NCBI RefSeq assembly: GCF_036227605.1
Contig: NZ_CP109487.1
Coordinates: forward strand, 8,543,001 to 8,607,000
DNA: 64,000 nucleotides
From: Streptomyces sp. NBC_01439
Lineage (GTDB): Bacteria > Actinomycetota > Actinomycetes > Streptomycetales > Streptomycetaceae
Reading direction: 5' to 3'
Below the pieces are notes generated by a model. It was given only the letters and a program-made list of their open reading frames with translations. It searched no databases and was not told the DNA's origin. Both the position numbers and the translations under genes were made by a program. Shown here piece after piece: positions 1-64,000 of the stretch; the first letter of the stretch is position 1; the number at the start of each line of letters is the position of its first letter.

Positions 1-728
1 GGATGACCCTCTACGTGGACGGCGTCCAGAGGGGCACCCTCGCCGTCACCACCCACGAGAACTTCTCGGGCTACTGGCACGCCGGCGGCGACAGCCTCGG
101 CGGCTGGCCCGACCGTCCCACGAGCGAGTACTGGGCGGGCCGGCTCGACGAGACCGCCGTCTACCCCACGGTCCTCAGCGCGGCGCAGGTCCAGAACCAC
201 TACGCCCTCGCCACCGCCCCGGCCGACTCGGTGGTCCAGGTGCCCGCCACGGAGGACACCTACGCCAACGCGGGTGCGCCCGCCACCAACTACGGCACCT
301 CGGGATCGCTCGCGGTGCGCGGCACCTCCTTCTACGCGAGCTACCTGCGCTTCGACCTGCCCGCCGCACCCGCCGGCACGGTGCTGAAGTCGGCCGTGCT
401 CAGCGTGAAGACGAGCACGCAGAGCGGCGCCGGCACCACGGACACCGTCTCGGTCCTCCCGGTCACCGGTTCCTGGAGCGAAGCCGGGACGACGTACAAC
501 AACCGTCCCGCGCTGGGCGGTCCGGCGCTCGGCACCTTCGCCGCGATTCCGGACGGTTCGGCGGTGCACACCACCGGGCTGACCACCGCGGGCGTCGCGG
601 CGGCGCTCGGCAGCAGCTACGGCCTGGCGCTCAGCAGCACCGGTACGGACGCCCTGTGGTTGTGGTCCTCCGAGGCGCAGGCGAACGAAGGGACGCCGCA
701 GCTGACGCTGACCTTCGGCGCACCGTGA
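1..728 (+). CDS. Secreted LamG/DNRLRE-domain protein, C-terminal part
   Basis: Only the 3' end lies in the window; the reading frame is open to the left edge. The first ~70 residues look like the end of a LamG/concanavalin-like fold, with YVDGVQRGTL and a closing GRLDETAVYPTVLSAAQVQNHY-type segment. About 165 residues of a DNRLRE-type (CBM96-like) beta-sandwich follow, with VPATEDTYANAG, YLRFDLP, WSEAGTTYNNRP and a final PQLTLTF strand. Such pairs occur in secreted actinobacterial enzymes that act on polysaccharide or other extracellular polymers; the catalytic part, if present, is outside the window. A strong hairpin follows the stop. The domain call is fairly firm; the overall function cannot be judged. 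Confidence 0.8.
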   Translation, partial: MTLYVDGVQRGTLAVTTHENFSGYWHAGGDSLGGWPDRPTSEYWAGRLDETAVYPTVLSAAQVQNHYALATAPADSVVQVPATEDTYANAGAPATNYGTSGSLAVRGTSFYASYLRFDLPAAPAGTVLKSAVLSVKTSTQSGAGTTDTVSVLPVTGSWSEAGTTYNNRPALGGPALGTFAAIPDGSAVHTTGLTTAGVAAALGSSYGLALSSTGTDALWLWSSEAQANEGTPQLTLTFGAP

Positions 729-747
729 CCTGACCGTCCCGTGAACC

Positions 748-787
748 AGGGGGCGCGAGGCGGCCTTCGGGCCGTCCCGCGCCCCCT
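748..787. terminator. Bidirectional intrinsic terminator
   Basis: A 10-bp perfect stem, AGGGGGCGCG (748-757) with CGCGCCCCCT (778-787), is extended inward by GGCGGCC/GGCCGTC with one G-T wobble around a TTCG loop. It lies between the ends of two convergent genes, as expected for a shared terminator. There is no T tract, which is usual in Streptomyces. Confidence 0.75.
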
Positions 788-847
788 CCCGCATCAGCCG
801 CGCGCGTCCACCACGGCGAGGAGCCCCTCCCCCGCCGGTGGACCCGT

Positions 848-3529
848 TCAGTTGCCCGTGGCGGGAGCCCCCTCGTTGCGGCGGAGGGCGTCGCGCAGCC
901 GGACGGCCTGGGTGACCAGGCGCGAGGTGCCGCCCCGGGCCGCGACGGCGGCGAGCCCGGCCGGTTCGGGCGCCGCCGCCCCACACCGTTCCGCGCACTC
1001 GGCGGCCGTCGACAGCAGGTCCCCGGCACCACGGGGATCGGCCGTCCTGGTGAGCAGCGCGGGCAGCGAGTGGTCCAGTACGGCCCAGGTCGTCGCGTAC
1101 GCGCCCGTCGCGGCGAGGGTGCGCAGCGAGTCGGCGAGCCGGGTGGGCTTGACCGTCCCCAGGGTGATCAGTTCGGCCAGGTCGCACCCGAGACGTACGG
1201 TGTCCAGCTCGCCCCGGGCGGTGAGGGTGAGGAGCGCGTCCACGGCCCGCAGCCGGTCCTCGGGGTGCCGGGCGCCGAGCCCGCTGGCCACCGCCAGGTG
1301 CAGGGCCGGGCCGGCCGGTCCACCGGCCGCGGCGAGCAGGGGCAGCGCGGTGGTCGCCTCCCGCGCTTCGCTGACGGCACCGGCCGTGACCGCCGGGAGG
1401 CACCAGGCGGCCAGGGCCTCCCGGTCCTCGGGCAGGACCGCGATCAGCGACGCGTCGGCGCGGCCGTCCCAGCAGCGGTCGGCCGCCTTGCGCTCCCTCG
1501 CCAGTTCGTGGAACGGGTGCGGGAACTCGCGCACCACGGTGATGCGCTGCTCCGTGTCCAGTACGAGGCGCGCCGGCGTTTCGCCGCCCCACCGGTGCCA
1601 CACCGTCGGCGCGGTACGCCGGGTGACGGCCACGGGCCGGCCGGCGTCGCCGAGCCAGGCGGCCAGCCGGTCGCCGGCGGGCGTGCCGAGCGCGGCGGCC
1701 TCGGGGACAACGGAGGCGTCGCGGCGGACCCGCAGCAGGGCCTGCGCGAAGTCCGCGGGCCCGGGCTCCGCACCGAGGCGCCCGTACTCGACCAGGCGGG
1801 CGACCAGCACGCGGGGGTCCAGCGAACCCGTCTCCACGGTGGGCGTGGCGAGGAGGAAGGGCGCCGGCCGGGACCCGATGCGCCGCGCGGCCTCGACCAC
1901 GCGCGCACGGGTGGCGGCGCCGGTCGCGGTGTGGTGACAGTCGATGCGCCAGGACCCGGGGGCCGGCTGCGGCGTGCCCGTCGGCGACGCGTCCAGGACG
2001 CACGCGGCCATGTGCTCCAGACCGGGCAACTCGTGCGTGGAGTAACGGGACTGCTCGGGGTCCAGCAACCAGCGGTCCGCCAGTGCGGGACGCAGTGCCT
2101 CGGCGAGGGCCGCGCGGTCCCGGTACGCGTGCCGTACCAGCCCGTCCAGGGCGCGCTCGAACTCCTCGACGGTGGCGGTGCGCGCGTTGATCACCGCGGC
2201 GACCAACTCCACGGTTTCGGCGACCGTCTCCGGGGCCGGTGCGAGCGGGGCCGGGACCGGGAACGGCGGCAGGATCTCCTGGTAGGGGCCGCACTCCTCG
2301 GTGGGAGCGGCGTCCGGTCCCAGGACCTCCACCGCCCGGGCCCGGTGGGACGGGCTCAACAAGTGTGCCCGGTGGGCGAGTTCGGAGCGCAGCCCGGGAT
2401 CGTCGGTGAGGTGGGCGGCGACCAGCTTGAGCGCCCGCTCCTGGATGCCGGTGTCCGCGTGCCCGAACGCCTCGGCGAGCTCCGGCAACAGTTCGGGGGC
2501 GGCGGCCGGGTTGCGGGTGAGTTCCCTGCCGATCAGCACGAGTTGCGAGCGGACCAGCTTCTTCTCGGGGCGGAAGAGGACGGCGGCCGACATTTCGGCG
2601 AGCAGGCGGGGGGCCAGCTCACCCGCCGCGGCGAGCCGGGCGAGGGTCTGCTGGGCGCTCCCGGCGACGGCGGAAGGGGCGTCGGCGGCCAGCGCGACCC
2701 AGTCGGCGGCGCGCTCCCGCTCCTCCTCGAGGGTCGGACGCAAGGCTTCCAGGATCTCCTGGTAGGGCTTCAGCTGGGCGGGCTTGCCGCCGCGCAGCAA
2801 CCGTGCGGTGCACCCGTCCAGCAGGACGCGGCGGTCCAGGCACCCCTCGTCGGCCAGGGCGGCCAGCGCGGTCGGCCAGTTGTCGGGGCCGTCCGGCTCC
2901 CGGTGCCAGGTGAGGACACCGACCGGTTCGGCGGTCTCGAAGAGCCGCGGGGCGAGGGCGGTGAGGTACGGGTCGTGGCGCAGGGTGACCACGAGAGGGG
3001 AGCGGGACGCGCCCACGGCCGTCGCCCAGCCCTCGACGCAGCCGTCGGTGGTGGGCATCGGACAACCGGCGAGCCGGACGAACTCGCGTATCAGCGGGTA
3101 GTCCTGTTCGGCGGTGGCGGACCGGGCGGCCAGCCGGTGGGCGAGGTCGCCGAGCCACTTCGGATCCCGGCCGGACAGTACGTCGAGCAGCGCGGCGACG
3201 GGCGGCCGCGGCCTCCAGCGGCGCAGATCGGCGGCGCCGATCCAGGCGGCCGCGGCCGCCGCCCCCGTGAGGCAGCCGGCTCCGGCGACCACGAGGGCCG
3301 GGCTCGTCCGGTTGCGGTCCTCCCAGCGCTCCCACCGCGAGGAACGCAGTTCGCGGCGCAGCTCCTTCAGCCCGGTGAGCAGCGCCCGGCCTTGTGCGGG
3401 TTCCAGGGGCTTCAGGAGACCGGGCAGCTCGGCGGTGCGGCCCGCCCGTACGGCTGCGAGGACGTCCTCGGTGGTGTCTTCGGTGATGTTCACGCTTGGG
3501 GTCGCGGTGGGGGTCGCGGTGGGGGTCAT
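848..3529 (-). CDS. DUF6493-type helical-repeat protein
   Basis: A protein of 893 residues with no recognisable catalytic motif. It is Ala/Leu/Arg-rich and looks like an array of helical pairs (repeated LAHR, LLPELAEAFGH, ALKLVAAHL-type segments), matching the DUF6493 family that is commonly found beside SWIM proteins in Streptomyces. The ATG at 3529 is chosen because it overlaps the SWIM gene stop as ATGA (translational coupling) and removes an unlikely Arg/Pro-rich N-terminus. The first codons contain a short tandem repeat that gives PTATPTATP. It is probably expressed with the SWIM gene from the damage-type promoter at 4946-4968. Molecular function is unknown; a scaffold acting with the SWIM protein is inference. 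Confidence 0.8.
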   Translation of the reverse strand: MTPTATPTATPSVNITEDTTEDVLAAVRAGRTAELPGLLKPLEPAQGRALLTGLKELRRELRSSRWERWEDRNRTSPALVVAGAGCLTGAAAAAAWIGAADLRRWRPRPPVAALLDVLSGRDPKWLGDLAHRLAARSATAEQDYPLIREFVRLAGCPMPTTDGCVEGWATAVGASRSPLVVTLRHDPYLTALAPRLFETAEPVGVLTWHREPDGPDNWPTALAALADEGCLDRRVLLDGCTARLLRGGKPAQLKPYQEILEALRPTLEEERERAADWVALAADAPSAVAGSAQQTLARLAAAGELAPRLLAEMSAAVLFRPEKKLVRSQLVLIGRELTRNPAAAPELLPELAEAFGHADTGIQERALKLVAAHLTDDPGLRSELAHRAHLLSPSHRARAVEVLGPDAAPTEECGPYQEILPPFPVPAPLAPAPETVAETVELVAAVINARTATVEEFERALDGLVRHAYRDRAALAEALRPALADRWLLDPEQSRYSTHELPGLEHMAACVLDASPTGTPQPAPGSWRIDCHHTATGAATRARVVEAARRIGSRPAPFLLATPTVETGSLDPRVLVARLVEYGRLGAEPGPADFAQALLRVRRDASVVPEAAALGTPAGDRLAAWLGDAGRPVAVTRRTAPTVWHRWGGETPARLVLDTEQRITVVREFPHPFHELARERKAADRCWDGRADASLIAVLPEDREALAAWCLPAVTAGAVSEAREATTALPLLAAAGGPAGPALHLAVASGLGARHPEDRLRAVDALLTLTARGELDTVRLGCDLAELITLGTVKPTRLADSLRTLAATGAYATTWAVLDHSLPALLTRTADPRGAGDLLSTAAECAERCGAAAPEPAGLAAVAARGGTSRLVTQAVRLRDALRRNEGAPATGN

Positions 3530-4938
3530 CGTGCGGCTCCGGAAGGGGCGGGGGAGACGGAAGAGGTGGCGGAGACGGCGGCCCGCAGGGCCATCCGGGT
3601 GGCCAGCGCGTGCTTGCAGGGGCCGCGGCGGCCCCGGTGGTCGGCCCACCACTGGCAGGTGCAGCTGAGCGCTCCGCCGGATTCGCGCACCTGGTAGCGG
3701 CGTTCACCGGAGGCCACCAGGGCGGTACCGGCCCCCGCCAGGGTGACCGCTCCGGCCGCCAGCAGGGCGCGGGCGGCGACCAGCCGCGGGTTGTGCCGCT
3801 CGGCGCGGCGGGCGTCGTAGGGGAGTTCGCGGTGGAAGTAGGCGGCTTCGGCGATGTCGTAGCCGACCCGGCCGGCCGTGCCGAGGCGGGTCAGGGCCGC
3901 CCGGACGCGGTCCACCGGGAGCCCCGACTGTTCGGCCAGGTCGGCCGGATCGATGCGCGGCTCCCAGGCGAGCAGTACGGAGATCAGCTCGGCGTCCTCG
4001 GCCGCTGCGTCGGTGGCCAGGGCCTCCAGGACGCCGCCCTCGCCGGAGAACCCGCGGGAGGCCTCCGGGGAGAGGGTGAGCGTGAGCCGCATTCCGGGCA
4101 GGGCGACCTCCCAGGCGGAGGCGGTGGGCTCCGCCCCGGCCGGCGCGGGACCGTACACGCGCAGGCCCGTGGCGTGCCGCAGCACCCGCTGGAGGGCGGC
4201 GAGGCGCTCGGGGCCGGGCAGGCAGACCGCGCCGGGCACCGGCCGGGTGGTGGGGCGCAGCGTACGACCGGCGGGAACCACCCACAGGGCGGCGCTCACG
4301 GCTCCGCCGCCCACCGCGGTACGGGGCAGCGAACGCAGGAAGCGCGTCGCCTCGGCGGCGGTCAGTTCGGCCCGCAGGTCGAAGCCGGTGGTGATGGCCT
4401 GGGACTCGGCGAAGCCGCGCAGCCAGCGCTCCGGCAGCGGAACCTTCTTCTCCACGACCGGACCGTCGAGCGTCGTCACCGCCATCTCGTCGGGGCCGAC
4501 CCGCAGGTGCAGCGGGTCGTCGCCGCTCAGCCGGGACAACGCTTCGCGCAGCGGGTTGTTGACGTCGACGTTGGTGGTGCCGTGGCCGGTGTCGGCGCCC
4601 CGCAGCCCGTCCGGCAAGACGTCGAGCCGGGCGTACACCCCGCAGCACCCGGAGAAGGACTCGAAGCGCAGCCGGTCGCCGTTGCCCGTGACGACCGGGT
4701 CGAGCGAGGCGGGCAGGGTGCGCCGGTAGTAGCGGGCCGCGGCCACGTCCGCGACGGCGAGCAGGGCCCGCGCGGCCGCCTGAGGGGCGCTCAGGAAACC
4801 TGCGAAGAACCGGGGATGGAGGTCCGCCCCGGCCGGGGTCAGACCACCCGCCGTCTCCAGGCCGAGGGTCCTACCCGCGTCGGAGGCGGTCAGTGAGGAA
4901 GGGCGTGCGTAGGCGAAGGTATGTGCGGTCCGCGTCAT
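3526..4938 (-). CDS. SWIM zinc-finger protein
   Basis: 470 residues. A C-terminal SWIM motif lies near residues 425-444: CTC, then a 12-residue spacer, then CKH, fitting CxCx(n)CxH zinc ligation. SWIM domains bind DNA or protein. The middle (~250-370) is a mixed region with a winged-helix-like stretch (DPADLAEQSGLPVDRVRAAL), which could also contact DNA. The start at 4938 is supported by the promoter at 4946-4968, whose -10 ends 7 bases upstream, so the mRNA should be leaderless. The stop overlaps the DUF6493 start. The promoter type suggests induction by DNA damage; the role in repair is not known from sequence. Confidence 0.85.
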   Translation of the reverse strand: MTRTAHTFAYARPSSLTASDAGRTLGLETAGGLTPAGADLHPRFFAGFLSAPQAAARALLAVADVAAARYYRRTLPASLDPVVTGNGDRLRFESFSGCCGVYARLDVLPDGLRGADTGHGTTNVDVNNPLREALSRLSGDDPLHLRVGPDEMAVTTLDGPVVEKKVPLPERWLRGFAESQAITTGFDLRAELTAAEATRFLRSLPRTAVGGGAVSAALWVVPAGRTLRPTTRPVPGAVCLPGPERLAALQRVLRHATGLRVYGPAPAGAEPTASAWEVALPGMRLTLTLSPEASRGFSGEGGVLEALATDAAAEDAELISVLLAWEPRIDPADLAEQSGLPVDRVRAALTRLGTAGRVGYDIAEAAYFHRELPYDARRAERHNPRLVAARALLAAGAVTLAGAGTALVASGERRYQVRESGGALSCTCQWWADHRGRRGPCKHALATRMALRAAVSATSSVSPAPSGAAR

Positions 4939-4945
4939 GTCCGAG

Positions 4946-4968
4946 ACGCTAGGGGGCTCCACTGACAA
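4946..4968 (-). promoter_or_regulatory. RecA-independent DNA-damage promoter (PafBC type)
   Basis: Minus strand reads TTGTCAGTG (4968-4960), 8 bases, then TAGCGT (4951-4946), then 7 bases to the ATG at 4938. This fits the actinobacterial RecA-NDp pattern TTGTCRGTG-N8-TANNNT, bound with the help of PafBC. Spacing to the start codon is identical at 24245 and 35157. Confidence 0.8.
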
Positions 4969-5184
4969 TGCCGTTCCCCCGCCGCCGGGAGGCCCCGGGA
5001 GCAAGGAGCGGACGCCGGTCGGCAACGAGCCCGTCGAGACGGCGGACGGGTGGGCGGCGATGCCTCGAGGAGCGCCGCCACGCGCGCGGTGCGAGGGGCT
5101 CACGAACCGTCCTCCGGGCCGGAGCGCGATGGTGCGACGACACCGCCGTCCTCGCCTCCGGCCGGGAGCGCCGGTTCAGGTCCC

Positions 5185-5619
5185 TCAGCGGGCCGGGTCT
5201 TCCCCCACCTCGTAGGTGAAGGTGTAGGCGACGGAGGTGTCGCCGTGCCGGTAGGTGAACCCTCCGGAGCCCGTCAGTCCCGCGAGGTCCCCGGTGCCGG
5301 AGCCGGGAACCACCTCGAAACGACAGACCGTCCCGCCGGCGTCGAAGCTGCCGCGCTCTTCCAGTACGAAACTGCCCTTGCGGCCGTCGACGCTGCCGCG
5401 GACCAACTCCATCCCGCTGTAGGAGCCGAGGTTCTCCCCGGTGTAGGCGATCGTGTAGTCGCAGGCGGTCTCGGCGGCCGCGATCCCACCGGTGAAGGCG
5501 TTGTTGACATGGGCGTGGGCGAGCCGCGGGACGGCGTCCACGGTGTCCACGGCGCCGACGGGGCTCTCCTGCCAGTTGGCGAAGGTGAAGCGGCCACCGG
5601 TCTCTACGGGCGTGGGCAT
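5185..5619 (-). CDS. DUF3224 domain protein
   Basis: 144 residues matching DUF3224, a small beta-barrel family (allene-oxide-cyclase-like fold) of unknown function. Typical elements are FTFANWQE at the N-terminus, the centre YTGENLGSYSGMELVRGSVDG, and the end GDLAGLTGSGGFTYRHGDTS. No signal peptide is visible, so it is cytosolic. AAAGGA lies 6 bases before the ATG. It is divergent from the WYL regulator at 5721 with a perfect 12-bp inverted repeat between them, so it is probably a direct target of that regulator (inference). Confidence 0.85.
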   Translation of the reverse strand: MPTPVETGGRFTFANWQESPVGAVDTVDAVPRLAHAHVNNAFTGGIAAAETACDYTIAYTGENLGSYSGMELVRGSVDGRKGSFVLEERGSFDAGGTVCRFEVVPGSGTGDLAGLTGSGGFTYRHGDTSVAYTFTYEVGEDPAR

Positions 5620-5677
5620 GACAGTCCTTTCGGCCGGCCTGACGGCATCTCCGCCCGGCGTTCCCCCAGGCTGGCAG

Positions 5678-5706
5678 CCGTACCTGACACCTTCTGTCAG
5701 GTACGG
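5678..5706. promoter_or_regulatory. Operator of the WYL regulator
   Basis: Perfect inverted repeat: CCGTACCTGACA (5678-5689), CCTTC, TGTCAGGTACGG (5695-5706). It sits 14 bases before the WYL regulator ATG and about 58 bases before the divergent DUF3224 gene, an ideal place to control both. The binding assignment is inference from position and symmetry. Confidence 0.75.
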
Positions 5707-5720
5707 GCGACAATGGCGCC

Positions 5721-6683
5721 ATGCGCGCCGACCGGCTCCTCTCCCTGCTCCTGCTGCTGCAGAACCGCGGCCGGATGACCGCCCCCGAACTCGCTGCCGA
5801 GCTGGAGGTGTCGGTGCGCACGATCCACCGCGACATCGACGCCCTCGGCGCCTCGGGCGTCCCCGTGCTCGCCGACCGCGGCCCGGCCGGCGGCTACCGG
5901 CTCGCCGACGGCTACCGCACGCGCCTCACCGGCCTCACCGACACCCAGGCCGGCTCCCTCTTCCTCGCCGGCGCCCCCGGACCCGCACAGGAGCTCGGCC
6001 TCGGTGCCGACCTGGCGGCCGCCCAGCTCAAACTCCAGGCCGCGCTGCCGGCCGCGCTCGCCGCACGGGCCCGCCGGATCCAGGACCGCTTCCACCTCGA
6101 CGCGCCCGCCTGGTTCCGGGAGGCCGACCCCGTCCCGCACCTCGCGCAGATCGCCCAGGCCGTCTGGGACCAGCACGTGCTGCGCACCCACTACCGCCGC
6201 TGGCGCGGCGAGGTACGGCGCGAGCTGCATCCGCTCGGCCTCGTCCTCAAGGGCGGCATCTGGTACCTCGTCGCCGATGTCGACGCCGCCGTCCGGACCT
6301 ACCGGGTCTCCCGGTTCCTTTCCGTGGACACCGCGGCGGAGCGCTTCGAACGGCCCGCCGGGTTCGAACTGGCCGCGTACTGGCAGGAGTCCACCAGTCG
6401 CCTGGACGCCGTGCTCCACCAGCAGACCGCCGAACTACGGCTGTCCCCGCGCGGACAGCGGCTGCTGCCGATGCAGTTCGGGGCGGCCGGTACCCGGGCG
6501 CTCGCCGCCGCAGGCCCCGCCGACGCGGACGGTTGGGTCCGGCTGAGCATCGCCGTCGAGTCCCAGGTCGTCGCCGTCGGCGACCTGCTGCGCCTCGGCA
6601 CGGAGGCCGAGGTGCTCGGCCCGCCCGAGCTGCGCCTAGCCCTCGCCGAGACGGTGACCGCGCTGGCCGGACGCTACGCCTGA
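5721..6683 (+). CDS. YafY/PafC-like WYL-domain transcriptional regulator
   Basis: 320 residues. The N-terminus is a DeoR/HTH_11-type winged helix (MRADRLLSLLLLLQNRGRMTA; recognition helix around VSVRTIHRDIDAL, ~30-43). The middle is a WYL domain (~140-215), with the motif as WYLVADVD near residue 180. A WCX-like C-terminal extension follows. WYL domains sense ligands, often nucleic acids or nucleotides. It probably regulates itself and the divergent DUF3224 gene through the inverted repeat at 5678-5706. It is a single-gene YafY-type regulator, not the fused or paired PafBC. Confidence 0.9.
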   Translation: MRADRLLSLLLLLQNRGRMTAPELAAELEVSVRTIHRDIDALGASGVPVLADRGPAGGYRLADGYRTRLTGLTDTQAGSLFLAGAPGPAQELGLGADLAAAQLKLQAALPAALAARARRIQDRFHLDAPAWFREADPVPHLAQIAQAVWDQHVLRTHYRRWRGEVRRELHPLGLVLKGGIWYLVADVDAAVRTYRVSRFLSVDTAAERFERPAGFELAAYWQESTSRLDAVLHQQTAELRLSPRGQRLLPMQFGAAGTRALAAAGPADADGWVRLSIAVESQVVAVGDLLRLGTEAEVLGPPELRLALAETVTALAGRYA

Positions 6684-6759
6684 CACGGGACCCCGTCCGC
6701 CCCGCGCACCTCGTAGGGTGGGCCGTCAAGATCGAACACCGGGGAGAGGGAGCGCGTAC

Positions 6760-7230
6760 GTGGAGATCGAGCTGCGCGAGACGAGCGACGACGACCTGGC
6801 TCTCTTCTGGGAGCAGTTGACGGACCCGGGCCTCCAACACATGGCGGCGATCACCCGGAAGTACCACTACGACCGGGGCCACTTCGACACGCACTGGGCG
6901 AAGGTGCGCAACGACCCCGCCTTGCTCCTGCGCACCGTGCTGGCCGACCGGGTCGTGGTCGGTCACGCCGCCGTGTTCGGGCCGCCGGAGGAGCGCGAAG
7001 TGACGTACGTGATCGGCCCGGAGCACTGGGGACGGGGCATCGCCACCCGGGCGCTGGCCCAGCTGATCCGGCTGGAGGGCACCCGCCCCCTGCACGCCGG
7101 GGCGGTGGCCGACAACACGGGCTCGATCCGGGTGCTGGAGAAGTGCGGATTCACCGTCACCGGCCGCACCCGCGATTTCGCGATGGCCCGCGGCCAGGAG
7201 GTGGACGTGGTCCTACTCACCCTCAGCTGA
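6760..7230 (+). CDS. GNAT-family N-acetyltransferase
   Basis: 156 residues with a GNAT fold: acetyl-CoA loop GRGIATRALAQLI (Q/RxxGxG/A type), then TGSIRVLEKCGF, the usual final helix-strand. It resembles the RimJ/Acetyltransf_3 group. The GTG at 6760 is preferred because GGGGAGAGGG ends 9 bases upstream; the in-frame ATG at 6718 would add an unsupported Arg/Gly-rich extension. The substrate cannot be predicted. It stands alone, convergent with the gene at 7277. Confidence 0.85.
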   Translation: MEIELRETSDDDLALFWEQLTDPGLQHMAAITRKYHYDRGHFDTHWAKVRNDPALLLRTVLADRVVVGHAAVFGPPEEREVTYVIGPEHWGRGIATRALAQLIRLEGTRPLHAGAVADNTGSIRVLEKCGFTVTGRTRDFAMARGQEVDVVLLTLS

Positions 7231-7276
7231 GCGGTCTCCCGCCCGGTCCTCAGGAGCCTCCCTGTCCTCCCGGTCC

Positions 7277-7753
7277 TCAGGAGCCTTCGGGCGCTCCCGG
7301 CCCTCCCGGGGGCTCCACTTCCAGGAAGCGGCGCCGCCGAGGGCCCCGGTACAGCAGGCACACCCAGCCCAGCCGTTCCAGCACGGCCGCGCAGGCCGTC
7401 AGCCGCTCCTGCTCCTCACCGGCCGCGCCGCCGCCCGCCGGGCCCAGCCAGGTCACCTCCACCCGCCCGGGTTCCGCCGCGGCCGCCACGCGATAGCCCG
7501 TCCGCGTGCGCCTCCCCTGCGCGTCCAGCGCCGACGGCGCGATCCCCGCCGCCTCCAGCGCGAGGGCCACCGCGCGCGGCAGCTGCCGTACCTCCCACGG
7601 CGCGGGAACCGCCGCGCCCGCCGGCCCGTTCACCAGACGGCGGATCTGCAGCAACCCCTCGTACGCGGTGCGCAGCTCCGCCGCACGCCCACCGGGCGCG
7701 GCTGCCGGGCCGTCGCCGGTCGCGGGCTCGAAACCCCGCCCGGGTACCGCCAT
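7277..7753 (-). CDS. Hypothetical protein, conserved-looking
   Basis: 158 residues, not recognised. The middle is a compact alpha/beta region (LRTAYEGLLQIRRLVN; LPRAVALALEAAGI; YRVAAAAEPGRVEVTWL; LTACAAVLERLGWVCLLYRG). The tail is Arg- then Gly/Pro-rich and ends in EVEPPGGPGAPEGS. An ATG at 7753 is chosen; an alternative at 7852 is in frame (MSPFDQRS) but overlaps the start of the divergent gene at 7851. A 17-base direct repeat (CCCGGTCCTCAGGAGCC) near 7239-7286 spans its end and the intergenic space. Confidence 0.6.
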   Translation of the reverse strand: MAVPGRGFEPATGDGPAAAPGGRAAELRTAYEGLLQIRRLVNGPAGAAVPAPWEVRQLPRAVALALEAAGIAPSALDAQGRRTRTGYRVAAAAEPGRVEVTWLGPAGGGAAGEEQERLTACAAVLERLGWVCLLYRGPRRRRFLEVEPPGGPGAPEGS

Positions 7754-7850
7754 CACCCACCACCCGTCCCGCCCGTCTGAGTACCTCGCACCCAACGACC
7801 TGAGTATCCACCCCGATTCCCCGAAGGCGCTCCGCTGGTCGAATGGGGAC

Positions 7851-8147
7851 ATGACTTCAGACGCCCCGAGCGGCCGGGCCGCCAGCCCGCGCATGCAGCA
7901 CGTGACCACCGCCGGCTCGGCCCTGGCCGTGGCCCTGGTCCCGCTCGTCGTGGGCGTCCTGTTCGCCAAGGCGATGGCCGCCGACCCGATGACCCCGGTC
8001 AACGCCCTGATTGCGGGCGGCGGCCAGCGGGCCGCGCTGCCCCGGGGTGAATGGAAGCGGCGCGGCCACAACACCGTGCGCAGGCTGCGCACGGCCCGGC
8101 GCGACACGGCCCGGCGGTGCGCCCGCGCTTGCGGACGCCGCCCCTGA
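7851..8147 (+). CDS. Small single-pass membrane protein
   Basis: 98 residues. One hydrophobic helix (about 23-45, AVALVPLVVGVLFAKAMAA) is followed by a strongly basic tail with WKRRGHNTVRRLRTARRD, so the C-terminus probably lies in the cytosol. No family recognised. The ATG at 7851 is preceded by AATGGGGAC, a weak ribosome site. The basic tail may just bind phospholipid or nucleic acid. Confidence 0.55.
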   Translation: MTSDAPSGRAASPRMQHVTTAGSALAVALVPLVVGVLFAKAMAADPMTPVNALIAGGGQRAALPRGEWKRRGHNTVRRLRTARRDTARRCARACGRRP

Positions 8148-8192
8148 GGGTCCGGGGCTCGCCGGGGGTGCGCGGGGCGTGGGGCGTGGGTT

Positions 8193-9035
8193 TCAGGACG
8201 CGGCGGCCAGGGGCTCCTGGAGTTCGGTGACCCACCGGTCCGGGTCCTCGGGGCAGGCCAGGGTCAGCTCGCGCGCGTACCCGGCCGAGCGGTGCCCGTG
8301 CCCGTCGACCCACCGTGCCAGGGCCTGCGACGTCGGCAGCACGCCGTCCATCGAGCCGCGGTGCACCACGGTGGCGGCCCGCTCCACCGCCGGCAGCGTG
8401 ACGATCCGTACCTCACCCCCGAGGTCCTCGGCGCGGACCGAAGGCGCCACCGGCAGGCCGGCATGGACGAGGACCGCCCCCGTGGGTCCACCGGCGGCCG
8501 CATCCTCGTAGTAGGCGGTGCCGGGGCCGGTCGGGACGACCCCGGCCTCCTCGATCCGGCGGCACAGCTCCGCGTAGAGCGGCCCGATGACCGGCCCGAT
8601 GTCCTGCGGTTCGTAACTCGCGGCCGTGCCGATCAGCTCGGCGAGCCGCACGGCCGGAAGGCTCTTCACGACGATGTCGTCAGCGGGCATGGTTCCCTCT
8701 TCCTCAATGGTCCGGAGCCTCGCCTCGACCTGGACCAGCCGGGCCGCCGCGGCGGCCATGGCGGTCTCCAACTCGGCCTGCCGCAGCCGCAGCATGCCGC
8801 GCAGTTCCTCCGCACCCACCCGCTCGCCGAGGATCGTCCCCACCTGGTCGAGGGAGAAGCCGAGTTCCTTGAGCGCGATGATCCGGTTGAGGCGGGCGAG
8901 CTGCCCGGCCTCGTAGGAGCGGTAGCCGGTGAAGGGGTCGACACGCGCCGGGCGCAGCAGTCCGAGAGCGTCGTAGTGACGCAGCATGCGGACCGACACC
9001 CGGCCGTGCTTGGCGAAGTCTCCGATGGTGAACAT
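8193..9035 (-). CDS. MerR-family regulator with GyrI-like effector domain
   Basis: 280 residues. The N-terminal MerR winged helix (MFTIGDFAKHGRVSVRMLRHYDALGLL) is followed by a dimerisation coiled coil (~75-115). The C-terminal domain (~120-280) is a GyrI-like/BmrR-type small-molecule binding fold ending ELTLACPEDPDRWVTELQEPL. Such regulators respond to drugs or other amphipathic molecules. The start at 9035 begins the family motif exactly; it has its own MerR-type promoter at 9046-9076. No adjacent drug exporter is seen. Confidence 0.9.
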   Translation of the reverse strand: MFTIGDFAKHGRVSVRMLRHYDALGLLRPARVDPFTGYRSYEAGQLARLNRIIALKELGFSLDQVGTILGERVGAEELRGMLRLRQAELETAMAAAAARLVQVEARLRTIEEEGTMPADDIVVKSLPAVRLAELIGTAASYEPQDIGPVIGPLYAELCRRIEEAGVVPTGPGTAYYEDAAAGGPTGAVLVHAGLPVAPSVRAEDLGGEVRIVTLPAVERAATVVHRGSMDGVLPTSQALARWVDGHGHRSAGYARELTLACPEDPDRWVTELQEPLAAAS

Positions 9036-9045
9036 GACGCTCTCC

Positions 9046-9076
9046 ACTACAAGGTCTGACACAGGGGGAGGGTCAA
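9046..9076 (-). promoter_or_regulatory. MerR-type promoter with 19-bp spacer
   Basis: Minus strand: TTGACC (9076-9071), 19 bases, TGTAGT (9051-9046), only 10 bases before the ATG at 9035. Spacers of 19-20 bp are typical of MerR-controlled promoters, and the spacer holds imperfect dyad symmetry (ACCCTC...GTCAGACC). Autoregulation is likely. Confidence 0.6.
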
Positions 9077-9103
9077 GCTTCGCACCGGCGACGGACGCGG
9101 CGG

Positions 9104-9541
9104 TCAGCGGCCGTACTGCCGCAGACAGAGGTCGACGATGGACGGCGGTACCGCGCCCTCCGCGGCCGCGCACAACTGGTCCAGGCGGGGCGGCGGGACC
9201 GGCCGCCGCCGCGGATGAGCCGTTGCCGACCCGGGCGTCCGCTTGCGCCGGGGCGGCGCCGCCTTCGCGGCCCGCTCGCGCGGGGGCTCCGGCTCCGGAG
9301 CCGACTTCGGGACCTGCCCCGGGCCCGCGCCCGGCTCCCGGGCCGCGTCCGGAGCGGGCGCGGTGGCCTCGGGCAGGGCCCCCAACGGCAGGGCCCGGGG
9401 CGTCGGGACCTCGGGTGCCTCGGCCGGCGGTACGGATCCGCGCACGGGAGCAGGATCCGGATCCCGGGGCCCGACGGAGACGCAGCCGGTGCTGGCGAGG
9501 AGCACGACGAGGGAGAGGGGCACGGCCCGGCGCAACTGCAT
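9104..9541 (-). CDS. Small lipoprotein, first of two paralogues
   Basis: 145 residues. A lipoprotein signal with lipobox LLASTGC (Cys about 20) is followed by a long Pro/Ala-rich, then Arg/Lys-rich linker that may cross the cell wall. The C-terminal motif is LCAAAEGAVPPSIVDLC. The same arrangement recurs at 20935-21453. AAGGTGG lies 5 bases before the ATG. The two upstream regions are also alike at conserved spacing, so they are probably co-regulated. Function unknown; surface anchoring with a disulphide-closed C-terminal hairpin is inference. Confidence 0.75.
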   Translation of the reverse strand: MQLRRAVPLSLVVLLASTGCVSVGPRDPDPAPVRGSVPPAEAPEVPTPRALPLGALPEATAPAPDAAREPGAGPGQVPKSAPEPEPPRERAAKAAPPRRKRTPGSATAHPRRRPVPPPRLDQLCAAAEGAVPPSIVDLCLRQYGR

Positions 9542-9813
9542 CCGACCACCTTGCCGTACGGTCGGGCCGGACCGGTTTCCCTCTCACGCGTGCGGGTGAA
9601 ACCCGTCCGGCGGGAATGGAACGGGGTGTGTGGGGACGCTCGCGGCGGCCGTCACCGTGTGGGGCGGGCGGGCGGGCGCTGCGGGAGCGGCATGCGCGAC
9701 AGATCGGATGGACGGGGGCGGATCGGACACCCGGCTTGACCCGGCCCCCGCCGGAGGGCAAGAGTGCGCCGATCGAGGACCACAGCGTGAGCCGCACTTC
9801 GGAGAGACGTCAG

Positions 9814-9957
9814 ATGCCCATATCCGTTCGCCCGTCGATCGACCCGGCCGAAATCGACGGTCCTCCGGCGCGCAACGCAGACGACGTACTCGGGACGCCC
9901 GGCGCCCCCGCCGCCGGTGCGGCCCCGTCTCCCGCCGCCCGGCGGCACGGAGCCTGA
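9814..9957 (+). CDS. Possible small protein of 47 residues
   Basis: An open frame with GGAGAGA 6 bases before the ATG. The product (MPISVRPSIDPAEIDG..., Ala/Pro-rich, no Cys) matches nothing I recognise. It is 63 bases upstream of the peptidoglycan-binding protein gene and in the same direction, so it could be a leader gene of that unit. The 272-base stretch before it (9542-9813) otherwise contains only the lipoprotein promoter region. Confidence 0.35.
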   Translation: MPISVRPSIDPAEIDGPPARNADDVLGTPGAPAAGAAPSPAARRHGA

Positions 9958-10020
9958 CCGACCGGGCGGGGGCCGGCGCCGCACCGCCGCGCCGGCCCCC
10001 GTTCCCGCCGGGAAACCACC

Positions 10021-10803
10021 ATGCGCCAGGACCCTGATGAGAGCGGGATCGTCCCCGACGACCACCTGTTCGTACGCCCGTACGTCGCCCCCTCGGGCCC
10101 ACCGCCCCGATCGAGCGCGCCCGCCTGGCCGCAGACCGGCCCCCTCGCCTTCCCCGGCCCCGCGCACGTCCAGGAACCCGGCGTTCCTGTCGCCGCTTCC
10201 GTTCCCGTTCCCGCGCCCGTTCCCGCGCCCGGTTCCGCTCCCGACCCGACTGCGGGCCGCAGTGCCGGCCGGGGTCGTCGCAGCCGGCTCCCGTTCGCCG
10301 TCCTGACCCTGCTGGCGCTCGCCGCGGTGGGCGCCCTGGCGCTCCTGCTGGGCGGCCCCGACCCGCAGCCGCCCCGGGCCGGGGCGCCCGCCGAGCTGTC
10401 CGTACCGAGGCTCCCGGGGCACGGTCCGGACTCCGTCCCCGAGACCGGCGGGCCCGGCCCGACCGCGTCCGCACCGTCCGCCTCCACCTCTGCCGCCGGC
10501 TCGCCGGCTCCCTCCCGAGAACCGGGCGCCGCCGCGAGCCGGGGCCCGAAACCGCCCTCGTCGCCCAGCGCTTCGGTCCCTAGCCCGCCGAGCTCTCCCG
10601 GAACGCTGCGGATGGGCGACAGCGGCCCCGAGGTGCGCGCCCTTCAGGAGCTGCTCCACGGGCAGGGGTTCACGTACGTCTCCGTCACCGGGGTCTACGA
10701 CAGCCAGACCAAGCGCGGCGTCGGCCAGCTGCAGCGCGACCGCTCCATCAAGGGCGACCCTCCGGGCGTCTACGGTCCGGCCACCCAGGCGGCGATGGGC
10801 TGA
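10021..10803 (+). CDS. Membrane-anchored peptidoglycan-binding protein
   Basis: 260 residues. A Pro-rich cytosolic part with a VPVPAPVPAP stretch is followed by basic residues, one transmembrane helix (~90-111), a Ser/Pro/Ala-rich outside linker, and a C-terminal PG_binding_1 domain (about 195-260: LRMGDSGPEVRALQELL, GVYDSQTKRGVGQLQ, GVYGPATQAAM). The domain binds cell-wall peptidoglycan. No catalytic domain is attached, so it likely tethers membrane to wall. GGGAAA precedes the ATG at modest spacing. Confidence 0.8.
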   Translation: MRQDPDESGIVPDDHLFVRPYVAPSGPPPRSSAPAWPQTGPLAFPGPAHVQEPGVPVAASVPVPAPVPAPGSAPDPTAGRSAGRGRRSRLPFAVLTLLALAAVGALALLLGGPDPQPPRAGAPAELSVPRLPGHGPDSVPETGGPGPTASAPSASTSAAGSPAPSREPGAAASRGPKPPSSPSASVPSPPSSPGTLRMGDSGPEVRALQELLHGQGFTYVSVTGVYDSQTKRGVGQLQRDRSIKGDPPGVYGPATQAAMG

Positions 10804-10834
10804 CCGACCGCCGCACCCTCCGACCCCGTGAGGA

Positions 10835-10848
10835 TTGAACGCGTTCAA
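10835..10848. promoter_or_regulatory. 14-bp perfect palindrome over a probable promoter
   Basis: TTGAACGCGTTCAA is perfectly palindromic, like many TetR-type operators. TTGAAC can also serve as a -35 box, with AGGCTA (10859-10864) as -10 at 18 bp. Transcription would then start near 10871, inside any upstream-start version of the next gene. No regulator gene is adjacent. Confidence 0.55.
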
Positions 10849-10938
10849 ATCTCGTGTCAGGCTACTGGTGAACGCAGAACGGGCGCTTTCGAGCGCTTCG
10901 TTCCCGTGCCATCCGTACCCGTGCCCAAGGGGGTTTCC

Positions 10939-11121
10939 TTGTCCGTCCCGGTCCCACCGCCCGGCCCGCCGCCGCCCCCGCACCCCCGACCGGTGCCCGC
11001 ACCCCCGCCCCCGCCGGACGAGCACAGGGTGGCGAAGGCATTCGCAATGTCCTGCTTCACCGCCGTCGTCGTCGTGCTGCTGCTCTTGATGGCGCTGTTC
11101 AGCCTGGGAGGGTGGATCTGA
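10939..11121 (+). CDS. Proline-rich tail-anchored small membrane protein
   Basis: 60 residues from a TTG start preceded by AAGGGGG. The first half is almost pure Pro-rich (SVPVPPPGPPPPPHPRP). The C-terminal end is one hydrophobic helix (TAVVVVLLLLMALFSLGGWI), giving a tail-anchored layout. In-frame GTG codons at 10921 and 10828 are alternatives; the promoter at 10835-10864 argues against 10828. The leader has a hairpin GCGCT-TTCG-AGCGC (10883-10896) with a stable UUCG loop. Function unknown. Confidence 0.5.
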   Translation: MSVPVPPPGPPPPPHPRPVPAPPPPPDEHRVAKAFAMSCFTAVVVVLLLLMALFSLGGWI

Positions 11122-11148
11122 ACCCTGGAACCGTCGGCCCCCGCGGGA

Positions 11149-11892
11149 TCAGCGGCCGCCGGAGACCCGCAGCACCGTGCCCGTCGTGTACGAGGCGTCC
11201 GCGGAGAGCAGCCAGGCGACCGCCCCGGCGATCTCTTCGGGCCGGCCGGGCCGGCCGAGCGGGATCCCCGCCGCGGCCTTCGCCGGACGGTCGGGATCGC
11301 CCATGGCCGCGTGCATGTCGGTCTCGATGATGCCCGGAGCCACGGCGTTGACCCGGATCCCGTCCGGGCCGAGCTCTTTGGCGAGCCCCACGGTGAGCGC
11401 GTCGACGGCCGCCTTGGTCGCTGCGTAGTGCACGTACTCCCCGGGACTGCCGAGGGTGGCGGCCGTGGAGGAGACGTTCACGATCGCCCCGCCGTCGCCC
11501 TCCGCCATGTCCCGGGCGGCCCGGCGGCAGCACAGCAGATACCCGAGGAGGTTCACCTCGACGACCCGCCGCAGGTCCTCGGTGCGGGCATCGGCGAGCC
11601 GGCCCAGCGGGCCCGTCACCCCGGCGTTGTTCACCAGCCCGGTCACCCGGCCGAGTTCGGCGCCGGCGATGTCGAAGAGCCGCTCGACGGCGCACTCCTC
11701 GGAAATGTCACCGCGCACGGTCACACAGCGTGCCCCGGCGGCCCGCACCTGCTCGGCGACGGCCCCGGCCGCCGCCGCGTCGCGGGTGTAACCGAGCGCC
11801 AGATCGTGCCCGTCGGCGGCCAGCCGCAGACAGGTCGCCGCACCGATGCCCCTGCTGCCGCCGGTGACGACGGTGACCGGACGAGCTGACAT
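11149..11892 (-). CDS. SDR-family oxidoreductase, FabG-like
   Basis: 247 residues, a classical short-chain dehydrogenase/reductase. The cofactor motif TGGSRGIG is near residue 11, NNAG near 90, Ser in NVSSTAAT near 141, and YVHYAATK supplies the catalytic Tyr and Lys (~155-159). The last part, VAPGIIETDM and VSGG, is FabG-like. AGGAGG lies 6 bases before the ATG at 11892, which rules out the longer frame running into the MITE upstream. Substrate unknown; NADPH-dependent carbonyl reduction is the family reaction. Confidence 0.9.
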   Translation of the reverse strand: MSARPVTVVTGGSRGIGAATCLRLAADGHDLALGYTRDAAAAGAVAEQVRAAGARCVTVRGDISEECAVERLFDIAGAELGRVTGLVNNAGVTGPLGRLADARTEDLRRVVEVNLLGYLLCCRRAARDMAEGDGGAIVNVSSTAATLGSPGEYVHYAATKAAVDALTVGLAKELGPDGIRVNAVAPGIIETDMHAAMGDPDRPAKAAAGIPLGRPGRPEEIAGAVAWLLSADASYTTGTVLRVSGGR

Positions 11893-11932
11893 GGGGCCTC
11901 CTGCGGGACACGGAACCTGGGACAGCGGCGCC

Positions 11933-12097
11933 CTAGTGCTGTGGCCGGAAAGGTTTGCCGGTTCGCGGCGTTCGGTGCGGTGCATCGCAAGGCGGAGGAC
12001 AGCGGCTCGTACTGGACGTACTTGCGCGGTCCGACAACGCGGCGAGGCGCCGTACCGGGCGTCGTGAGCCGGTGAACCTTTCCGGTCACAGCACTAG
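11933..12097. mobile_element. MITE with ~32-bp imperfect terminal inverted repeats
   Basis: A 165-bp segment begins CTAGTGCTGTGGCCGGAAAG and ends with the near-perfect complement, CTTTCCGGTCACAGCACTAG on the + strand. The arms match at about 28 of 32 positions. Both ends carry CTAG, consistent with insertion at a TA or CTAG target, as IS630- or some IS5-family elements do. There is no room for a transposase, so it would move in trans. It lies in the promoter region upstream of the SDR gene and the RNA ligase gene. Confidence 0.75.
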
Positions 12098-12130
12098 CGA
12101 CGCCAGGGGCGCAGCGACGCCAGGGGCGCC
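12097..12130. repeat. Two tandem 17-bp repeats at the MITE edge
   Basis: GCGACGCCAGGGGCGC plus A or C occurs at 12097-12113 and again at 12114-12130, starting at the last base of the MITE. It may be a trace of the insertion or of replication slippage. Confidence 0.6.
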
Positions 12131-12169
12131 AGCGGCGCGCCGGGGCGGGCAGGCTAACACCGTGATATT

Positions 12170-12182
12170 CGCTGGACCAGCG
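12170..12182. promoter_or_regulatory. Short palindrome upstream of the RNA ligase gene
   Basis: CGCTGG-A-CCAGCG is a perfect dyad about 87 bases before the ligase start, next to an AT-richer patch (GTGATATT). It is a candidate operator; no bound regulator can be named. Confidence 0.35.
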
Positions 12183-12268
12183 GAAATGGCCAGAAGCAGA
12201 GTGGTCGTCACCGACGCACCGCACCACCGGGCGTCGTCCGTGTCCCCGATCACTGTTGGAGCCGTCCC

Positions 12269-13345
12269 ATGTCGACCCTGCGCGTCACCGCCGAAGAACT
12301 GACCGTCCACGAGCACCCGAACGCGGATGCGCTGGAACTGGCCCAGGTGGGCCTGTATCGCGCCGTGATCGCCAAGGACGCCTACCGCACGGGTGAGTAC
12401 GCGGTCTACATCCCCGAACAGGCGGTGCTGCCGGCGGATCTGATCGAGGAGCTCGGCCTCACCGGGCGGCTCGCGGGCGGCTCCGCCGACCGGGTCAAGG
12501 CGGTACGGCTGCGCGGCGAACTCTCGCAAGGACTGGTGTGCCGGCCGCGCGCGCTCGCCGACGTGGACCTGGCGCAGGCGGCCGAGGAAGGGACGGACTT
12601 CGCGGAACTGCTCGGCATCACCAAATGGGCCCCGCCCATACCCACGACCATGAACGGTGACGTCGAAGCCGCCGCCGACCTGATGCCGTGGGTCGACATC
12701 GAGAACCTCCAGCGCTACCCGCATATCTTCGAGCCCGGCGAGCCGGTCGTCCTCACCGAGAAACTGCACGGCACCGCCTGCCTGTTCACGTACGTGGCCG
12801 AGGGCGAGCGGTCCTTCGTCTCCTCCAAGGGGTTCGGCTCGAAGGGCCTGGCGCTCAAGGAGGACGAGCGCAACCTCTATTGGCGGGCCGTACGCGGGCA
12901 CGGCGTGGCGGCCGTCGCGGCCGCCCTGGCCCACCGCCTCGGCGCGACCCGGGTCGGGATCTTCGGCGAGGTGTACGGCAAGGGCGTCCAGGACCTGTCG
13001 TACGGGACCGACGTCCGTACCGCCGACGCGCCACCCGGATACGCCGTCTTCGACGTCTCCGCCGAGATCGACGGGCAGACGTGCTGGCTGGACCCGGCCG
13101 CCGTCCTGACGGACGGTGAGCTTCCGCTGGTACCACGGCTGTACGAGGGCCCGTACGACCTCGACACGGTGCTGGAACTGGCGAGCGGCCGCGAGACCGT
13201 CTCCGGCAAGGCCGTGCACCTGCGGGAGGGTGTCGTCATCCGGCCGTCGGCGGAACGGTACAGCCCGGTCACGGGCGGCCGCGCCATCGCCAAGGCGGTT
13301 AGCCCGGCGTACCTGACCCGCAAGGGCGGCACCGAGTACGAGTGA
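12269..13345 (+). CDS. RNA ligase, DraRnl (Rnl5) type
   Basis: 358 residues. Family layout: an N-terminal OB-like domain (~1-120), then an ATP-dependent nucleotidyltransferase ligase domain. Motif I is EKLHGT with the Lys that takes AMP at 165; motif III FGEVYG 232-237; motif IV EGVVIRP 320-326; motif V has Lys342 (AIAKAVS). The enzyme joins 3'-OH and 5'-phosphate RNA ends, typically sealing nicks. TTGGAG precedes the ATG. A perfect terminator hairpin follows. It lies 1.2 kb from the RNA-repair operon on the opposite strand, making two RNA ligases in this neighbourhood. Confidence 0.9.
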   Translation: MSTLRVTAEELTVHEHPNADALELAQVGLYRAVIAKDAYRTGEYAVYIPEQAVLPADLIEELGLTGRLAGGSADRVKAVRLRGELSQGLVCRPRALADVDLAQAAEEGTDFAELLGITKWAPPIPTTMNGDVEAAADLMPWVDIENLQRYPHIFEPGEPVVLTEKLHGTACLFTYVAEGERSFVSSKGFGSKGLALKEDERNLYWRAVRGHGVAAVAAALAHRLGATRVGIFGEVYGKGVQDLSYGTDVRTADAPPGYAVFDVSAEIDGQTCWLDPAAVLTDGELPLVPRLYEGPYDLDTVLELASGRETVSGKAVHLREGVVIRPSAERYSPVTGGRAIAKAVSPAYLTRKGGTEYE

Positions 13346-13391
13346 GCCCCCGCGCCCTGCCGCGCTCTGCCGCGCCGCGCCGCGCCGCGCC

Positions 13392-13420
13392 GCGCCCGCC
13401 CCGCTTCGTGGGGCGGGCGC
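13392..13420. terminator. Intrinsic terminator of the RNA ligase gene
   Basis: An 11-bp perfect stem, GCGCCCGCCCC (13392-13402) with GGGGCGGGCGC (13410-13420), and a 7-base loop. Just before it is a simple CCGCG repeat (about 13370-13395), which could slip. Confidence 0.75.
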
Positions 13421-13480
13421 TTCGTGCATGGTGGGATGGGCCAGGGGCGGGTTCCACCAGCACACGGAGAGGCCGGGTAC

Positions 13481-14431
13481 ATGTCCCAGTCGGGCGGCAG
13501 CAGCCAGGAAACCATGCGGGCGATGGCGTACGAGACGTACGGCGGGACGGAGGTGCTCTCCGAGACCCGGCTGCCGATGCCCAAGGTCGGACCCGGTGAG
13601 GTCCTCGTCCGGGTCAAGTGCGCCGCGGTCAACCCCGTCGACTGGAAGATCATGGCGGGCGGGCTCGACCCCCTGATGGACGTGGTCTACCCGGTGGTCC
13701 CCGGCTGGGACGTGTCCGGCACCGTCGAGCGGGTCGGCATCGACACCCCCGAATACGCCGAGGGCGACGAGGTCATCGCGTACGCCCGCAAGGACTACGT
13801 GCACGGCGGGACCTTCGCCGAGTTCGTCACCGTCCCCGTGCGCGCCCTCGCGCACAAGCCCACCTCCCTCACCTGGGCCGAGGCCGCCGGACTCCCGCTC
13901 GCCGGGCTCACCGCCTACCAGCTGCTCACCCGCCTGGGCACCGGCAAGGACGACACCGTCCTCATCCACGGCGCGGCGGGCGGCGTCGGCTCCTTCGGCG
14001 TGCAGATCGCCCGCGCACTGGGCGCCCGGGTCATCGGCACCGCCTCCCCGCGCAACCACGACCGGGTACGCGAACTCGGCGCCGAACCCGTCGAGTACGG
14101 GGACGGGCTCGCCGCGCGCGTACGGGCCCTCGTACCCGACGGCCCCACGGTCGTCGCGGACTTCGTCGGCGGCGTCGGCGCCGTCACCCGGGAGGTGCTG
14201 CACGACGACGGCCGGCACGCATCCATCGCCGACCCCAGTGTGCTCGGTGCGGGCGGCGAGTGGATGTGGGTCCGCCCGGTCGGTAGCGACCTGGCCGAAC
14301 TGGGGCGGCTCGCCGACAGCGGACAGCTGAAGGTGCCGGTCGCGACGACCTTCCCGCTGGGCGAGCTGGCGGCCGCCTTCGAGCTGAGCCAGGGAGGTCA
14401 CACGGCAGGGAAGATCATCATCGAGATCTGA
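13481..14431 (+). CDS. NADP-dependent quinone-oxidoreductase-like enzyme (MDR)
   Basis: 316 residues. A zinc-independent medium-chain dehydrogenase/reductase: GroES-like N-terminal half (VGPGEVLVRVKCAAVNPVDWKIM, VPGWDVSGTVERVG), then a Rossmann half with GAAGGVGSFGVQIA (~165-178) and the closing HTAGKIIIEI. It probably reduces quinones or enones with NADPH. GGAGAGG lies 8 bases before the ATG at 13481. No functional link to the neighbouring RNA-repair genes is evident. Confidence 0.9.
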   Translation: MSQSGGSSQETMRAMAYETYGGTEVLSETRLPMPKVGPGEVLVRVKCAAVNPVDWKIMAGGLDPLMDVVYPVVPGWDVSGTVERVGIDTPEYAEGDEVIAYARKDYVHGGTFAEFVTVPVRALAHKPTSLTWAEAAGLPLAGLTAYQLLTRLGTGKDDTVLIHGAAGGVGSFGVQIARALGARVIGTASPRNHDRVRELGAEPVEYGDGLAARVRALVPDGPTVVADFVGGVGAVTREVLHDDGRHASIADPSVLGAGGEWMWVRPVGSDLAELGRLADSGQLKVPVATTFPLGELAAAFELSQGGHTAGKIIIEI

Positions 14432-14436
14432 TCCAC

Positions 14437-14548
14437 GTGACCCCGGACCCGTGACCCCGGACCCGTGACCCCGGACCCGTGACCCCGGCCCCGTGACCCC
14501 GGACCCGTGACCCCGGACCCGTGACCCCGGACCCGTGACCCCGGACCC
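14437..14548. repeat. 14-bp minisatellite, eight copies
   Basis: Eight head-to-tail copies of GTGACCCCGGACCC; only the fourth differs (CCCC at its end). They fill the gap between convergent genes (MDR enzyme and the 952-aa repair protein). There is no internal dyad, so it is not a terminator array or CRISPR. Copy number is likely to vary between strains. Confidence 0.95.
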
Positions 14549-14563
14549 CTGCGCGCTCACTCC

Positions 14564-17422
14564 TCACACCAGGTCCGGCACCTCGCCGCCGGCCGCCCAG
14601 GAGACCTCGACCCCCGCCAGGCCGGTCCGCCAGGGGCCGGCCAGGGAGGCCAGGCGCGCCGCGTCCGGCGGAGCCGCGCCGAGGCCGATCGCGTAGCAGG
14701 CCAGGGCCGGGCCCGACTCGAAGGGCCGGGGCCAGGCGTGCGCATCCGCGGCACCGGCCTCCTCCAGCGCGCCGAGCAGGGCCCGCAGCCGTCCGCGCAC
14801 CCGGCCCAAGGTCTCCTCGAACTCCGCCTCGGAGGCCGTCCGTACGGTCACCACCGCCCAGGCGGCGTGCCGACGGTGCAGCGGCGGTGGCCCCGGGGCC
14901 CACACGGCGTCCACGGGGCCGGCTTCCAGCAGCTCCCAGGCCGCGTACAACTCCTGGACCAGCAGGTCGCGCAGGCCCGGCCCGACCTGGGCCGTGCAAC
15001 TGCGCACCGGCTCCGAAGGGGTGAGGACCGTGACCGCGTCCGGCCCGCCCTCCGCCGCGCCCGGGCCCGCCGCCGACAGCGAGACGGGCACCCGCCAGTC
15101 CCAGGCGGCCCACCTGCCGAAGAACTCGCGCAGCAGGGCGTCGGGCGGCAGCACTCCGACCTCCTCCACCGTGCGCGCCGCGAGCACCGCCCAGGCCAGC
15201 CCGGGCAGCCCGCCGAACGGCGCCGAGTCCAGCCCGCGGGCCCGCGCCCACGCCTTCACCCGCCGTGCCAGCCCGGCGAACGCGGCGTGCCGCTCCGTTC
15301 CCACCCGTTCCCGTACGGCATCGGCGTCGCTGACCGCGCTCAGCGCGAGCGCGGCCGCCTCGCCCAGCTCCGCCCGCCGTGCCACTGCCTGCGCCGGATC
15401 CAGCCCGCCGGTGGCCACCGCGACCAGGTCCACCGACAGCCCGCCGACGCGGAACCGCAGCCCCGGCACCCGCGCTCCCGTCACCTCCCGCAGCCGCCCC
15501 GCCTCGGGCAGCGCCGCCGCCACCCGGTCCCGTACGAGGGCCACATCGCCCGGCCCGGGCAGCACCGCCACCAGGTCCAGGTCGGCCTCCGGCAGCGCGC
15601 AGCCCATGCGGCGGGACCCGGTCACGTGCACCTGTGCGCCGCCCAGGGCCGCCCGGACGCGCGCGGTGACCGCCCCGGCGGCCTCCTCCGGGACCGCGGT
15701 CCCGGGCCGGCCCGCGGTCTCCGGCTCCAGGCGGACCTCGCCCGTACCCAGTGCCACCGTCGCCCGGACCCGCATCGGCCCGTCCCCGCGCTGCGAGAGG
15801 ACGGCCAGCTCCCCGACCCGCGCGGCCACCGGGCCGCCGAGCCGCGCCGCGAAGGCCGCGACCGCGCGCTGCGGGTCCCGGCTGCGCCCCAGCGTCAGAT
15901 GAGGGGTGTAGCCGTGGTGATCGCCCGTACGCCCCCGGCAGCCCGGGAACCGCTCCGCCAGGGCGCTCCGGAGCTCCTGCCACGGCGCCTCACCGGCCGC
16001 TGCCGGGTCCAGCCAGACGGTGGCGTCCTCACGGTGTCCAAAGCTGTGCACGCCCTTCAACCGGACGGGGAACGGCCCGGTCGCGGCGGCCGCCTCCGCG
16101 AGGAGCGGCACCGCCTCGGCGAAGGAGGACTCCGGGACGAAGCCGAAGAGCAGGTTCACGTGCGCGGGCCAGCGCCCGGCCTGCGGGTCGAGTTCGCGGC
16201 GCAGCTCCCGAACCGCCTCCGGCAGGGGCGGTGCGAGCCATGCCACGGCCGTCCGTGCCGTCGCCGGTACGTCCAGGCGCGCGGGAGCACCGCCCCGCTC
16301 CCCGAACTCCACCGTCGCCTCGACCCCGAAGTGGTCGGAGATGAACAGCCCCTCGGATGCCGGGGAGTCGCCGCGGAGCGCGGCCCGGGTCACCCGTGCC
16401 GGGGTGGACCGCAGCAGGATCCGGTCCAGCCGGGCCGCCCGCCCCGACAGCGAGCCCACCGCGGCCAGCGGATTGGCCACCGGGTCGAAGGTCGGCGTGT
16501 CGTCCGCCGGCCCGTGCACGTCGCTCCAGGCGTCCCGCATCCCGAGCGCGGCCGCGGGCCCCCAGGCGCCGTGGCGGCCGTCGTTGAAGTCGCCCAGCAG
16601 CGCCACCCCGGCCCCGATGCCGCCCAGTCCCTCGGCGAGCCGGGCCAGTTCGGCCTCCCGCCGGACATCGCCGTTCTCGGTGTGGTCGCTGGTCAGGTGG
16701 GTGTTCGAGACGACCAGCGGGCCGGCCGCGGTGTCCACCGTGACGGCGGTGAGCGCCTTGTGCGGGCGGAGGGCGTGCATCCCCGCCTCCCGCACCGGCA
16801 GCCGGCTGAGCAGCAGCAGCCCGCACTCGGCGACGTCCGGGCCGCCCGGATCCGTACCGAGGGTGTACGAGGCCCGCACCCACGGCGCCGCCAGCAGCAT
16901 GCCGAGCAGCTCGGGTTCGACCTCCTGCAGCGCGATGACATCGGCATCCGCGGCCGCGAGATCGGCCAGCAGCAGCGGCCTGCGCCGGGCGGTCGAGATG
17001 CGCGGGGCGTCGTACCGGTCCCAGAGCGTGTTCCAGGTCAGCAGCCGCACCGAGGCGGGCGCGACGGCCGTCCCGCCCCCGGGCACCGGCTCGGCGGGCC
17101 GCCAGGCGCCGCCGCCCGCCGGGTCCCACGCGTGCGGGGTCCGGGCGGTGAAGAACGGAGCCCGCAGCAGCCGCGGATCGCGAACCCGGCCCGCCGCGGT
17201 GACATCGATCCGGTCCACGCCGGTGGCGCGGTCCCACACCAGCTCACCGTCCGCCTCGACGAACAGCACCCGGTGCCAGGGGATGTCGCCGCCGGGCACG
17301 AAGGAGGGCAGCGGGACCCGCTTCGGCGCGGCCCCGCGCTGGAGCAGGCCGAGCACGAACCGGGCCGGATCGAACCGGGAGTCCCAGCGGACCTGGTGGT
17401 AGAGCTCCTCGCTGGTACGCAT
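14564..17422 (-). CDS. RNA-repair fusion: MJ1316 + EEP + 2H + nucleotidyltransferase
   Basis: 952 residues. Domains: ~4-80 MJ1316/DUF504 (IPWHRVLFVEADGELVWDR), thought to recognise cyclic RNA ends; ~125-372 endonuclease/exonuclease/phosphatase with Asn131, Glu167, His242, GDFN 277-280, RLDRIL, SDH 362-364; ~395-570 2H phosphoesterase with HVN (421-423) and HLT (508-510); ~580-850 polymerase-beta-type nucleotidyltransferase with GS 602-603, Asp613, Asp615 and Asp665, plus a PAP-like helical part. Together these could open 2',3'-cyclic phosphate, trim or dephosphorylate ends, and add nucleotides. The ATG at 17422 overlaps the upstream stop (TGATG), so it is coupled to the ligase-kinase. Domain calls are strong; the combined pathway is inference. 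Confidence 0.9.
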   Translation of the reverse strand: MRTSEELYHQVRWDSRFDPARFVLGLLQRGAAPKRVPLPSFVPGGDIPWHRVLFVEADGELVWDRATGVDRIDVTAAGRVRDPRLLRAPFFTARTPHAWDPAGGGAWRPAEPVPGGGTAVAPASVRLLTWNTLWDRYDAPRISTARRRPLLLADLAAADADVIALQEVEPELLGMLLAAPWVRASYTLGTDPGGPDVAECGLLLLSRLPVREAGMHALRPHKALTAVTVDTAAGPLVVSNTHLTSDHTENGDVRREAELARLAEGLGGIGAGVALLGDFNDGRHGAWGPAAALGMRDAWSDVHGPADDTPTFDPVANPLAAVGSLSGRAARLDRILLRSTPARVTRAALRGDSPASEGLFISDHFGVEATVEFGERGGAPARLDVPATARTAVAWLAPPLPEAVRELRRELDPQAGRWPAHVNLLFGFVPESSFAEAVPLLAEAAAATGPFPVRLKGVHSFGHREDATVWLDPAAAGEAPWQELRSALAERFPGCRGRTGDHHGYTPHLTLGRSRDPQRAVAAFAARLGGPVAARVGELAVLSQRGDGPMRVRATVALGTGEVRLEPETAGRPGTAVPEEAAGAVTARVRAALGGAQVHVTGSRRMGCALPEADLDLVAVLPGPGDVALVRDRVAAALPEAGRLREVTGARVPGLRFRVGGLSVDLVAVATGGLDPAQAVARRAELGEAAALALSAVSDADAVRERVGTERHAAFAGLARRVKAWARARGLDSAPFGGLPGLAWAVLAARTVEEVGVLPPDALLREFFGRWAAWDWRVPVSLSAAGPGAAEGGPDAVTVLTPSEPVRSCTAQVGPGLRDLLVQELYAAWELLEAGPVDAVWAPGPPPLHRRHAAWAVVTVRTASEAEFEETLGRVRGRLRALLGALEEAGAADAHAWPRPFESGPALACYAIGLGAAPPDAARLASLAGPWRTGLAGVEVSWAAGGEVPDLV

Positions 17423-19224
17423 CAGTACGGCCCCTGTCCCTGTCCCTGTCCCTGTCCCGGTTTCGTGTCCGCAGGCGCGGCCGCGAGGCCGCCCGCCGTG
17501 TCCTCCACGACCCCGGCCGCACCGATGTACCACGTACGGTGCGCCTGACCGGCGTACGGCGGGTTGAACCGGTGCACCTGCGAGGTGAGCACCTGCGGCG
17601 GCACCGGATGCGGGCGCACCCCGTTGCGCCGCACCAACTCCGCCTTCTCCACGAGCACCACGGCGTGGGTGACCAGCGCGTTGCGGCGCCGTGCGACCGA
17701 ACCCGCCAGGCCGCGCTGCTGGTCGGTGAGCGAGGTGGCGTCCCACACCACCGTCCCGCCGCGGGCCAGGGCCGCGTCCAGCCGGTCCAGGCCCTCGCTC
17801 AACACCTCGGCGTTGGCCCCCTGGTCCGCACGGGCACCTCGGGCCGTGCGCAGATCGTCCAGACCGATGTACGCGTCCACCCCGGGCAGTTCGCGGCCGA
17901 ACGTGCTCTTCCCGCTGCCCGAGGGCCCGCACAACTGCACTAGTCGCGGAAACGTTCCGTCACGCCACTGCCACGTCGCCGCCACCGCTTCCTCCACCGC
18001 CGACCCCGAGATCGCGCCCCGCGCGAAGGCCCGCCGGGCCTCGGCCCAGCAGCGGTCCGCAGCCTCCGTGCCCAGCCCAGCGAGCGCCTCGCGCAGCCCG
18101 GCGCGCAGGGCCTCCAGCGGATCCGGGCCGAGCAGCCCGGCCTCCTCGGCGCACAGCTCCGACCATTGCGCGCACTCCCGCGCCTCCGGCCCGTCCGCCA
18201 GCGCCCCGGCCAGCGCGTGCAGCACGCCGAGATCGGCCGCGGCGGCCATCCGGACCAGCCCGGCCCGCCGGTCCTCGTCCGGGAACGGCCGCTGCAGGTA
18301 CGGGTACAGCCCCACCAGATCGGCGACCCGTCGCGCGAGCCGCATACCGGCCGGGCCCGCCGCGATCCGTGCCGCGATCGTGGCCCGCGGCTCGCGGTGG
18401 AGCACGGCCGCCAGGACCCCGGCCAGCCGGTCCTCCCCGGTCCGCCCCGCCCCGTCGATCCGGGCCACGACCTCGGCCACCTCGTCCGCGGCGGCGGCCC
18501 CGGTGCTGCCGGCGGCTCCGGTGGTGCCGGTCCCGGGCATCCCGAGAGCGGCGGACAGCCCGGGCACATCGGCCTCGGCCCCCGAGCGCACCGCCCACAA
18601 CGCGGCCGTCGGTCCCAGCCCGTTCGGCACGACCTGCGCGAACATCCAGTGCGTACTGGTCTGCACGTGGCCGCCCCGCACCCACTTGGCCACGCACCGG
18701 CCGAAGTCCTCGCGCGCGAAACCGGCCGCCGTCCGTACGACGTACCCCTCCTGACGCGTCGTGTCGAGCTTCAGCTTGCGCAGCGCGCGCTCGTCGAAGG
18801 TGCCCCGCCACAGGACGCGCGGGGTGGGCACGCCCAAACCGTGCAGGAACCGTACGGTCCGGTCCCAGTCCAGGCAGTGCTCCCCGTCCCACACGGAGAA
18901 CCCGTAGAACCAGCTGTCCAGGTCCTCGTACGGGATCGAATGCCGGGCGTAGAGGTTCTCCCCGCACACCCGCCACCCGGCCGGGATCCCGGGGCCGATA
19001 CGGCCCTGGAGGCCCTTGACCCAGGCGCGCGAGGGGTGGTGCGCCGAGTCGAGCGAGCGGGCGTGCAGCCCGTCCGCGTACAGGGTCGTGTTCTCCCCGT
19101 CGAGCTTCTCGGTCACCACGACCTCGCGCCCGACCAACCCCGCCAGTCCGACGGCCCGGACGTCGTCCGCCGCCGCCCCGGGGGACCAGGGGAGGTGCGG
19201 CGTACGGGGATAGTGGATGCGCAT
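17422..19224 (-). CDS. RNA ligase - polynucleotide kinase fusion
   Basis: 600 residues. N-terminal ATP-dependent RNA ligase: motif I EKLDGEN with Lys40, motif III GENLYARHSIPY (88-99), motif IV EGYVVR (159-164), motif V KWVR (180-183). A helical linker (~240-420) leads to a P-loop kinase: Walker A GPSGSGKST (433-441), GLDDLR (454-459), VVWDATSLTDQQR (492-504), as in T4-Pnkp-like 5'-OH kinases. It should phosphorylate 5'-OH ends and seal RNA. AGGAG lies 7 bases before the ATG at 19224. The tail GQGQGQGQG comes from a 6-bp repeat at the gene end. First gene of the repair operon. Confidence 0.9.
   Translation of the reverse strand: MRIHYPRTPHLPWSPGAAADDVRAVGLAGLVGREVVVTEKLDGENTTLYADGLHARSLDSAHHPSRAWVKGLQGRIGPGIPAGWRVCGENLYARHSIPYEDLDSWFYGFSVWDGEHCLDWDRTVRFLHGLGVPTPRVLWRGTFDERALRKLKLDTTRQEGYVVRTAAGFAREDFGRCVAKWVRGGHVQTSTHWMFAQVVPNGLGPTAALWAVRSGAEADVPGLSAALGMPGTGTTGAAGSTGAAAADEVAEVVARIDGAGRTGEDRLAGVLAAVLHREPRATIAARIAAGPAGMRLARRVADLVGLYPYLQRPFPDEDRRAGLVRMAAAADLGVLHALAGALADGPEARECAQWSELCAEEAGLLGPDPLEALRAGLREALAGLGTEAADRCWAEARRAFARGAISGSAVEEAVAATWQWRDGTFPRLVQLCGPSGSGKSTFGRELPGVDAYIGLDDLRTARGARADQGANAEVLSEGLDRLDAALARGGTVVWDATSLTDQQRGLAGSVARRRNALVTHAVVLVEKAELVRRNGVRPHPVPPQVLTSQVHRFNPPYAGQAHRTWYIGAAGVVEDTAGGLAAAPADTKPGQGQGQGQGPY
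17432..17458. repeat. 6-bp tandem repeat at the end of the ligase-kinase gene
   Basis: CCCTGT repeated 4.5 times; it encodes the (GQ)n tail of the ligase-kinase. Unit length is a multiple of 3, so slippage changes tail length without a frameshift. It ends 10 bases before the start of the downstream repair gene. Confidence 0.85.
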
Positions 19225-19315
19225 GGTCCGCTCCTGCTCGACATCGGGTACCTCGTCACTGTAGGTAACCCGACCGGACGCATCCACCCGATATCACCAG
19301 CCGCAGGCCATCCTG

Positions 19316-20854
19316 TCAGCCCGGTACCGATACCGGTGGCGGCACCGGCACGGCTGCGGCGAGTTGGCCGGCCGCCGCGAAGTGCAGCCGCTCCAGCCGG
19401 GCCGCGTACGGCCAGCCGGCCGCCCGGTAGAAGCACAGGTCGCTCGGGATCGGTACGGCCCGCAGGTCGGCGGCGTGCGTTCCGTCCGGGAGCTCGGTGG
19501 CCGCCGCGAGCAGCGGGTCCGCCGAACCGGCCCACTCACCAACCGGGGCGGGCCGCGGCCACGGCTCCCCGGTGTTGGGGAACAACCACCGGGTGTCCCG
19601 GGCCATCCGCGCGGCGAAGTCAGGGCCCGCCGCGGCCCGCCGGGCCAGCCGTGCGAAGGTCAGCAGCAGGTCCGGCAGGGACTCGGCGAGCAGGGCCAGC
19701 TCCGGGTACTCCCGCAGGCTCTCGCCGTTGCCGGGCACGGACACCACGTACCCCCACCGGCCGGTCGCCGGGTCGATGCGGATCTGCGCCAGGGCGTGGT
19801 CGCGCCCGTGGTCGATCCGGGCGAGCGGCCAGTACGAACCGTCGCCGCCCAGCATGCGGTGCAGTTCGGGGTCCACCGCGTGCTCGGGCGCCCCGGGCAG
19901 CAGCCGCAGGGCCGGAAGTCCCGCGATCGCCACCCCGCCGATCTCCCGGAGCACGGTCCGGACCTCCTCGGGGACCGGTACCGCCCAGCCGTCCATGACG
20001 GAGTCGGCGCACCCCGCATCGAGCACGACGAAGCCGGGCCGTTCGTCGGCCAGTTCCCGCAGCTCGGCCACCGCACGCCGAGCGGCATCGGCCGGCACGC
20101 GGTGGCGGCGCACGGCCCGGCCGAGGAAGTCCCCGCTGACCACGCTGCGCAACAGGAGGGCCCTGCCCTCACCCACGATCTGGAACTGGATCTCGCTGCT
20201 TCCGGTGTCGGCCGTGTCGTGGAAGGTCGAGAAGTACGGCTCCCAGTCCACGGCGCACGGATAGCCCGGCAGGCCGTGCAGATCGACGAGATCGGTGAGC
20301 GGGTCACCGCGGCCGACGAGCGCGACGAGCTCGCCGTCGAGCCCCTCGCCCCCCTCGTCCCCCTCGCCCCCTTCCGCTCCCTCGGCGAGTTCGACGGTGG
20401 AGGTGGCCGGCACGGAGAACCTCCCCCGCGGCCGGTCCGCCACCCCGTCCGCGAACCGTTCGGCGAACCCGGCGAGCCATGCGGTGAAGTCCGGTGCCTC
20501 GACGGTGACATCGGGGTCGGACCCCCACGGATTGACGGCCACGACGGGCCCCCAGCCGGTGCCCCCGACCCCCACGATCAGCGAGCCTTCACCGAAGTCG
20601 GTTTCCCCCAGGGTCCAGCAGCCGTCGGCGAACACCTCACGGCCGCGCGGTCCGAAGCGGTACTCGTGGTCCTCGGTCTCCAAGCCGCCGATCTCCCGCA
20701 GGACCCCCCGCACCTCCTCGGGCACCGCCACGGCCCAACCGTCCAACTCCGCGTCCGTGAACCCTTCGAACAGCTCCAGCTCGTCCGGTCGCTCCCGCGC
20801 CAGTTCCCTGAGCGCCCGCACGGCATCCACCGCCGACGGCCCCGCCTCGTACAT
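19316..20854 (-). CDS. Tandem SMI1/KNR4 (SUKH) domain protein
   Basis: 512 residues with two SUKH-like repeats. Each has the hallmark Trp-Ala-Val-x-Val-Pro-Glu-Glu-Val-Arg plus LREIGG: DGWAVAVPEEVRGVLREIGG near residue 38 and DGWAVPVPEEVRTVLREIGG near 290. SUKH proteins often act as immunity proteins against nuclease toxins, but many are stand-alone. No toxin gene is beside it. It ends 91 bases upstream of the RNA-repair operon in the same direction, so it could share transcripts. A Glu/Gly-rich stretch (~155-175) separates the halves. ATG at 20854 with GGGGAG some way upstream. Confidence 0.8.
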   Translation of the reverse strand: MYEAGPSAVDAVRALRELARERPDELELFEGFTDAELDGWAVAVPEEVRGVLREIGGLETEDHEYRFGPRGREVFADGCWTLGETDFGEGSLIVGVGGTGWGPVVAVNPWGSDPDVTVEAPDFTAWLAGFAERFADGVADRPRGRFSVPATSTVELAEGAEGGEGDEGGEGLDGELVALVGRGDPLTDLVDLHGLPGYPCAVDWEPYFSTFHDTADTGSSEIQFQIVGEGRALLLRSVVSGDFLGRAVRRHRVPADAARRAVAELRELADERPGFVVLDAGCADSVMDGWAVPVPEEVRTVLREIGGVAIAGLPALRLLPGAPEHAVDPELHRMLGGDGSYWPLARIDHGRDHALAQIRIDPATGRWGYVVSVPGNGESLREYPELALLAESLPDLLLTFARLARRAAAGPDFAARMARDTRWLFPNTGEPWPRPAPVGEWAGSADPLLAAATELPDGTHAADLRAVPIPSDLCFYRAAGWPYAARLERLHFAAAGQLAAAVPVPPPVSVPG

Positions 20855-20934
20855 CTTCTTGGCTCCCCGTGTCGTCCGTTCCGCGGCTTTGAGGGTATCC
20901 CCGCGACTGCGGCCGCGGCGGCCCCCGGGCGCAC

Positions 20935-21453
20935 TCAGCGGCAGAGGGCGACGATGGACGGATGCACCGTGCCCTTGGCCGCCTCGCACAGGGAGGCCAT
21001 GTCGTACGGACGCTGCGGCGCCGGCCGGGGCTTGACCAGTGTCGGCGGCCGCTTGCGGGGCTTTGCCGGAGCCGCGGTCTTCACCCGCTTGGCGGGCCGC
21101 CGGGGGCGCGGGGGCTTCGTGTCGACCCGGTGGGGGCGATGCGGCCGTTCGACCGCCGCCGGTGCCGGTGCCAGAGCCGGAGCCGGAGCCGGCCCGGCCT
21201 CCCGGAGCACGCGCGGTGCGGGCGGTGCGGGCGGTGCGGGCGGTGCCGGTGGGACGGGCAAGGAGGTGTCCGGCGATACCGGGAGCGGGCTCAACGGCAG
21301 CGCGAGGGGTGCCGGTTGCCGGACCGGCGTACGGGCCGCCGCAGGCTCCGCCGGTCGCGGCGCGGCCGGCGGAGCGGTGGGACGCACCGTCAGGCACCCG
21401 GTGGCCAACACGAGAGCGGCAAGGGTCACGGGCAGGGCGAGGCGCAGCTGCAT
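20935..21453 (-). CDS. Small lipoprotein, second paralogue
   Basis: 172 residues with lipobox LVLATGC (Cys about 20), a Pro/Ala-rich linker (PPAPPAPPAPPAP from a GGTGCGGGC-type repeat), a Lys/Arg-rich stretch, and the C-terminal motif LCEAAKGTVHPSIVALC. It is clearly paralogous to the protein at 9104-9541 in length, layout, N-terminus (MQLRxAxP) and C-terminus. The ATG at 21453 matches the paralogue start. The upstream 60 bases are similar in two blocks at the same spacing. Function unknown. Confidence 0.75.
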   Translation of the reverse strand: MQLRLALPVTLAALVLATGCLTVRPTAPPAAPRPAEPAAARTPVRQPAPLALPLSPLPVSPDTSLPVPPAPPAPPAPPAPRVLREAGPAPAPALAPAPAAVERPHRPHRVDTKPPRPRRPAKRVKTAAPAKPRKRPPTLVKPRPAPQRPYDMASLCEAAKGTVHPSIVALCR

Positions 21454-21521
21454 CCGCCCACCCTGCCGTACCGGCACCGCGCGAGCCGAACCCCCTCACA
21501 CGGACGGGTGACGGCGCGCGT

Positions 21522-22748
21522 TCAGGCCCGGCTGCGCCCCCGCGTGGCCAGCCGGAGCACGTGCTCCACCGGGCCGCGGCGCAGCGGGCTTTCGGCCCAG
21601 ACCAGCTGCCAGGACCAGGTCAGGGCCAGGGCCGCGCCGCTGAAGGCCAGCCAGGCGGACCAGGACGCGGCGCCGTGCGCCGGACCGGCCAACACCAGCG
21701 CGTGGACGACGTACGCGCTCAGCGCCATCGCCCCGAGCACCGTGAGCGGCCGCAGCAGGCGCGCACCCACCCCGTGCCGTGCGGCGAGCGCGCACAGGCC
21801 GATGAGGGCGCAGCCCACCCCCGCGTTGCCCAGGGTCTCGAGCGGGGTCTGGCTGTAGGGATCGGCCACCAGCAGCCAGTCCCAGGAGGTGCTGGGCACG
21901 GCGCCGTACTGGCCTTGCAACACCTCCCGTACGGGATCGGCCGCGGCCAGGGCCTCCGGATGGTGCACGGCGATCGCCTCCAGCAACCGCTGCCGGGCGC
22001 CGAACACGTGGCTCGCGAGCCACGCGGAGCCGTATCCGGCGAAGGCGGCCACCGTGCCCCACACCGCCATCCGCCGGGCCACCGACCGCTCCCGCACCTC
22101 GCACAGCCGGGCGAGCGCCATTCCGGCCAGGACGTACGGGAAGTAGGTGGCCAGCGGATAGGCCCCGGTGAGCAGCAGCTCCAGCACCACCGCACCCAGC
22201 CCGGACCAACTGGCCAGATCGGCGACCTCGGGTACCAGCCCGCGCCCGGACGCCTCGTACCCGAACACCGGGCCCAGCAGGAACGACAGCAGCGGCCCCG
22301 CCACCACCGAGACGCCCGCCACGACGGTGAGCACCGGAGTCGACAGCCGGGTGAAGGGCTCGGCCGCCAGGAAGTACACGGCGAAGAAGGCCAGGATGAC
22401 CAGGATCCCGGGCCACAACGAGGCCAGCCACACGCCGAGTACGGCCAGCAGCGCGCAGCGGACCAGTAGGGGTCGCCAGCGGTCCGCCCAGCCCTGCGGG
22501 CGCTGCGCCGGGTCCAGCCCGCGCTGGGCGAGGACCAGGGAGAAACCGGCGAGCAGGGTGAAGAGGGCCGGGGCGCGCCCGTCGGCCGCGACGAGGAGGT
22601 ATCCGGCGCCCTCCGGCTCCGGGCTGGGGCCGACGTGCACGGCGAACATGCCGAGGACGGCCAGTCCGCGTACGGCGTCGACCCCGGCCAGCCGGCCGCC
22701 GGACCCCGCGGACGGCGGCGCCGCCGCTCCCGCGCCCGGGCCCGTCAC
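21522..22748 (-). CDS. DUF418/acyltransferase-like multi-pass membrane protein
   Basis: 408 residues, about 9-10 transmembrane helices. RLAGVDAVRGLAVLGMFAVHVGP near residue 17 is typical of DUF418/DUF1624 and acyltransferase-3-like proteins. Later signs are LAGFSLVLAQRG and the final WSWQLVWAESPLRRGPVEHVLR, which is characteristic of DUF418. Function of the family is unsettled; transfer of acyl groups across the membrane is suspected. The GTG at 22748 is chosen because it overlaps the stop of a short upstream frame as GTGA and has no ribosome site of its own. Confidence 0.8.
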   Translation of the reverse strand: MTGPGAGAAAPPSAGSGGRLAGVDAVRGLAVLGMFAVHVGPSPEPEGAGYLLVAADGRAPALFTLLAGFSLVLAQRGLDPAQRPQGWADRWRPLLVRCALLAVLGVWLASLWPGILVILAFFAVYFLAAEPFTRLSTPVLTVVAGVSVVAGPLLSFLLGPVFGYEASGRGLVPEVADLASWSGLGAVVLELLLTGAYPLATYFPYVLAGMALARLCEVRERSVARRMAVWGTVAAFAGYGSAWLASHVFGARQRLLEAIAVHHPEALAAADPVREVLQGQYGAVPSTSWDWLLVADPYSQTPLETLGNAGVGCALIGLCALAARHGVGARLLRPLTVLGAMALSAYVVHALVLAGPAHGAASWSAWLAFSGAALALTWSWQLVWAESPLRRGPVEHVLRLATRGRSRA

Positions 22749-22792
22749 GCGCCGCACGTCACGCGGTCGCGCGGGGTGCAACGGGTCTTCAT
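22745..22792 (-). CDS. Possible 15-codon leader peptide coupled to the DUF418 gene
   Basis: ATG at 22792 preceded by GGGAGACG; the product is MKTRCTPRDRVTCGA and its stop overlaps the DUF418 GTG start (GTGA). The same frame can also begin at 22924 (59 residues) behind AGGAGGG. Translation here would deliver ribosomes to a start that lacks a Shine-Dalgarno sequence. Confidence 0.4.
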   Translation of the reverse strand: MKTRCTPRDRVTCGA

Positions 22793-22965
22793 CGTCTCCC
22801 GTCCGAAGCGGCCCGCCGAAGCCGACGGCCGCGGCACCGCGGCCGCACCGGCGATCCCCGTCGCGGTCCACCTCCTGCCGGGTTCCGCCGGGGTGCCGGT
22901 GCCCGTGGGGGAGGCGCGTCGCATGTGGGGGTCCCTCCTGGGTCCGTCGGGTCCGTCCGGTGCCT

Positions 22966-22991
22966 GAAAGCTGGTCGGACCGACGGCTTTC
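22966..22991. promoter_or_regulatory. Hairpin or dyad in the DUF418 upstream region
   Basis: GAAAGC (22966-22971) and GCTTTC (22986-22991) flank an inner GTC-GGACC-GAC dyad. It lies in the 415-base space between the divergent DUF418 and Nudix genes. The same space holds an unusually AT-rich patch (about 23015-23055) that probably contains promoters, and AAGGAGGT at about 23044 with no start codon behind it. Confidence 0.4.
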
Positions 22992-23163
22992 ACGCCGCCA
23001 GTCCGCATCCGGAAGGTACCAGGGAGTACATAACCAAGTAATAAGGAGGTATAGGGGCGGTAAAGGCGAGGGGCGTCGGAGAGGGCGGGCCGGGCGCCGT
23101 AACCCGGGAGCCGTGCCCGCTGTTGCACAGTCCGGCAGGTCCACCCACGGTGAACGGAGTCCG

Positions 23164-24210
23164 ATGCCGCAGCTGACCGACCAGGGCGCGATCGACGAAC
23201 ACGACGCGATCGACGAACACGAGCGGGAGCGGACGGGGACCTGGATGACCCCGGCGGAGTACGGGGCCTCGCGGGCCGCCGTGTGGACCGCGGCCGTCGT
23301 CCTCGTCACCGACACCCACGGCCGGATCCTCGTCCAGAGCGTCGACTACCGCGCCGACCGGCTGCTTCCCGGCGGAGCCGTGGACGCCGGCGAGGCACCG
23401 TCCGCGGCGGCCGCCCGGGAGCTGCGCGAGGAACTCGGCGTCGACGGCCGCTACCCGCGCGGCCTCGCCGTGGACTGGATCCCGGCCGACACCCCGGGCT
23501 TCCCGCCCGAGATGCGCTTCCCCGGCGAGATCCTGCACGTCTACGACGGCGGCACCTGGACCCCCGACCGGATCGAAGCCGTCCGCCTCCCGGCCCAGGA
23601 GATCACCGCCATCCACTTCGCCGAACCGGCCGACCTGCCCGCCCTGATGGACCCGGGCGACGCCCGCCGCGCACTGTCCGCCCTGCGCGCCCGCATCAAC
23701 GGCTCCGGCGCAGTCCTGCTCGAGGACGGCCGTCCCACCGCGCCGACCGCCCTCGACCGGCTCGGGGTCCTGCGCACCCGGCGGATCCCGCAGCACGGCG
23801 CCTGGCACCCGGGCCCGGTTCCGGAGCGGCTGCCCGTGCGGGACCTGTCGGCCTGGCTGTTCGCCCCCGACGGCCGGGCCCTGGTGCTGATCTCCCGGGC
23901 CACCGGCGCCGTCCACCTCCCGCCCCCGACGGCCGCAGCCACCGAGGACGCCGTCCCGCTCGGCTACCGGGACGGCGAGCAGGGCGCCCACGCCCGCACC
24001 GCGGCCCGCCTCACCGTCCTCCCCCCGGGCACGGACGCGGCGTACGCGCGCCTGCTGGCCACCCCCGAACAGGTCCGCGAACTGAGCGACTGGGGACGGG
24101 CGGGCGACGACGAGCTCACGGCGGTCCACGCCGCCCGCGCCCGTTTCGGCCTCCCCGTCCCCGCCCGCACCCCACCCACCGAACTTCCCGGGGAGGACGT
24201 CCGTCGCTGA
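23164..24210 (+). CDS. Nudix hydrolase with long C-terminal extension
   Basis: 348 residues, about twice the usual length. Nudix box near residues 71-93 fits Gx5Ex7REUxEExGU: Gly71, Glu77, Arg85, Glu86, Glu89, Glu90. The core is ~38-190. The second half (~225-340) has a degenerate Nudix-like look (DLSAWLFAPDGRALVLISRA) without the catalytic Glu residues. The N-terminus has a duplicated IDEHxAIDEH from a 17-base direct repeat near 23190-23223. It hydrolyses nucleoside diphosphate-X compounds by family; substrate unknown. CGGAG precedes the ATG. Confidence 0.85.
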   Translation: MPQLTDQGAIDEHDAIDEHERERTGTWMTPAEYGASRAAVWTAAVVLVTDTHGRILVQSVDYRADRLLPGGAVDAGEAPSAAAARELREELGVDGRYPRGLAVDWIPADTPGFPPEMRFPGEILHVYDGGTWTPDRIEAVRLPAQEITAIHFAEPADLPALMDPGDARRALSALRARINGSGAVLLEDGRPTAPTALDRLGVLRTRRIPQHGAWHPGPVPERLPVRDLSAWLFAPDGRALVLISRATGAVHLPPPTAAATEDAVPLGYRDGEQGAHARTAARLTVLPPGTDAAYARLLATPEQVRELSDWGRAGDDELTAVHAARARFGLPVPARTPPTELPGEDVRR

Positions 24211-24244
24211 GGTGTCCCTGGTGACGGCGGTGGTGTCCGCGGCG

Positions 24245-24267
24245 TTGTCAGTGGCGCCCCCTACCGT
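24245..24267 (+). promoter_or_regulatory. RecA-independent DNA-damage promoter (PafBC type)
   Basis: TTGTCAGTG (24245-24253), 8 bases, TACCGT (24262-24267), then 7 bases to the ATG at 24275. The match to TTGTCRGTG-N8-TANNNT is complete. Confidence 0.85.
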
Positions 24268-24274
24268 CGACCGC

Positions 24275-24883
24275 ATGGGTTTCACCAGCGCCTGGTCGAT
24301 CAGCTGCCACGAGGACTCCGTGATCGCGGACCTCGCGCCGCGGACGGCGGCGGCCATCGAGGCCGACCGCAGCTGCCCGCACGCCCGCCGCCGCCTGGCC
24401 GCCTGGCAGCGTGCCCCGCTCCCCGACCACCGCACCTGGTGGACCTGCACCCCGGCCGAGGACGAGGCGATCCGCTCCTTCCAGGACCTGACCCGCCCCG
24501 GCCGCCACGTCGACGACCTGTGCGAGTTCCCGTTCGTGGACGACGTCTGGGAGCGACAACCGGACCAGGAGCTCATGTTCGTGTCGGTGCACAGCAAGGC
24601 GCACCCGGTCAGCGCACTGTTCCACGCCGTCGGCCCCGAGCGCGCGGTCCTGCTGCCCGGCTGGTGCGGGAACTTCCTGCTGACCGCCGCCGAAGCGCGG
24701 CGGGCCCTGCCCGCCGTGGAGCGGGCCTTCGGATTCGGCCCGGCGGAGCGGGCGCGGGCGCAGGAGCAGGTCTGGCTGGACCCCGAGCCCCGCGAAAGCG
24801 TCCTGGACGGCCCGCTGCGTGTCTGGCGGGCCGCGGTGCGGGCCGGCCTCGGGCTGTGCGGGCTGGCTTTCCACGTGTACTGA
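24275..24883 (+). CDS. Hypothetical protein under a DNA-damage-type promoter
   Basis: 202 residues, not recognised. It has several Cys/His/Trp (SCHED, SCPHARRR, TWWTCTPAEDEA, LPGWCGNFLLT) and no signal peptide or membrane segment, so it is cytosolic. The start at 24275 is set by the promoter: the -10 ends 7 bases upstream and there is no Shine-Dalgarno, so the mRNA should be leaderless. It is probably induced by DNA damage. The conserved-looking core FPFVDDVWERQPDQELMFVS and the LLPGWCGNF segment could guide a structure search. No function proposed. Confidence 0.75.
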   Translation: MGFTSAWSISCHEDSVIADLAPRTAAAIEADRSCPHARRRLAAWQRAPLPDHRTWWTCTPAEDEAIRSFQDLTRPGRHVDDLCEFPFVDDVWERQPDQELMFVSVHSKAHPVSALFHAVGPERAVLLPGWCGNFLLTAAEARRALPAVERAFGFGPAERARAQEQVWLDPEPRESVLDGPLRVWRAAVRAGLGLCGLAFHVY

Positions 24884-24955
24884 CCCGCCCCGTTTGGTCA
24901 CCGCCATGATCGGGAAATCCGGCGTCCGCGGTCCGCGGTCCCGCAGCATGGGGCC

Positions 24956-25459
24956 ATGAGCGACAGCGCGATCACCTACACCCTGTACATCCAGACAGAT
25001 CCCGCCAGGGTCTGGCAGGCCCTCACCGAGCCCGCCTTCACCCGCCGGTACTGGGGGCTGAGCTTCGAGACCGACTGGGCGGTGGGCTCGCCGATGGACT
25101 GGGTCGAGCGGGGGGCTCGTACCAGCGACCCCGAGCAGGTGGTCCTCGACTGCGTCCCGGACCGCCTGCTCTCCTACACCTGGCACACCTTCACCCCCCA
25201 GTGGGCGGCCTCGGTCGGGATCGGCGAGGAACTGCGGGCCGAACTGGCCAAGGAGCGCCGCACGAAGGTGACGTACGAGATCGAGCCCGTCGGCGACACC
25301 CTCGCACGACTGACCATCCGGCACGAGGACTTCGAACCCGGCGGAACGCTGATCGGCATGTGCGGACGGGCCTGGCCGATGCTCGCGTCCAGCCTCAAGA
25401 CCCTGCTGGAGACCGGCGCTCCGCTGCCGGAAGCGGAGCAGGAGGCGGGCGAGGTCTGA
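24956..25459 (+). CDS. SRPBCC/AHSA1-type protein
   Basis: 167 residues with the activator-of-Hsp90-homologue-1-like START/Bet v1 fold: N-terminal YTLYIQTDPARVWQALTEP, middle YWGLSFETDW, KVTYEIEPVGDTLARLTIRHEDF, and a closing long helix WPMLASSLKTLLETG. Such proteins bind hydrophobic ligands or act as anti-stress adaptors; no catalytic residue is diagnostic. They are often paired with an ArsR regulator, which is absent here. An ATG 8 bases upstream is in another frame. Intergenic 24884-24955 shows no clear promoter. Confidence 0.85.
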   Translation: MSDSAITYTLYIQTDPARVWQALTEPAFTRRYWGLSFETDWAVGSPMDWVERGARTSDPEQVVLDCVPDRLLSYTWHTFTPQWAASVGIGEELRAELAKERRTKVTYEIEPVGDTLARLTIRHEDFEPGGTLIGMCGRAWPMLASSLKTLLETGAPLPEAEQEAGEV

Positions 25460-25605
25460 GGCGCGACGCGGAGGGCCGGTACGCGTCCGCGATCGCGCCC
25501 CCGGTCGTCCCGTACGGCCCGGCTCTCCGCGGTCCCCCTCCCGGCCCAACCGACCCGCACCGCACCTGAGATCATGTGTATAGACCACGAATCAGGAGCG
25601 CAGAC

Positions 25606-26340
25606 ATGGCACTGGAGCACCACCGCGTCGTCATCACCGCCGCCGGCCGCGACTTCGGGCGCACCCTCGCCCTCCGTTTCGCCAGCAGGGGCGCCGAAGT
25701 CCACCTCTCCGCACGCACCCTCGAAGCCGCCGAGCGCGTCCGCGAGGAGATCCGCGGGCAGGGGCACGACGCGGACCGGGTCCACGCCTACCCGTGTGAC
25801 CTCACCGATCCTTCGTCCGTGCGGGAGTTCGCCGCCGCGGTCGCAGCCCGCACCGACCACGTGGACGTCCTCGTCAACAACGGCTCCCGCTACCAGCACG
25901 GCACGGACCTGCTGTCCGCCTCCGACGAGGACGTGACGGACACCCTCGCCTCCGGCGCCACCGGCACCGTCCTGGCCACCAGGGCCTTCCTGCCGCTGCT
26001 CCTGAAGTCGGCGAAGCCGGACGTCGTCACCATGGTCTCCGGCTGCGGGGAGACCGGCCACCACCGGTCCGACGCCCACGCCGCCTTCTACGCGGCCAAG
26101 AGCGCCCAGGCCGGTTTCACCGAGATCCTCTCCCGCAGGCTGCGCGACCAGGGCGTCCGCGTCATCTCCCTCTACCCGCCGGACTTCGACAACCACGACC
26201 CGCTCTCGGAGTCCTGGGAGGGCGCGTCGCGCACGGCGAAGGACCCGCTCACGTCGCAGTCGCTCGTGGACTGCATCTTCTTCGCGATCGGCCAGCCCCG
26301 CGACTGTTTCATCAAGTCCTTCCACTTCGAGCAGGTCTGA
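25606..26340 (+). CDS. SDR-family protein with atypical cofactor motif
   Basis: 244 residues. The SDR fold is clear (DVLVNNGS, catalytic YAAK in AAFYAAKSAQ, LYPPDFDN). The usual TGxxxGIG at the N-terminus is replaced by ITAAGRDFGRTLAL and the Ser position reads MVSGCGE. It may still bind NAD(P)H, but substrate range is open. AGGAG lies 9 bases before the ATG at 25606. A GNAT gene begins 5 bases after its stop, so the two form an operon. Confidence 0.85.
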   Translation: MALEHHRVVITAAGRDFGRTLALRFASRGAEVHLSARTLEAAERVREEIRGQGHDADRVHAYPCDLTDPSSVREFAAAVAARTDHVDVLVNNGSRYQHGTDLLSASDEDVTDTLASGATGTVLATRAFLPLLLKSAKPDVVTMVSGCGETGHHRSDAHAAFYAAKSAQAGFTEILSRRLRDQGVRVISLYPPDFDNHDPLSESWEGASRTAKDPLTSQSLVDCIFFAIGQPRDCFIKSFHFEQV

Positions 26341-26345
26341 CGGCC

Positions 26346-26993
26346 GTGGGACGGACACTGGCGGAGATCCTGGACGCCGCCGCCGAGGGGCGGTTCCCGC
26401 CACCTGACGGCGCCACGACCGTGGTCCCGCAGGAACACCGGCGCGACGCGGGCGTCATCGCCTTCACCGCACACTCCGTGGTGTTCACGGACGAGGACCC
26501 GGACTGGGTCCGCGCGACCCTCGACGCCCTCGACTGCGACGCGCTGGCCGCCACCATGAACCCGCGGTTCCTGGCCGCGCTGCTCGACCGCACGGGACGC
26601 GCCACCGACACGATCGACCTGCTCACCGTCGCCGGTCCGCTGCCCGGCGCACCGGCACTGGAGCTCGTGGAGACGACCGACCCCGACCACCCGCGCGTGC
26701 GCAGGGCCCTGCGCCGCCGCCACGACGTACGGGTCTGGTCGGCCGCAGGGGGAGTCCTCGTCCTCGGCCGCGGCGTCGCGGGCCGCTGGGAAGCAGCGGT
26801 CGAGGTCGACGAGGGCGTGCGCCACCGCGGACTGGGCCGGGAACTGGCCCGCGCCGCCCGCCACCTCGTCCCCGACGGGCAGCCGGTCTGGTCCCAGCAG
26901 GCCACCGGCAACGCGCGCAGCATCCGAGCCTTCCAGGCCGCGGGCTACCGACCGGTCGGTGCGGAGTCCCTGATGCTGGCTCCGCACCGCTGA
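26346..26993 (+). CDS. GNAT-like acetyltransferase
   Basis: 215 residues. The GNAT region is in the C-terminal half: EVDEGVRHRGLGRELARAARHL (acetyl-CoA loop), then ATGNARSIRAFQAAGYRPVGAE. The N-terminal half (~1-100) is variable and may bind the substrate. GTG start at 26346, 5 bases after the SDR stop, with no strong ribosome site, consistent with coupling. Substrate unknown. Confidence 0.85.
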   Translation: MGRTLAEILDAAAEGRFPPPDGATTVVPQEHRRDAGVIAFTAHSVVFTDEDPDWVRATLDALDCDALAATMNPRFLAALLDRTGRATDTIDLLTVAGPLPGAPALELVETTDPDHPRVRRALRRRHDVRVWSAAGGVLVLGRGVAGRWEAAVEVDEGVRHRGLGRELARAARHLVPDGQPVWSQQATGNARSIRAFQAAGYRPVGAESLMLAPHR

Positions 26994-27044
26994 ACAGGCG
27001 CTGACGGCACCCTGATCGCCGGCTGCACATCGAGGTCGTGTGGA

Positions 27045-27593
27045 ATGGGGGCCATGGCGCCAGTGAACGATCAGCAGCGACCCGCCACGGGCATACCGGC
27101 TCGGGCCCCCGTGAGCGGCCCCGACCCCGACGAGCCCCCCGAGCACTGGCGCTACGCCCGCCACCTGGAGTCCCTGGCCGCGGTGCCGGACTCGGGCGCG
27201 GGCGCGGAGGCCGAGGCGGAGGTCGTGGCCGCGGTGCTGTCCGATCCCGACCGGGTGATGGCCGAGAGCGCGGTGGTCACCCACCTCGACCGGCGCGCCG
27301 TGTACCTGCTCGCCGACGAGGAGTTCCCCGCCTGGGCCCGGGCCATGGCGGGCGTCCTCGCCGGGCGGGCCTTCCCCGAGCGCCGGCTGCGGGAGTGGAG
27401 CCTGCTCGAGGCCGTCACCCGGGGCAGGCCCTGGTCCGCCGAGGAGCTCACCGCAGCCTCCGACTGGTGCCAGCGCACCGCCGTCCGGGTGCTGACCTCG
27501 TACGAGGCCCTGACCCTGCTGGCCACCGAGGCCCGCACCCGCCGCGTTCGCAACGCGGCCGTCGAACGCCTGCGCCGCGGCACCACGTTCTGA
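27045..27593 (+). CDS. Hypothetical protein, helical
   Basis: 182 residues, acidic, helix-rich, no membrane segment. HWRYARHLESLAAVP near the start and RTRRVRNAAVERLRR at the end look like HEAT-type helices. GAGGT lies 8 bases before the ATG at 27045; a second in-frame ATG is at 27054. Not recognised. A decayed segment near 29155-29230 contains a similar RHLETLGVPPGERAEA string, possibly a broken paralogue. Confidence 0.65.
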   Translation: MGAMAPVNDQQRPATGIPARAPVSGPDPDEPPEHWRYARHLESLAAVPDSGAGAEAEAEVVAAVLSDPDRVMAESAVVTHLDRRAVYLLADEEFPAWARAMAGVLAGRAFPERRLREWSLLEAVTRGRPWSAEELTAASDWCQRTAVRVLTSYEALTLLATEARTRRVRNAAVERLRRGTTF

Positions 27594-27644
27594 ACCGGAG
27601 GCGAGTTGACGACGAGAAGCGGCACCCCTACACCGGAGGTCAGC

Positions 27645-28097
27645 GTGTTCCTAGCGGAAGAGGTCGATTTCGACGCCGACGAGATGCTGATCCTGTACGG
27701 CTCGGTCGGCTGGGAGGGCTACACCAGCGACGTCGGCAGACTCTGTCGCGGTCTCGCCAACTCCCACCTCGTCGTCACGGCGCGAGACGGTTCAGGAACG
27801 CTCCTCGGACTGGCCCGGACCATCTCCGACGACGAGCACGTCTGTTACGTCCAGGACGTCGTGGTCAATCCGGCGAGCCACCGGCAGGGAGTTGGCAGGG
27901 CCTTGGTCGAACACCTGAAGCGGCGCTACTCCCACTGCCGCTTCTTCCTCCTGTCGACGGACCACGAGTCGTCACCAGAGGGCGAGCGCAACCACGCCTT
28001 CTACCGGAGTCTGGGTTTCCTGTCCTACGAGGAAAAGGAGATGGCGGGCTTCGGCCTGCCGAGGAACCGCCCCGACCTGCGGGAGACGGCTCCATGA
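27645..28097 (+). CDS. GNAT-family acetyltransferase
   Basis: 150 residues. DVVVNPASHRQGVGRALVEHLKRRY is the acetyl-CoA motif; the end NHAFYRSLGFLSYEEKEMAGFGL is the usual last helix and strand. The layout is like small Acetyltransf_10 proteins (ILYGSVGWEGYTSD at the N-terminus). The GTG at 27645 follows GGAGGT by 5 bases; a TTG at 27606 with GGAGG upstream is in frame and would add 13 residues. Substrate unknown. Confidence 0.85.
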   Translation: MFLAEEVDFDADEMLILYGSVGWEGYTSDVGRLCRGLANSHLVVTARDGSGTLLGLARTISDDEHVCYVQDVVVNPASHRQGVGRALVEHLKRRYSHCRFFLLSTDHESSPEGERNHAFYRSLGFLSYEEKEMAGFGLPRNRPDLRETAP

Positions 28098-28369
28098 GGA
28101 AGCCCCGTACGTTTCAGCGGGCGAGCTGCCGCACCGCGAGGTACGGGCGGTGGTGCACCGCGACCGACAGAACGCGCGGTGCATCGCGCGTCGGAGACCG
28201 TGCCTTCGTATACCCGCCCGAAGGCCAGCCCTCCCCGAATCCGCGCCCACTGCGCATCTGTCACCACGGAGCCGTGGTCCCACCCGCGCCCGGACCAGCC
28301 GGGGGCGCTGTCGGTGGGGTGTGGTCAGATGGCCTCACACTCTAGTCCGCCTGCTGGGAGACCGTATCC
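28098..28369. other. Intergenic segment, possible decayed sequence
   Basis: No confident gene. On the minus strand one short frame begins VTDAQWARI (28267 and below), reminiscent of the start of some IS5-family transposases. Another ends in HHRPYLAVRQLAR before a stop near 28105. Neither extends into recognisable homology. A promoter for the next gene should lie near 28320-28360, and GGGAG precedes its ATG. Confidence 0.35.
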
Positions 28370-28645
28370 ATGCCCGTGCACCCGTCGCTGACCCTTGCTC
28401 TGACGGAGGCCCTGGTCGACGTCCTCCGGTTCATCGACGGCAGCGAGGACGAGCAGATGGATCAGGACGACGCCGTCAAGATGCTGGAGTGGGTGGGCCA
28501 CCTGCTGAACCGGCTGCCGGACGACCAGCGCAGCGAGTTCGTCGACCTGCTCGGGCAGATGGCGGAGGAAGAGGGCGATCCCGCGCGCCGCGCGTTCCTG
28601 CGGGAGTTCCCCGAAGACTTCGGGCTGGTCGAGGAACCGGCCTGA
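28370..28645 (+). CDS. Small acidic hypothetical protein
   Basis: 91 residues, strongly acidic and helical (FIDGSEDEQMDQDDAVKMLEWVGHLLNRLPDDQRSEF...; shown in part), with an IDL/FVDLLGQMAEEE amphipathic helix. It is soluble with no motif that assigns a function. The codon pattern and a GGGAG ribosome site support a real gene. It could be a partner-binding protein. Confidence 0.65.
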   Translation: MPVHPSLTLALTEALVDVLRFIDGSEDEQMDQDDAVKMLEWVGHLLNRLPDDQRSEFVDLLGQMAEEEGDPARRAFLREFPEDFGLVEEPA

Positions 28646-28739
28646 CCCGGCCACCGTACGCATCGGGGGAGCCCCGGCCCCGGCCGGTGTGCCGGACATT
28701 GCGTGTCCGCCCCGGTGTGCGCGCCCGTAGTCCCGGGGC

Positions 28740-29084
28740 GTGCTCCAACTCGTCCTCGCGGTATCCGCGTTCACCGCGGCCGCCGCCGAGCTGCTGCTCG
28801 ACGGGTACCTCGACATCGACGGGGCCGGGGCGGCGCGGCTGACCGAGGAGGGCCGCGGGCCTGCTGCGACGACGCACACCACTGCCACCACCCGAGGTCG
28901 GGTCACGCCGCGCCAACGGAACGGGGGAATCGGTGCGGTGCTCCTCGAAGCACTCGAACTGCACGCGCGCAGCGCCGAGTTCGACACCCCGATCGTCTGG
29001 CCGTCGGATCGCAGCAGCCCGCTCTACCGGCGCTCCGGTTTCCAGCCACCGGAAGAACCGGTGGAGTTGCCGCTCGACCCGTGA
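28740..29084 (+). pseudogene. Remnant of a GNAT acetyltransferase joined to unrelated sequence
   Basis: The end of this open frame (from about 28919) reads NGGIGAVLLEALELHARS, WPSDRSSPLYRRSGF and PVELPLDP, the C-terminal half of a GNAT enzyme of the type ending in LYRRxGF. The N-terminal GNAT strands are missing. Instead an unrelated hydrophobic N-terminus (VLAVSAFTAAAAELLLDGYLDIDG) is fused to it. The whole 28646-29402 stretch looks decayed: after 29084 there are two 14-bp direct repeats (CCGCGTCACGCCGG near 29100-29128) and a fragment resembling the 27045 protein. Expression of a working enzyme is unlikely. Confidence 0.5.
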
Positions 29085-29402
29085 AGGGTTCCATTTCCGG
29101 CCGCGTCACGCCGGCCGCGTCACGCCGGCCGCGCCGCACCACCCGAGCACCGGCACCGCAGCCGCCACCTGGAGACCCTCGGCGTCCCGCCGGGCGAGCG
29201 CGCCGAAGCCGGGGCCGTCGTGCCAGCGGGTCGGGCGTTCCGCTCAAGGTCATCACCCGCGGAGCGCCAGGGGCCGCCGGATAGGAATAACCGGAAGATC
29301 TTGCTCACATCTCGTCACGCGTCGATTCAGGGCTTAGGGTGCCGTTACCCGGCCGGGTATCAGCGTGAAGACCGATGCCACTTCGCTGGAGGATGACTCT
29401 CC

Positions 29403-30338
29403 GTGTCGCACGTTCCACAAGTTTCCGTCACGACCCCCGACGGTGAGCCAGCCCCGCTCGTCCCCACCACGTACGACGAGGTCAGAGGCTGGTTCTCAGC
29501 GCACGACCAGGTGCTCTTCGACTGGTTCCTGACGCGTCAGAACAGCGGCGAGGGGCAGCCGGGCGACCTGCTGGAGCTCGGTGCCTTCATGGGGAAGAGC
29601 GCGATCTTTCTCGGCGGGTACCTCCAGCCCGGTGAGGAATTCACCGTCTGCGACCTCTTCGACTCGCCCGCGACGGACGACTTCAACGTCGCCGAGAACC
29701 GCGAGTCCTACCCCACGCTCACGCGGCGCGGCTTCGAGACGAACTACCTGGCCTTCCACGAGGCGCTGCCGACGCTGATCCAGGCCCCCACCTCGGTCGT
29801 CGCCGACCAGGTCAAGCCCGCGAGCTGCCGATTCGTGCACATCGATGCCTCGCACCTCTACGAGCACGTCGTCACGGACATCGCGTCCTCGCGTCTCGTC
29901 GCGGCCCCGGACGCCGTGGTCGTCTTCGACGACTACCGCTCCGAGCACACCCCCGGCGTCGCGGCCTCCGTGTGGACCGCGGTGGTTACGGGCGAACTGC
30001 GCCCGATCTGCGTTTCGAACATGAAGCTCTACGCGACCTGGGGCGACCCGGAGCCCCACCAGGCGGCGCTGCTCGCGTGGCTGAAGGGGCGCACCGACCT
30101 CCGGTACGACGTGGACATGATCGAAGGCCGCCCGCTGGTGCGCACCACGGACCAGGGCGTGGTCGTGCCGGTGCCCCCGCAGCCGCTGCACCCCGCGCCG
30201 CCGGCCGCACCTGCGCCGGTCCCCGCCCCCGCCGCCGTGCGCAGGCCGGGCGTCCGCTGGCGGAAGCTGGCCAAGGACCTGCTCCCGCCCGTGGTCACCC
30301 GCGCGATCGTGGCTCGCAACCGCCGTCGCAGGCGCTGA
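29403..30338 (+). CDS. Class I SAM-dependent methyltransferase
   Basis: 311 residues of the Methyltransf_24/MethyltransfD12-like group that uses LLELGAFMGKSAIFLG (~60) as the SAM-binding motif I. CDLFDSPATDDFN, FVHIDASHLYEHVVTDI and VVFDDYRSEHTPGV (~183) are the later conserved strands, as in macrocin-O-methyltransferase-like and cephalosporin-hydroxylase-like proteins. The C-terminal 60 residues are Pro/Ala-rich, then basic (RNRRRRR). GTG start at 29403 with GGAGGA 9 bases upstream. Substrate not predictable; a small molecule or glycan is likely. Confidence 0.85.
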   Translation: MSHVPQVSVTTPDGEPAPLVPTTYDEVRGWFSAHDQVLFDWFLTRQNSGEGQPGDLLELGAFMGKSAIFLGGYLQPGEEFTVCDLFDSPATDDFNVAENRESYPTLTRRGFETNYLAFHEALPTLIQAPTSVVADQVKPASCRFVHIDASHLYEHVVTDIASSRLVAAPDAVVVFDDYRSEHTPGVAASVWTAVVTGELRPICVSNMKLYATWGDPEPHQAALLAWLKGRTDLRYDVDMIEGRPLVRTTDQGVVVPVPPQPLHPAPPAAPAPVPAPAAVRRPGVRWRKLAKDLLPPVVTRAIVARNRRRRR

Positions 30339-30353
30339 CGCCGAACGGCCTGA

Positions 30354-30393
30354 CACCACGCCCCCGTACCGGGTCCGGTACGGGGGCGTGGTG
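30354..30393. terminator. Strong bidirectional terminator
   Basis: A 17-bp perfect stem, CACCACGCCCCCGTACC (30354-30370) with its complement (30377-30393), and a 6-base loop. It sits between two convergent genes and serves both. Confidence 0.9.
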
Positions 30394-30406
30394 CTGCGCA
30401 CGCGTG

Positions 30407-31885
30407 TCAGACGCCCCGGCGTACCCGGGCCGCGCGGCGGGCCTCGGCCTGCTGGCGGGCCTCGATCGTCTTGCGGGACTCCTTGCCACGGCCCGGGCGG
30501 GTGCCCATGCCGCGGAAGGCCAGGTCAGAGCCCGAGGGCTTGCCCTTGGCGTCGGTGGGTGCGGAGCCCGCCAGCGGGACCCCGGAGGGGGCCTTGGCGC
30601 CGGTGATGCGGGTCAGTGCCGCCTCGCCGGAGCGCACCTGCGTGATCGTCGGACGGATCCGGGCGTCGGAGAGCAGGCGGACCATGTCCCGGCGCTGGTT
30701 CGGGGTGACGAGGGTGACGACCCGGCCGCTCTCGCCGGCCCGCGCAGTGCGGCCACCCCGGTGCAGGTAGTCCTTGTGGTCGGCGGGCGGGTCGACGTTG
30801 ACGACGAGGTCGAGGTCGTCGATGTGGATGCCGCGCGCGGCGACGTTCGTCGCGACGAGGACGGTGACGGCCCCGCTCTTGAACTGGGCCAGGGTCCGGG
30901 TGCGCTGCGGCTGCGACTTGCCGCTGTGCAGGCCCTCCGCCCGCACGCCCATCGCCCGCAGGTGCTTCACGAACTGGTCGACCCCGTGCTTGGTGTCGAG
31001 GAACATCAGCACCCGGTTGTCCCGGGCCGCGATCTCGGTCGCCGCCGAGACCTTGTCGGCCGCGTGGATGTGCAGCACGTGGTGGTCCATCGTGGACACC
31101 GCCCCCGCCTGCGGGTCGACGGAGTGCGAGACCGGGTCCTTCAGGTACTTCCGGACGAGCTGGTCGACGTTGCGGTCCAGGGTCGCCGAGAACAGCATCC
31201 GCTGTCCCGCGTGGTGCACCTGGTCCAGGATCTCGGTGACCTGCGGCATGAAGCCCATGTCGCACATCTGGTCGGCCTCGTCGAGCACGGTGATCTTCAC
31301 GCGCTCCAGGTGTACGTCCCGCCGCCCCACCAGGTCGCTGAGCCGGCCGGGGGTGGCCACGACGACCTCGGCCCCGGTGCGCAGGGAGCTCACCTGGCGG
31401 CCGATGGACAGCCCGCCGACCACGGTGGCCATCCGCAGCTTCAGGGCCGCGGCGTACGGCTCCAGCGCCTCGGTCACCTGCTGTGCCAGCTCACGCGTCG
31501 GTACGAGGACCAGCGCCAGCGGGCGCTTCGGGTCCGCCTGCTGGCCCGCCGTACGGGCCAGCAGAGCCAGGCCGAAGGCGAGGGTCTTGCCCGAGCCGGT
31601 CCGGCCGCGACCGAGGACGTCCCGACCGGCCAGCGCGTTCGGGAGGGTCGCGGCCTGGATCGGGAACGGCTCCGTCACGGCCAGCGAGGCCATGGTCTCC
31701 ACCAGCTCATGGGGCAGGTCGAGCTCGGCGAAGGACTCCACCGGCGCCAGCGCCGGCTCCTTCGGCGCGTGCATCGTGAACTCACCCTGCGGGCCGAGGG
31801 TCCGGGGGGCCTTGGCGGGGGTCCGGGCACCGGCCTTGGCACCGCCCTTCACACCGAAGCGCCCATGAGCTGACGGGTTCCTCAT
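30407..31885 (-). CDS. DEAD-box RNA helicase
   Basis: 492 residues. Q motif (FPIQAATLPNAL ~74-85), Walker A GRTGSGKT (94-101), PTRELA (129-134), TPGR (~178), LDEAD (201-205), SAT (233-235), then RecA-like domain 2 with VLVATNVAARGIH and HRGGRTARAG. A basic C-terminal tail (ESRKTIEARQQAEARRAARVRRG) likely binds RNA. It unwinds short RNA duplexes, as in ribosome assembly or mRNA decay. AAGG lies upstream of the ATG at 31885; the leader is purine-rich (GAGAAGGAGGGGGAGAAAG on the + strand side). The gene does not appear linked to the repair operon. Confidence 0.95.
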   Translation of the reverse strand: MRNPSAHGRFGVKGGAKAGARTPAKAPRTLGPQGEFTMHAPKEPALAPVESFAELDLPHELVETMASLAVTEPFPIQAATLPNALAGRDVLGRGRTGSGKTLAFGLALLARTAGQQADPKRPLALVLVPTRELAQQVTEALEPYAAALKLRMATVVGGLSIGRQVSSLRTGAEVVVATPGRLSDLVGRRDVHLERVKITVLDEADQMCDMGFMPQVTEILDQVHHAGQRMLFSATLDRNVDQLVRKYLKDPVSHSVDPQAGAVSTMDHHVLHIHAADKVSAATEIAARDNRVLMFLDTKHGVDQFVKHLRAMGVRAEGLHSGKSQPQRTRTLAQFKSGAVTVLVATNVAARGIHIDDLDLVVNVDPPADHKDYLHRGGRTARAGESGRVVTLVTPNQRRDMVRLLSDARIRPTITQVRSGEAALTRITGAKAPSGVPLAGSAPTDAKGKPSGSDLAFRGMGTRPGRGKESRKTIEARQQAEARRAARVRRGV

Positions 31886-31960
31886 GCAGGACCTTTCGAA
31901 GCAGAGAGAAGGAGGGGGAGAAAGAAGGAGATGGTCAACCGCCCATGGTACCAGCGGGGG

Positions 31961-32467
31961 CTAAGCCTCCCCGGCGGTCGGTTCCCCGGTCAGTTCCCCG
32001 GACCGCACCTGCGCACAGTGCGCGCGGATCTCGACCGCCGCGCGGCCGAACCAGTCGGCGATCACGGCGACCTCGTCGGGGGTGTAGTCGGCGAAGAGGG
32101 TGGCCAGCCGGTCGTACATCGGCTGGTACACGGCGACGACCCGCGCGGCGGCCGTGGGGTCGGCCACGACCCGGACCCGGCGCCGGTCGGCCGGGTCGGG
32201 GACGCGCCGCGCGTATCCGGCGCGTTCGAGGCGGTTGAGCACACCCGTGACGGCTCCGGTGGTGAGGTCCAGCAGTCCGGCCAGGTCACCGGCGGCGAGC
32301 GGGGCGTCCCCGGCGCCCAGGATGTGCCCCAGGCAGGTCAGATCGGTGACGTTGAGCCCGAGCAACTGCGCCACCTCCTGCTGGCCGACGATGCCCAGGG
32401 CGACGTACTGGTCCATGCGCGCAATCGCCTCGCCGGCCGTGGCCGGGGGGCGGGTCTTGCCCTGCAC
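31961..32467 (-). CDS. MarR-family transcriptional regulator
   Basis: 168 residues. Winged helix with LAGLLDLTTGAVTGVLNRLERAGYARRVPDPADRRRVRV (recognition helix and wing, near 60-95), flanked by dimerisation helices. GTG start at 32467 with AAGGAG 9 bases upstream. An alternating inverted repeat immediately upstream (32478-32498) is probably its own operator; the divergent HGxxPAAW gene lies beyond it and may be co-regulated. Ligand unknown. Confidence 0.9.
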   Translation of the reverse strand: MQGKTRPPATAGEAIARMDQYVALGIVGQQEVAQLLGLNVTDLTCLGHILGAGDAPLAAGDLAGLLDLTTGAVTGVLNRLERAGYARRVPDPADRRRVRVVADPTAAARVVAVYQPMYDRLATLFADYTPDEVAVIADWFGRAAVEIRAHCAQVRSGELTGEPTAGEA

Positions 32468-32477
32468 CCAATTTCTC

Positions 32478-32498
32478 CTTAGTATCTAAGTTACTTAG
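32478..32498. promoter_or_regulatory. MarR-type operator
   Basis: CTTAG-TAT-CTAAG-TTA-CTTAG: two overlapping 5-bp inverted repeats with 3-bp spacers, directly over the MarR gene leader. AT-rich within GC-rich DNA, as usual for MarR sites. Confidence 0.7.
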
Positions 32499-32580
32499 CA
32501 AGTGAGATGCTTACCTCGCGAAATAAGCTTCCCGCTTCCGAGCGTACTGCTGACTGCTGCCGGTCCGACCAGGGAGAACC

Positions 32581-32949
32581 ATGAGCGCGCACGGCCACGT
32601 AGACCTCGGCCACACGGTGGCCGGCTGGACCGGGACCGGCCTGGCCCTGCTGGGCTTCGCGGGAGCGGGCGGCGCCCTGTGCGCGTCCTGGATCCCCGGG
32701 ATCTGGATCGGCCTCGGCGTCGTCGCCGCGGCCGGGATCGTCACCTGGCTGCTGCACCTCGCCGGGTGGGGCAAGCCGAGCGGCCCCCGGCCGGAGGCCG
32801 ACTGGGACTGGCGCACCCGGGACGCCGGCGCGCACGCGGGGCACGCCGACTGCCTCGGCTGCCGCGCCGGCGGGCCGCGGAGGGCCCTTGCGGCGGCCGC
32901 TCGGCCCCGATCCACCGCGTCGCTGCCCGCTGGGGACGGCAACGCGTGA
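32581..32949 (+). CDS. HGxxPAAW-like small membrane protein
   Basis: 122 residues with two hydrophobic segments (~15-35 and ~42-62). The family hallmark appears in altered form as GHTVAGW, where Pro-Ala-Ala-Trp is normal. The C-terminal half is extended, with a CLGC pair and a low-complexity Ala/Arg tail. GGGAG precedes the ATG. Function of the family is unknown. It is divergent from a MarR regulator and may respond to it. Confidence 0.7.
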   Translation: MSAHGHVDLGHTVAGWTGTGLALLGFAGAGGALCASWIPGIWIGLGVVAAAGIVTWLLHLAGWGKPSGPRPEADWDWRTRDAGAHAGHADCLGCRAGGPRRALAAAARPRSTASLPAGDGNA

Positions 32950-33166
32950 CCGGCGCCCGGGTATGGCCGCGGCGGCCCGGCCCGAGCGCCCCTCGAAGCG
33001 CTCTGCGCGGGGCCCCTCCCTCTTTTCACGGACAAGTCGGCCGTAAGTTCGAATGCACGCCGCGCCCCGGTTGGCCGCGTTCAGCGTGTGCTCCGGGGGA
33101 CGGTTGGGCAGGATCGAGACGGCCGCGCGTGCGGCCCGCAGTGGAACGTTGTGAAGGATCAGCCAG

Positions 33167-33373
33167 ATGGCAACAGGCATCGTGAAGTGGTTCAACTCGG
33201 AGAAGGGGTTCGGCTTCATCCAGCAGGACGACGGCGGCCCCGATGTGTTCGTGCACTTCTCCGCGATCGAGACCACCGGGTTCAAGTCGCTGGAGGAGAA
33301 CGCGCGCGTCGAGTACTCCGTCTCGCAGGGCCCCAAGGGTCCGCAGGCTGAGAAGGTGGTTCCCCTCAGGTAG
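33167..33373 (+). CDS. CspA-type cold-shock protein
   Basis: 68 residues, full length, single OB-fold. RNP1 is KGFGFIQQ (~13-20) and RNP2 is VFVHFSAI (~27-34), with the usual ending [11 protein letters not shown]. It binds single-stranded RNA or DNA and acts as an RNA chaperone. GAAGGA lies before the ATG. A ~215-base upstream space includes a long GC-rich leader with a likely structured 5' UTR. A terminator follows. Confidence 0.95.
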
Positions 33374-33402
33374 TCCGCTTCACGGGCCCGGCCCGTGGCG
33401 CC

Positions 33403-33431
33403 AAGCCCCGCCGGTCCGCCCGGCGGGGCTT
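33403..33431. terminator. Terminator after the cold-shock gene
   Basis: A 12-bp perfect stem, AAGCCCCGCCGG (33403-33414) with CCGGCGGGGCTT (33420-33431), and a 5-base loop. The convergent TetR gene ends 22 bases beyond it. Confidence 0.85.
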
Positions 33432-33452
33432 CGCACGTTCCGGGCGGTCCCG

Positions 33453-34067
33453 CTACCGGGTCCGGGTCGCGTTCGGCCCGCCGTCGGGCCCGATCGCGCG
33501 GTGGAGGGCCAGGAGCAGCTGCCAAAGGTGGTCCGCCAGGGCTTCGGGATCCGCCCGGATGTCCTCGTGCAGCCAGTCCGCGAGTACGCCGGTGAACGCG
33601 GCTGCGACCGCCGACGCGACCAGCTCGGGGTGGGGGGCGCCCACCGCCGCCCGTTCCGCCCGGGCCCGGGCGCGCAGCTCCCGGTGGAGGCGTCGGCCGA
33701 GCGGGCCGTCGCCGCCCGGGAGGAGCAGGGTCCGGTAGAGCGGTGCCCGGTCGGCCACCTCCGTCAGGAACGCGGCCAGCGCGGCGGGCGGCCGGGTCGG
33801 GGGGAGCGGCGGCGGGCCGGTCTGCCAGGCGTGCAGGGCGTCGACCGCCGCGTGCACCACGTCCGCACAGGCGTCCACGGCGAGCGCGGTGAGGTCCTCG
33901 TAGTGCAGGTAGAAGGTGGCGCGGCCGATGCCGGCCCGGCGCACCACCGCCGAGACGCTGACCTCGGCGAGCGGCCGGACCGCGCATTCGGCCAGCAGGC
34001 TCGTCCGCAGCCGCCCCTTCGTCCGGGCCGTGCGCGGGTCCTCGGCGCGCCGGTCCTGCGGGCTCAC
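33453..34067 (-). CDS. TetR-family regulator
   Basis: 204 residues. HTH: RTSLLAECAVRPLAEVSVSAVVRRAGIGRATFYLHYEDLTAL (shown in parts: RTSLLAECAV, VSAVVRRAGIGRATFY, ~15-60). The C-terminal ligand domain has LYRTLLLPGGDGPLGRRLH. GTG start at 34067 overlaps the stop of the DUF1304 gene (GTGA), so the two are one operon. It probably represses that operon through the inverted repeat at 34480-34505. Confidence 0.85.
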   Translation of the reverse strand: MSPQDRRAEDPRTARTKGRLRTSLLAECAVRPLAEVSVSAVVRRAGIGRATFYLHYEDLTALAVDACADVVHAAVDALHAWQTGPPPLPPTRPPAALAAFLTEVADRAPLYRTLLLPGGDGPLGRRLHRELRARARAERAAVGAPHPELVASAVAAAFTGVLADWLHEDIRADPEALADHLWQLLLALHRAIGPDGGPNATRTR

Positions 34068-34417
34068 GCGGCCAGCAGCGCGGCGCCGAGGGCGAGGGCG
34101 CCGGGCAGGGCCTGGGCCACGAGGATCCGGCGGTTGGCGGTCGCGGCCCCGTAGATCCCGGCGACGACCACGCAGATGAGGAAGAAGATCTGGGTGGCGA
34201 GCGAGTCGATCACGAGCGACCAGACCAGTCCGGCGGCGAGGAAGCCGTTGTAGAGGCCCTGGTTGGCGGCGAGCGGAGCCGTGAGGCGGGCGGTGTCCGC
34301 GTCGAAGCCGGACAGTGCGCGGCCGGGGGGCCGCTGCCACAGGAACATCTCCAGGACCATGAAGTACGCGTGCAGCGCGGCCACGAGGCCGATCAGGACC
34401 GATGCGACCGTGTGCAT
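34064..34417 (-). CDS. DUF1304 membrane protein
   Basis: 117 residues, about 4 transmembrane helices. HAYFMVLEMFLW and NQGLYNGFLAAGLVW are typical of DUF1304. Transport or stress function is unproven. GGAGG lies 6 bases before the ATG at 34417. First gene of a two-gene unit with the TetR regulator. Confidence 0.85.
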   Translation of the reverse strand: MHTVASVLIGLVAALHAYFMVLEMFLWQRPPGRALSGFDADTARLTAPLAANQGLYNGFLAAGLVWSLVIDSLATQIFFLICVVVAGIYGAATANRRILVAQALPGALALGAALLAA

Positions 34418-34479
34418 GGCCGCCTCCACTTCTCGGGGTCGACGTACGGGCGGTGGTGCGGGCGGTGGTGCGGGCCGGT

Positions 34480-34505
34480 ATTTCCTGGACAACTGTACAG
34501 GAAAT
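34480..34505. promoter_or_regulatory. Probable TetR operator
   Basis: ATTTCCTG (34480-34487) and CAGGAAAT (34498-34505) form 8-bp arms about a 10-bp centre, 63 bases before the DUF1304-TetR start. It is AT-rich in a GC-rich setting and fits autoregulation. Confidence 0.6.
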
Positions 34506-34519
34506 TTTACGCGTGCCCG

Positions 34520-34738
34520 GAGGAGGAACGGACCGCCCCCGGCGCCACCCGCCCGCTCTACGCGGACTTCCTCGACCTTGCGGGACGGCCGGAGGGCGGC
34601 CGCTCTCTTCCGCGACTCGGCCGACAACCGGTCCCGGGTCGCGGAACCGGCGCGGGCGGCCGGCCCGGACACGGACGCACCGGGGCGGCGGGCCCTCTTC
34701 GACGAGCTGGCCGGCCTGGCGGACGGCGCTCAGAGGTG
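34520..34738 (+). pseudogene. Gene remnant, possibly DUF4872-like
   Basis: Two successive frames look protein-coding but do not join: RPLYADFLDLAGRPEG, then in another frame AAALFRDSADNRSRVAEPARA and RRALFDELAGLADGAQR. Together they resemble the C-terminal helices of BtrH/DUF4872-type proteins. A frameshift and loss of the N-terminal part would explain it. The region overlaps the end of the thioredoxin-like gene on the other strand. Weak evidence. Confidence 0.3.
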
Positions 34739-35068
34739 GGCGTCCAGGAACGCCCGGAACTCCTCGCGCGTCATCGGCCCCGCCTGACTCGCGACCGCCT
34801 CACCGTCCTTGATGAGCACGGCGGTCGGCGCGCCCGTCACCCCGTAACGCCTGGTCGGCCCGGGGCAGCGGGTCATGTCGGTGCGGACGGGGGTGAAGCG
34901 CGTCCCGTACTCCTCGGTCAGTTCCCCGACGACGGCGTCCATCGCGCGGCACGCCTCGACGGCCTTGGGCCAGGAGCCGCAGAAGTACGCGAGCACGGGC
35001 CCGGTCGTCATCGAGAGGATGAAGTCGAACTCCTGGTCCTCCAGTGGCTGGTGCACCCGACGTGCCAT
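34730..35068 (-). CDS. Thioredoxin-fold protein lacking the CxxC site
   Basis: 112 residues. The thioredoxin-like pattern is there (PVLAYFCGSW, FTPVRTDMTRCPGPTRRYGVTGAPTAVLIKDG with cis-Pro TGAPT). The active-site position reads WPKA in place of WCGPC; Cys30 and Cys40 are 10 apart. It is therefore unlikely to be a standard dithiol reductase. GAGGAG lies 8 bases before the ATG. Cytosolic. Confidence 0.8.
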   Translation of the reverse strand: MARRVHQPLEDQEFDFILSMTTGPVLAYFCGSWPKAVEACRAMDAVVGELTEEYGTRFTPVRTDMTRCPGPTRRYGVTGAPTAVLIKDGEAVASQAGPMTREEFRAFLDAHL

Positions 35069-35156
35069 GCGTGTCGCTCCTCGCTCGTACGCCTCCCCGG
35101 ACCGGGAGGGCGGCCCCCATCATCGCCGCCCCGGCGGACCGCGACCGCCGGGGCCG

Positions 35157-35179
35157 TTGTCAGTGGTGGCTGTGAAGCT
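35157..35179 (+). promoter_or_regulatory. Probable RecA-independent DNA-damage promoter, degenerate -10
   Basis: TTGTCAGTG (35157-35165) is perfect; 8 bases; then GAAGCT (35174-35179), which keeps only A2 and T6 of TANNNT; 7 bases to the ATG at 35187. Geometry equals the two stronger sites, at 4946 and 24245. Confidence 0.6.
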
Positions 35180-35186
35180 GAGCGGT

Positions 35187-35456
35187 ATGGACGACAGGAT
35201 GCTCCGACGCCGGGTCTACGGCGCCGACCACGAGGACCCCGACCCCGGACCGCGACCCGGACACACCTACGGCGAGCTGGTCGGCGGGCCGCTCGACGGG
35301 CTCCTCCTGGACACCACCGGCTGGAGCGGCCCCCAACTGGCCGAAGAGGCCAGGCTCCCCACGGAGATAGGGCGCTACGGAGCGGGCGGCCGCGCCCACT
35401 ACCGCCGCCGTACGGGGGACCCGGGCCACTGGGACTGGACGGGAGACAGCCGCTGA
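35187..35456 (+). CDS. Hypothetical protein under a damage-type promoter
   Basis: 89 residues, soluble, not recognised: HTYGELVGGPLDGLLLDTTGW in the middle and Arg/Tyr/Gly-rich towards HYRRRTGDPGHWDWTGDSR. The ATG at 35187 is set by the promoter spacing; no Shine-Dalgarno is present, so it is probably leaderless. Expected to respond to DNA damage if the promoter works. Confidence 0.65.
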   Translation: MDDRMLRRRVYGADHEDPDPGPRPGHTYGELVGGPLDGLLLDTTGWSGPQLAEEARLPTEIGRYGAGGRAHYRRRTGDPGHWDWTGDSR

Positions 35457-35470
35457 CGGCGGGGCCCGCC

Positions 35471-35493
35471 CCGGCGGCCGGACCGGCCGCCGG
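35471..35493. terminator. Probable terminator between convergent genes
   Basis: CCGGCGGCCGG-A-CCGGCCGCCGG is a perfect 23-base palindrome between convergent genes that end at 35456 and 35504. It can fold as a stem of about 9 bp. Confidence 0.6.
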
Positions 35494-35503
35494 TTCCGCG
35501 CCC

Positions 35504-35869
35504 TCAGGCCTCCCGGCTCACCTTGCGGGCCCAGAGCACCAGCGGCACCTGCAGGGGCATCCGGACCAACGTCGCGGCCCGGACGGCGGGGGAAGCGTGG
35601 CGCGCATCGGCGGCCATCTTCACGTGCGCCGGGAACACGCCGACGAAGAACGCCGCCGTGGCCAGCGCGGCCACCCGGCGGGTGCGCGGATGGGCGACGC
35701 CGGCGGCAAGGGCGAGTTCGGCCACCCCGCTGCCGTACGTCCACGCGCGCGGACTGCCCGGCAGTGAACGGGGCACGATCGCGTCGAACTTCCCGGGTAC
35801 GGCCGCGTGGGCGACCGCCGCAGTGGCCAGGAGACCGGCCAGTAGGACGGGGGAGGAGGCGCGTGGCAT
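35504..35869 (-). CDS. DoxX-like membrane protein
   Basis: 121 residues with four hydrophobic segments; SGVAELALAAGVAHPRTRRVAALATAAFFVGVFPAHV is typical of DoxX/DoxD-like proteins (VFPANxxMA variant). The N-terminal helix may be a signal anchor (VLLAGLLATAAVAHAAVPG). Start at 35869 with GAGGATC upstream. The family is linked to oxidative stress or quinone metabolism without a firm activity. Confidence 0.75.
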   Translation of the reverse strand: MPRASSPVLLAGLLATAAVAHAAVPGKFDAIVPRSLPGSPRAWTYGSGVAELALAAGVAHPRTRRVAALATAAFFVGVFPAHVKMAADARHASPAVRAATLVRMPLQVPLVLWARKVSREA

Positions 35870-36023
35870 CGGGGGATCCTCTCGAGGGTGTCCGGGCCCG
35901 CGATCCTACTCGCCGGTAGTCGGACGTGGGTGAGCTCCGTGCGGTCCGGCCGCACGATCCCGTCCGGCCGCCCGTGCCCCCGTGCGGCGGCCGGACGGGG
36001 GACCGCGGTGGCCGTGTCGGGAC

Positions 36024-36037
36024 ATTCTTCGAAGAAT
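36024..36037. promoter_or_regulatory. 14-bp perfect palindrome upstream of the DGPF gene
   Basis: ATTCTTCGAAGAAT lies 12 bases before the ECF42-type promoter. AT-rich and symmetric, it could be an operator for an unidentified regulator of the DGPF/sigma unit. Confidence 0.45.
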
Positions 36038-36048
36038 TTCCCGGAGGC

Positions 36049-36076
36049 TGTCGATCCGGGCGTCTCCCGTTCGACG
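36049..36076 (+). promoter_or_regulatory. ECF42-type promoter
   Basis: TGTCGA (36049-36054), 17 bases, CGACG (36072-36076). This agrees with the TGTCGA / CGA-type promoter described for ECF42 sigma factors, upstream of their DGPF target. Confidence 0.6.
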
Positions 36077-36126
36077 CAGGAGTGAGAGGCGGGGAGGTTC
36101 CCCGCCCTCCTGACCGAGGAGTCACC

Positions 36127-36483
36127 ATGCCGCGCTTCCTGACGATGATCCGCATCGACGAGCAGGACCTGCCCAGCGATGAGTTCCCGCCCGAGTTCGA
36201 GCAGCGCATGGGCGCGCTGCTGGAGGAGATCACCAAGGCCGGGGTCATGCTCGACACCGCCGGGCTGCTCCCCACCTCCGCGGGGACCCGCCTCAGCTGG
36301 TCCGGCGGGAAGATCAGCTACACCGACGGACCCTTCACCGAGACCAAGGAGGTCGTCGGCGGCTACTCCCTCACCCAGTGCAAGGACAAGGCCGAGGCCA
36401 TCGAGTGGACCCGGCGGTTCCTTGAGATCCACCCGGTGGAATGGAAGGTGAGCGCCGAGGTCCGGGAGATCCAGGAGATGTGA
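36127..36483 (+). CDS. DGPF/YCII-family protein
   Basis: 118 residues with the YCII fold and the DGPF motif (YTDGPFTETKEVVGGY). Such genes are the usual targets of ECF42 sigma factors, as here, where the sigma gene follows. Role is unknown; a small dimeric ferredoxin-like fold. GAGGAG lies before the ATG. An ECF42-type promoter is about 50 bases upstream. Confidence 0.9.
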   Translation: MPRFLTMIRIDEQDLPSDEFPPEFEQRMGALLEEITKAGVMLDTAGLLPTSAGTRLSWSGGKISYTDGPFTETKEVVGGYSLTQCKDKAEAIEWTRRFLEIHPVEWKVSAEVREIQEM

Positions 36484-36546
36484 TCCCGGCGCGCCCGCGC
36501 CGCGTTTGCCCTGCCCCGTCACGGCTGCTCTGATGGGTGGACGGCA

Positions 36547-37767
36547 GTGAGTGCGGCCCAGGCGGTCGAAGCGGTGTTCAGGATCGAGTCCGCGCGGATC
36601 ATCGCCAGTGTCGCCCGCGTCGTGCGGGACGTCGGCATCGCCGAGGAGATCGCCCAGGACGCCCTCGTCGCGGCGCTGGAGCAGTGGCCCCGGACGGGGG
36701 TTCCGGACCGGCCGGGCGCCTGGCTCATGACCACCGCCAAGCACCGCGCGATCGACCTCGTCCGCCGCAAGGAGACCTACGCGCGCAAGCTCGCGGAGGT
36801 CGGCCGGAGCCTGCAGGACGTGCCACCGCCCGCCGAGCCTGCGGACCCCGAGGACATCGACGACGACCTGTTGCGCCTGATCTTCACCTCCTGCCACTCC
36901 GTCCTCGCCACCGAGTCCCGGATCGCGCTCACCCTGCGCCTGGTGGGAGGGCTGACCACCCAGGAGATCGCCCGCGCGTTCCTCACCTCCGAGGCCACCG
37001 TCGCCCAGCGCATCGTCCGGGCGAAGCGGGCCCTGGCCAAGGCGGGGGTGCCCTTCGAGGTTCCGTACGGCGCCGACCGCGACGCACGGCTCTCCTCGGT
37101 CCTGGAGGTCATCTACCTCGTCTTCAACGAGGGGTACGCGGCCACCGCCGGGGACGACCTCGTCCGCCCCGCCCTGTGCGAGGACGCCCTGCGCCTGGCC
37201 CGGGTACTGGCCGCCCTGATGCCCGAGGAGCCCGAGGCGCACGGGCTGGCCGCGCTGCTGGAGTTCCAGGCCTCCCGGATCGCCACCCGCACCGGCCCCG
37301 CCGGGGAACCGGTGCTGCTCGCCGACCAGAACCGGGCCCGGTGGAACCGCCTGCTCATCCACCGGGGCGCCCGGGCGCTGGGCCGGGCGGGCAGCGGACC
37401 GTACTCCGTCCAGGCCGCGATCGCCGGCTGCCACGCGGCGGCGGTCCGTTACGAGGACACGGACTGGTCGAGTATCGCCACCCTGTACGGGCGGCTCGTC
37501 CAACTGGTCCCGTCCCCGGTCGTGGAGCTCAACCGGGCGGTGGCCGTCTCGATGGCCGAGGGGCCGGCGGCGGCCCTGCCGCTGGTCGACGGCCTGGCCC
37601 GGGAACCGGCCCTGCGCGCCTACCACTTGCTGCCGAGCGTACGCGGAGACCTGCTGGAGCGGCTGGGTCGGACCGAGGAGGCCCGCGCGGAGTTCGAGCG
37701 GGCGGCCTCCCTCACCCGCAACGCACAGGAACGCACCCTGCTCCTGGCCCGCGCGGCCCGCCTCTGA
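36547..37767 (+). CDS. ECF42-group RNA polymerase sigma factor
   Basis: 406 residues, far longer than a usual ECF sigma. N-terminal sigma2 (VFRIESARIIASVARVVRDVGIAEEIAQDALVAALEQWP with GAWLMTTAKHRAIDLVRR) and sigma4 (LTLRLVGGLTTQEIARAFLTSEATVAQRIVRAKR; shown in parts). The long C-terminal TPR-like/DUF6596 domain (~185-406) is the mark of ECF42 and replaces the anti-sigma factor. GTG start at 36547, 64 bases after the DGPF stop. It directs transcription of the DGPF gene, likely under a stress signal. Confidence 0.9.
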   Translation: MSAAQAVEAVFRIESARIIASVARVVRDVGIAEEIAQDALVAALEQWPRTGVPDRPGAWLMTTAKHRAIDLVRRKETYARKLAEVGRSLQDVPPPAEPADPEDIDDDLLRLIFTSCHSVLATESRIALTLRLVGGLTTQEIARAFLTSEATVAQRIVRAKRALAKAGVPFEVPYGADRDARLSSVLEVIYLVFNEGYAATAGDDLVRPALCEDALRLARVLAALMPEEPEAHGLAALLEFQASRIATRTGPAGEPVLLADQNRARWNRLLIHRGARALGRAGSGPYSVQAAIAGCHAAAVRYEDTDWSSIATLYGRLVQLVPSPVVELNRAVAVSMAEGPAAALPLVDGLAREPALRAYHLLPSVRGDLLERLGRTEEARAEFERAASLTRNAQERTLLLARAARL

Positions 37768-37816
37768 GCGGCGCGGCCGTCCGAGGAGGGGCCAGTCGTG
37801 CGACACCCTTGCCGAG

Positions 37817-37855
37817 GATGTTTACGTCCTATACTTTGTGTATCACGTAAACATC
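37817..37855. promoter_or_regulatory. TetR operator overlapping a promoter
   Basis: Perfect 11-bp inverted repeat: GATGTTTACGT (37817-37827) and ACGTAAACATC (37845-37855), with a 17-bp centre that holds TATACT, a good -10, and a nested TATAC/GTAT dyad. It is 58 bases before the TetR ATG. Confidence 0.8.
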
Positions 37856-37912
37856 TGCTGGGGCGCGATGCGGCACCGCTCGCGCGGCGAGCAGTCGGAA
37901 AGGAGGGGCCCG

Positions 37913-38671
37913 ATGCCCCGTGAGCCCCGGGGGCCGGGCGGATCCGCCGCCCCGCCCGATCTCGCCGCCGTCGCCGACCTGTTGTGGCGGGTCGACGCCG
38001 AGCGGACCATCGAGGGCCGACCGCGCCTCACCCCCCGCCGGATCGTCGACGCGGCCGTGGCCGTCGTCGACACCGACGGGCTGGACGCACTGTCGATGCA
38101 GCGCGTGGCCACCGAGCTGGGCTGTACGGCCATGGCCCTCTACCGGCACGTGCCGGGTCGCGAGCACCTGCTCGCGGCCATGGTCGACGCCGCCTGCGGC
38201 CGCCCGCCCGCGGCGACCGGGGCGGGCTGGCGCGCCGAGGTGGAGGCCTGGGTCGACGCGCTCTGGTCGAGGTACTGCAGCCATCCGTGGATGGTGCGGG
38301 TCCCGACGGTCAGCGCCCCGGTCGGACCGAACGAACTCGCTTGGTTCGAGGCACTGCTGAGTCCGCTCGCCTGCTCCGGCGCCGCCCGCGGCGAGCTGAT
38401 CCCGCTCGCGACCTTCGTCTCCGGCGCCGTGCGCGACCTGGCCCGGATCGCCACCGAACTCGACCCGGCCGGCGCCGCCTCGTACGGACGGGTCCTCGCC
38501 GAGCGCCTCGACCCGGGTAACTTCCCCACGCTCTGCGCGCTCGCGGGCGAGCCGGGTCTGGACGAGGAAGAGGACGGCGCGGTCGCCCCGATCGTGGCCT
38601 GCGGCATCGCCCGCCTGCTCGACGGCATCGAGAAGGCCCCCTCCACAACCGACGAAAAGGGAAACCGATGA
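37913..38671 (+). CDS. TetR-family regulator (TetR_C_1 type)
   Basis: 252 residues. HTH LTPRRIVDAAVAVVDTDGLDALSMQRVATELGCTAMALYRHV (shown in parts: VDTDGLDALSMQRVA, TAMALYRHVPGREHLLAAM), with the GLDALSMQRVA form seen in tetracycline-repressor-like regulators. C-terminal domain has WRAEVEAWVDALWSRY. AGGAGGGG lies 5 bases before the ATG at 37913. The stop overlaps the membrane-protein gene (ATGA). It likely represses both through the operator at 37817-37855. Confidence 0.9.
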   Translation: MPREPRGPGGSAAPPDLAAVADLLWRVDAERTIEGRPRLTPRRIVDAAVAVVDTDGLDALSMQRVATELGCTAMALYRHVPGREHLLAAMVDAACGRPPAATGAGWRAEVEAWVDALWSRYCSHPWMVRVPTVSAPVGPNELAWFEALLSPLACSGAARGELIPLATFVSGAVRDLARIATELDPAGAASYGRVLAERLDPGNFPTLCALAGEPGLDEEEDGAVAPIVACGIARLLDGIEKAPSTTDEKGNR

Positions 38672-39342
38672 ACGAGAACCACGTCTTACGCCTCACGGGC
38701 ATCTGCGGCATCGCGGCGGGCGCACTCGCCGCCGTCGCCGTACCGCTGTACTTCGTCCACTCCGGACCGCCGCCCGCCGGCAACGTCCTGGCCCGGATCC
38801 TCCTCAACCTCCTGACCTGCGCGGCCCTGCTCGTCTTCCTCGCGGGCCTGCGTCACGTCATCCGCAGCGCGGGCCCCGCCTTCGCCTGGCCGGCCAGCGT
38901 GGTCTTCGGCGCCGGACTGGCCTACGTGACCGTCACCCTGGTCGCCGCGTCCGTCGAGGCGGGCATCGTCCTGGAGAACCCCGGCGGGCGACTCGACCCG
39001 ACCGTGGACGGCCCGCTGGCCCACGCCAACATGCTGCTGCACGGCTCGGCAGCCCGGCTGTTGACGGCGGTGCTCCTCGCCGCCGCCGGGTCCGCGATCC
39101 TGCGCGCCGGGGTCCTGCCGCGCTGGACCGGGTACACGGCCCACGCCGTCGCCGCGGTCAACCTCGCCTTCGTCCCCTCCCTGTTCTTCGGGACGGACGC
39201 CGCCCGCTTCTACAGCGCCGTGGGCTGGGGCAACACGGCACTGACGGCCGCCCTGCTCGTCTACTGGGCCTTCGCCGTCGGGATCGCCCTGCTGCGGCGC
39301 ACCTCGCCGGCCGGTGGGCGTGCGGCGGCCCGACCGGCCTGA
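38668..39342 (+). CDS. DUF4386-like multi-pass membrane protein
   Basis: 224 residues, six hydrophobic segments, starting RLTGICGIAAGALAAVAVPLY. The layout and FYSAVGWGNTALTAALLVYW near the end resemble DUF4386-type proteins, though the match is loose. Its start overlaps the TetR stop (ATGA), so it is the probable target gene. Function unknown. It ends 12 bases from the convergent condensation-domain gene. Confidence 0.7.
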   Translation: MNENHVLRLTGICGIAAGALAAVAVPLYFVHSGPPPAGNVLARILLNLLTCAALLVFLAGLRHVIRSAGPAFAWPASVVFGAGLAYVTVTLVAASVEAGIVLENPGGRLDPTVDGPLAHANMLLHGSAARLLTAVLLAAAGSAILRAGVLPRWTGYTAHAVAAVNLAFVPSLFFGTDAARFYSAVGWGNTALTAALLVYWAFAVGIALLRRTSPAGGRAAARPA

Positions 39343-39354
39343 GGCGGCCGAGGC

Positions 39355-40833
39355 TCAGCCGCGGCGGGCGACCGCTGCGACGTCCAGCGGGGTTCCCAGG
39401 GGCCGCCGCGGGGTGGTCAGCGCGATGGGCCGACGGAACCCGCCGGACCGGGCGATCTCCTGCACGGTCAAGCGCAGTCCTTCCTGGAAGTCGCCCATGG
39501 TCCGGCGGGCCGCCGGGGTGTCGACGTAGATCGAGTTCATGTGCATCCCCTCCGTGTCCCGTTGGAACCACGAACAGGCCCCGTTGGCCCGCGCCGACCA
39601 CACGTGTGTGGTGGGCCGCCACTCGTCGTGGCGCTCGGCCCCGGGGCACTTGCGCATGTCGATGTACGAGAAGAAGTTCACCGGGTACGGCCAGGAGCGG
39701 GCGGCGAACTCCTCGGGCGCCAGCAGCTGCCACGCCCGGACGAACGGCACGTCGAGATGGCTCATCATCTCGCTGAAGCCGGCCCGGACGGAGGCCATGA
39801 CCTGGGTGAAGTCCCGGCCGGGCGAGGCGTCGAACTCGATGGGCAGGGTGTTGACGAACCAGCCCACCGAATGCGCCCAGGTGTCCCGGCCGCGCTCGCT
39901 GACCGGCATGAAGCCGCGGTAGACGCCCGGGCCGCCGGCCTCGCGCAGGCAGACGGCGACCGAGGCGAGCACCCCCATGAACGGCTTGCCGCCGGCCGCC
40001 AGGCACGTCTTCTCGAACACCTCGGCCTCGGCGGCGTCCAGGAGGGTGGAGGACTCGTTGACGATCGGGTACATCCGGCCCGGCTCGACCCCGAGGTCGA
40101 GCGGGAAGCGCGGGAAGAACTCGCCGGCTTCCCCCATGAACGCCTTCCAGTAGTCCAGGCGTTCGTCACGGTCGTCGATGGACAGGTAGCGGCGGCGCTG
40201 CTCCTCGGCGAAGTCGAGGTAGCTGGGGGCGGGCGGCAGTTCGACGTCTTCGCCGCGGCACAGGGCCTCGTAGCCCATGGACACCTCGCGGGCCACGATC
40301 GGCATCGACATGCCGTCGCAGACGATGTGGTCGAAGGCGAGGTAGACCGTCGCGGAGTCCTCGCGTTCCACCGCACCCATGATGAACAGCGGCCAGGAGA
40401 GGGTGTCGATGCTCCGCTTGAACCGCTCGACGAGGAAGTCCCGCAGCAGGTCGGAGGTCTCGAACGCGCCCATCTGCCGGGGTTCGAGGGTCAGTCCGGC
40501 CGGGTCGAACGGCTCGCAGGCCACTTCGCCCGCCAACCGGCGGAACGCACACCGCAGGACCTCGTGCCGCTGCACGAAGGAGAGCAGGGACTGCGCCAGG
40601 GCCTGCTCGTCCAGCCGCCCGGTCACTTCGAAGGTCACCGCGACCCACGACGCGACCGGGTCGTCGGCGGCCCTGCTCTCCTCGGCGACGGTGAAGTGCT
40701 TGTCCTGGTTGAAGGACGCCTTCCTGCCCACCGGATCACCCGTGTCGGCGGCCTCCGCCGCCGTGGACCTGAGCCGCCACTCGACCACCCGGCCGGGTGC
40801 CATGTGGTGCATCTCCAGAGGAAACTGCCGCAT
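39355..40833 (-). CDS. Stand-alone condensation-domain protein
   Basis: 492 residues with the fold of NRPS condensation domains/PapA-type acyltransferases. The active-site motif appears as DHIVCDG: the catalytic second His and the Asp-Gly are kept, but the first His of HHxxxDG is Asp. Other marks: HEVLRCAFRR, FxPVSERGRDTWAHSVGWFVNTLPIEF. No carrier, adenylation or thioesterase gene is nearby, so it may act on a free acyl-thioester made elsewhere, or be decayed in role. AAGGGA upstream of the ATG at 40833. Intergenic 40834-40994 holds only GC-rich repeats (GGGACGG-type). Confidence 0.85.
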   Translation of the reverse strand: MRQFPLEMHHMAPGRVVEWRLRSTAAEAADTGDPVGRKASFNQDKHFTVAEESRAADDPVASWVAVTFEVTGRLDEQALAQSLLSFVQRHEVLRCAFRRLAGEVACEPFDPAGLTLEPRQMGAFETSDLLRDFLVERFKRSIDTLSWPLFIMGAVEREDSATVYLAFDHIVCDGMSMPIVAREVSMGYEALCRGEDVELPPAPSYLDFAEEQRRRYLSIDDRDERLDYWKAFMGEAGEFFPRFPLDLGVEPGRMYPIVNESSTLLDAAEAEVFEKTCLAAGGKPFMGVLASVAVCLREAGGPGVYRGFMPVSERGRDTWAHSVGWFVNTLPIEFDASPGRDFTQVMASVRAGFSEMMSHLDVPFVRAWQLLAPEEFAARSWPYPVNFFSYIDMRKCPGAERHDEWRPTTHVWSARANGACSWFQRDTEGMHMNSIYVDTPAARRTMGDFQEGLRLTVQEIARSGGFRRPIALTTPRRPLGTPLDVAAVARRG

Positions 40834-40994
40834 TCCGTCATCCCTTCGCCCCCGAGTCAACCCCCAGGCCCTAACGACCCCCGGCCCGGGGAAGTGACGA
40901 ATTCCCTCGGGCCGGGCGGGACGGAGCGGGACGGGGCGGGGCTTCAGCGGGAGTTCACGGGAAGTTCGGTCCGGCGGCGCCGGCCACCGCCTCC

Positions 40995-41384
40995 TCAGCC
41001 CGGCGGCCGTGCCGCGACCGCGGCGTCGAAGAGGGTCCAGCCGTCGAACTCCTTTGAGGCGCCGCCGGGCTGCCACCCCTGGGCCCGGGCCGCTGCCATC
41101 AGGGCCAGGGCGGTTCCGGGCTCGTACAGGTTCAGGCTCCCCCCGTCGATCTGGGCGACCTCTCCGGACTGCCCCAGATAGCCGCTCGGGGAGAACCTCC
41201 CGGTCTCCCTCTTCCGGAAGACGACGCGCAGGCACCCCGGGGCCCCGGCCAGGTGGACGGTGACGGTCTCGCGGCAGTCCTCGGCCGGGCCGGTGGCCGG
41301 CCGGTGGTGGGCGTGCCGCACCGACCACGTGTACGCGTCCCCGCCCACCACGAGACGTCGGGCCTTGGCACGAGGACGGGGCAT
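40995..41384 (-). CDS. Hypothetical protein
   Basis: 129 residues. The start (MPRPRAKARRLVVGGDAYTWSVRH) and ETVTVHLAGAPGCLRVVFRKR look like a small beta-rich domain; the end DGWTLFDAAVAARPPG is common in uncharacterised actinobacterial proteins. No membrane segment. The ATG at 41384 is preferred over longer frames. Function unknown. Confidence 0.65.
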   Translation of the reverse strand: MPRPRAKARRLVVGGDAYTWSVRHAHHRPATGPAEDCRETVTVHLAGAPGCLRVVFRKRETGRFSPSGYLGQSGEVAQIDGGSLNLYEPGTALALMAAARAQGWQPGGASKEFDGWTLFDAAVAARPPG

Positions 41385-41505
41385 CAGGACACCCCTGGGG
41401 GAGACGTCGGGGACAGGGTGTCGATCGGACGTGTTCGCACGGCTTCGGAAACTACCCGCGCGGTCACCGGGGACGCGAACGGATAGACCGCCCCGGAGCA
41501 CGGCC

Positions 41506-43812
41506 CTATTCGGTGTGCAGGGCCGACGCGATCGTCATCCGGGCCGCCGACCGGGCCGGCACCAGCGCGCCGAGGACGGCGATCGCGACCCCCGCCAGCA
41601 GCAGGCCGGCCACGAGCGGGGCGTCCCAGACGTCCTTCATCGACTCCGGGAAGCTGACCACCCCGACGTGGTCCACGACCAGCCGGTGCGCGATCAATCC
41701 GAGCGGGACACCGAGCAGCCCGCCGACCGCGCCCACGCCCGCCACCGAGGTCACGGTCATCGCCACGACCTGCCGCGGGGTCATCCCGATCGACTTGAGC
41801 ATGCCGAGGTCCCGGCGGCGCTCCCGGATGCTCAGGAGGACCGTGTTGAAGACGCCGAGCGCCGCCACGGTGCTCAGCAGGACGGTGAACACCGACGAGA
41901 AGGCGACGACGGTGACGGTGGCGGCGTTCCGGCCGTCCAGCACCGATACGCGCAGGTCGGGATCGACCGCCTCGGCCGCTTCCACGTACGCCGGCACGTC
42001 GGCCCCGACCGCGAGGCGCACCTCGTACTCGACGGCGCGTGCCTCCGGCGACAGCCGGAGGAAGGTCTGCCAGGTGGCGTCCAGGGCCTGCGCGTTGCCC
42101 TCCACGAGCTCGCCGACGACGGTCGCCGCCACCTGTCTGCCGTTCATCGCCAGGGTGACCCGGTCGCCGACCTTCAGCCCGTTCTGGGTCAGGAAGGCGG
42201 GCCCGGCCGTGATCTCGCCGGCCGCCCGTGCCTCCCGTCCCCTGGCGATCCGGCCCGCGGCCGCGGGGTCGTCCCCGCGGTAGAAGTTGGCGTAGACGGG
42301 CCGGATCTGCCCGACCAGGCTCACCTGGGCCAGCCCGCGGGCCCGTACCCCCGTCGCCCCGGGCAGGGACCGCAGCCGCTCCTCGGTCGGGCCGTCACCG
42401 AGTACGGGAGCGGGCCGGTCGTTCAGCGGCCCGCCCGCCTCCACGTGGATCCGGGCGCCGCCGCCCCGGCCGGCCTCGCCGAACGCGAGCATCGTGCTGG
42501 TCAGGCCGGTCGCCAAGGTCACCGTGGTGACCCCGAGGACGATGGCCGCCATGGTCATCAGGGTGCGTCCGGGCCGGGCGAACGGCTGGCCGAGGCCCAG
42601 GCTGACCGGACGCGGCAGCCGGGTGCCGCCGAGCAGGCGCTGCACGCGCAGGCCCCGCCCGGTCCGGGGGGCGCCGCCCGCACTGATCGCACGGGCCGCC
42701 GGCAGCCGGTGCGCCCGCAGCGCGGGAACCAGGGCGGTGAGCAGCACGAGGGCGGGCATCCCCAGCAGGCAGACGACGGACACCCACGCACCGACGTCGC
42801 CGACGGTGGCCCGGCCCATCTCGATGCCGGAGAACGCGACCCGGAGGACGGGCACGGCCAGTGCGTTGCCGAGCAGGGTGCCGAGGACGGCGCCGACGAC
42901 CGCGGGCACGGCCATCATTGCCAGGTACACGGTGACGACCTGGTTCGGGGTGAAGCCCAGGGCCTTGAGCACCCCGATGTGGCGGTACCCGGACACCACC
43001 GCCCCGCTGACGACGTTCCCGACGATCAGGGCGGACACGAGGAGGCCGAGCACACCGAACAGCGTCATGAAGGGGAGGTAGGCGCCGGCCAGGGCCGAGA
43101 AGGCCTGCTGGAGGGCGAGATGGGTCTGTGTGCCGGTCAGTGACCCTTCGGGCAGTCCGGCGGTCGCCCCGGCCAGCGCGGCGGACAGCTCGGCGTCCGT
43201 GGTGGAGCGCGTGAAGCGGTACAGCATCTGCGCGGCGGACGGTCGCAGTGCGGTCATCTGCTCGGGCGAGACCCAGGCCCCGGCCGACCTGCTCACGCCG
43301 GCCGCGACCCCGACGACGGTCAGCGGGGCGGATCCGGGGACGTCCAGTCTGGTTCCCAGCGGCCGAGGTCCTGGGGAGCCGTACGAGTTCCAGCCGACGA
43401 CGATCTCGCCGGGCGCGGTCGCCCAGTGGCCCTCCAGGAGCTCGATCCGGTCCACCGGGCCCCCCGGGTCGGCCCGACCCACCACCGTGAGGGAGCCGCC
43501 CGCCATCCACAGCCAGCCCGCAGGGACGTCCAGGACGGTCTGCTCGAACGGCCCGGCCGCGGCCTCCACCCCGGGCCGGTCGGCGGTCCGCGCGAGTTGC
43601 TCCGGAGAGGCCTTCGCCGTGTCGAAGGTCGCCACGGTGTGCGGGCCGCGCTGGGCGGCGTACGCCCTGTCGAAGGGGCTGGAAGCGGCGTCGAGCAGCC
43701 CCAGTGCGAGGAGGACGGTGGTGGTCGAGCAGAGCACGACGAGCCCGATGACGAAGGTCTGGAGCCTGCGGCGCCGCACGGCTGCGCGCGAGGCCCGCCA
43801 CACGGCGCTCAC
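41506..43812 (-). CDS. FtsX-like ABC transporter permease
   Basis: 768 residues, MacB/FtsX type. N-terminal helix (~18-40), large outside region, four helices ~240-400, second outside region, then final helices with FSSVFTVLLSTVAALGVFNTVLLSIRERRRDLGMLKSIGMTPRQVV (in parts: ALGVFNTVLLSIRERRRDLG, MLKSIGMTPRQVV). Two FtsX domains are fused in one chain. GTG start at 43812 overlaps the ATPase stop (GTGA). With the ATPase it forms an exporter of the type used for lipoproteins, peptides or antibiotics. Confidence 0.9.
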   Translation of the reverse strand: MSAVWRASRAAVRRRRLQTFVIGLVVLCSTTTVLLALGLLDAASSPFDRAYAAQRGPHTVATFDTAKASPEQLARTADRPGVEAAAGPFEQTVLDVPAGWLWMAGGSLTVVGRADPGGPVDRIELLEGHWATAPGEIVVGWNSYGSPGPRPLGTRLDVPGSAPLTVVGVAAGVSRSAGAWVSPEQMTALRPSAAQMLYRFTRSTTDAELSAALAGATAGLPEGSLTGTQTHLALQQAFSALAGAYLPFMTLFGVLGLLVSALIVGNVVSGAVVSGYRHIGVLKALGFTPNQVVTVYLAMMAVPAVVGAVLGTLLGNALAVPVLRVAFSGIEMGRATVGDVGAWVSVVCLLGMPALVLLTALVPALRAHRLPAARAISAGGAPRTGRGLRVQRLLGGTRLPRPVSLGLGQPFARPGRTLMTMAAIVLGVTTVTLATGLTSTMLAFGEAGRGGGARIHVEAGGPLNDRPAPVLGDGPTEERLRSLPGATGVRARGLAQVSLVGQIRPVYANFYRGDDPAAAGRIARGREARAAGEITAGPAFLTQNGLKVGDRVTLAMNGRQVAATVVGELVEGNAQALDATWQTFLRLSPEARAVEYEVRLAVGADVPAYVEAAEAVDPDLRVSVLDGRNAATVTVVAFSSVFTVLLSTVAALGVFNTVLLSIRERRRDLGMLKSIGMTPRQVVAMTVTSVAGVGAVGGLLGVPLGLIAHRLVVDHVGVVSFPESMKDVWDAPLVAGLLLAGVAIAVLGALVPARSAARMTIASALHTE

Positions 43813-44468
43813 GCGGTCGCCTCCAGTGCGCTCTGCCGGGCGACCCGGCCGTCGGCGACCTCGACCAGGCGGCTCGCGCAGCGGGTGGCCAACTGCGGGT
43901 CGTGCGTGACGATCAGGAGGGTCTGGCCGATCTGGTTGAGGTCGATCAGCAGGTCCATCACCTGCTCGCCCGAACGGCTGTCCAGGGCACCGGTCGGCTC
44001 GTCCGCCAGCAGCAGGGCCGGACGGTTCATCAGGGCGCGTGCCACGGCGACCCGTTGGCGCTCACCGCCGCTGAGCGTCGCCGGATAGTTGTTGCGGCGG
44101 TCGGCCACACCGAGCTCGTCGAGGAGCTCCAGGGCCCGGCGGCGCGCCTGCCGGGCCGGGGCGCCCGTCAACTGGGCGGCCAGCGCCACGTTGTCCAGGA
44201 CCGGCAGGTCGTCGATCAGGTTGAAGAACTGGAAGATCATGCCGATGTGCCGGCGCCGGAAGAGCGCCAGCCCGGTCTCGTTCAGCCCGCCGAGGTCCTG
44301 GCCCTGCACCTCTACGGTGCCCGAGGTCGGCCGGTCGAGCCCTGCCACCATGTTGAGCAGCGTGGACTTGCCGCAGCCGGACGGACCCATCACGGCCACC
44401 GCGTCCCCGGCGCGGATCTCCAGCGACAGTCCGTCCAGGGCCTTCGCGTCGCCGTACTCCTTGTGCAC
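43809..44468 (-). CDS. ABC exporter ATPase with upstream in-frame amber codon
   Basis: 219 residues as shown from GTG 44468. Walker A GPSGCGKST (~29-37), signature LSGGERQRVAVARAL, Walker B LLLADEPTGALD, switch His in VTHDP: a MacB/LolD-type ATPase. The natural N-terminus should be longer: from ATG 44519 the frame reads MKSDHDTTR, TAG (44492-44490), then VVVRLDGVHKEYG, which carries the first beta strand of the fold. The amber codon removes it unless translation restarts at GTG 44468 or the stop is suppressed. The permease and regulators beside it look intact. Confidence 0.8.
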   Translation of the reverse strand: MHKEYGDAKALDGLSLEIRAGDAVAVMGPSGCGKSTLLNMVAGLDRPTSGTVEVQGQDLGGLNETGLALFRRRHIGMIFQFFNLIDDLPVLDNVALAAQLTGAPARQARRRALELLDELGVADRRNNYPATLSGGERQRVAVARALMNRPALLLADEPTGALDSRSGEQVMDLLIDLNQIGQTLLIVTHDPQLATRCASRLVEVADGRVARQSALEATA

Positions 44469-44501
44469 GCCGTCCAGCCGTACGACGACCTACCGCGTGG
44501 T

Positions 44502-44522
44502 GTCATGATCACTTTTCATGAC
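44502..44522. promoter_or_regulatory. Inverted repeat between the ABC exporter and its two-component system
   Basis: GTCATGA-TCACTTT-TCATGAC, 7-bp perfect arms. It overlaps the original ATPase start (44519), so it lies over the exporter promoter or leader. Probable site for the response regulator at 45501 (inference). Confidence 0.55.
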
Positions 44523-44652
44523 CCGAAACTAAGGCGGAGCCCGCGGTCACGGCGTCGGCCCGCGGATGTAACCGTACGAGCAGGTCATCCTGGGGATGTA
44601 CGGCGGCCGTCCGGCACAATGGCGTCGAGGCTTACGGGGCGGGGAGTTCGAG

Positions 44653-45504
44653 GTGGGGACGGTCATCGCCGCGGTCGCGGCCTGCGTGTCCGCGGCGGCG
44701 GCCGGTGCGCTCGGCGTGGCCCTGCTGCGCGCGCGGCGCAGCCACCGCGTGGCGCTCGAGGAGCGAGGCTGGCTGCTGGAGCGGGAGCGCGAGGGCGCGG
44801 CCCGCAGCGCCGTCGACGCCGAACGGGCCAGGATCGCGGCGGAGCTCCACGACGTCGTCAGCCACAATGTGAGCCTGATGGTGGTCCAGGCCGGGGCCGC
44901 CCGCGAGGTGCTCGCCACCCTGCCCGAGGAGGCCGCGGCGGCGATGGGCGCCGTGGAGCGGGCCGGGCGGGACACGATGACCGAACTGCGGCACCTGCTG
45001 GGCCTGCTCGCCCCCGCCCAGGACGGCGCGGACGAACCGTACGGGGCCCCGGGCGCCACCCGGTTGGCGCCGCAGCCGAGCCTCGCCCGGCTCAGCCCGC
45101 TGATCGACCGGTTCGCCTTCGCCGGGCTGCAGGTGGAGGTGCGGATATCCGGGGAGCCGCGCCCGATCCCGGCCGGGATCGACGTCACGGCGTACCGGAT
45201 CATCCAGGAGGCGCTCACGAACGCGCTCAAACACGGGGACGGGGGCAGGACCGAGGTGACCGTGCGGTACCAGGAGCACGCGCTGCGCGTGGAAGTGCTG
45301 GGCGGCGGCCCCAGCGTGCTGACGGGACGTGCGCCCGGGCCGGGACCGGCCGGCGGCCGGACCGGGCCGAAGGCCGAGGGTGCCGGTCGCGGGCTGCTCG
45401 GCCTGCGCGAGCGCGTCGCCGTCTACGGCGGCGACCTCGATGCCCGCCGCCGCCTCGGCGGCGGCTACCGGGTGCGCGCCCGGCTCCCGCTGGAGCGGTC
45501 GTGA
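44653..45504 (+). CDS. NarL-type sensor histidine kinase
   Basis: 283 residues. One N-terminal hydrophobic helix (VIAAVAACVSAAAAGALGVALL), HisKA_3 H-box IAAELHDVVSHNVSLMVVQ (His about 73), N-box AYRIIQEALTNALKHG, G-box GRGLLGLRERVAVYGGDL. No large outside sensor domain, so it may sense membrane stress directly or via the exporter. GTG at 44653 follows GGGGAG by 6 bases. Its stop overlaps the response regulator start (GTGA). Divergent from the ABC exporter it probably controls. Confidence 0.9.
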   Translation: MGTVIAAVAACVSAAAAGALGVALLRARRSHRVALEERGWLLEREREGAARSAVDAERARIAAELHDVVSHNVSLMVVQAGAAREVLATLPEEAAAAMGAVERAGRDTMTELRHLLGLLAPAQDGADEPYGAPGATRLAPQPSLARLSPLIDRFAFAGLQVEVRISGEPRPIPAGIDVTAYRIIQEALTNALKHGDGGRTEVTVRYQEHALRVEVLGGGPSVLTGRAPGPGPAGGRTGPKAEGAGRGLLGLRERVAVYGGDLDARRRLGGGYRVRARLPLERS

Positions 45505-46268
45505 CCACCCCGGACGGGCCCGCCGTGCCGGACGTGCCCGAGGTGCCCGACGGGCCCGCGCCGCGGGTGGTGATCGCCGACGACCAGGACCTGGTCCGCA
45601 CCGGCTTCCGGCTGATCCTGACCGCCCGCGGGATCGACGTGGTCGGGGTGGCCGCCGACGGCGTGGAGGCCGTCGCCGCGGTGCGCCGGCTGCGCCCCGA
45701 CGTCGTGCTGCTCGACATCCGGATGCCGAACATGGACGGCCTGGAGGCCGCCCGGCGCATCCTCGCCGAAGCCCCGGACTGCCGGGTGATCATGTTGACC
45801 ACCTTCGACCTCGACGCGTACGTGTACGCCGCCCTCGCGGCCGGGGCCAGCGGCTTCCTGCTCAAGGACGTCACCCCCGAACACCTCGCCGCCGCCGTCC
45901 GGCTGGTCAGCACGGGTGACGCGCTGCTCGCCCCGTCGATCACCCGCCGCCTCGTGGAGCGCTGCGGCCCGGGCGCGGCCGCGTCGGACCCCGCCGCGGC
46001 GGACGCCGTCCGGCAGGAGCTGGCCGGGCTGACCCCGCGCGAACGCGAGGTGCTGACCCTGATGGGGCACGGGCTCTCCAACGCCGAGCTGGCCCGCGAG
46101 TTGACGCTGAGCGAGGCCACGGTGAAGACCCATGTGGCCCGCATCTTCGCGAAGTCGTCGTTGCGCGACCGGGCCCAGGCCGTGGTCCTCGCCTACGAGA
46201 CGGGCCTGGTGACCCCCGGCTCGGTCACCGCTCCCCGTCCGGGACACCCTCCGGCGCCCGCGGGGTGA
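45501..46268 (+). CDS. NarL/LuxR-family response regulator
   Basis: 255 residues. Receiver domain ~23-140: acidic pair IADDQDL and phospho-acceptor Asp in VVLLDIRMPNMDG, Lys in LLKDVTP. LuxR HTH ~175-240: LTPREREVLTLMGHGLSNAELARELTLSEATVKTHVARIF (in parts). A Val-Pro-rich N-terminal tail (PAVPDVPEVPDGPAP) is unusual. Partner of the kinase at 44653; likely regulates the ABC exporter. Confidence 0.95.
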   Translation: MTTPDGPAVPDVPEVPDGPAPRVVIADDQDLVRTGFRLILTARGIDVVGVAADGVEAVAAVRRLRPDVVLLDIRMPNMDGLEAARRILAEAPDCRVIMLTTFDLDAYVYAALAAGASGFLLKDVTPEHLAAAVRLVSTGDALLAPSITRRLVERCGPGAAASDPAAADAVRQELAGLTPREREVLTLMGHGLSNAELARELTLSEATVKTHVARIFAKSSLRDRAQAVVLAYETGLVTPGSVTAPRPGHPPAPAG

Positions 46269-46365
46269 CAGGCCCTCCGGGGCCGCCGTGCGGGCACCCG
46301 ACGGTTGGCGGCGCCGCGCAGTGGGCCGTACGTCCGCCGGCCGGCCCATCGGGACCGAGCCGCCG

Positions 46366-47709
46366 TCAGGGCATCAGCTCCACCATCACGGCGCGCGGTA
46401 GCGAGGGGTTGCCCGCCGCCTCGCTCGCCACCCGGTGGTCCTCGTCGGCGAGCAGCTCGGTGATGGCCTCGGGCGGCAGCGCCGGGTGGGCGGCGGCCAG
46501 TGGCCGGGACGTTCGGTGCGCCAGGCAGGGGAGCAGGGCCGGGCCGGTCGCGTTGGGGTGCTTGGCGACCTCCTTGAGCGCCTTGCGCACACCCGGTCGG
46601 TGCTGCGTCACGTGCTCCAGCAGCGGACCGGACGCGTCCGGGTTGGCGGCCACCGCGGCGAGGACCTGTTCGCCGTGCCGCGCGATCATGGCGCGCAGCA
46701 GCTCCTCGGACAGGCCGGGGTGCCGCGCGACGGCCCTGACCACGGACGCGTCCGGATCGACCGCCAGCGCGTCGCGCAGCTCCGGGGGCAGGTCGCGCCG
46801 CTGCCCCACGAGCATCCGTACGGGGCCGTGGCGGGAGCCGGCCAGCTCGGCGAGTTCGGCGGGTGTGGCGGCGGCGATCCGCGGCAGCACGTTCCACGCC
46901 GCCCGGTCGCCCACGACGAGCTCGACCAGCAGGTCGAGCGGTACGTGCGGATGCTCCGCGACGGCGCGCCGTACCTGGATCTCCGGATCGGCGGCCAGGA
47001 GGCGGATCAGCTCCTGGCCGATCCCGGGGTTGCTCGCGTACGTGGCACGGAGACCGGGATGCGCCTCGGCGACGAGCCGGGCGTAGAGCGCCTGCGGCAG
47101 ATCGGGGCGCTCGTGCAGCGCCCATCCCAGGGCGAGTTCGGGGTCCTCGGCCAGGGCGAGGACGACTTCGAGCGGGGTGGATGGGTTGGCCGATACCGCG
47201 AGGCGGACCTGGGGATCCGGGTGGAGGGCGAGGCGGGCGGTCACGGGCGAGTCCGTCCAGTGGGCCAGTTCCTGCACGATCTCCACGTCCGGGTCGGCGG
47301 CGAGCAGGTCCACCGCATCGGGCGGCAGGCCCGGGCAGGAGGCCAGCTTCCAGCGGATCTCGGCGTCCGGGTGCGCCGCGAGGAGGAGGGGCCACTCGGG
47401 GTGCCCGCGGCCCTCGTCGATCAGGGCGACGGCCGCGTACGGCCAGCACAGGGGATCCACGTCGTCGGCGGTGAGCGTCCCGTGGTACGCGAGGTACGTG
47501 GCGGTGCTCCTCGCGTATGCGGCCAGCGCCAGCACCTGGTCGCGGCGCAGATCGGTGCGCCCGGCCAGATCGTAGAGCAACTCGTCGGCGTAGTCCCGGG
47601 GGGCATCGGGCTGGGTGCCCGCCTCCTTCAGCGCGCGCGTCAGCAGGCGGTCGACGAGTTCCGGCGGCAGCGCCGGATTGGCGGCAAGTCCGCACAGGAG
47701 GTGGTTCAA
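46366..47709 (-). CDS. Leucine-rich-repeat-variant (LRV) protein
   Basis: 447 residues built of ~14 LRV-type repeats of about 24-26 residues, e.g. LAAHPDAEIRWKLASCPGLP, LAADPDVEIVQELAHWTDSP, LALHPDPQVRLAVSANPSTP. Such solenoids bind protein or nucleic acid. Some LRV proteins bind iron-sulphur clusters through an N-terminal Cys cluster, which is absent here. The TTG start at 47709 overlaps the LysR stop (TTGA), with GGAGAG 7 bases upstream. Function unknown; the LysR linkage suggests co-expression. Confidence 0.8.
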   Translation of the reverse strand: MNHLLCGLAANPALPPELVDRLLTRALKEAGTQPDAPRDYADELLYDLAGRTDLRRDQVLALAAYARSTATYLAYHGTLTADDVDPLCWPYAAVALIDEGRGHPEWPLLLAAHPDAEIRWKLASCPGLPPDAVDLLAADPDVEIVQELAHWTDSPVTARLALHPDPQVRLAVSANPSTPLEVVLALAEDPELALGWALHERPDLPQALYARLVAEAHPGLRATYASNPGIGQELIRLLAADPEIQVRRAVAEHPHVPLDLLVELVVGDRAAWNVLPRIAAATPAELAELAGSRHGPVRMLVGQRRDLPPELRDALAVDPDASVVRAVARHPGLSEELLRAMIARHGEQVLAAVAANPDASGPLLEHVTQHRPGVRKALKEVAKHPNATGPALLPCLAHRTSRPLAAAHPALPPEAITELLADEDHRVASEAAGNPSLPRAVMVELMP

Positions 47710-48632
47710 GGGCGCTCTCCGGTCGGTGTGTGGGTCGGGGCGGCGGCAGCAGCGGTCAGGGCGGTGGCCAAAGCCTTGGTGTGGGGGTGCGGGCGTCTGC
47801 GCCGGGGCAGGACCAGCCCGATGTGTCGGGCCGGCCGCGGGGGGTCGACGCGGACCGCGGTCGACTCCCCGGCCCTGGTGAGCGAGACGTCCGGGATGAG
47901 GGAGACCCCGACCCCGGCCGCGACCAGGGTCTGTGCGAAGAAGTAGTCGGTGGTGGAGGCCGCCACCCGGAGGTCGAAGCCGGCGAGCTCCGCGTACCGG
48001 CGCAGGTAGGCCTCCGTCCTCAGGCAGCCCAGTACCCAGCGGTCGGCGCCCAGTTCGGCGAGGTCCACCGACGGCCGGTCCGCGAGGCGGTGGCCGGGCG
48101 GCAGCACCATCCACAGCGGATCCTCCATCAGCGGAACCCAGTCGAGCCCCGGGCGCTCACCCGGGCGGACGGGCGGCGGCCCGTCGAAGTGGTAGGCCAG
48201 CGCGAGATCGGCGTCCCCGGTGCGCACCATCGCCGCCGCGCCCTCCGGCTCGCTCTCCAGCACCGTCAGCTCCACCTCCGGGTGCGCCGCCACGAACCGG
48301 GGCAGCGCCGCGGGGAGCAGGTGCCGGCCCCCGCTGGTGAAGGTGGCGACGGTGAGCCGAGGCCGCTCCGCCGTGAGACGGTCGATGGCGTGGCGGACCT
48401 GGTCCAGCTCGGCGGAGATCGACTCGGCGGCCTCCACCAGCAGCCGGCCGGGCTCGGTGAGGGTGACCCCGCGCGTGCTCCGCACCGCCACCGGGTGGCC
48501 GATCGTGCGTTCCAGCGCCGCGATGTGCTGCGAGACGGCCGAAGGGGTCAACAGCAGGGCGCCGGCGGCCCGGTTGAAGCTGCCGTGCTCGGCCACCGCC
48601 CGCAGGACCCGCAGCCGGTGCACATCGATCAT
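47706..48632 (-). CDS. LysR-family regulator
   Basis: 308 residues. N-terminal HTH RLRVLRAVAEHGSFNRAAGALLLTPSAVSQHIAALER (in parts, ~6-42); effector domain LTVATFTSGGRHLLPAALPRF from ~93. AAGGA lies 8 bases before the ATG. Divergent from the epimerase-like gene at 48705 in a 72-base space, the normal LysR arrangement, and translationally coupled to the LRV gene. Effector unknown. Confidence 0.9.
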   Translation of the reverse strand: MIDVHRLRVLRAVAEHGSFNRAAGALLLTPSAVSQHIAALERTIGHPVAVRSTRGVTLTEPGRLLVEAAESISAELDQVRHAIDRLTAERPRLTVATFTSGGRHLLPAALPRFVAAHPEVELTVLESEPEGAAAMVRTGDADLALAYHFDGPPPVRPGERPGLDWVPLMEDPLWMVLPPGHRLADRPSVDLAELGADRWVLGCLRTEAYLRRYAELAGFDLRVAASTTDYFFAQTLVAAGVGVSLIPDVSLTRAGESTAVRVDPPRPARHIGLVLPRRRRPHPHTKALATALTAAAAAPTHTPTGERP

Positions 48633-48704
48633 CAGTTTTCCTTACGATGCGTTCAGCGGCTGGTCGGTTCCGCTGGGGGACCATACAGCGGCACAGTCGA
48701 ACGC

Positions 48705-49718
48705 ATGAAGCGAATTCTTGTCATCGGCGGCAGTAGGTACTTCGGAAAGACCCTGGTCACCCGGGCGCGCGAAGCGGGAGACGAGGTCACCGTCCTCAAC
48801 CGGGGCTCCGGCGCACCACCGCACGGCGTGGACCGCCTGGTCGCCGACCGCGACGACGAGGAAGCACTGCGGGCGGCTCTGGGCCCGCGCGAGTTCGACG
48901 TGGTCGTGGACCAGGTCTGCTACACACCGCTCCAGGCCGCCGTCGCCCGAAGGGTGTTCGCCGGGCGGACCGGGCGCTACATCATGACCTCGACGATGGA
49001 GGTCTACGACCCGGCCACGCTCCCCGCCGGCCTTCCCGCCGGCCTTCCCGCCGGCCTTCCCGCCGGCCTTCCCGACCCCGACCCCGCGCCCGGCACCACC
49101 TCCGTCCCCGTCCGGGCCTCCGGCCCCGGCCCCGTCCAGGTCACCGAGGCGACGCTCGACCCCGCGCGGTTGCCGCTCGCAGGGGCTGCGGGCCGCGCCA
49201 CCGGGCCCTGGCCCGCGTACGTCTACGCCGAGGGGAAGCGGCAGGCCGAGGCCGTCTTCCTACGGGGCCCGACCTTCCCGTACGTCAGCGTGCGCGCCGC
49301 GCACGTCCTCGGCGGGGGCCCGGCGGAGTTCACCGGCCGGCTCGCGCACTACGTGGAGCGGATCGCGGCCGGAACCCCCGTCGACGTCCACGAAGCCCCG
49401 TACGCCACCTCGTTCATCCATCACCACGAGATGGCCGAATTCCTGCACTGGACGACCGCGCAGACCTTTACCGGGCCCGTCAACGCGGCCTCGCACGGCG
49501 CGCCCGACGTGCTCGCCCTCTGCGAGGCGGTCGCGGCGCAGGTGGGGCGACGGCCCCGGTACCGGGTGGTCGGGGCGGGAGTCGCAGCCTCGCCCTTCTC
49601 CTTCGACCGCGCCTACGCCATGGACAACGGCCGGGCCTCGGCCCTGGGCTTCGGCTTCGGTCGCGTCGTCGACTGGCTGCCGGGGGCGATCGCCGAGACC
49701 CCGCGCGCCGCCGGCTGA
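48705..49718 (+). CDS. NAD-dependent epimerase/reductase-like protein
   Basis: 337 residues. Rossmann motif GGSRYFGKTL (~8-17), then RYIMTSTMEVYDP and YAEGKRQAEAVF with a Tyr-x3-Lys-like site (YVYAEGKRQ), so an extended SDR. A (LPAG)4 repeat, from a 12-bp DNA repeat, interrupts the loop near residues 109-124. No Shine-Dalgarno near the ATG. Probably regulated by the divergent LysR protein. Possible roles include nucleotide-sugar or isoflavone-type reduction. Confidence 0.85.
   Translation: MKRILVIGGSRYFGKTLVTRAREAGDEVTVLNRGSGAPPHGVDRLVADRDDEEALRAALGPREFDVVVDQVCYTPLQAAVARRVFAGRTGRYIMTSTMEVYDPATLPAGLPAGLPAGLPAGLPDPDPAPGTTSVPVRASGPGPVQVTEATLDPARLPLAGAAGRATGPWPAYVYAEGKRQAEAVFLRGPTFPYVSVRAAHVLGGGPAEFTGRLAHYVERIAAGTPVDVHEAPYATSFIHHHEMAEFLHWTTAQTFTGPVNAASHGAPDVLALCEAVAAQVGRRPRYRVVGAGVAASPFSFDRAYAMDNGRASALGFGFGRVVDWLPGAIAETPRAAG
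49031..49066. repeat. 12-bp in-frame tandem repeat in the epimerase-like gene
   Basis: CCTTCCCGCCGG occurs three times perfectly with partial copies at both sides, coding for PAGLPAGLPAGL. In-frame copy changes would lengthen a surface loop. Confidence 0.9.
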
Positions 49719-49723
49719 CGCGG

Positions 49724-50482
49724 TCACTGGTCTCCGACCCGCCGCTCCAAGGGAGTTGCTACCGATGAGTTGCTCACACTGAAGGTCACGCTGCCGGCCC
49801 GGTACCGGTCGTCGGACCACTCGATCGGGCGGCCGGTCGCCGTCGCCGAGACGTGCCGCTGGCGCAGGAGCGGGCTGCCGCGCCGGATCTCCAGCAGCCG
49901 GGCGTCCTCGCTTCCGGCCGGAAGCGCGTCGATGAGGTGCTCGCCGTAGTGGGCGGTGACCCCCGACCCCTCGGCCAGGCTGTCCATGACGGAACGGCAG
50001 TCCACCGGCAGCGCCTCGACGGCCGCCGCGACCCAGTCGGCGTAGGCGGTCCGCTCCACCATCGTGGGCTCCCCGTCGAGCAGCCGCAGCCGCAGTACGG
50101 CCAGGACCTCCGTGCCGGGGGCCAGCGCGAGCCGGTCCGCCTCCTCGGCCGTGGCGGGCCTGCGGGTGCGCGACAGGAAGCGGCTGGCGGCCCGGTGCCC
50201 GAGTCCCTCGGCCCACTGGGCGAAGCTGTTCAGCTCGCCGAAGCTGTGCCGGCGCTCCCGGCGCAGGACGATGCGCCGCGCGCCCTGGCGGGAGCCGATC
50301 AGCCCCTCCGCCGCGAGGGTGGCGACCGCCTGGCGGACCGTCCCGCGCGACGCGGACCAGTGCGCCGCCAGGTCGCTCTCCGAGGGCAGGTGCGCCCCCA
50401 CGGGGAGCTCGCCCGAGAGGATCTCCCGCCGCAGCGCCTCGGCGATCTCCAGGTACCTGGCCGTGCCCGCGCTCGTGCTCAT
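49724..50482 (-). CDS. GntR/UTRA transcriptional regulator, PhnF-like
   Basis: 252 residues. GntR winged helix (EIAEALRREILSGELPVGAHLPSESDLAAHWSASRGTVRQAVATL, in parts, ~8-60) and a UTRA ligand domain (~90-245: FLSRTRRPATAEEADRLALAPG, ERTAYADW, LLRQRHVSATATGRPIEWSDDRYRAG in parts). Divergent from the phosphonate-type importer and likely its repressor. The start at 50482 gives the standard family length; GAAGG lies 5 bases upstream. Confidence 0.9.
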   Translation of the reverse strand: MSTSAGTARYLEIAEALRREILSGELPVGAHLPSESDLAAHWSASRGTVRQAVATLAAEGLIGSRQGARRIVLRRERRHSFGELNSFAQWAEGLGHRAASRFLSRTRRPATAEEADRLALAPGTEVLAVLRLRLLDGEPTMVERTAYADWVAAAVEALPVDCRSVMDSLAEGSGVTAHYGEHLIDALPAGSEDARLLEIRRGSPLLRQRHVSATATGRPIEWSDDRYRAGSVTFSVSNSSVATPLERRVGDQ

Positions 50483-50671
50483 GCCCTTCGCCCCCTGCTG
50501 GCCGTGTTCCGGCGGTGCCGTGTCGGAATAGCCGTGCACCGGTCTCCCATGATCATTCCAACAGGTTCTGTCACGGCTCCTTTCGGTCATTCTTCTCTCT
50601 TCCTCGAGACGTGCTCCGGGCGACAGGCGCCGTTCACCGTCCGTACAGCGGGCCCGGGCGAACTAGAGCCA

Positions 50672-50687
50672 ACTTGTTCAGACAAGT
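50672..50687. promoter_or_regulatory. GntR operator
   Basis: ACTTGT-TCAG-ACAAGT, 6-bp perfect arms, 28 bases before the importer GTG start. The TTGTnnAGACAA form fits GntR/HutC-type sites. Confidence 0.65.
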
Positions 50688-50715
50688 GAACCCACCTTCG
50701 TCTCCGGGAGAGACC

Positions 50716-51879
50716 GTGCTCAGTTCCTCCGCCCGTCGCGGTGCGGCCGTTCTGCTCAGCGCCGCCGTACTCACCACGCTCAGCGCTTGTGGTGCCGCAC
50801 CCGACCAGAAGTCCGGCGGCGCCGACGGCGCCAAGAACGGCGTGCAGCCGGGCGCCGCGACCTCGGTCGCCGACTTCGGCTCCTTGGAGGCCCTCGCCGC
50901 CGCCGCGCAGAAGGAGGGCGAGCTCAACGTGATCGCGCTGCCGCCGGACTGGGCGAACTACGGCGAGATCATCAAGGCCTTCGAGGCCAAGTACAAGATC
51001 AAGGTGAACAGCGAGAACCCGGACGCCTCCAGCTCCGACGAGATCGCCGCCGTCAAGTCCCGCAAGGGCCAAAAGCGCGCCCCCGACGTCCTGGACCTCG
51101 GCATCGCCTTCGCCCGCAGCGGCGCGGCCGAGAACCTCTTCGCCCCGTACAAGGTCACCGGCTGGGACAAGATCCCCGCCGCCCAGAAGGACGCCGAGGG
51201 CCGCTGGACCAACGACTACGGCGGCTACGTCTCCATCGGCTGCGACGCCGCCCGCATCCCCACCTGCCCGCAGACCTTCGCCGACCTCCTCAAGCCCGAA
51301 TACAAGGGCAAGGTCGCCCTCAACGGCAACCCCACCAAGTCCGGTTCGGCCTTCGGCGGCGTGTACGCGGCCGCCCTCGCCAACAAGGGCTCCTTCACCG
51401 ACATCCAGCCCGGCATCGACTTCTTCGGGCAGCTGAAGAAGAACGGGAACTTCATCCCGGTCGAGTCCACCCCGGCCACCGTCGAGAAGGGCGAGACGCC
51501 CATCTCCATCGACTGGGACTACCTGAACGCCGGCTACGCCGACCAGTTCAAGGGCAAGGGCGTCGACTGGAAGGTCGCCGTCCCCACCGACGGCGTCTAC
51601 GCCCAGTACTACTCGCAGGCCATCAACAAGGAGGCCCCGAACCCGGCGGCCGCCCGCCTGTGGCTGGAGTTCCTCTACAGCGCCGAGGGCCAGAACCTCT
51701 GGCTCAAGGGGTACGCCCGCCCGGTCCTGCTCCCCGGCATGACCCAGGACGGCACCGCCGACCAGGCCGCCGTCGCCAAGCTCCCGCAGGTCCAGGGCAC
51801 CCCGACGTTCCCCGCCTCCGAGGAGCTCGACAAGGCCAAGGCCACCCTCGCCGAGAAGTGGGACAAGGCCCTCTCCTGA
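50716..51879 (+). CDS. ABC importer substrate-binding lipoprotein, aminoethylphosphonate type
   Basis: 387 residues. Lipoprotein signal with lipobox TTLSAC (Cys about 25). Mature part is a type-2 periplasmic-binding-like fold: ELNVIALPPDWANYGEIIKAFEAKY, TYPE SSSDEIAAVKSRKGQKRAPDVLDLG, and a TWKVAVP-like final lobe (VDWKVAVPTDGVYAQYYSQAI). It groups with iron/thiamine/2-aminoethylphosphonate binders. GTG start at 50716 after GGGAGAGA. The stop overlaps the permease start (TGATG). First gene of a five-gene operon under GntR control. Confidence 0.85.
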   Translation: MLSSSARRGAAVLLSAAVLTTLSACGAAPDQKSGGADGAKNGVQPGAATSVADFGSLEALAAAAQKEGELNVIALPPDWANYGEIIKAFEAKYKIKVNSENPDASSSDEIAAVKSRKGQKRAPDVLDLGIAFARSGAAENLFAPYKVTGWDKIPAAQKDAEGRWTNDYGGYVSIGCDAARIPTCPQTFADLLKPEYKGKVALNGNPTKSGSAFGGVYAAALANKGSFTDIQPGIDFFGQLKKNGNFIPVESTPATVEKGETPISIDWDYLNAGYADQFKGKGVDWKVAVPTDGVYAQYYSQAINKEAPNPAAARLWLEFLYSAEGQNLWLKGYARPVLLPGMTQDGTADQAAVAKLPQVQGTPTFPASEELDKAKATLAEKWDKALS

Positions 51880-52769
51880 TGTCCTCCACCACCGACCCCC
51901 GCGTCGCCGGCGGCACCCGTCGCCGGCGGCGCGGCCCGCGCACCTGGCTCGCGACCCTCCCGCTGCTCACCTTCACCGGGCTCTGCTTCGGCATCCCGCT
52001 CGGCGCCATGGCCTACGGCGCGGTCACCCGCACCGACCCGGCCGGCGGCGCCACCCGGGTGACAGGTGAGCACCTCGCGCGCTCCCTCCAGGGCCCCTAC
52101 CTCGACTCCCTCATCGGCAGCGTCCAGCTCTCCGCCCTCACCGCACTCGTCGGCGGCGTCCTGGGCGTGGTGATCGCCCAGGCCGTGGTCACCTCCCGCT
52201 CCGCGGGCCTGCGCGGCGCCGCGCTGACCGCCTCCGGGGTGCTCGCCAACTTCGGCGGCGTACCGCTGGCGTTCGCCTTCATCGCCACCGTCGGGATCTC
52301 CGGCGTCGTCACCCAGCTCGCCGACCTCACCGAACTCGGCTGGAACCTGTACTCCTTCACCGGCCTCACCGTGGTCTACCTGTACTTCCTGATTCCCTTG
52401 ATGGTGCTGGTGATCGCCCCCGCGCTGGACGGGCTGCGCCCGCAATGGCGCGAGGCCGCGCAGAGCAGCGGAGCCACCGCACTGCAGTTCTGGCGCCACG
52501 TCGGCCTGCCCGTGCTCGCGCCCTCCCTGCTCGGCGGGTTCGTGCTGCTCTTCGGCACCGCCTTCGCCGCCCACGCCACGGCCGCGGCCCTCGTCGGAGG
52601 CTCCGTACCGCTGGTCACGCTCAAGATCGCGGACGCGCTGTCGGGGAACGTGCTCACCGGCCAGGAGAACGTGGCGCTGGCCCTCGGCCTCGACATGATC
52701 CTGATCGCCGGCCTGGTCATGGCCGTCTACCTGCCCCTCCAGCGACGGAGCGCCCGATGGCTGCGATGA
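51879..52769 (+). CDS. ABC importer permease 1
   Basis: 296 residues, six transmembrane helices, binding-protein-dependent transport signature EAAQSSGATALQFWRHVGLPVLAPSL (EAA loop, near 190). Belongs to the PhnU/CysU-like family. Starts within the previous stop (TGATG). Partner of the permease at 52757; together they form the channel for the imported organophosphonate or related compound. Confidence 0.9.
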   Translation: MSSTTDPRVAGGTRRRRRGPRTWLATLPLLTFTGLCFGIPLGAMAYGAVTRTDPAGGATRVTGEHLARSLQGPYLDSLIGSVQLSALTALVGGVLGVVIAQAVVTSRSAGLRGAALTASGVLANFGGVPLAFAFIATVGISGVVTQLADLTELGWNLYSFTGLTVVYLYFLIPLMVLVIAPALDGLRPQWREAAQSSGATALQFWRHVGLPVLAPSLLGGFVLLFGTAFAAHATAAALVGGSVPLVTLKIADALSGNVLTGQENVALALGLDMILIAGLVMAVYLPLQRRSARWLR

Positions 52770-53707
52770 CCCCGACCACCCCGACCGCCCGGTACTCCGA
52801 CGGCGCCCGGGACACGGAAGCATCGGAGACCGGTGGCCCGGAGCGGACCCCGGCCCGCCGGTCCCGTCGGCCCCGCCCCAGGATCTGGCGCGGAGCCGTC
52901 CTCGCCCTCGCCGGCGCCTACTTCCTCGTCCCGCTCGTCGCCTCGTTCGTCTTCACCGTGCACGTGCCCGGCCACGGCATCACCTTCGAGGCGTACACCG
53001 AACTGCTCTCCGCGGACGGCTTCACCGAGAGCCTGCTGCTCTCCCTCGGCCTCGCCGCCGCGACCATCGCAGTGTCGTTGCTGCTCGCCGTACCCGCGCT
53101 GGTGGCCGTACGCCTCGGCTCCCCGCGGCTGCGCCCGGTCGTCGAGGTGATGTGCATGCTGCCGCTGGTGGTGCCGCCGATCGCGCTGGTCACCGGCATC
53201 AGCACCGTGCTGCGCTGGGGCCCCGAACACCTGTCGCGGACCCCGCTCTACCAGACCTTCATCGCCGTCCAGAACGAGGAGTTCCCCGTCGTCCTGGTCC
53301 TCGCCTACACGGTCCTGGCGCTGCCCTTCGTCTACCGCTCGCTCGACGCCGGCCTGCGGGCCGTCGACGTACCGACCCTGGTCGAGGCCGCCCGCAGCTG
53401 CGGCGCGAGCTGGCCGTACGTCGTCCTGCGCGTGCTGCTGCCGAACCTGCGGGCCTCCCTCGCCGGCGCCGCCTTCCTCACCCTGGCCCTGGTGCTCGGC
53501 GAGTTCACCATCGCCTCCCTCCTCGGGTTCCAGCCCTTCGCGGTGTGGATCGTCTCGATCTCCGGAGCGCAGGCCCGGATGTCGGTGGCCGTCTCCATCC
53601 TCAGCCTCCTGATCACCTGGCTGCTGCTGATCGTCCTCTCCCGGGCCGGGACCACCCCCTCCACGGCCGCGGCCGCACCCGCCACCACCTCCCGCAAGGA
53701 GTCCTGA
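52757..53707 (+). CDS. ABC importer permease 2
   Basis: 316 residues. Variable Arg/Pro-rich N-terminal tail (~1-40), then six helices; EAA loop VEAARSCGASWPYVVLRVLLPNL. The ATG at 52757 overlaps the end of permease 1 by 13 bases and follows ACGGAG; a second ATG at 52766 would overlap by four bases. Partner of permease 1. Confidence 0.9.
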   Translation: MAAMTPTTPTARYSDGARDTEASETGGPERTPARRSRRPRPRIWRGAVLALAGAYFLVPLVASFVFTVHVPGHGITFEAYTELLSADGFTESLLLSLGLAAATIAVSLLLAVPALVAVRLGSPRLRPVVEVMCMLPLVVPPIALVTGISTVLRWGPEHLSRTPLYQTFIAVQNEEFPVVLVLAYTVLALPFVYRSLDAGLRAVDVPTLVEAARSCGASWPYVVLRVLLPNLRASLAGAAFLTLALVLGEFTIASLLGFQPFAVWIVSISGAQARMSVAVSILSLLITWLLLIVLSRAGTTPSTAAAAPATTSRKES

Positions 53708-53711
53708 GTCC

Positions 53712-54815
53712 ATGTCCACCACGCCCACCACCCTTCCCGCGGCCAGGAAGCCGGCGGAAACCGACCGGCCCGCGGGCGCGCGCGTCGAGTTCCGCGGCCT
53801 GCGCCGGGCGTTCGGGTCCGCCGTCGCCCTGGACGGGCTCGACCTCACCGTCGAACCCGGTGAACTCCTCGCCCTGCTCGGTCCGTCCGGCTGCGGGAAG
53901 ACCACCGCGCTGCGCGTCGTCGCCGGTTTCGAACAGCCGGACTCCGGAGAGGTCCTCGTCGACGGACAGGACATCACCCGGGTCCCGGCCAACCGCCGCG
54001 ACGCCGGCATGGTCTTCCAGTCGTACAGCCTCTTCCCGAACCTGAGCGCCCGCGACAACGTCGCCTTCGGCCTGCGGGTACGGGGGGTCGGCGCGGCCGA
54101 GCGCCGCGAACGCGCCGCCGAACTCCTCGACCTGGTGGGCCTGCCCGACCACGGCGACCGCTACCCGCACCAGATGTCCGGCGGGCAGCAGCAGCGCGTC
54201 GCCCTCGCCCGCGCCCTCGCCCTGCGCCCGCGCGTACTCCTGCTCGACGAGCCGCTCTCCGCGCTCGACGCCAAGGTACGGGCGAACCTGCGCGAGGAGA
54301 TCCGGCGCCTGCAGCTCTCCCTCGGCATCACCACCGTCTTCGTCACCCACGACCAGGAGGAAGCCCTGTCGATGGCCGACCGGGTCGCCGTCCTGAACGC
54401 CGGGAAGCTGGAGCAGTGCGCCGCCCCGGCCGAGCTGTACGACCGCCCGGCCACCCCCTTCGTCGCCGAGTTCGTCGGCACGATGAACCGGCTGCCCGGA
54501 CGGCTCGGCGACACCGGCCTGGTGGAGGTGGCGGGAGTGCGCCTGCCCGTCGACGGCCCGGTCCCCGCGACGCCGCAGGTGCAGGTCCTCGTACGGCCCG
54601 AGAACGTCACCGTCACCGCCGACGCGGAGGGCACGGCCACCGTGGTCTCCGCCTCCTTCTTCGGCTCCGTCACCCGGCTCCAGCTGGAACTGCCGGGCGG
54701 GGTGAGCGTCAAGGCGGACCTCCCCTCGCGGGACGCGGGAGCCCTGGTGCCGGGAAGGCGCGCCGCCGTGGGACTGGCCGAGCGGCCGGTGCTCGTCGTG
54801 GCGGGCTCCTCGTGA
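53712..54815 (+). CDS. ABC importer ATPase with TOBE domain
   Basis: 367 residues. Walker A GPSGCGKTT (~57-65), Q-loop FQSYSLFPNLSARDNVAFGLR, signature MSGGQQQRVALARALAL, Walker B VLLLDEPLSALD, switch His VTHDQEEALSMAD; C-terminal TOBE (LRPENVTVTADAE, ~285-365). Family PotA/FbpC-type. AAGGAG lies before the ATG. The stop overlaps the HAD gene GTG (GTGA). Confidence 0.95.
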   Translation: MSTTPTTLPAARKPAETDRPAGARVEFRGLRRAFGSAVALDGLDLTVEPGELLALLGPSGCGKTTALRVVAGFEQPDSGEVLVDGQDITRVPANRRDAGMVFQSYSLFPNLSARDNVAFGLRVRGVGAAERRERAAELLDLVGLPDHGDRYPHQMSGGQQQRVALARALALRPRVLLLDEPLSALDAKVRANLREEIRRLQLSLGITTVFVTHDQEEALSMADRVAVLNAGKLEQCAAPAELYDRPATPFVAEFVGTMNRLPGRLGDTGLVEVAGVRLPVDGPVPATPQVQVLVRPENVTVTADAEGTATVVSASFFGSVTRLQLELPGGVSVKADLPSRDAGALVPGRRAAVGLAERPVLVVAGSS

Positions 54816-55471
54816 GCACCCTCGCCGCGGTCCTGTTCGACATGGACGGCACCCTCGTGGACACCGAGGTGCTGTGGTGGCGCACCACCGAGGAGATAGC
54901 CGACGGCCTCGGCCACCGGCTCACCGACACGGACGCACCGGACGTCGTCGGCCGGGCGGTGGAGGACACCGCCGCCCACCTCGTACGGGTCTCGGGAGGC
55001 GGAGACCCGGCCGAGGTCGCGGCGGCGCTCACCGAGAGATTCTTCCGCGGGGTGCAGGCCGGGGCGCCGATGCGGCCCGGCGCGCAGCGGCTGCTGACCG
55101 CGCTGGAGGCGGAGGGCGTGCCCTTCGCCCTGGTCAGCGCGTCACCGAGGGTGGTCGTCGACTCGGTGGTCGGGGGCTCCCTGGCCCATGTCCCCTTCGC
55201 CTTCACCCTGTCGGCCGACGACACCGCCCGCACGAAGCCGCACCCGGACCCCTACCGGGCGGCCGCCGGGCGCCTCGGCCTCGCACCGCGGGCCTGTGTC
55301 GCCGTGGAGGACTCGCCGGACGGCGCCGCCTCCGCCGAGGCGGCCGGCTGCGCGGTCCTCGTGGTCCCGTCCCTACTGGCGGTTCCGGCGTCACCGCCGC
55401 GGACCTTCGCCGAGTCCCTGGAGGAGGTCACCGTGGCGCGGCTACGGCGCTGCGTGACGGCGGCCGGCTGA
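54812..55471 (+). CDS. HAD-superfamily phosphatase
   Basis: 219 residues. HAD motif I FDMDGTLVDTE (~9-19; Asp nucleophile about 10), motif II SASPRV, motif III K in TKPHPDPYRAAA, motif IV VAVEDSPDGAASAEAAG. Class IA cap, like beta-phosphoglucomutase/phosphoglycolate phosphatase. It is not clearly phosphonoacetaldehyde hydrolase, since the Lys Schiff-base motif is not evident. Translationally coupled to the importer ATPase, so it probably removes phosphate from the imported substrate. Confidence 0.85.
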   Translation: MSTLAAVLFDMDGTLVDTEVLWWRTTEEIADGLGHRLTDTDAPDVVGRAVEDTAAHLVRVSGGGDPAEVAAALTERFFRGVQAGAPMRPGAQRLLTALEAEGVPFALVSASPRVVVDSVVGGSLAHVPFAFTLSADDTARTKPHPDPYRAAAGRLGLAPRACVAVEDSPDGAASAEAAGCAVLVVPSLLAVPASPPRTFAESLEEVTVARLRRCVTAAG

Positions 55472-55480
55472 CCCCCGGAC

Positions 55481-55990
55481 TCAGGTCGGCAGGCCGAGGA
55501 TGTCCAGGATGCCTTCCGCGTAGGCGGCGCTCCCGGAGCCGGGGTCGGCGGCGATCTCACGGCGGAAGCCGTCGATACCCGTACGGATGAAGGCGGCGCA
55601 CTGCCCGTGCAGTCCGGCCTCGTGGGTGCCGCCGTCGTCCACCGTGCACAGCAGGGCCAGCAGGGTCCACAGCAGGGCCTCGCGGCTCGCCCGCCGGGGC
55701 GGGTGCGCGGCCCAGGCGGCCATCAGGACACCGCACACCGCCGGGGCGGGCGGTTTCAGGTGCTCGGCGAAGAAGACGTGCCCCTCCAGCGCGTGGAACG
55801 CGGAAGGATGTCCCTCGGCGGCGTCCCGCACCGCGTCCACCAGATGGCCCGCCGAGCGGCCGCAGCCGCACTCGATGGACTCCCAGTCGTGCCGCGCGAT
55901 CTCCGCCGCCACGGCATCCGGAACCAGCGGGCTGCGCAGCACCGCGGACCGGCGCAGCAGAGCCTGCTGCCGCTTCTCGCTCCCCGTCAT
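55481..55990 (-). CDS. Hypothetical protein with CGCG motif
   Basis: 169 residues, helical. DWESIECGCGRSAGHLVDAV near residue 38 and VDDGGTHEAGLHGQCAAFI late in the chain are notable; Cys/His spacing could bind metal. No membrane segment or signal. ATG at 55990, divergent from DUF2330 with a shared 86-base space. Function unknown. Confidence 0.7.
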   Translation of the reverse strand: MTGSEKRQQALLRRSAVLRSPLVPDAVAAEIARHDWESIECGCGRSAGHLVDAVRDAAEGHPSAFHALEGHVFFAEHLKPPAPAVCGVLMAAWAAHPPRRASREALLWTLLALLCTVDDGGTHEAGLHGQCAAFIRTGIDGFRREIAADPGSGSAAYAEGILDILGLPT

Positions 55991-56076
55991 GGGGCACAGT
56001 ATGAGGCCAGGTCGCAGTGGTCGGCGAGGGGGGTCGGAACCGGATCGCGGGGGCCTTCGTCACAGACGCCGTGAGG

Positions 56077-57156
56077 ATGAAACGAAGAATTGTGGCACTG
56101 CTGTGCGCCCTGCTCGTGACCCAGCTGGGCGCACTGGTCAACCCCGCCTACGCGTGCGGGTGCGGGGCCATGATTCCCGACGGCCAGTCCCGGATCGGCG
56201 TCGACCGCGAGACCTCCGTGGTGCGCTGGGACGGGCGCACGGAGCAGATCGTCATGCGGTTCACCGTCGGCGGGGACGCCCACCGGGCCGCCTGGATCAT
56301 GCCGGTACCGAGCCGGGCCGCGGTGGAGCTGGGCGACGGCAAGATGTTCGACGAACTGGGCCGACTCACCCTGCCCGAGCACAAGAACCGCGGCTACTTC
56401 TGGCCGCGCGAACACGACTGGCCCTTCTCCTCGGGCGGCGTGCGGGACGGGGCCGGCGCCCCAGCGGCCGGCGCCGCAGCGCCACCGGTCGGCGTCGTCG
56501 GACGCGAGCAGCTCGGTGACTTCGACGTCGCACGGCTCACCGCCACCGACCCGGACGCCCTGAAGAACTGGCTGGAGGCCAACGGCTTCAAGCTCCCCGA
56601 CCGCCTCGCCACCGAGGTCAAGCCGTACGTGGACCAGCACTGGGAGTACGTGGCGGTACGGCTCGCCCCGCGCGTGGGGGACGAGCCGCTGCGCGGCGAC
56701 CTGGACCCGCTGCGGATCCGCTTCGACAGCGACCGGCTGGTCTATCCGATGCGGCTCTCCCGGATGGCCAGGACACCGCAGTCCCTCGGCCTGTACGTCC
56801 TCGCCGACCACCGCATGGAGCCGGCCTCTCCGATCGGCGGCTCCGCACCCGAGGTGACCTTCGCCGGGACCATCCGCCCCGGGACCGGCCCGCTCGCCGA
56901 ACTGGCGGGCGCCGAGTCCGTCTTCCTCACCGCCATCGACCAGCGGTTCCCGGAGCCTGGGCGGATCGACGCCGACCACGAACTGCGCGCCACCGCCGAG
57001 GACACCCCGTACCGCAGGGCGATCTACCACGACGAGCTCCTCACGGTGGGCGGCGTCCCGGTCTGGCTCCTGACGCTGGCGGCCGCCGTGGCGGTCCTGA
57101 CGGCCACGTCCGTCGCGGTGCTCCGCGTCCGCCGCCGCCACCCCGGCCGGGGTTGA
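56077..57156 (+). CDS. DUF2330 secreted membrane-anchored protein
   Basis: 359 residues. Signal peptide (RRIVALLCALLVTQLGALVNPAYA), then CGCGAMIPD typical of DUF2330, WIMPVPS, and a C-terminal helix (VPVWLLTLAAAVAVLTATSVAVL) with a basic tail that anchors it to the membrane outside face. Cys residues near the mature N-terminus may bind metal or form disulphides. GTG at 56071 is an alternative start. Function unknown. Divergent from the 55481 gene. Confidence 0.9.
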   Translation: MKRRIVALLCALLVTQLGALVNPAYACGCGAMIPDGQSRIGVDRETSVVRWDGRTEQIVMRFTVGGDAHRAAWIMPVPSRAAVELGDGKMFDELGRLTLPEHKNRGYFWPREHDWPFSSGGVRDGAGAPAAGAAAPPVGVVGREQLGDFDVARLTATDPDALKNWLEANGFKLPDRLATEVKPYVDQHWEYVAVRLAPRVGDEPLRGDLDPLRIRFDSDRLVYPMRLSRMARTPQSLGLYVLADHRMEPASPIGGSAPEVTFAGTIRPGTGPLAELAGAESVFLTAIDQRFPEPGRIDADHELRATAEDTPYRRAIYHDELLTVGGVPVWLLTLAAAVAVLTATSVAVLRVRRRHPGRG

Positions 57157-57223
57157 CGCGCGAGCCGTGGGACACCAGCCTTGCACCGGAGTTACCGAAA
57201 GGTAAGGGGAAAGGGTGGTGTCC

Positions 57224-58663
57224 ATGGACGAGGACGGCGTACGGCGGCGGGAACAGGACCGGGACGACGCGGAGTTGATGTTCCAGGGGGTCGCGCGCCA
57301 GGCCGAGCTGGTGCGCACCGGCAAGACCACCTCGCGCGCCCTCGTCGAGGCCGCGCTGCGCCGCACGGCCCGGACCGATCCCGTGCTCGGGGCCTTCCGC
57401 ATCGTCCTCGCCGAGCAGGCCCTCGCCGAGGCCGATGCCCGTGACGCGGCAGAGCCGACCGGTCCGCTCCACGGCGTCCCGGTCGCCGTCAAGGACGAAC
57501 TGGACGTCGCGGGTCAGGTCACCACCTTCGGCGGATCCGCCAACCGGACCCCCGTCACCGCCGATTCCGAAGCCGTACGCCGCCTGCGCGCCGCCGGCGC
57601 CGTCGTCATCGGCAAGACGACGATGCCCGAGTTCGGCCAGTGGCCCTTCACCGAATCCGCCGCCCACGGTCACACCCGCAACCCGTGGGACACCACCCGC
57701 ACCCCCGGCGGCTCCAGCGGCGGCAGCGCCGCCGCCGTCGCGGCCGGACTGGTCGGGGCGGCCCTCGGCGGCGACGGCGGCGGATCCATCCGCATCCCGG
57801 CCGCCTGTTGCGGTCTGTTCGGCCTCAAGCCCCAGCGCGGCCGGGTCTCCACCGCCCCGAACCCGCACCTCTGGTACGCCCTCGGCACCGTCGGGCCGCT
57901 GACCCGCAGCGTGGGCGATGCCGCGCTGCTCTACGACGTGCTCGCCGGCACCACCCCCGCCGACCGCTGGAGCGCCGGCCCCTCGACCACCAGCTGGGTG
58001 GCGGCCCTGGAGAGCCCGCCGGGCCGGCTGCGCATCGGCTACTCGGTCAAGCCGGCCGTGCCCGGGGTGCGTCCGCATCCGGAACACGTCGGGGCCGTCC
58101 TGGAGTCCGTACGGGCGCTGCGCGAACTGGGCCACGACGTAAGGGAGGTCGACCCCCGCTATCCCGACGCGACCGCGCCGTTCGCCGCGCAGTTCTGCGG
58201 TGGAGTGCGGGCGGAGGCCGATGCCGTCGAGCGCCCCGACCTGCTGGAACGGCGCACCCGACGGACCCTGGCGCTCGCCCGGCTGGTGCCGGGATCCGCC
58301 GTGGAGCGCGGGATCCGGGCGGGGGAGCGGCTGGCGGAACGCGCCGACCGCATGTTCACGACCATGGACCTGCTGCTGACACCGGTCGTCGCCGAGCGCC
58401 CGCGCCCGGTGGGTGCGCTGGACGGCGCCGGGCTGCTGACGGCGCTGGCGCGCTCGCGCCCGATGGTCGCCTACACCGCGCTGTGGAACGTCACGGGGCA
58501 CCCGGCCGCCTCCGTCCCGGCGGGCCTCGGCGAGGACGGTTTGCCGCTCGCCGTGCAACTGGTGGGCCGCCGGGACGACGAGGTGACCGTCCTGCGGGTC
58601 GCGGCGCAACTGGAGGAGGTCCGGCCGTGGGCGCAGCGACGCCCCCGGCTCCCGTCCGCCTGA
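57224..58663 (+). CDS. Amidase (amidase-signature family)
   Basis: 479 residues. Ser-cisSer-Lys triad: Lys90 (VAVKDELDV), cis-Ser at 164/165 in PGGSSGGSAAA, and nucleophile Ser188 in GDGGGSIRIP. It hydrolyses C-N amide bonds; in actinomycetes, AS enzymes act on small amides, amino-acid amides or acyl-homoserine-like substrates. Not GatA by neighbours. The ATG at 57224 (AAAGG 8 bases upstream) is preferred to a GTG at 57215. Confidence 0.9.
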   Translation: MDEDGVRRREQDRDDAELMFQGVARQAELVRTGKTTSRALVEAALRRTARTDPVLGAFRIVLAEQALAEADARDAAEPTGPLHGVPVAVKDELDVAGQVTTFGGSANRTPVTADSEAVRRLRAAGAVVIGKTTMPEFGQWPFTESAAHGHTRNPWDTTRTPGGSSGGSAAAVAAGLVGAALGGDGGGSIRIPAACCGLFGLKPQRGRVSTAPNPHLWYALGTVGPLTRSVGDAALLYDVLAGTTPADRWSAGPSTTSWVAALESPPGRLRIGYSVKPAVPGVRPHPEHVGAVLESVRALRELGHDVREVDPRYPDATAPFAAQFCGGVRAEADAVERPDLLERRTRRTLALARLVPGSAVERGIRAGERLAERADRMFTTMDLLLTPVVAERPRPVGALDGAGLLTALARSRPMVAYTALWNVTGHPAASVPAGLGEDGLPLAVQLVGRRDDEVTVLRVAAQLEEVRPWAQRRPRLPSA

Positions 58664-58729
58664 CGGGATCCGGCGGCCGTCCCCCGGGCGCCTCGGGCCG
58701 GTGAGACCCGTACGGGCGGCGGGGCCATC

Positions 58730-58903
58730 GTGACCGCCGGGAACTCTCACGCGGAGCGGTACGCCCTGAGCGCGAGCGCGCCGATCGCCGGTGAGCGGTG
58801 GTGGGCGTTCGCGACGAACACCGACACCACCAACCCGGGCACGCTGGAGGTCTACGCCATCTGCGCGAAGGTCGTCAACAACCCGACGCTCACCACCCCC
58901 TGA
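58730..58903 (+). pseudogene. C-terminal remnant of a secreted protein
   Basis: A 57-residue frame (VTAGNSHAERYALSASAPIAGERW...; last part GTLEVYAICAKVVNN) looks like the end of a beta-rich secreted actinobacterial protein. There is no signal peptide, and the sequence in front is unrelated GC-rich DNA, so the 5' part has been deleted. Confidence 0.45.
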
Positions 58904-59250
58904 CTCGTGCCGCACGGGGCCGCGTCCGTTCCGGGAACGTTCCCCGGAACGGCCCTCGTGCGAGCTGCTTCGCTGAAGGGCTGGGTGGGCCGTCGCCAGT
59001 GGGGTCCCACCCGCCCATCCCCTGGTGGACCCGGCGCTCGCGCCCGGGCACCGGTGAGGGAACGGCGCCTTCTACGCCAGGCCGGTCGCTCCTGATCGGA
59101 CGGTGCTGCTCGCCTCCGGGACCGTCCGGCACGGTCCGGCCCCGGACGGATCGCCGGAGACCGCCCGTACGGATTCCGGGGTGCGGGCGGGTCCAACCGG
59201 GAGGCCCGTCTCGCGGTGGAACTCCTCGTGGGGGATCCCGGATCGCGGTG

Positions 59251-59809
59251 TCAGAGCGGCCGGGGAGGCCGGGTCCGCCAGAACGTGCAACCGTGCTCCG
59301 CTGCGAAGGAGGTGCTCGGCCGCGTCGCGACCGGGCCGAGGGTGAGCACCGTGGCTGCTCCGGGACCGGCCGCCGGCCACGGGGCCTGGCCCGCCACCAC
59401 GGGCGCGCCGAAGCGGGCGAACGCCGCCCAGTAGCGCTTCATCCGGTTCCCGAGCGCGACCTGCACCGGCGTCAGCGGGCGCTCGCCCATCGTGAAGTCG
59501 TACAGATAGGCCAGCTCCGCACTGTGCGCGTTCGACTCGTCCAGGCCCGGCACCTGTGCGCCCGCGAGCGTCGGAGAGGCCGGGTCGTCGAACTCGTAGA
59601 CGTACGTCGGCACTTGGGCTGCGAACAGCTGCGCCGTCCACGCGGTGTGGCACGCGAAGGTCGAGTCCGTCATGACCGCGGACAGCGCCAGGTACGGCGA
59701 ACCGTACTTCGCGACCGGATACCGTGCGACCCGGATCTCCGCCGAACGCGCCGATGTTCTCCCGGGTCCAGCGCAGCGCCGCGAGCTGGTCCATCAGCCC
59801 GAAGGATCC
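59251..59809 (-). pseudogene. Truncated type-B carboxylesterase
   Basis: The 5' part reads GSFGLMDQLAALRWTRENI and GAFGGDPGR, typical of the region just before the catalytic GESAGG. Soon after, the frame shifts and the sequence resumes much later in the protein at KYGSPYLALSAVMTDSTFAC, then PTYVYEFDDP, AELAYLYDF and the C-terminal MKRYWAAFARFG. The deletion removes the nucleophile Ser and the central alpha/beta core, and the N-terminus is also missing. It cannot be a working esterase. Confidence 0.85.
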
Positions 59810-59817
59810 GGGCGAAG

Positions 59818-60033
59818 GGCTCCGGAGTCTCGGTGATCGCCGTACAGCGCTTCGAGTGGAAGCAGGGCGACATCTTCTGCGTCCCGTCCTGGGCCTGGCA
59901 CGAGCACCACAACCTCGACCCGGCCGAGGACGCCTGCCTCTTCTCCTTCAACGACTTCCCCGTCATGCGCTCGCTCGGCTTCCACCGGGAAGAGGACTAC
60001 GCCGACAACGGCGGCCACCAGCCCACCACCTGA
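59818..60033 (+). pseudogene. C-terminal fragment of gentisate 1,2-dioxygenase-like cupin
   Basis: Reads GSGVSVIAVQRFEWKQGDIF, CVPSWAWHEHHNLDP and LFSFNDFPVMRSLGF, matching the C-terminal cupin of gentisate/salicylate dioxygenases. Iron-binding His residues of the N-terminal cupin are absent. The front half has been lost at a junction with the esterase remnant (~59810). The next gene, 121 bases on, is a FAH hydrolase of the same pathway. A start at GTG 59833 would give 66 residues of no known use. Confidence 0.85.
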
Positions 60034-60154
60034 ACCGCTCCGCCGTGCCGGACGCCGCCGGCCCCGACACCGGCCCCGGCACGGCGGAGCACCGGCGAGT
60101 GCCGCCGCCGACCCACCCCCGCGCACCCTCCCCCTCATCACGCAAGGAGCACCC

Positions 60155-61060
60155 ATGCGGTTGGTCAGCTACACCCTCGACGATGCTGTCGTGCGTCTCG
60201 GCGCGCAGGTCGACGACCTCGTCGTGGACCTCACCACTTTGGCCCGGCGGGCCGACGTGCAACTGCCGCCGGACCTGATGTCATTCATCCGGGCCGGCGC
60301 GGCCGCCCAGGAGACCGCACGCGGACTTTTGGCCGCGGGCCCCGAGGCCTGGCCCGTCGAGGCCGTCCACCGGATCGACGCCGTGTCCCTGCGGGCCCCC
60401 CTGCGCCCCGGCAAGATCATCGGCGTCGGACTCAACTACATCGAGCACGTCGAGGAGTCCAGCCGCAGCCTCGACACCGACAAGGACCTGCCGCCGCGCC
60501 CCGTCCTCTTCGGCAAGCCCGCCACCGCCGTCACCGGCCCCGGACAGCCGATCCTGCACAACGCCGACCTGACCACCCAGCTGGACTGGGAGTGCGAACT
60601 CGCCGTCGTCATCGGCCGCCCCGCCTTCCGGGTGAGCGAGGAGGACGCGTACGAGCACGTCTTCGGCTTCAGCATCGTCAACGACATCAGCGCCCGCGAC
60701 CAGCGCCGCTCCGGCCAGTGGTTCTTCTCCAAGGGCCAGGACTCCTACGCCCCCTTCGGCCCGGTGGTCGTCACCCGCGACGCGATCCCCGACCCGATGG
60801 CCCTCGACCTCTCGCTGCGCGTCAACGGCGTCACCAAGCAGAAGTCGAACACCCGGCACATACTCTTCCCCATCGCCCGCCTCATCGCCGACATCAGCTC
60901 CGGCATGACCCTGGAGCCCGGCGACGTCATCGCGACGGGCTCACCGTCCGGCGTCGGCGCGGGCATGGTCCCGCCCGAGTTCTTGTGCCCCGGTGACATC
61001 GTCGAGGCCACGGTCGAAGGCATCGGAACCCTGACCAACCCCGTCGTCGACGCCCGCTGA
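60155..61060 (+). CDS. FAH-family hydrolase (fumarylpyruvate/acylpyruvate type)
   Basis: 301 residues. C-terminal fumarylacetoacetase fold: metal ligands Glu146 and Glu148 in DWECELAVVIGR, Asp177 in IVNDISARD; GVGLNYIEHVEE near 90 and TGSPSGVGAGM late. It cleaves or hydrates acylpyruvates, e.g. maleyl- or fumarylpyruvate from gentisate. AAGGAG precedes the ATG at good spacing. The gene just upstream in the same direction is the dioxygenase remnant, and a maleate-isomerase-type gene follows 25 bases on. Confidence 0.9.
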   Translation: MRLVSYTLDDAVVRLGAQVDDLVVDLTTLARRADVQLPPDLMSFIRAGAAAQETARGLLAAGPEAWPVEAVHRIDAVSLRAPLRPGKIIGVGLNYIEHVEESSRSLDTDKDLPPRPVLFGKPATAVTGPGQPILHNADLTTQLDWECELAVVIGRPAFRVSEEDAYEHVFGFSIVNDISARDQRRSGQWFFSKGQDSYAPFGPVVVTRDAIPDPMALDLSLRVNGVTKQKSNTRHILFPIARLIADISSGMTLEPGDVIATGSPSGVGAGMVPPEFLCPGDIVEATVEGIGTLTNPVVDAR

Positions 61061-61085
61061 CCCGCCCGGGCAAGAAGGAGCACCC

Positions 61086-61865
61086 GTGTCACCCCGCACC
61101 TACCGCATCGGCCAGATCGTGCCGAGTTCCAACGTCACCATGGAGGCGGAGGTCCCGGCCGTCCTCCGGGCCCGCCAGGCCGTCGTGCCCGACGAGCGCT
61201 TCACCTTCCATTCCAGCCGGATGCGCATGACCCACGTGACCCCGGAACAGCTGAGGGCCATGGACGCCGACTCCGACCGCTGCGCCGTGGAACTCTCCGA
61301 CGCCCGGGTCGACGTCCTGGGCTACGCCTGCCTGGTGGCCATCATGAGCATGGGCCTCGGCTACCACCGCACCTCGGAGCAGCGCCTGCACGCCCGGACC
61401 GCCGAGAACGGCGCGCCCGCCCCGGTCGTCACCAGTGCCGGAGCCCTCGTCCACGGGCTGCACACCATCGGCGCCGAGAAGATCGTGCTGTTGGCCCCCT
61501 ACATGCGCCCGCTCACGCGGACCGTCGTGGACTACCTGACGCACGAGGGCATCGAGGTCCTGGACCATCGGGCCCTCGAAATCCCCGACAACCTGGACGT
61601 CGCCGCCCACGACCCGGCCCGGCTGCCGGGTCTCGCCCGGGCGCTGGAGTACGCCGATGCCGACGCGGTCGTGCTCTCGGCGTGCGTACAGATGCCCTCG
61701 CTCGGCGCCATCGAGGAGGCCGAGCAGCTCCTGGGCAAGCCGGTGGTGTCCGCGGCCGTCTGCACGGCCCACCAGCTGCTCCGGTCCCTGGACCTGGACG
61801 CGGTGGCACCGGGGGCGGGCCACCTGCTGTCGGGCGCGTACGCGCGGGCCCCGTTGCCGGGGTAG
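61086..61865 (+). CDS. Maleate cis-trans isomerase/Asp-Glu racemase-type protein
   Basis: 259 residues. The two catalytic Cys of the family are Cys82 (GYACLVA) and Cys200 (LSACVQMPS). N-terminal IGQIVPSSNVTMEAE matches maleate isomerase. It converts maleate to fumarate. With the FAH enzyme as a maleylpyruvate hydrolase, the route maleylpyruvate to maleate + pyruvate to fumarate is complete except for the lost dioxygenase. GTG start with AAGGAG upstream. Confidence 0.9.
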   Translation: MSPRTYRIGQIVPSSNVTMEAEVPAVLRARQAVVPDERFTFHSSRMRMTHVTPEQLRAMDADSDRCAVELSDARVDVLGYACLVAIMSMGLGYHRTSEQRLHARTAENGAPAPVVTSAGALVHGLHTIGAEKIVLLAPYMRPLTRTVVDYLTHEGIEVLDHRALEIPDNLDVAAHDPARLPGLARALEYADADAVVLSACVQMPSLGAIEEAEQLLGKPVVSAAVCTAHQLLRSLDLDAVAPGAGHLLSGAYARAPLPG

Positions 61866-61878
61866 CCGGTACGGCCCG

Positions 61879-63069
61879 TCAGCTGCCGAAGGCGGTCAGG
61901 GCCAGGCGCTGGGCCACCGCCGGGAAGCTGTTGAGGGAGGACGAGGTACCCACCGAGTAGACCGCGCGCCGGTCGAGGTCACGGGAGGCGAAGACACCGC
62001 TCCTGTACCCCGGGTCGGACCCCGTCTTGCCCCACAGGACCGAGCCGTCGGGCAGCGGTACGGACATCAGTCCGACGCTGAAGCAGGCCGTACCCCTGCC
62101 GGGACCGGTGTTGCAGTTCGCGTCGTTGGCGTACGGCAGCGGCTTGCCGTCGATGCCCTTCGGCACCGTGAACAGCTCCGCGGCCTGGGCCGGGCGCAGC
62201 AGTCGGCCGTCGAACAGGCCGGAGATGAAGCGGTCCAGGTCACCCGTGGTGGACGTCATGCTGGCGGGCAGCCCGCCCTGCACGTTGACGTCGACCAGCT
62301 CGCCGTTGCCCTTCGGCTGGTAGCCGGGCAGGTAGGGCCGTGGCACGGGCGTGCTGCGGCCCGGCGCGGCGGCCCGGGTCTCCCGCATCTTCAGCGGCTT
62401 CAGGATGCGGGCCGTCACCTCGTACTGGTAGGAGTGCCCGGTGATCTCCTCGATGAGCTTGCCCGCGACGCGGTAGCCGAAGGAGTTGTACTCCTGCCGC
62501 GTACCGGGGTGGAAGCGCGGGCCGGGTGCCGGCCTGCCTTCCGGGCGGAGCGTCTGCCGGATCACCTCGTCGAAGGTGACGTAGTCGAGGCGCCGATCGA
62601 TGTCCTCGTCCGGCGAGGTGGGCGGGGCGCCCTCGAAGTCCTGGGGCAGGCCGCTGGTGTGGTTGAGCAACTGCCGTACGCTGATCGGCTCCTCGAACCG
62701 GTCCTCCGGCAGCAGCCCGGGCAGGTAGTGCTGGACGCTCCGGTCCAGGTCGACGCGGCCCTCGGCCGACAGCTGGAGCAGGATCACCGCTTCCATGGGC
62801 TTGGATATGCTGCCGATCCGGAAGTGGGCGTCGGGGCTGACGCGCCGACCGGTGACGATGTCCCCGGACGCACCCCGCCAGGTCTGCCCGTTCTTGTGCA
62901 CCTCGGCCACCACCCCGGCGGCACCGTCGCCCGGGCGCACGGCGATCGCCTCGCGCAGGGCGGCACGGTCCAGGGGCGCGGGGGGCCCGGCGGTGGCGGC
63001 CTGCGCGGGGGCGACGACTCCGAGCACCAGGGCGGCGGTGGTCAGGGACAGGGCCGGGAAACGGCGCAT
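61879..63069 (-). CDS. Secreted serine hydrolase (class C beta-lactamase/DD-peptidase type)
   Basis: 396 residues. Signal peptide (FPALSLTTAALVLGVVAPAQA). SxxK in GSISKPME (~98-101), second motif YNS in EYNSFGY, KTG triad in WGKTGSDPGY. This is the serine-type D-Ala-D-Ala carboxypeptidase/beta-lactamase C fold, acting outside the membrane on cell-wall peptides or small esters. The ATG at 63069 is immediately before the signal; an in-frame ATG at 63102 is possible. 14 bases from the convergent isomerase gene. Confidence 0.9.
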   Translation of the reverse strand: MRRFPALSLTTAALVLGVVAPAQAATAGPPAPLDRAALREAIAVRPGDGAAGVVAEVHKNGQTWRGASGDIVTGRRVSPDAHFRIGSISKPMEAVILLQLSAEGRVDLDRSVQHYLPGLLPEDRFEEPISVRQLLNHTSGLPQDFEGAPPTSPDEDIDRRLDYVTFDEVIRQTLRPEGRPAPGPRFHPGTRQEYNSFGYRVAGKLIEEITGHSYQYEVTARILKPLKMRETRAAAPGRSTPVPRPYLPGYQPKGNGELVDVNVQGGLPASMTSTTGDLDRFISGLFDGRLLRPAQAAELFTVPKGIDGKPLPYANDANCNTGPGRGTACFSVGLMSVPLPDGSVLWGKTGSDPGYRSGVFASRDLDRRAVYSVGTSSSLNSFPAVAQRLALTAFGS

Positions 63070-63224
63070 GGGGGGTAACTCCACTCGGAAGGTAATGATC
63101 ATGTCCCGGCGAGTATGTCCGCCGGCCCGTCCGTGTTCGACGGGGATCGCCCCTACGCCGACCCTGAAGCGACCCTGACCCCGCATCAGGGACGCCCGCG
63201 GAGCCCGGACCAGCTCCCGCCCGC

Positions 63225-64000
63225 TCACGGCGCGCCCTCCCCGGCCCGGGCCAGCGCCAGTACGCCCGCACAGATCAGGGTGATGCCCAGCAGCTGGGGG
63301 AGCAGCCACCAGCCCGACCGCAGGTGCTCCTCGTACAGCACCACCCCCAGCGCGATGCTGATGCTCGCGTCGCCGAGGGTCAGCGCGGGCTGCGACGCGA
63401 CCAGCGGGCCGCCCTGCATGGCGTGTTCCAGCAGGAGCAGGGCACAGATGCCGGTCGCCCCGAAGGCGTACGTCTCCCAGGTCGTCAGGAAGGCGACGAA
63501 ACCGTCGTCGTCGAGGACGTGCACCGCGGACTTCATCAGTGCGGCGGTGAGCGCGTAGCAGACGGCGGTGGCCGCACCGAGACAGCCGGCCCTGGCCCGG
63601 CCGGGCGGCAGGCGCAGTCCGGCCACGGCCAGGGCGGCCACGACGACCGCGCACGCCGCCAGGGCCACCACCCAGCGCTCGGGCGGCACGTCGGTCCGGT
63701 TGCCCATGGGCGAGGCGGCCACGAGCGCGACCCCGAGCCCCGCCACCACCCCCGCCACGGCCAGCCACAGCGCCCGCGGCAGCCGCTGCCGCGTCATCAG
63801 CGAGGCGATCAGCAGCGCGAGCGGCAGCTCCAGCACGAACAGCGGCTGTACGAGGGCCAGCGCGCCGGTGGCCAGCGCCAGGGCCTGCCCCGCCCCGGCC
63901 GCGATCACGGCCAGGATGCCGCCGATCCACAACGGACGCCGCAGCAGATCGAGGACCAGGCCGGGGCGGAAGCCGTCGCTCTGCGGCACGGTGAGCGCGG
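63225..64000 (-). CDS. DMT/EamA-type transporter, partial
   Basis: Truncated by the right edge (5' end missing). About 8 helices remain, including GALALVQPLFVLELPLALLIA (family signature), and an ending LGITLICAGVLALA. The frame continues before GTG 63989 as ALTVPQSDGFR, so the true start is outside. Resembles DMT-superfamily multidrug or metabolite exporters. Confidence 0.8.
   Translation of the reverse strand, partial: ALTVPQSDGFRPGLVLDLLRRPLWIGGILAVIAAGAGQALALATGALALVQPLFVLELPLALLIASLMTRQRLPRALWLAVAGVVAGLGVALVAASPMGNRTDVPPERWVVALAACAVVVAALAVAGLRLPPGRARAGCLGAATAVCYALTAALMKSAVHVLDDDGFVAFLTTWETYAFGATGICALLLLEHAMQGGPLVASQPALTLGDASISIALGVVLYEEHLRSGWWLLPQLLGITLICAGVLALARAGEGAP

Follow-up and report, generated by a model that had tools for sequence, protein, structure and literature searches.

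RNA repair in phages and bacteria reportedly obeys a "syntax", described by Burroughs and Aravind in 2016. Deinococcus radiodurans carries an operon that encodes the ligase DRB0100, the PARG macrodomain protein DRB0099 and the HD-Pnk DRB0098. According to the available portions of two papers, this operon is induced by irradiation and is termed a putative DNA repair operon (PMC1997131, PMC11833690). DRB0100 is adenylated on Lys40, and, in the experiments covered by the available part of the 2007 report, neither DNA nor RNA ligation was detected, with the ligase alone or with its operon partners; the HD mutants H81A and D82E of DRB0098 kept phosphatase activity, which the authors tentatively put down to contamination from E. 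coli (PMC1997131).

Pnkp1-Rnl-Hen1 and the T4 enzymes Pnkp/Rnl1 counter nuclease damage by means of a healing enzyme and an ATP-dependent RNA ligase (PMC4411300, in part), and E. coli RtcAB is an RNA repair system linked to ribosome-targeting antibiotics (PMC12606134, in part). The logic of combining ligase, kinase, 2H enzyme, phosphatase and base-restoring nucleotidyltransferase is in print (available part of PMC7824862, citing Burroughs and Aravind 2016).

We turn to a pair of genes in a window of 64,000 nucleotides of Streptomyces sp. NBC_01439, that is, the whole stretch of DNA that was analysed; the genome around it is one contig of 9.58 Mb. Both genes lie on the minus strand: LK (17422-19224, 600 amino acids, P0001) encodes an RNA ligase, a degenerate HD domain and a polynucleotide kinase, and FUS (14564-17422, 952 amino acids, P0002) encodes an MJ1316-EEP-2H-PAP fusion. 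The initial annotation had proposed a ligase-kinase and a 952-residue fusion overlapping by TGATG: the coordinates, the lengths and the overlap, read in the window sequence, are exact. Pfam profile searches recover every domain that it named (MJ1316, EEP, 2H, nucleotidyltransferase, ligase and kinase), each match exceeding its curated cut-off. It did not foresee four features described below: an HD domain that is dead, a polymerase of eukaryotic type, relatives in cyanobacteria and a promoter of the WblC type.

The ligase domain occupies residues 1-205 of LK (18610-19224, minus strand), with adenylation at Lys40. RNA_ligase (PF09414) matches residues 33-182 at 6.8e-33, with 114.6 bits for a cut-off of 27, and residues 1-203 are 58.8% identical to the ligase of D. 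radiodurans plasmid MP1. Residues K40, G43, E44, N45, E159, G160, K180, W181 and R183, which we take to be the adenylation lysine and the nucleotidyltransferase motifs, are the same in all 39 LKs aligned, a count made without truncated loci. By these marks LK is an ATP-dependent RNA ligase of the DRB0100 type, with a putative sealing activity. At the other end of the chain, the 5'-OH polynucleotide kinase domain covers residues 424-576 (17497-17955, minus strand): AAA_33 matches residues 428-556 at 3.3e-17, and the Walker A residues G433, G436, S437, G438, K439 and S440 are again invariant in all 39 proteins. Profile and structural matches identify it as the P-loop 5'-OH kinase domain of HD-Pnk. 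The structure model of LK has a mean pLDDT of 80, and its kinase gives strong structural matches; a single-sequence search with LK against solved structures gave zero matches.

Residues 252-565 of LK can be aligned with the HD-Pnk encoded in that Deinococcus operon, at 33% identity and an E-value of 5e-26. The middle part, about residues 241-420 (17965-18504, minus strand) and delimited more narrowly at about 262-418, is a degenerate HD domain, as judged by profile comparison with HD-Pnk, with a probability of 93.7 and an E-value of 2e-7 that refers to this one comparison and to no database. The residues H51, H81, D82, H107, H139 and D173 of HD-Pnk, which are presumably its metal-binding ligands, are each kept in nine of nine HD-Pnks. 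Among the 39 LKs, H51, H107 and D173 are kept in none, D82 in six, H139 in 25 and H81 in 33. The set of nine leaves aside the Vibrio, Pseudomonas, Proteus and Methylorubrum matches, and three loci (L193, L196 and L197) whose fetched region lacked a whole HD-Pnk. Since the ligands are lost, the ancestral 3'-phosphoesterase is probably dead in LK, which makes the protein a derivative of HD-Pnk and not a working one.

The structure model of FUS has a mean pLDDT of 85. Its first domain, MJ1316 (residues 1-65; 17228-17422, minus strand), matches PF04457 at 2.2e-17, with 63.9 bits for a cut-off of 26.3, and is the sole PF04457 match in the genome. This portion of the model has low confidence, so the domain assignment rests on sequence. 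In the available part of PMC6514570, which cites Burroughs and Aravind, MJ1316 is said to bind 2',3'-cyclic RNA ends, and diverse RNA-repair fusions of it are described in eukaryotes. The MJ1316 domain of FUS is thus a putative binder of cyclic RNA ends.

The EEP domain (residues 119-375; 16298-17068, minus strand) matches Exo_endo_phos on residues 128-364 at 2.8e-16. It has the EEP fold and the catalytic Asn, Glu, His, Asp, Asn and Asp-His, and is closest to TDP2 in sequence and among solved folds. TDP2 cleaves phosphotyrosyl bonds rather than removing phosphate from RNA. The 2H domain, about residues 388-565 with His421 and His508 (15728-16261, minus strand), may be assigned from its Pfam match (PF13563, 2_5_RNA_ligase2, residues 398-547, 5.7e-35) and from a weak sequence match to PDB 2d4g (2e-4). 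Both histidines are found in 80 of 80 FUS proteins from the best 80 of 235 loci; the second motif has Thr or Ser in all 80, and the first reads His-x-Asn in 76 and His-x-Thr in four.

The remainder of the chain, residues 572-952 (14567-15709, minus strand), is a canonical, eukaryotic-type poly(A) polymerase module, with the nucleotidyltransferase at about 571-949. PAP_central matches residues 718-785 at 2.5e-8, the structural match extends over all three domains of the canonical enzyme, and the catalytic Gly-Ser and three Asp (D614, D616, D665) are present. Asp732, found in 80 of 80 actinobacterial proteins (best 80 of 235), replaces a Tyr of PAP gamma, so the base preference of the FUS polymerase may differ from that of PAP gamma. 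The initial annotation had anticipated structural matches for these domains: they are strong for the nucleotidyltransferase, EEP and the kinase, while MJ1316 is modelled with low confidence and 2H has its Pfam match and a weak PDB match. It had also named loss of catalytic residues in most homologues as a fatal outcome. The catalytic residues of FUS are nearly invariant in the actinobacterial proteins of the best 80 of 235 loci and are kept in nearly all of 121 cyanobacterial ones, where aligned.

A contig scan for relatives of FUS confirmed 235 stretches, of which the best 80 were taken as loci; counts of FUS exclude L029, where the start codon was not found. The hosts of these best 80 include Streptomyces, Kitasatospora, Nonomuraea, Planomonospora, Actinoallomurus, Plantactinospora and others, and pairwise identity of FUS falls to 57%. 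The pairing of LK and FUS is beyond chance, since LK lies directly upstream of FUS in 79 of the best 80 loci, and the two genes overlap by one base at 48 of the 79 measurable junctions (78 loci and the window); these counts are not independent, given the kinship among loci. The sole exception among the 80 is L042, where LK was not found within the 10 kb flank. The survey of neighbourhoods thus bears out the pair, and, no other partner being constant across clades, also the view of it as self-contained.

A sample of 246 genomes of the genus tells the same story. MJ1316 is found in 69 of them, LK (E <=1e-30) in 49, and both in 47, where they are adjacent by coordinates in every case. The two genomes with LK alone hold fragments of it. 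There are 22 genomes with MJ1316 alone; the 20 examined, that is, all except G622 and G628, have a short MJ1316-2H protein in 18 cases, an MJ1316-EEP piece in one and a full FUS in one. These short MJ1316-2H proteins stand alone in the genus. In the phylum samples, a full LK is present in 3 of 392 genomes, the same three that have MJ1316 (3 of 396).

What happens to FUS when LK is gone? Two such proteins are at hand, those of L042 and of L204, in whose genome LK was not found at E <=1e-30. Both have Asn at the polymerase position D616; in that of L204, moreover, the third-Asp region is interrupted by an insertion, and EEP reads GDLNE instead of GDFND. The two are 89% identical and belong to sister lineages, so the absence of LK and the D616N replacement count as one event. 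That a catalytic Asp disappears along with LK suggests that the polymerase of FUS may serve the ligase.

Relatives of FUS also exist in cyanobacteria, as proteins named "poly(A) polymerase" or "RNA repair domain-containing protein", which share its domain order, MJ1316-EEP-2H-PAP, and about 30% of its residues. One of them, on a Calothrix plasmid, is 30% identical to FUS; when it is used as query, 111 of the 120 matches listed carry all four Pfam domains, and the named ones are cyanobacterial. Unlike the actinobacterial proteins, the cyanobacterial ones have Tyr or His at the position of Asp732. A ligase-kinase was not found beside the Calothrix gene, the one cyanobacterial locus inspected.

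The pair of Streptomyces can now be compared with the known systems. In contrast to the Deinococcus operon, it has ligase and kinase in one chain, the HD domain is dead, PARG is missing, and FUS is added. As in Deinococcus, where the distance to the operon is about 2 kb, a ligase of the DRB0094 type lies near and convergent (12269-13345, plus strand; TIGR02306 at 1.3e-131). This second ligase also occurs on four Streptomyces plasmids; it is linked in only 11 of the best 80 of 235 loci, and is thus a neighbour, not a core part. Among plasmid records, 34 have a near-full HD-Pnk match and eight a FUS match, with no record in common. Compared with Pnkp1-Rnl-Hen1 and T4 Pnkp/Rnl1, LK-FUS has other 3'-healing domains, lacks the methylase and adds a canonical poly(A) polymerase; compared with E. 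coli RtcAB, its ligase and its regulator are unrelated. Like the repair "syntax", LK-FUS brings together ligase, kinase, cyclic-end opener, phosphatase and base-restoring nucleotidyltransferase, and its architecture may already be listed by Burroughs and Aravind in 2016.

Outside the pair, neighbours vary by clade, and clustering of them, based on a crude gene caller, found no third partner common to all clades. In about ten species the genes on either side of the operon appear to encode EF-Tu and ribosomal protein S10. By eye, the gene upstream of LK resembled SUKH, a label dropped as Pfam gave no match, and Rfam gave zero matches in window positions 9000-24000. A phage origin of FUS was rejected, with zero matches in 50,697 phage records and in viral contigs; the part of LK that is common in viruses is the ligase domain only (at least 80 viral loci; 32 phage records), with HD-Pnk-like genes in 4 of 80 viral ligase loci and FUS in none. 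A defence-library label for LK was likewise set aside, PADLOC giving only a weak P-loop match to mad3 (E 0.041).

A conserved stretch lies upstream of LK across loci. In Streptomyces coelicolor, promoters activated by WblC read GAAAWY, 3 bp, TKGMNN, 16-19 bp, TANNNT (PMC7157823, in part). In the window, a predicted promoter of this WblC/WhiB7 type lies at 19258-19295 on the minus strand: the hexamer GATATC (19290-19295), GGG, the -35 TGGATG (19281-19286), 17 bp, and the -10 TACAGT (19258-19263), with five of six positions of the hexamer and the remainder exact.

The core of the template is present in 57 of 71 regions upstream of LK and in 24 of 1061 control regions that precede other genes of these loci, kinship of loci inflating the first count and the many operon-internal controls, placed upstream of predicted genes, lowering the second. 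Among controls with a gap of at least 100 nt, it is found in 18 of 583. Hexamers with at least four of six matches occur in 38 of 71 regions versus 3 of 1061 controls, and full ones in 3 versus 0. A criterion of four A/T, chosen after the conserved stretch had been viewed, gives 52 of 71 versus 1 of 1061; an earlier pattern, with 61 of 71, had been fitted to these data and is discarded as evidence. The core is present in 14 of 17 genus labels and missing from 14 of the 71 regions, including those of S. scabiei (L071), both Actinacidiphila, Dactylosporangium and Plantactinospora.

In the 200 nt upstream, the core was not found for the DRB0094-type ligase (window and 11 loci), for 19 short MJ1316-2H genes or kin lacking LK, or for the two FUS genes without LK. 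The genome's own WblC-like gene encodes a WhiB protein with the tail RPRGRPRK, at C1:3639691. As a positive control, among nine WhiB genes, the one with an AT-hook tail has a 5/6 template match about 800 nt before its first Cys; one other has a match of 3/6. A second WhiB gene flagged for an AT-hook is doubtful, as it sits in a frame of 557 codons. The word "ligase" is absent from the main text of PMC7157823, and a link between WblC and RNA repair was not found among the best literature matches listed. These comparisons suggest that WblC/WhiB7 probably turns the operon on under translation stress.

RNA repair, the reading of the initial annotation, appears to fit best the domains found. We consider it likely that LK and FUS form a co-made RNA repair line, which heals and seals stepwise and is probably induced by WblC/WhiB7. 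We infer the steps and the sequence in which they occur, a substrate of tRNA or rRNA, and control by WblC, as follows. A nuclease break would leave a 2',3'-cyclic phosphate and a 5'-OH, on RNA that may have been cut by ribotoxins, perhaps tRNA; MJ1316 would bind the cyclic end, 2H would linearise the cyclic phosphate to a 2'- or 3'-phosphate, and EEP would strip it. The polymerase would restore missing 3' nucleotides when required, the kinase of LK would phosphorylate the 5'-OH, and its ligase would seal, with AMP on Lys40. LK itself would descend from a ligase and an HD-Pnk as in Deinococcus, whose HD phosphoesterase would have died, 2H and EEP of FUS taking its place.

Some observations sit uneasily with the repair line: in the available part of PMC1997131, DRB0100 is without ligation and HD mutants of DRB0098 keep phosphatase activity. 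In FUS, EEP has TDP2 as its closest solved relative, the first motif of 2H reads His-x-Asn in 76 of 80 proteins, and MJ1316 is modelled poorly.

A first alternative, which we regard as unlikely, is that 2H leaves a 2'-phosphate and a 3'-OH, that the ligase seals these ends, and that KptA/Tpt1 clears the junction later, EEP and the polymerase serving other ends. Certain 2H enzymes do yield 2'-phosphate ends, and a homologue of KptA is encoded at C1:4998215 in the genome. However, a single KptA match in one genome is unspecific, the active-site residues of EEP are kept in the fusion, and the Deinococcus ligase is paired with an HD phosphatase-kinase, not with 2H. The substrates on which DRB0100 was inactive, as given in the available part of PMC1997131, name no 2'-phosphate end, which favours this route.

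Could the substrate be DNA? The TDP2-like EEP, the polynucleotide kinase, the end-filling nucleotidyltransferase and the ligase resemble the set that processes the ends of broken DNA in eukaryotes, and EEP is indeed nearest to TDP2 in both sequence and fold. Yet MJ1316, 2H and the three-domain canonical poly(A) polymerase are RNA domains, the promoter resembles those of a translation-stress regulon, and the short MJ1316-2H proteins stand alone in the genus. The Deinococcus operon homologous to LK, irradiation-induced, has its putative DNA repair label (PMC1997131, PMC11833690, both in part), but DRB0100 showed no DNA ligation in the available part of the first of these, and we hold repair of DNA ends to be more doubtful still. 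Least probable is that FUS is an RNA 3'-tail enzyme separate from LK, its polymerase adding and its EEP removing tails that mark damaged or stalled RNAs for decay: the two activities do share a chain, many members carry the NCBI name poly(A) polymerase, and a cyanobacterial FUS can lack an adjacent ligase (one locus), but 79 of the best 80 of 235 actinobacterial loci have FUS directly behind the ligase-kinase, and a catalytic Asp of the polymerase is lost where LK is gone.

The RNA repair line can also be stated in a fuller form, which we put forward tentatively and with somewhat less than even confidence: repair of tRNA or rRNA run by WblC/WhiB7, with a eukaryotic-type polymerase refilling 3' ends, born from a Deinococcus-type ligase and HD-Pnk that lost its HD activity and came to rely on a second protein, and with ends handed over to the ligase by a partner. 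A ligase that needs such partner-delivered ends would explain why DRB0100 did not seal in vitro.

Relative to the printed repair logic, what appears to be new is the replacement of a dead HD domain and the proposed WblC regulon, which would connect RNA repair with the main regulon of antibiotic stress in actinobacteria. LK-FUS offers a possible reason why a ligase of the DRB0100 type sealed nothing in the assays of 2007, and a bacterial case for exploring the role that a canonical poly(A) polymerase may have in repair.

The ligase-kinase gene LK and the MJ1316-EEP-2H-PAP fusion gene FUS are accompanied by short repeats. LK has a C-terminal Gly-Gln tail, which is encoded by a 6-bp repeat inside the coding sequence (17432-17458), directly ahead of the overlap with FUS, and a 14-bp tandem repeat (14436-14548; 8.1 copies, 97% match) separates the end of FUS from a convergent oxidoreductase gene. 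Upstream of LK lies a long frame on the minus strand (19316-21499): a Pfam search of this frame gave no match, and its homologues stand ahead of LK in six compared loci.

In about ten Streptomyces species (S. scabiei, L071; L029; L080; and their kin), the operon is enclosed, on the opposite strand, by what we take to be the str/S10 core ribosomal gene cluster. In genome G407, LK appears to lie in two pieces separated by 2.8 Mb (C1:8841899 and C1:6010958), as if the gene had been broken by a rearrangement.

A short MJ1316-2H protein, lacking both EEP and PAP, was found in 18 of the 20 loci fetched (L198-L217), in genomes that are usually without LK: it is, on its predicted domains, a second MJ1316 architecture in Streptomyces.

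The genome holding the window also encodes a bacterial Pnkp (C1:2677308; 1351 bits), RtcB (C1:4359508), KptA (C1:4998215), and two further RNA ligases above the Pfam cut-off (C1:270252 and C1:505062). Judging from these sequence matches, one cell would have several RNA repair routes.
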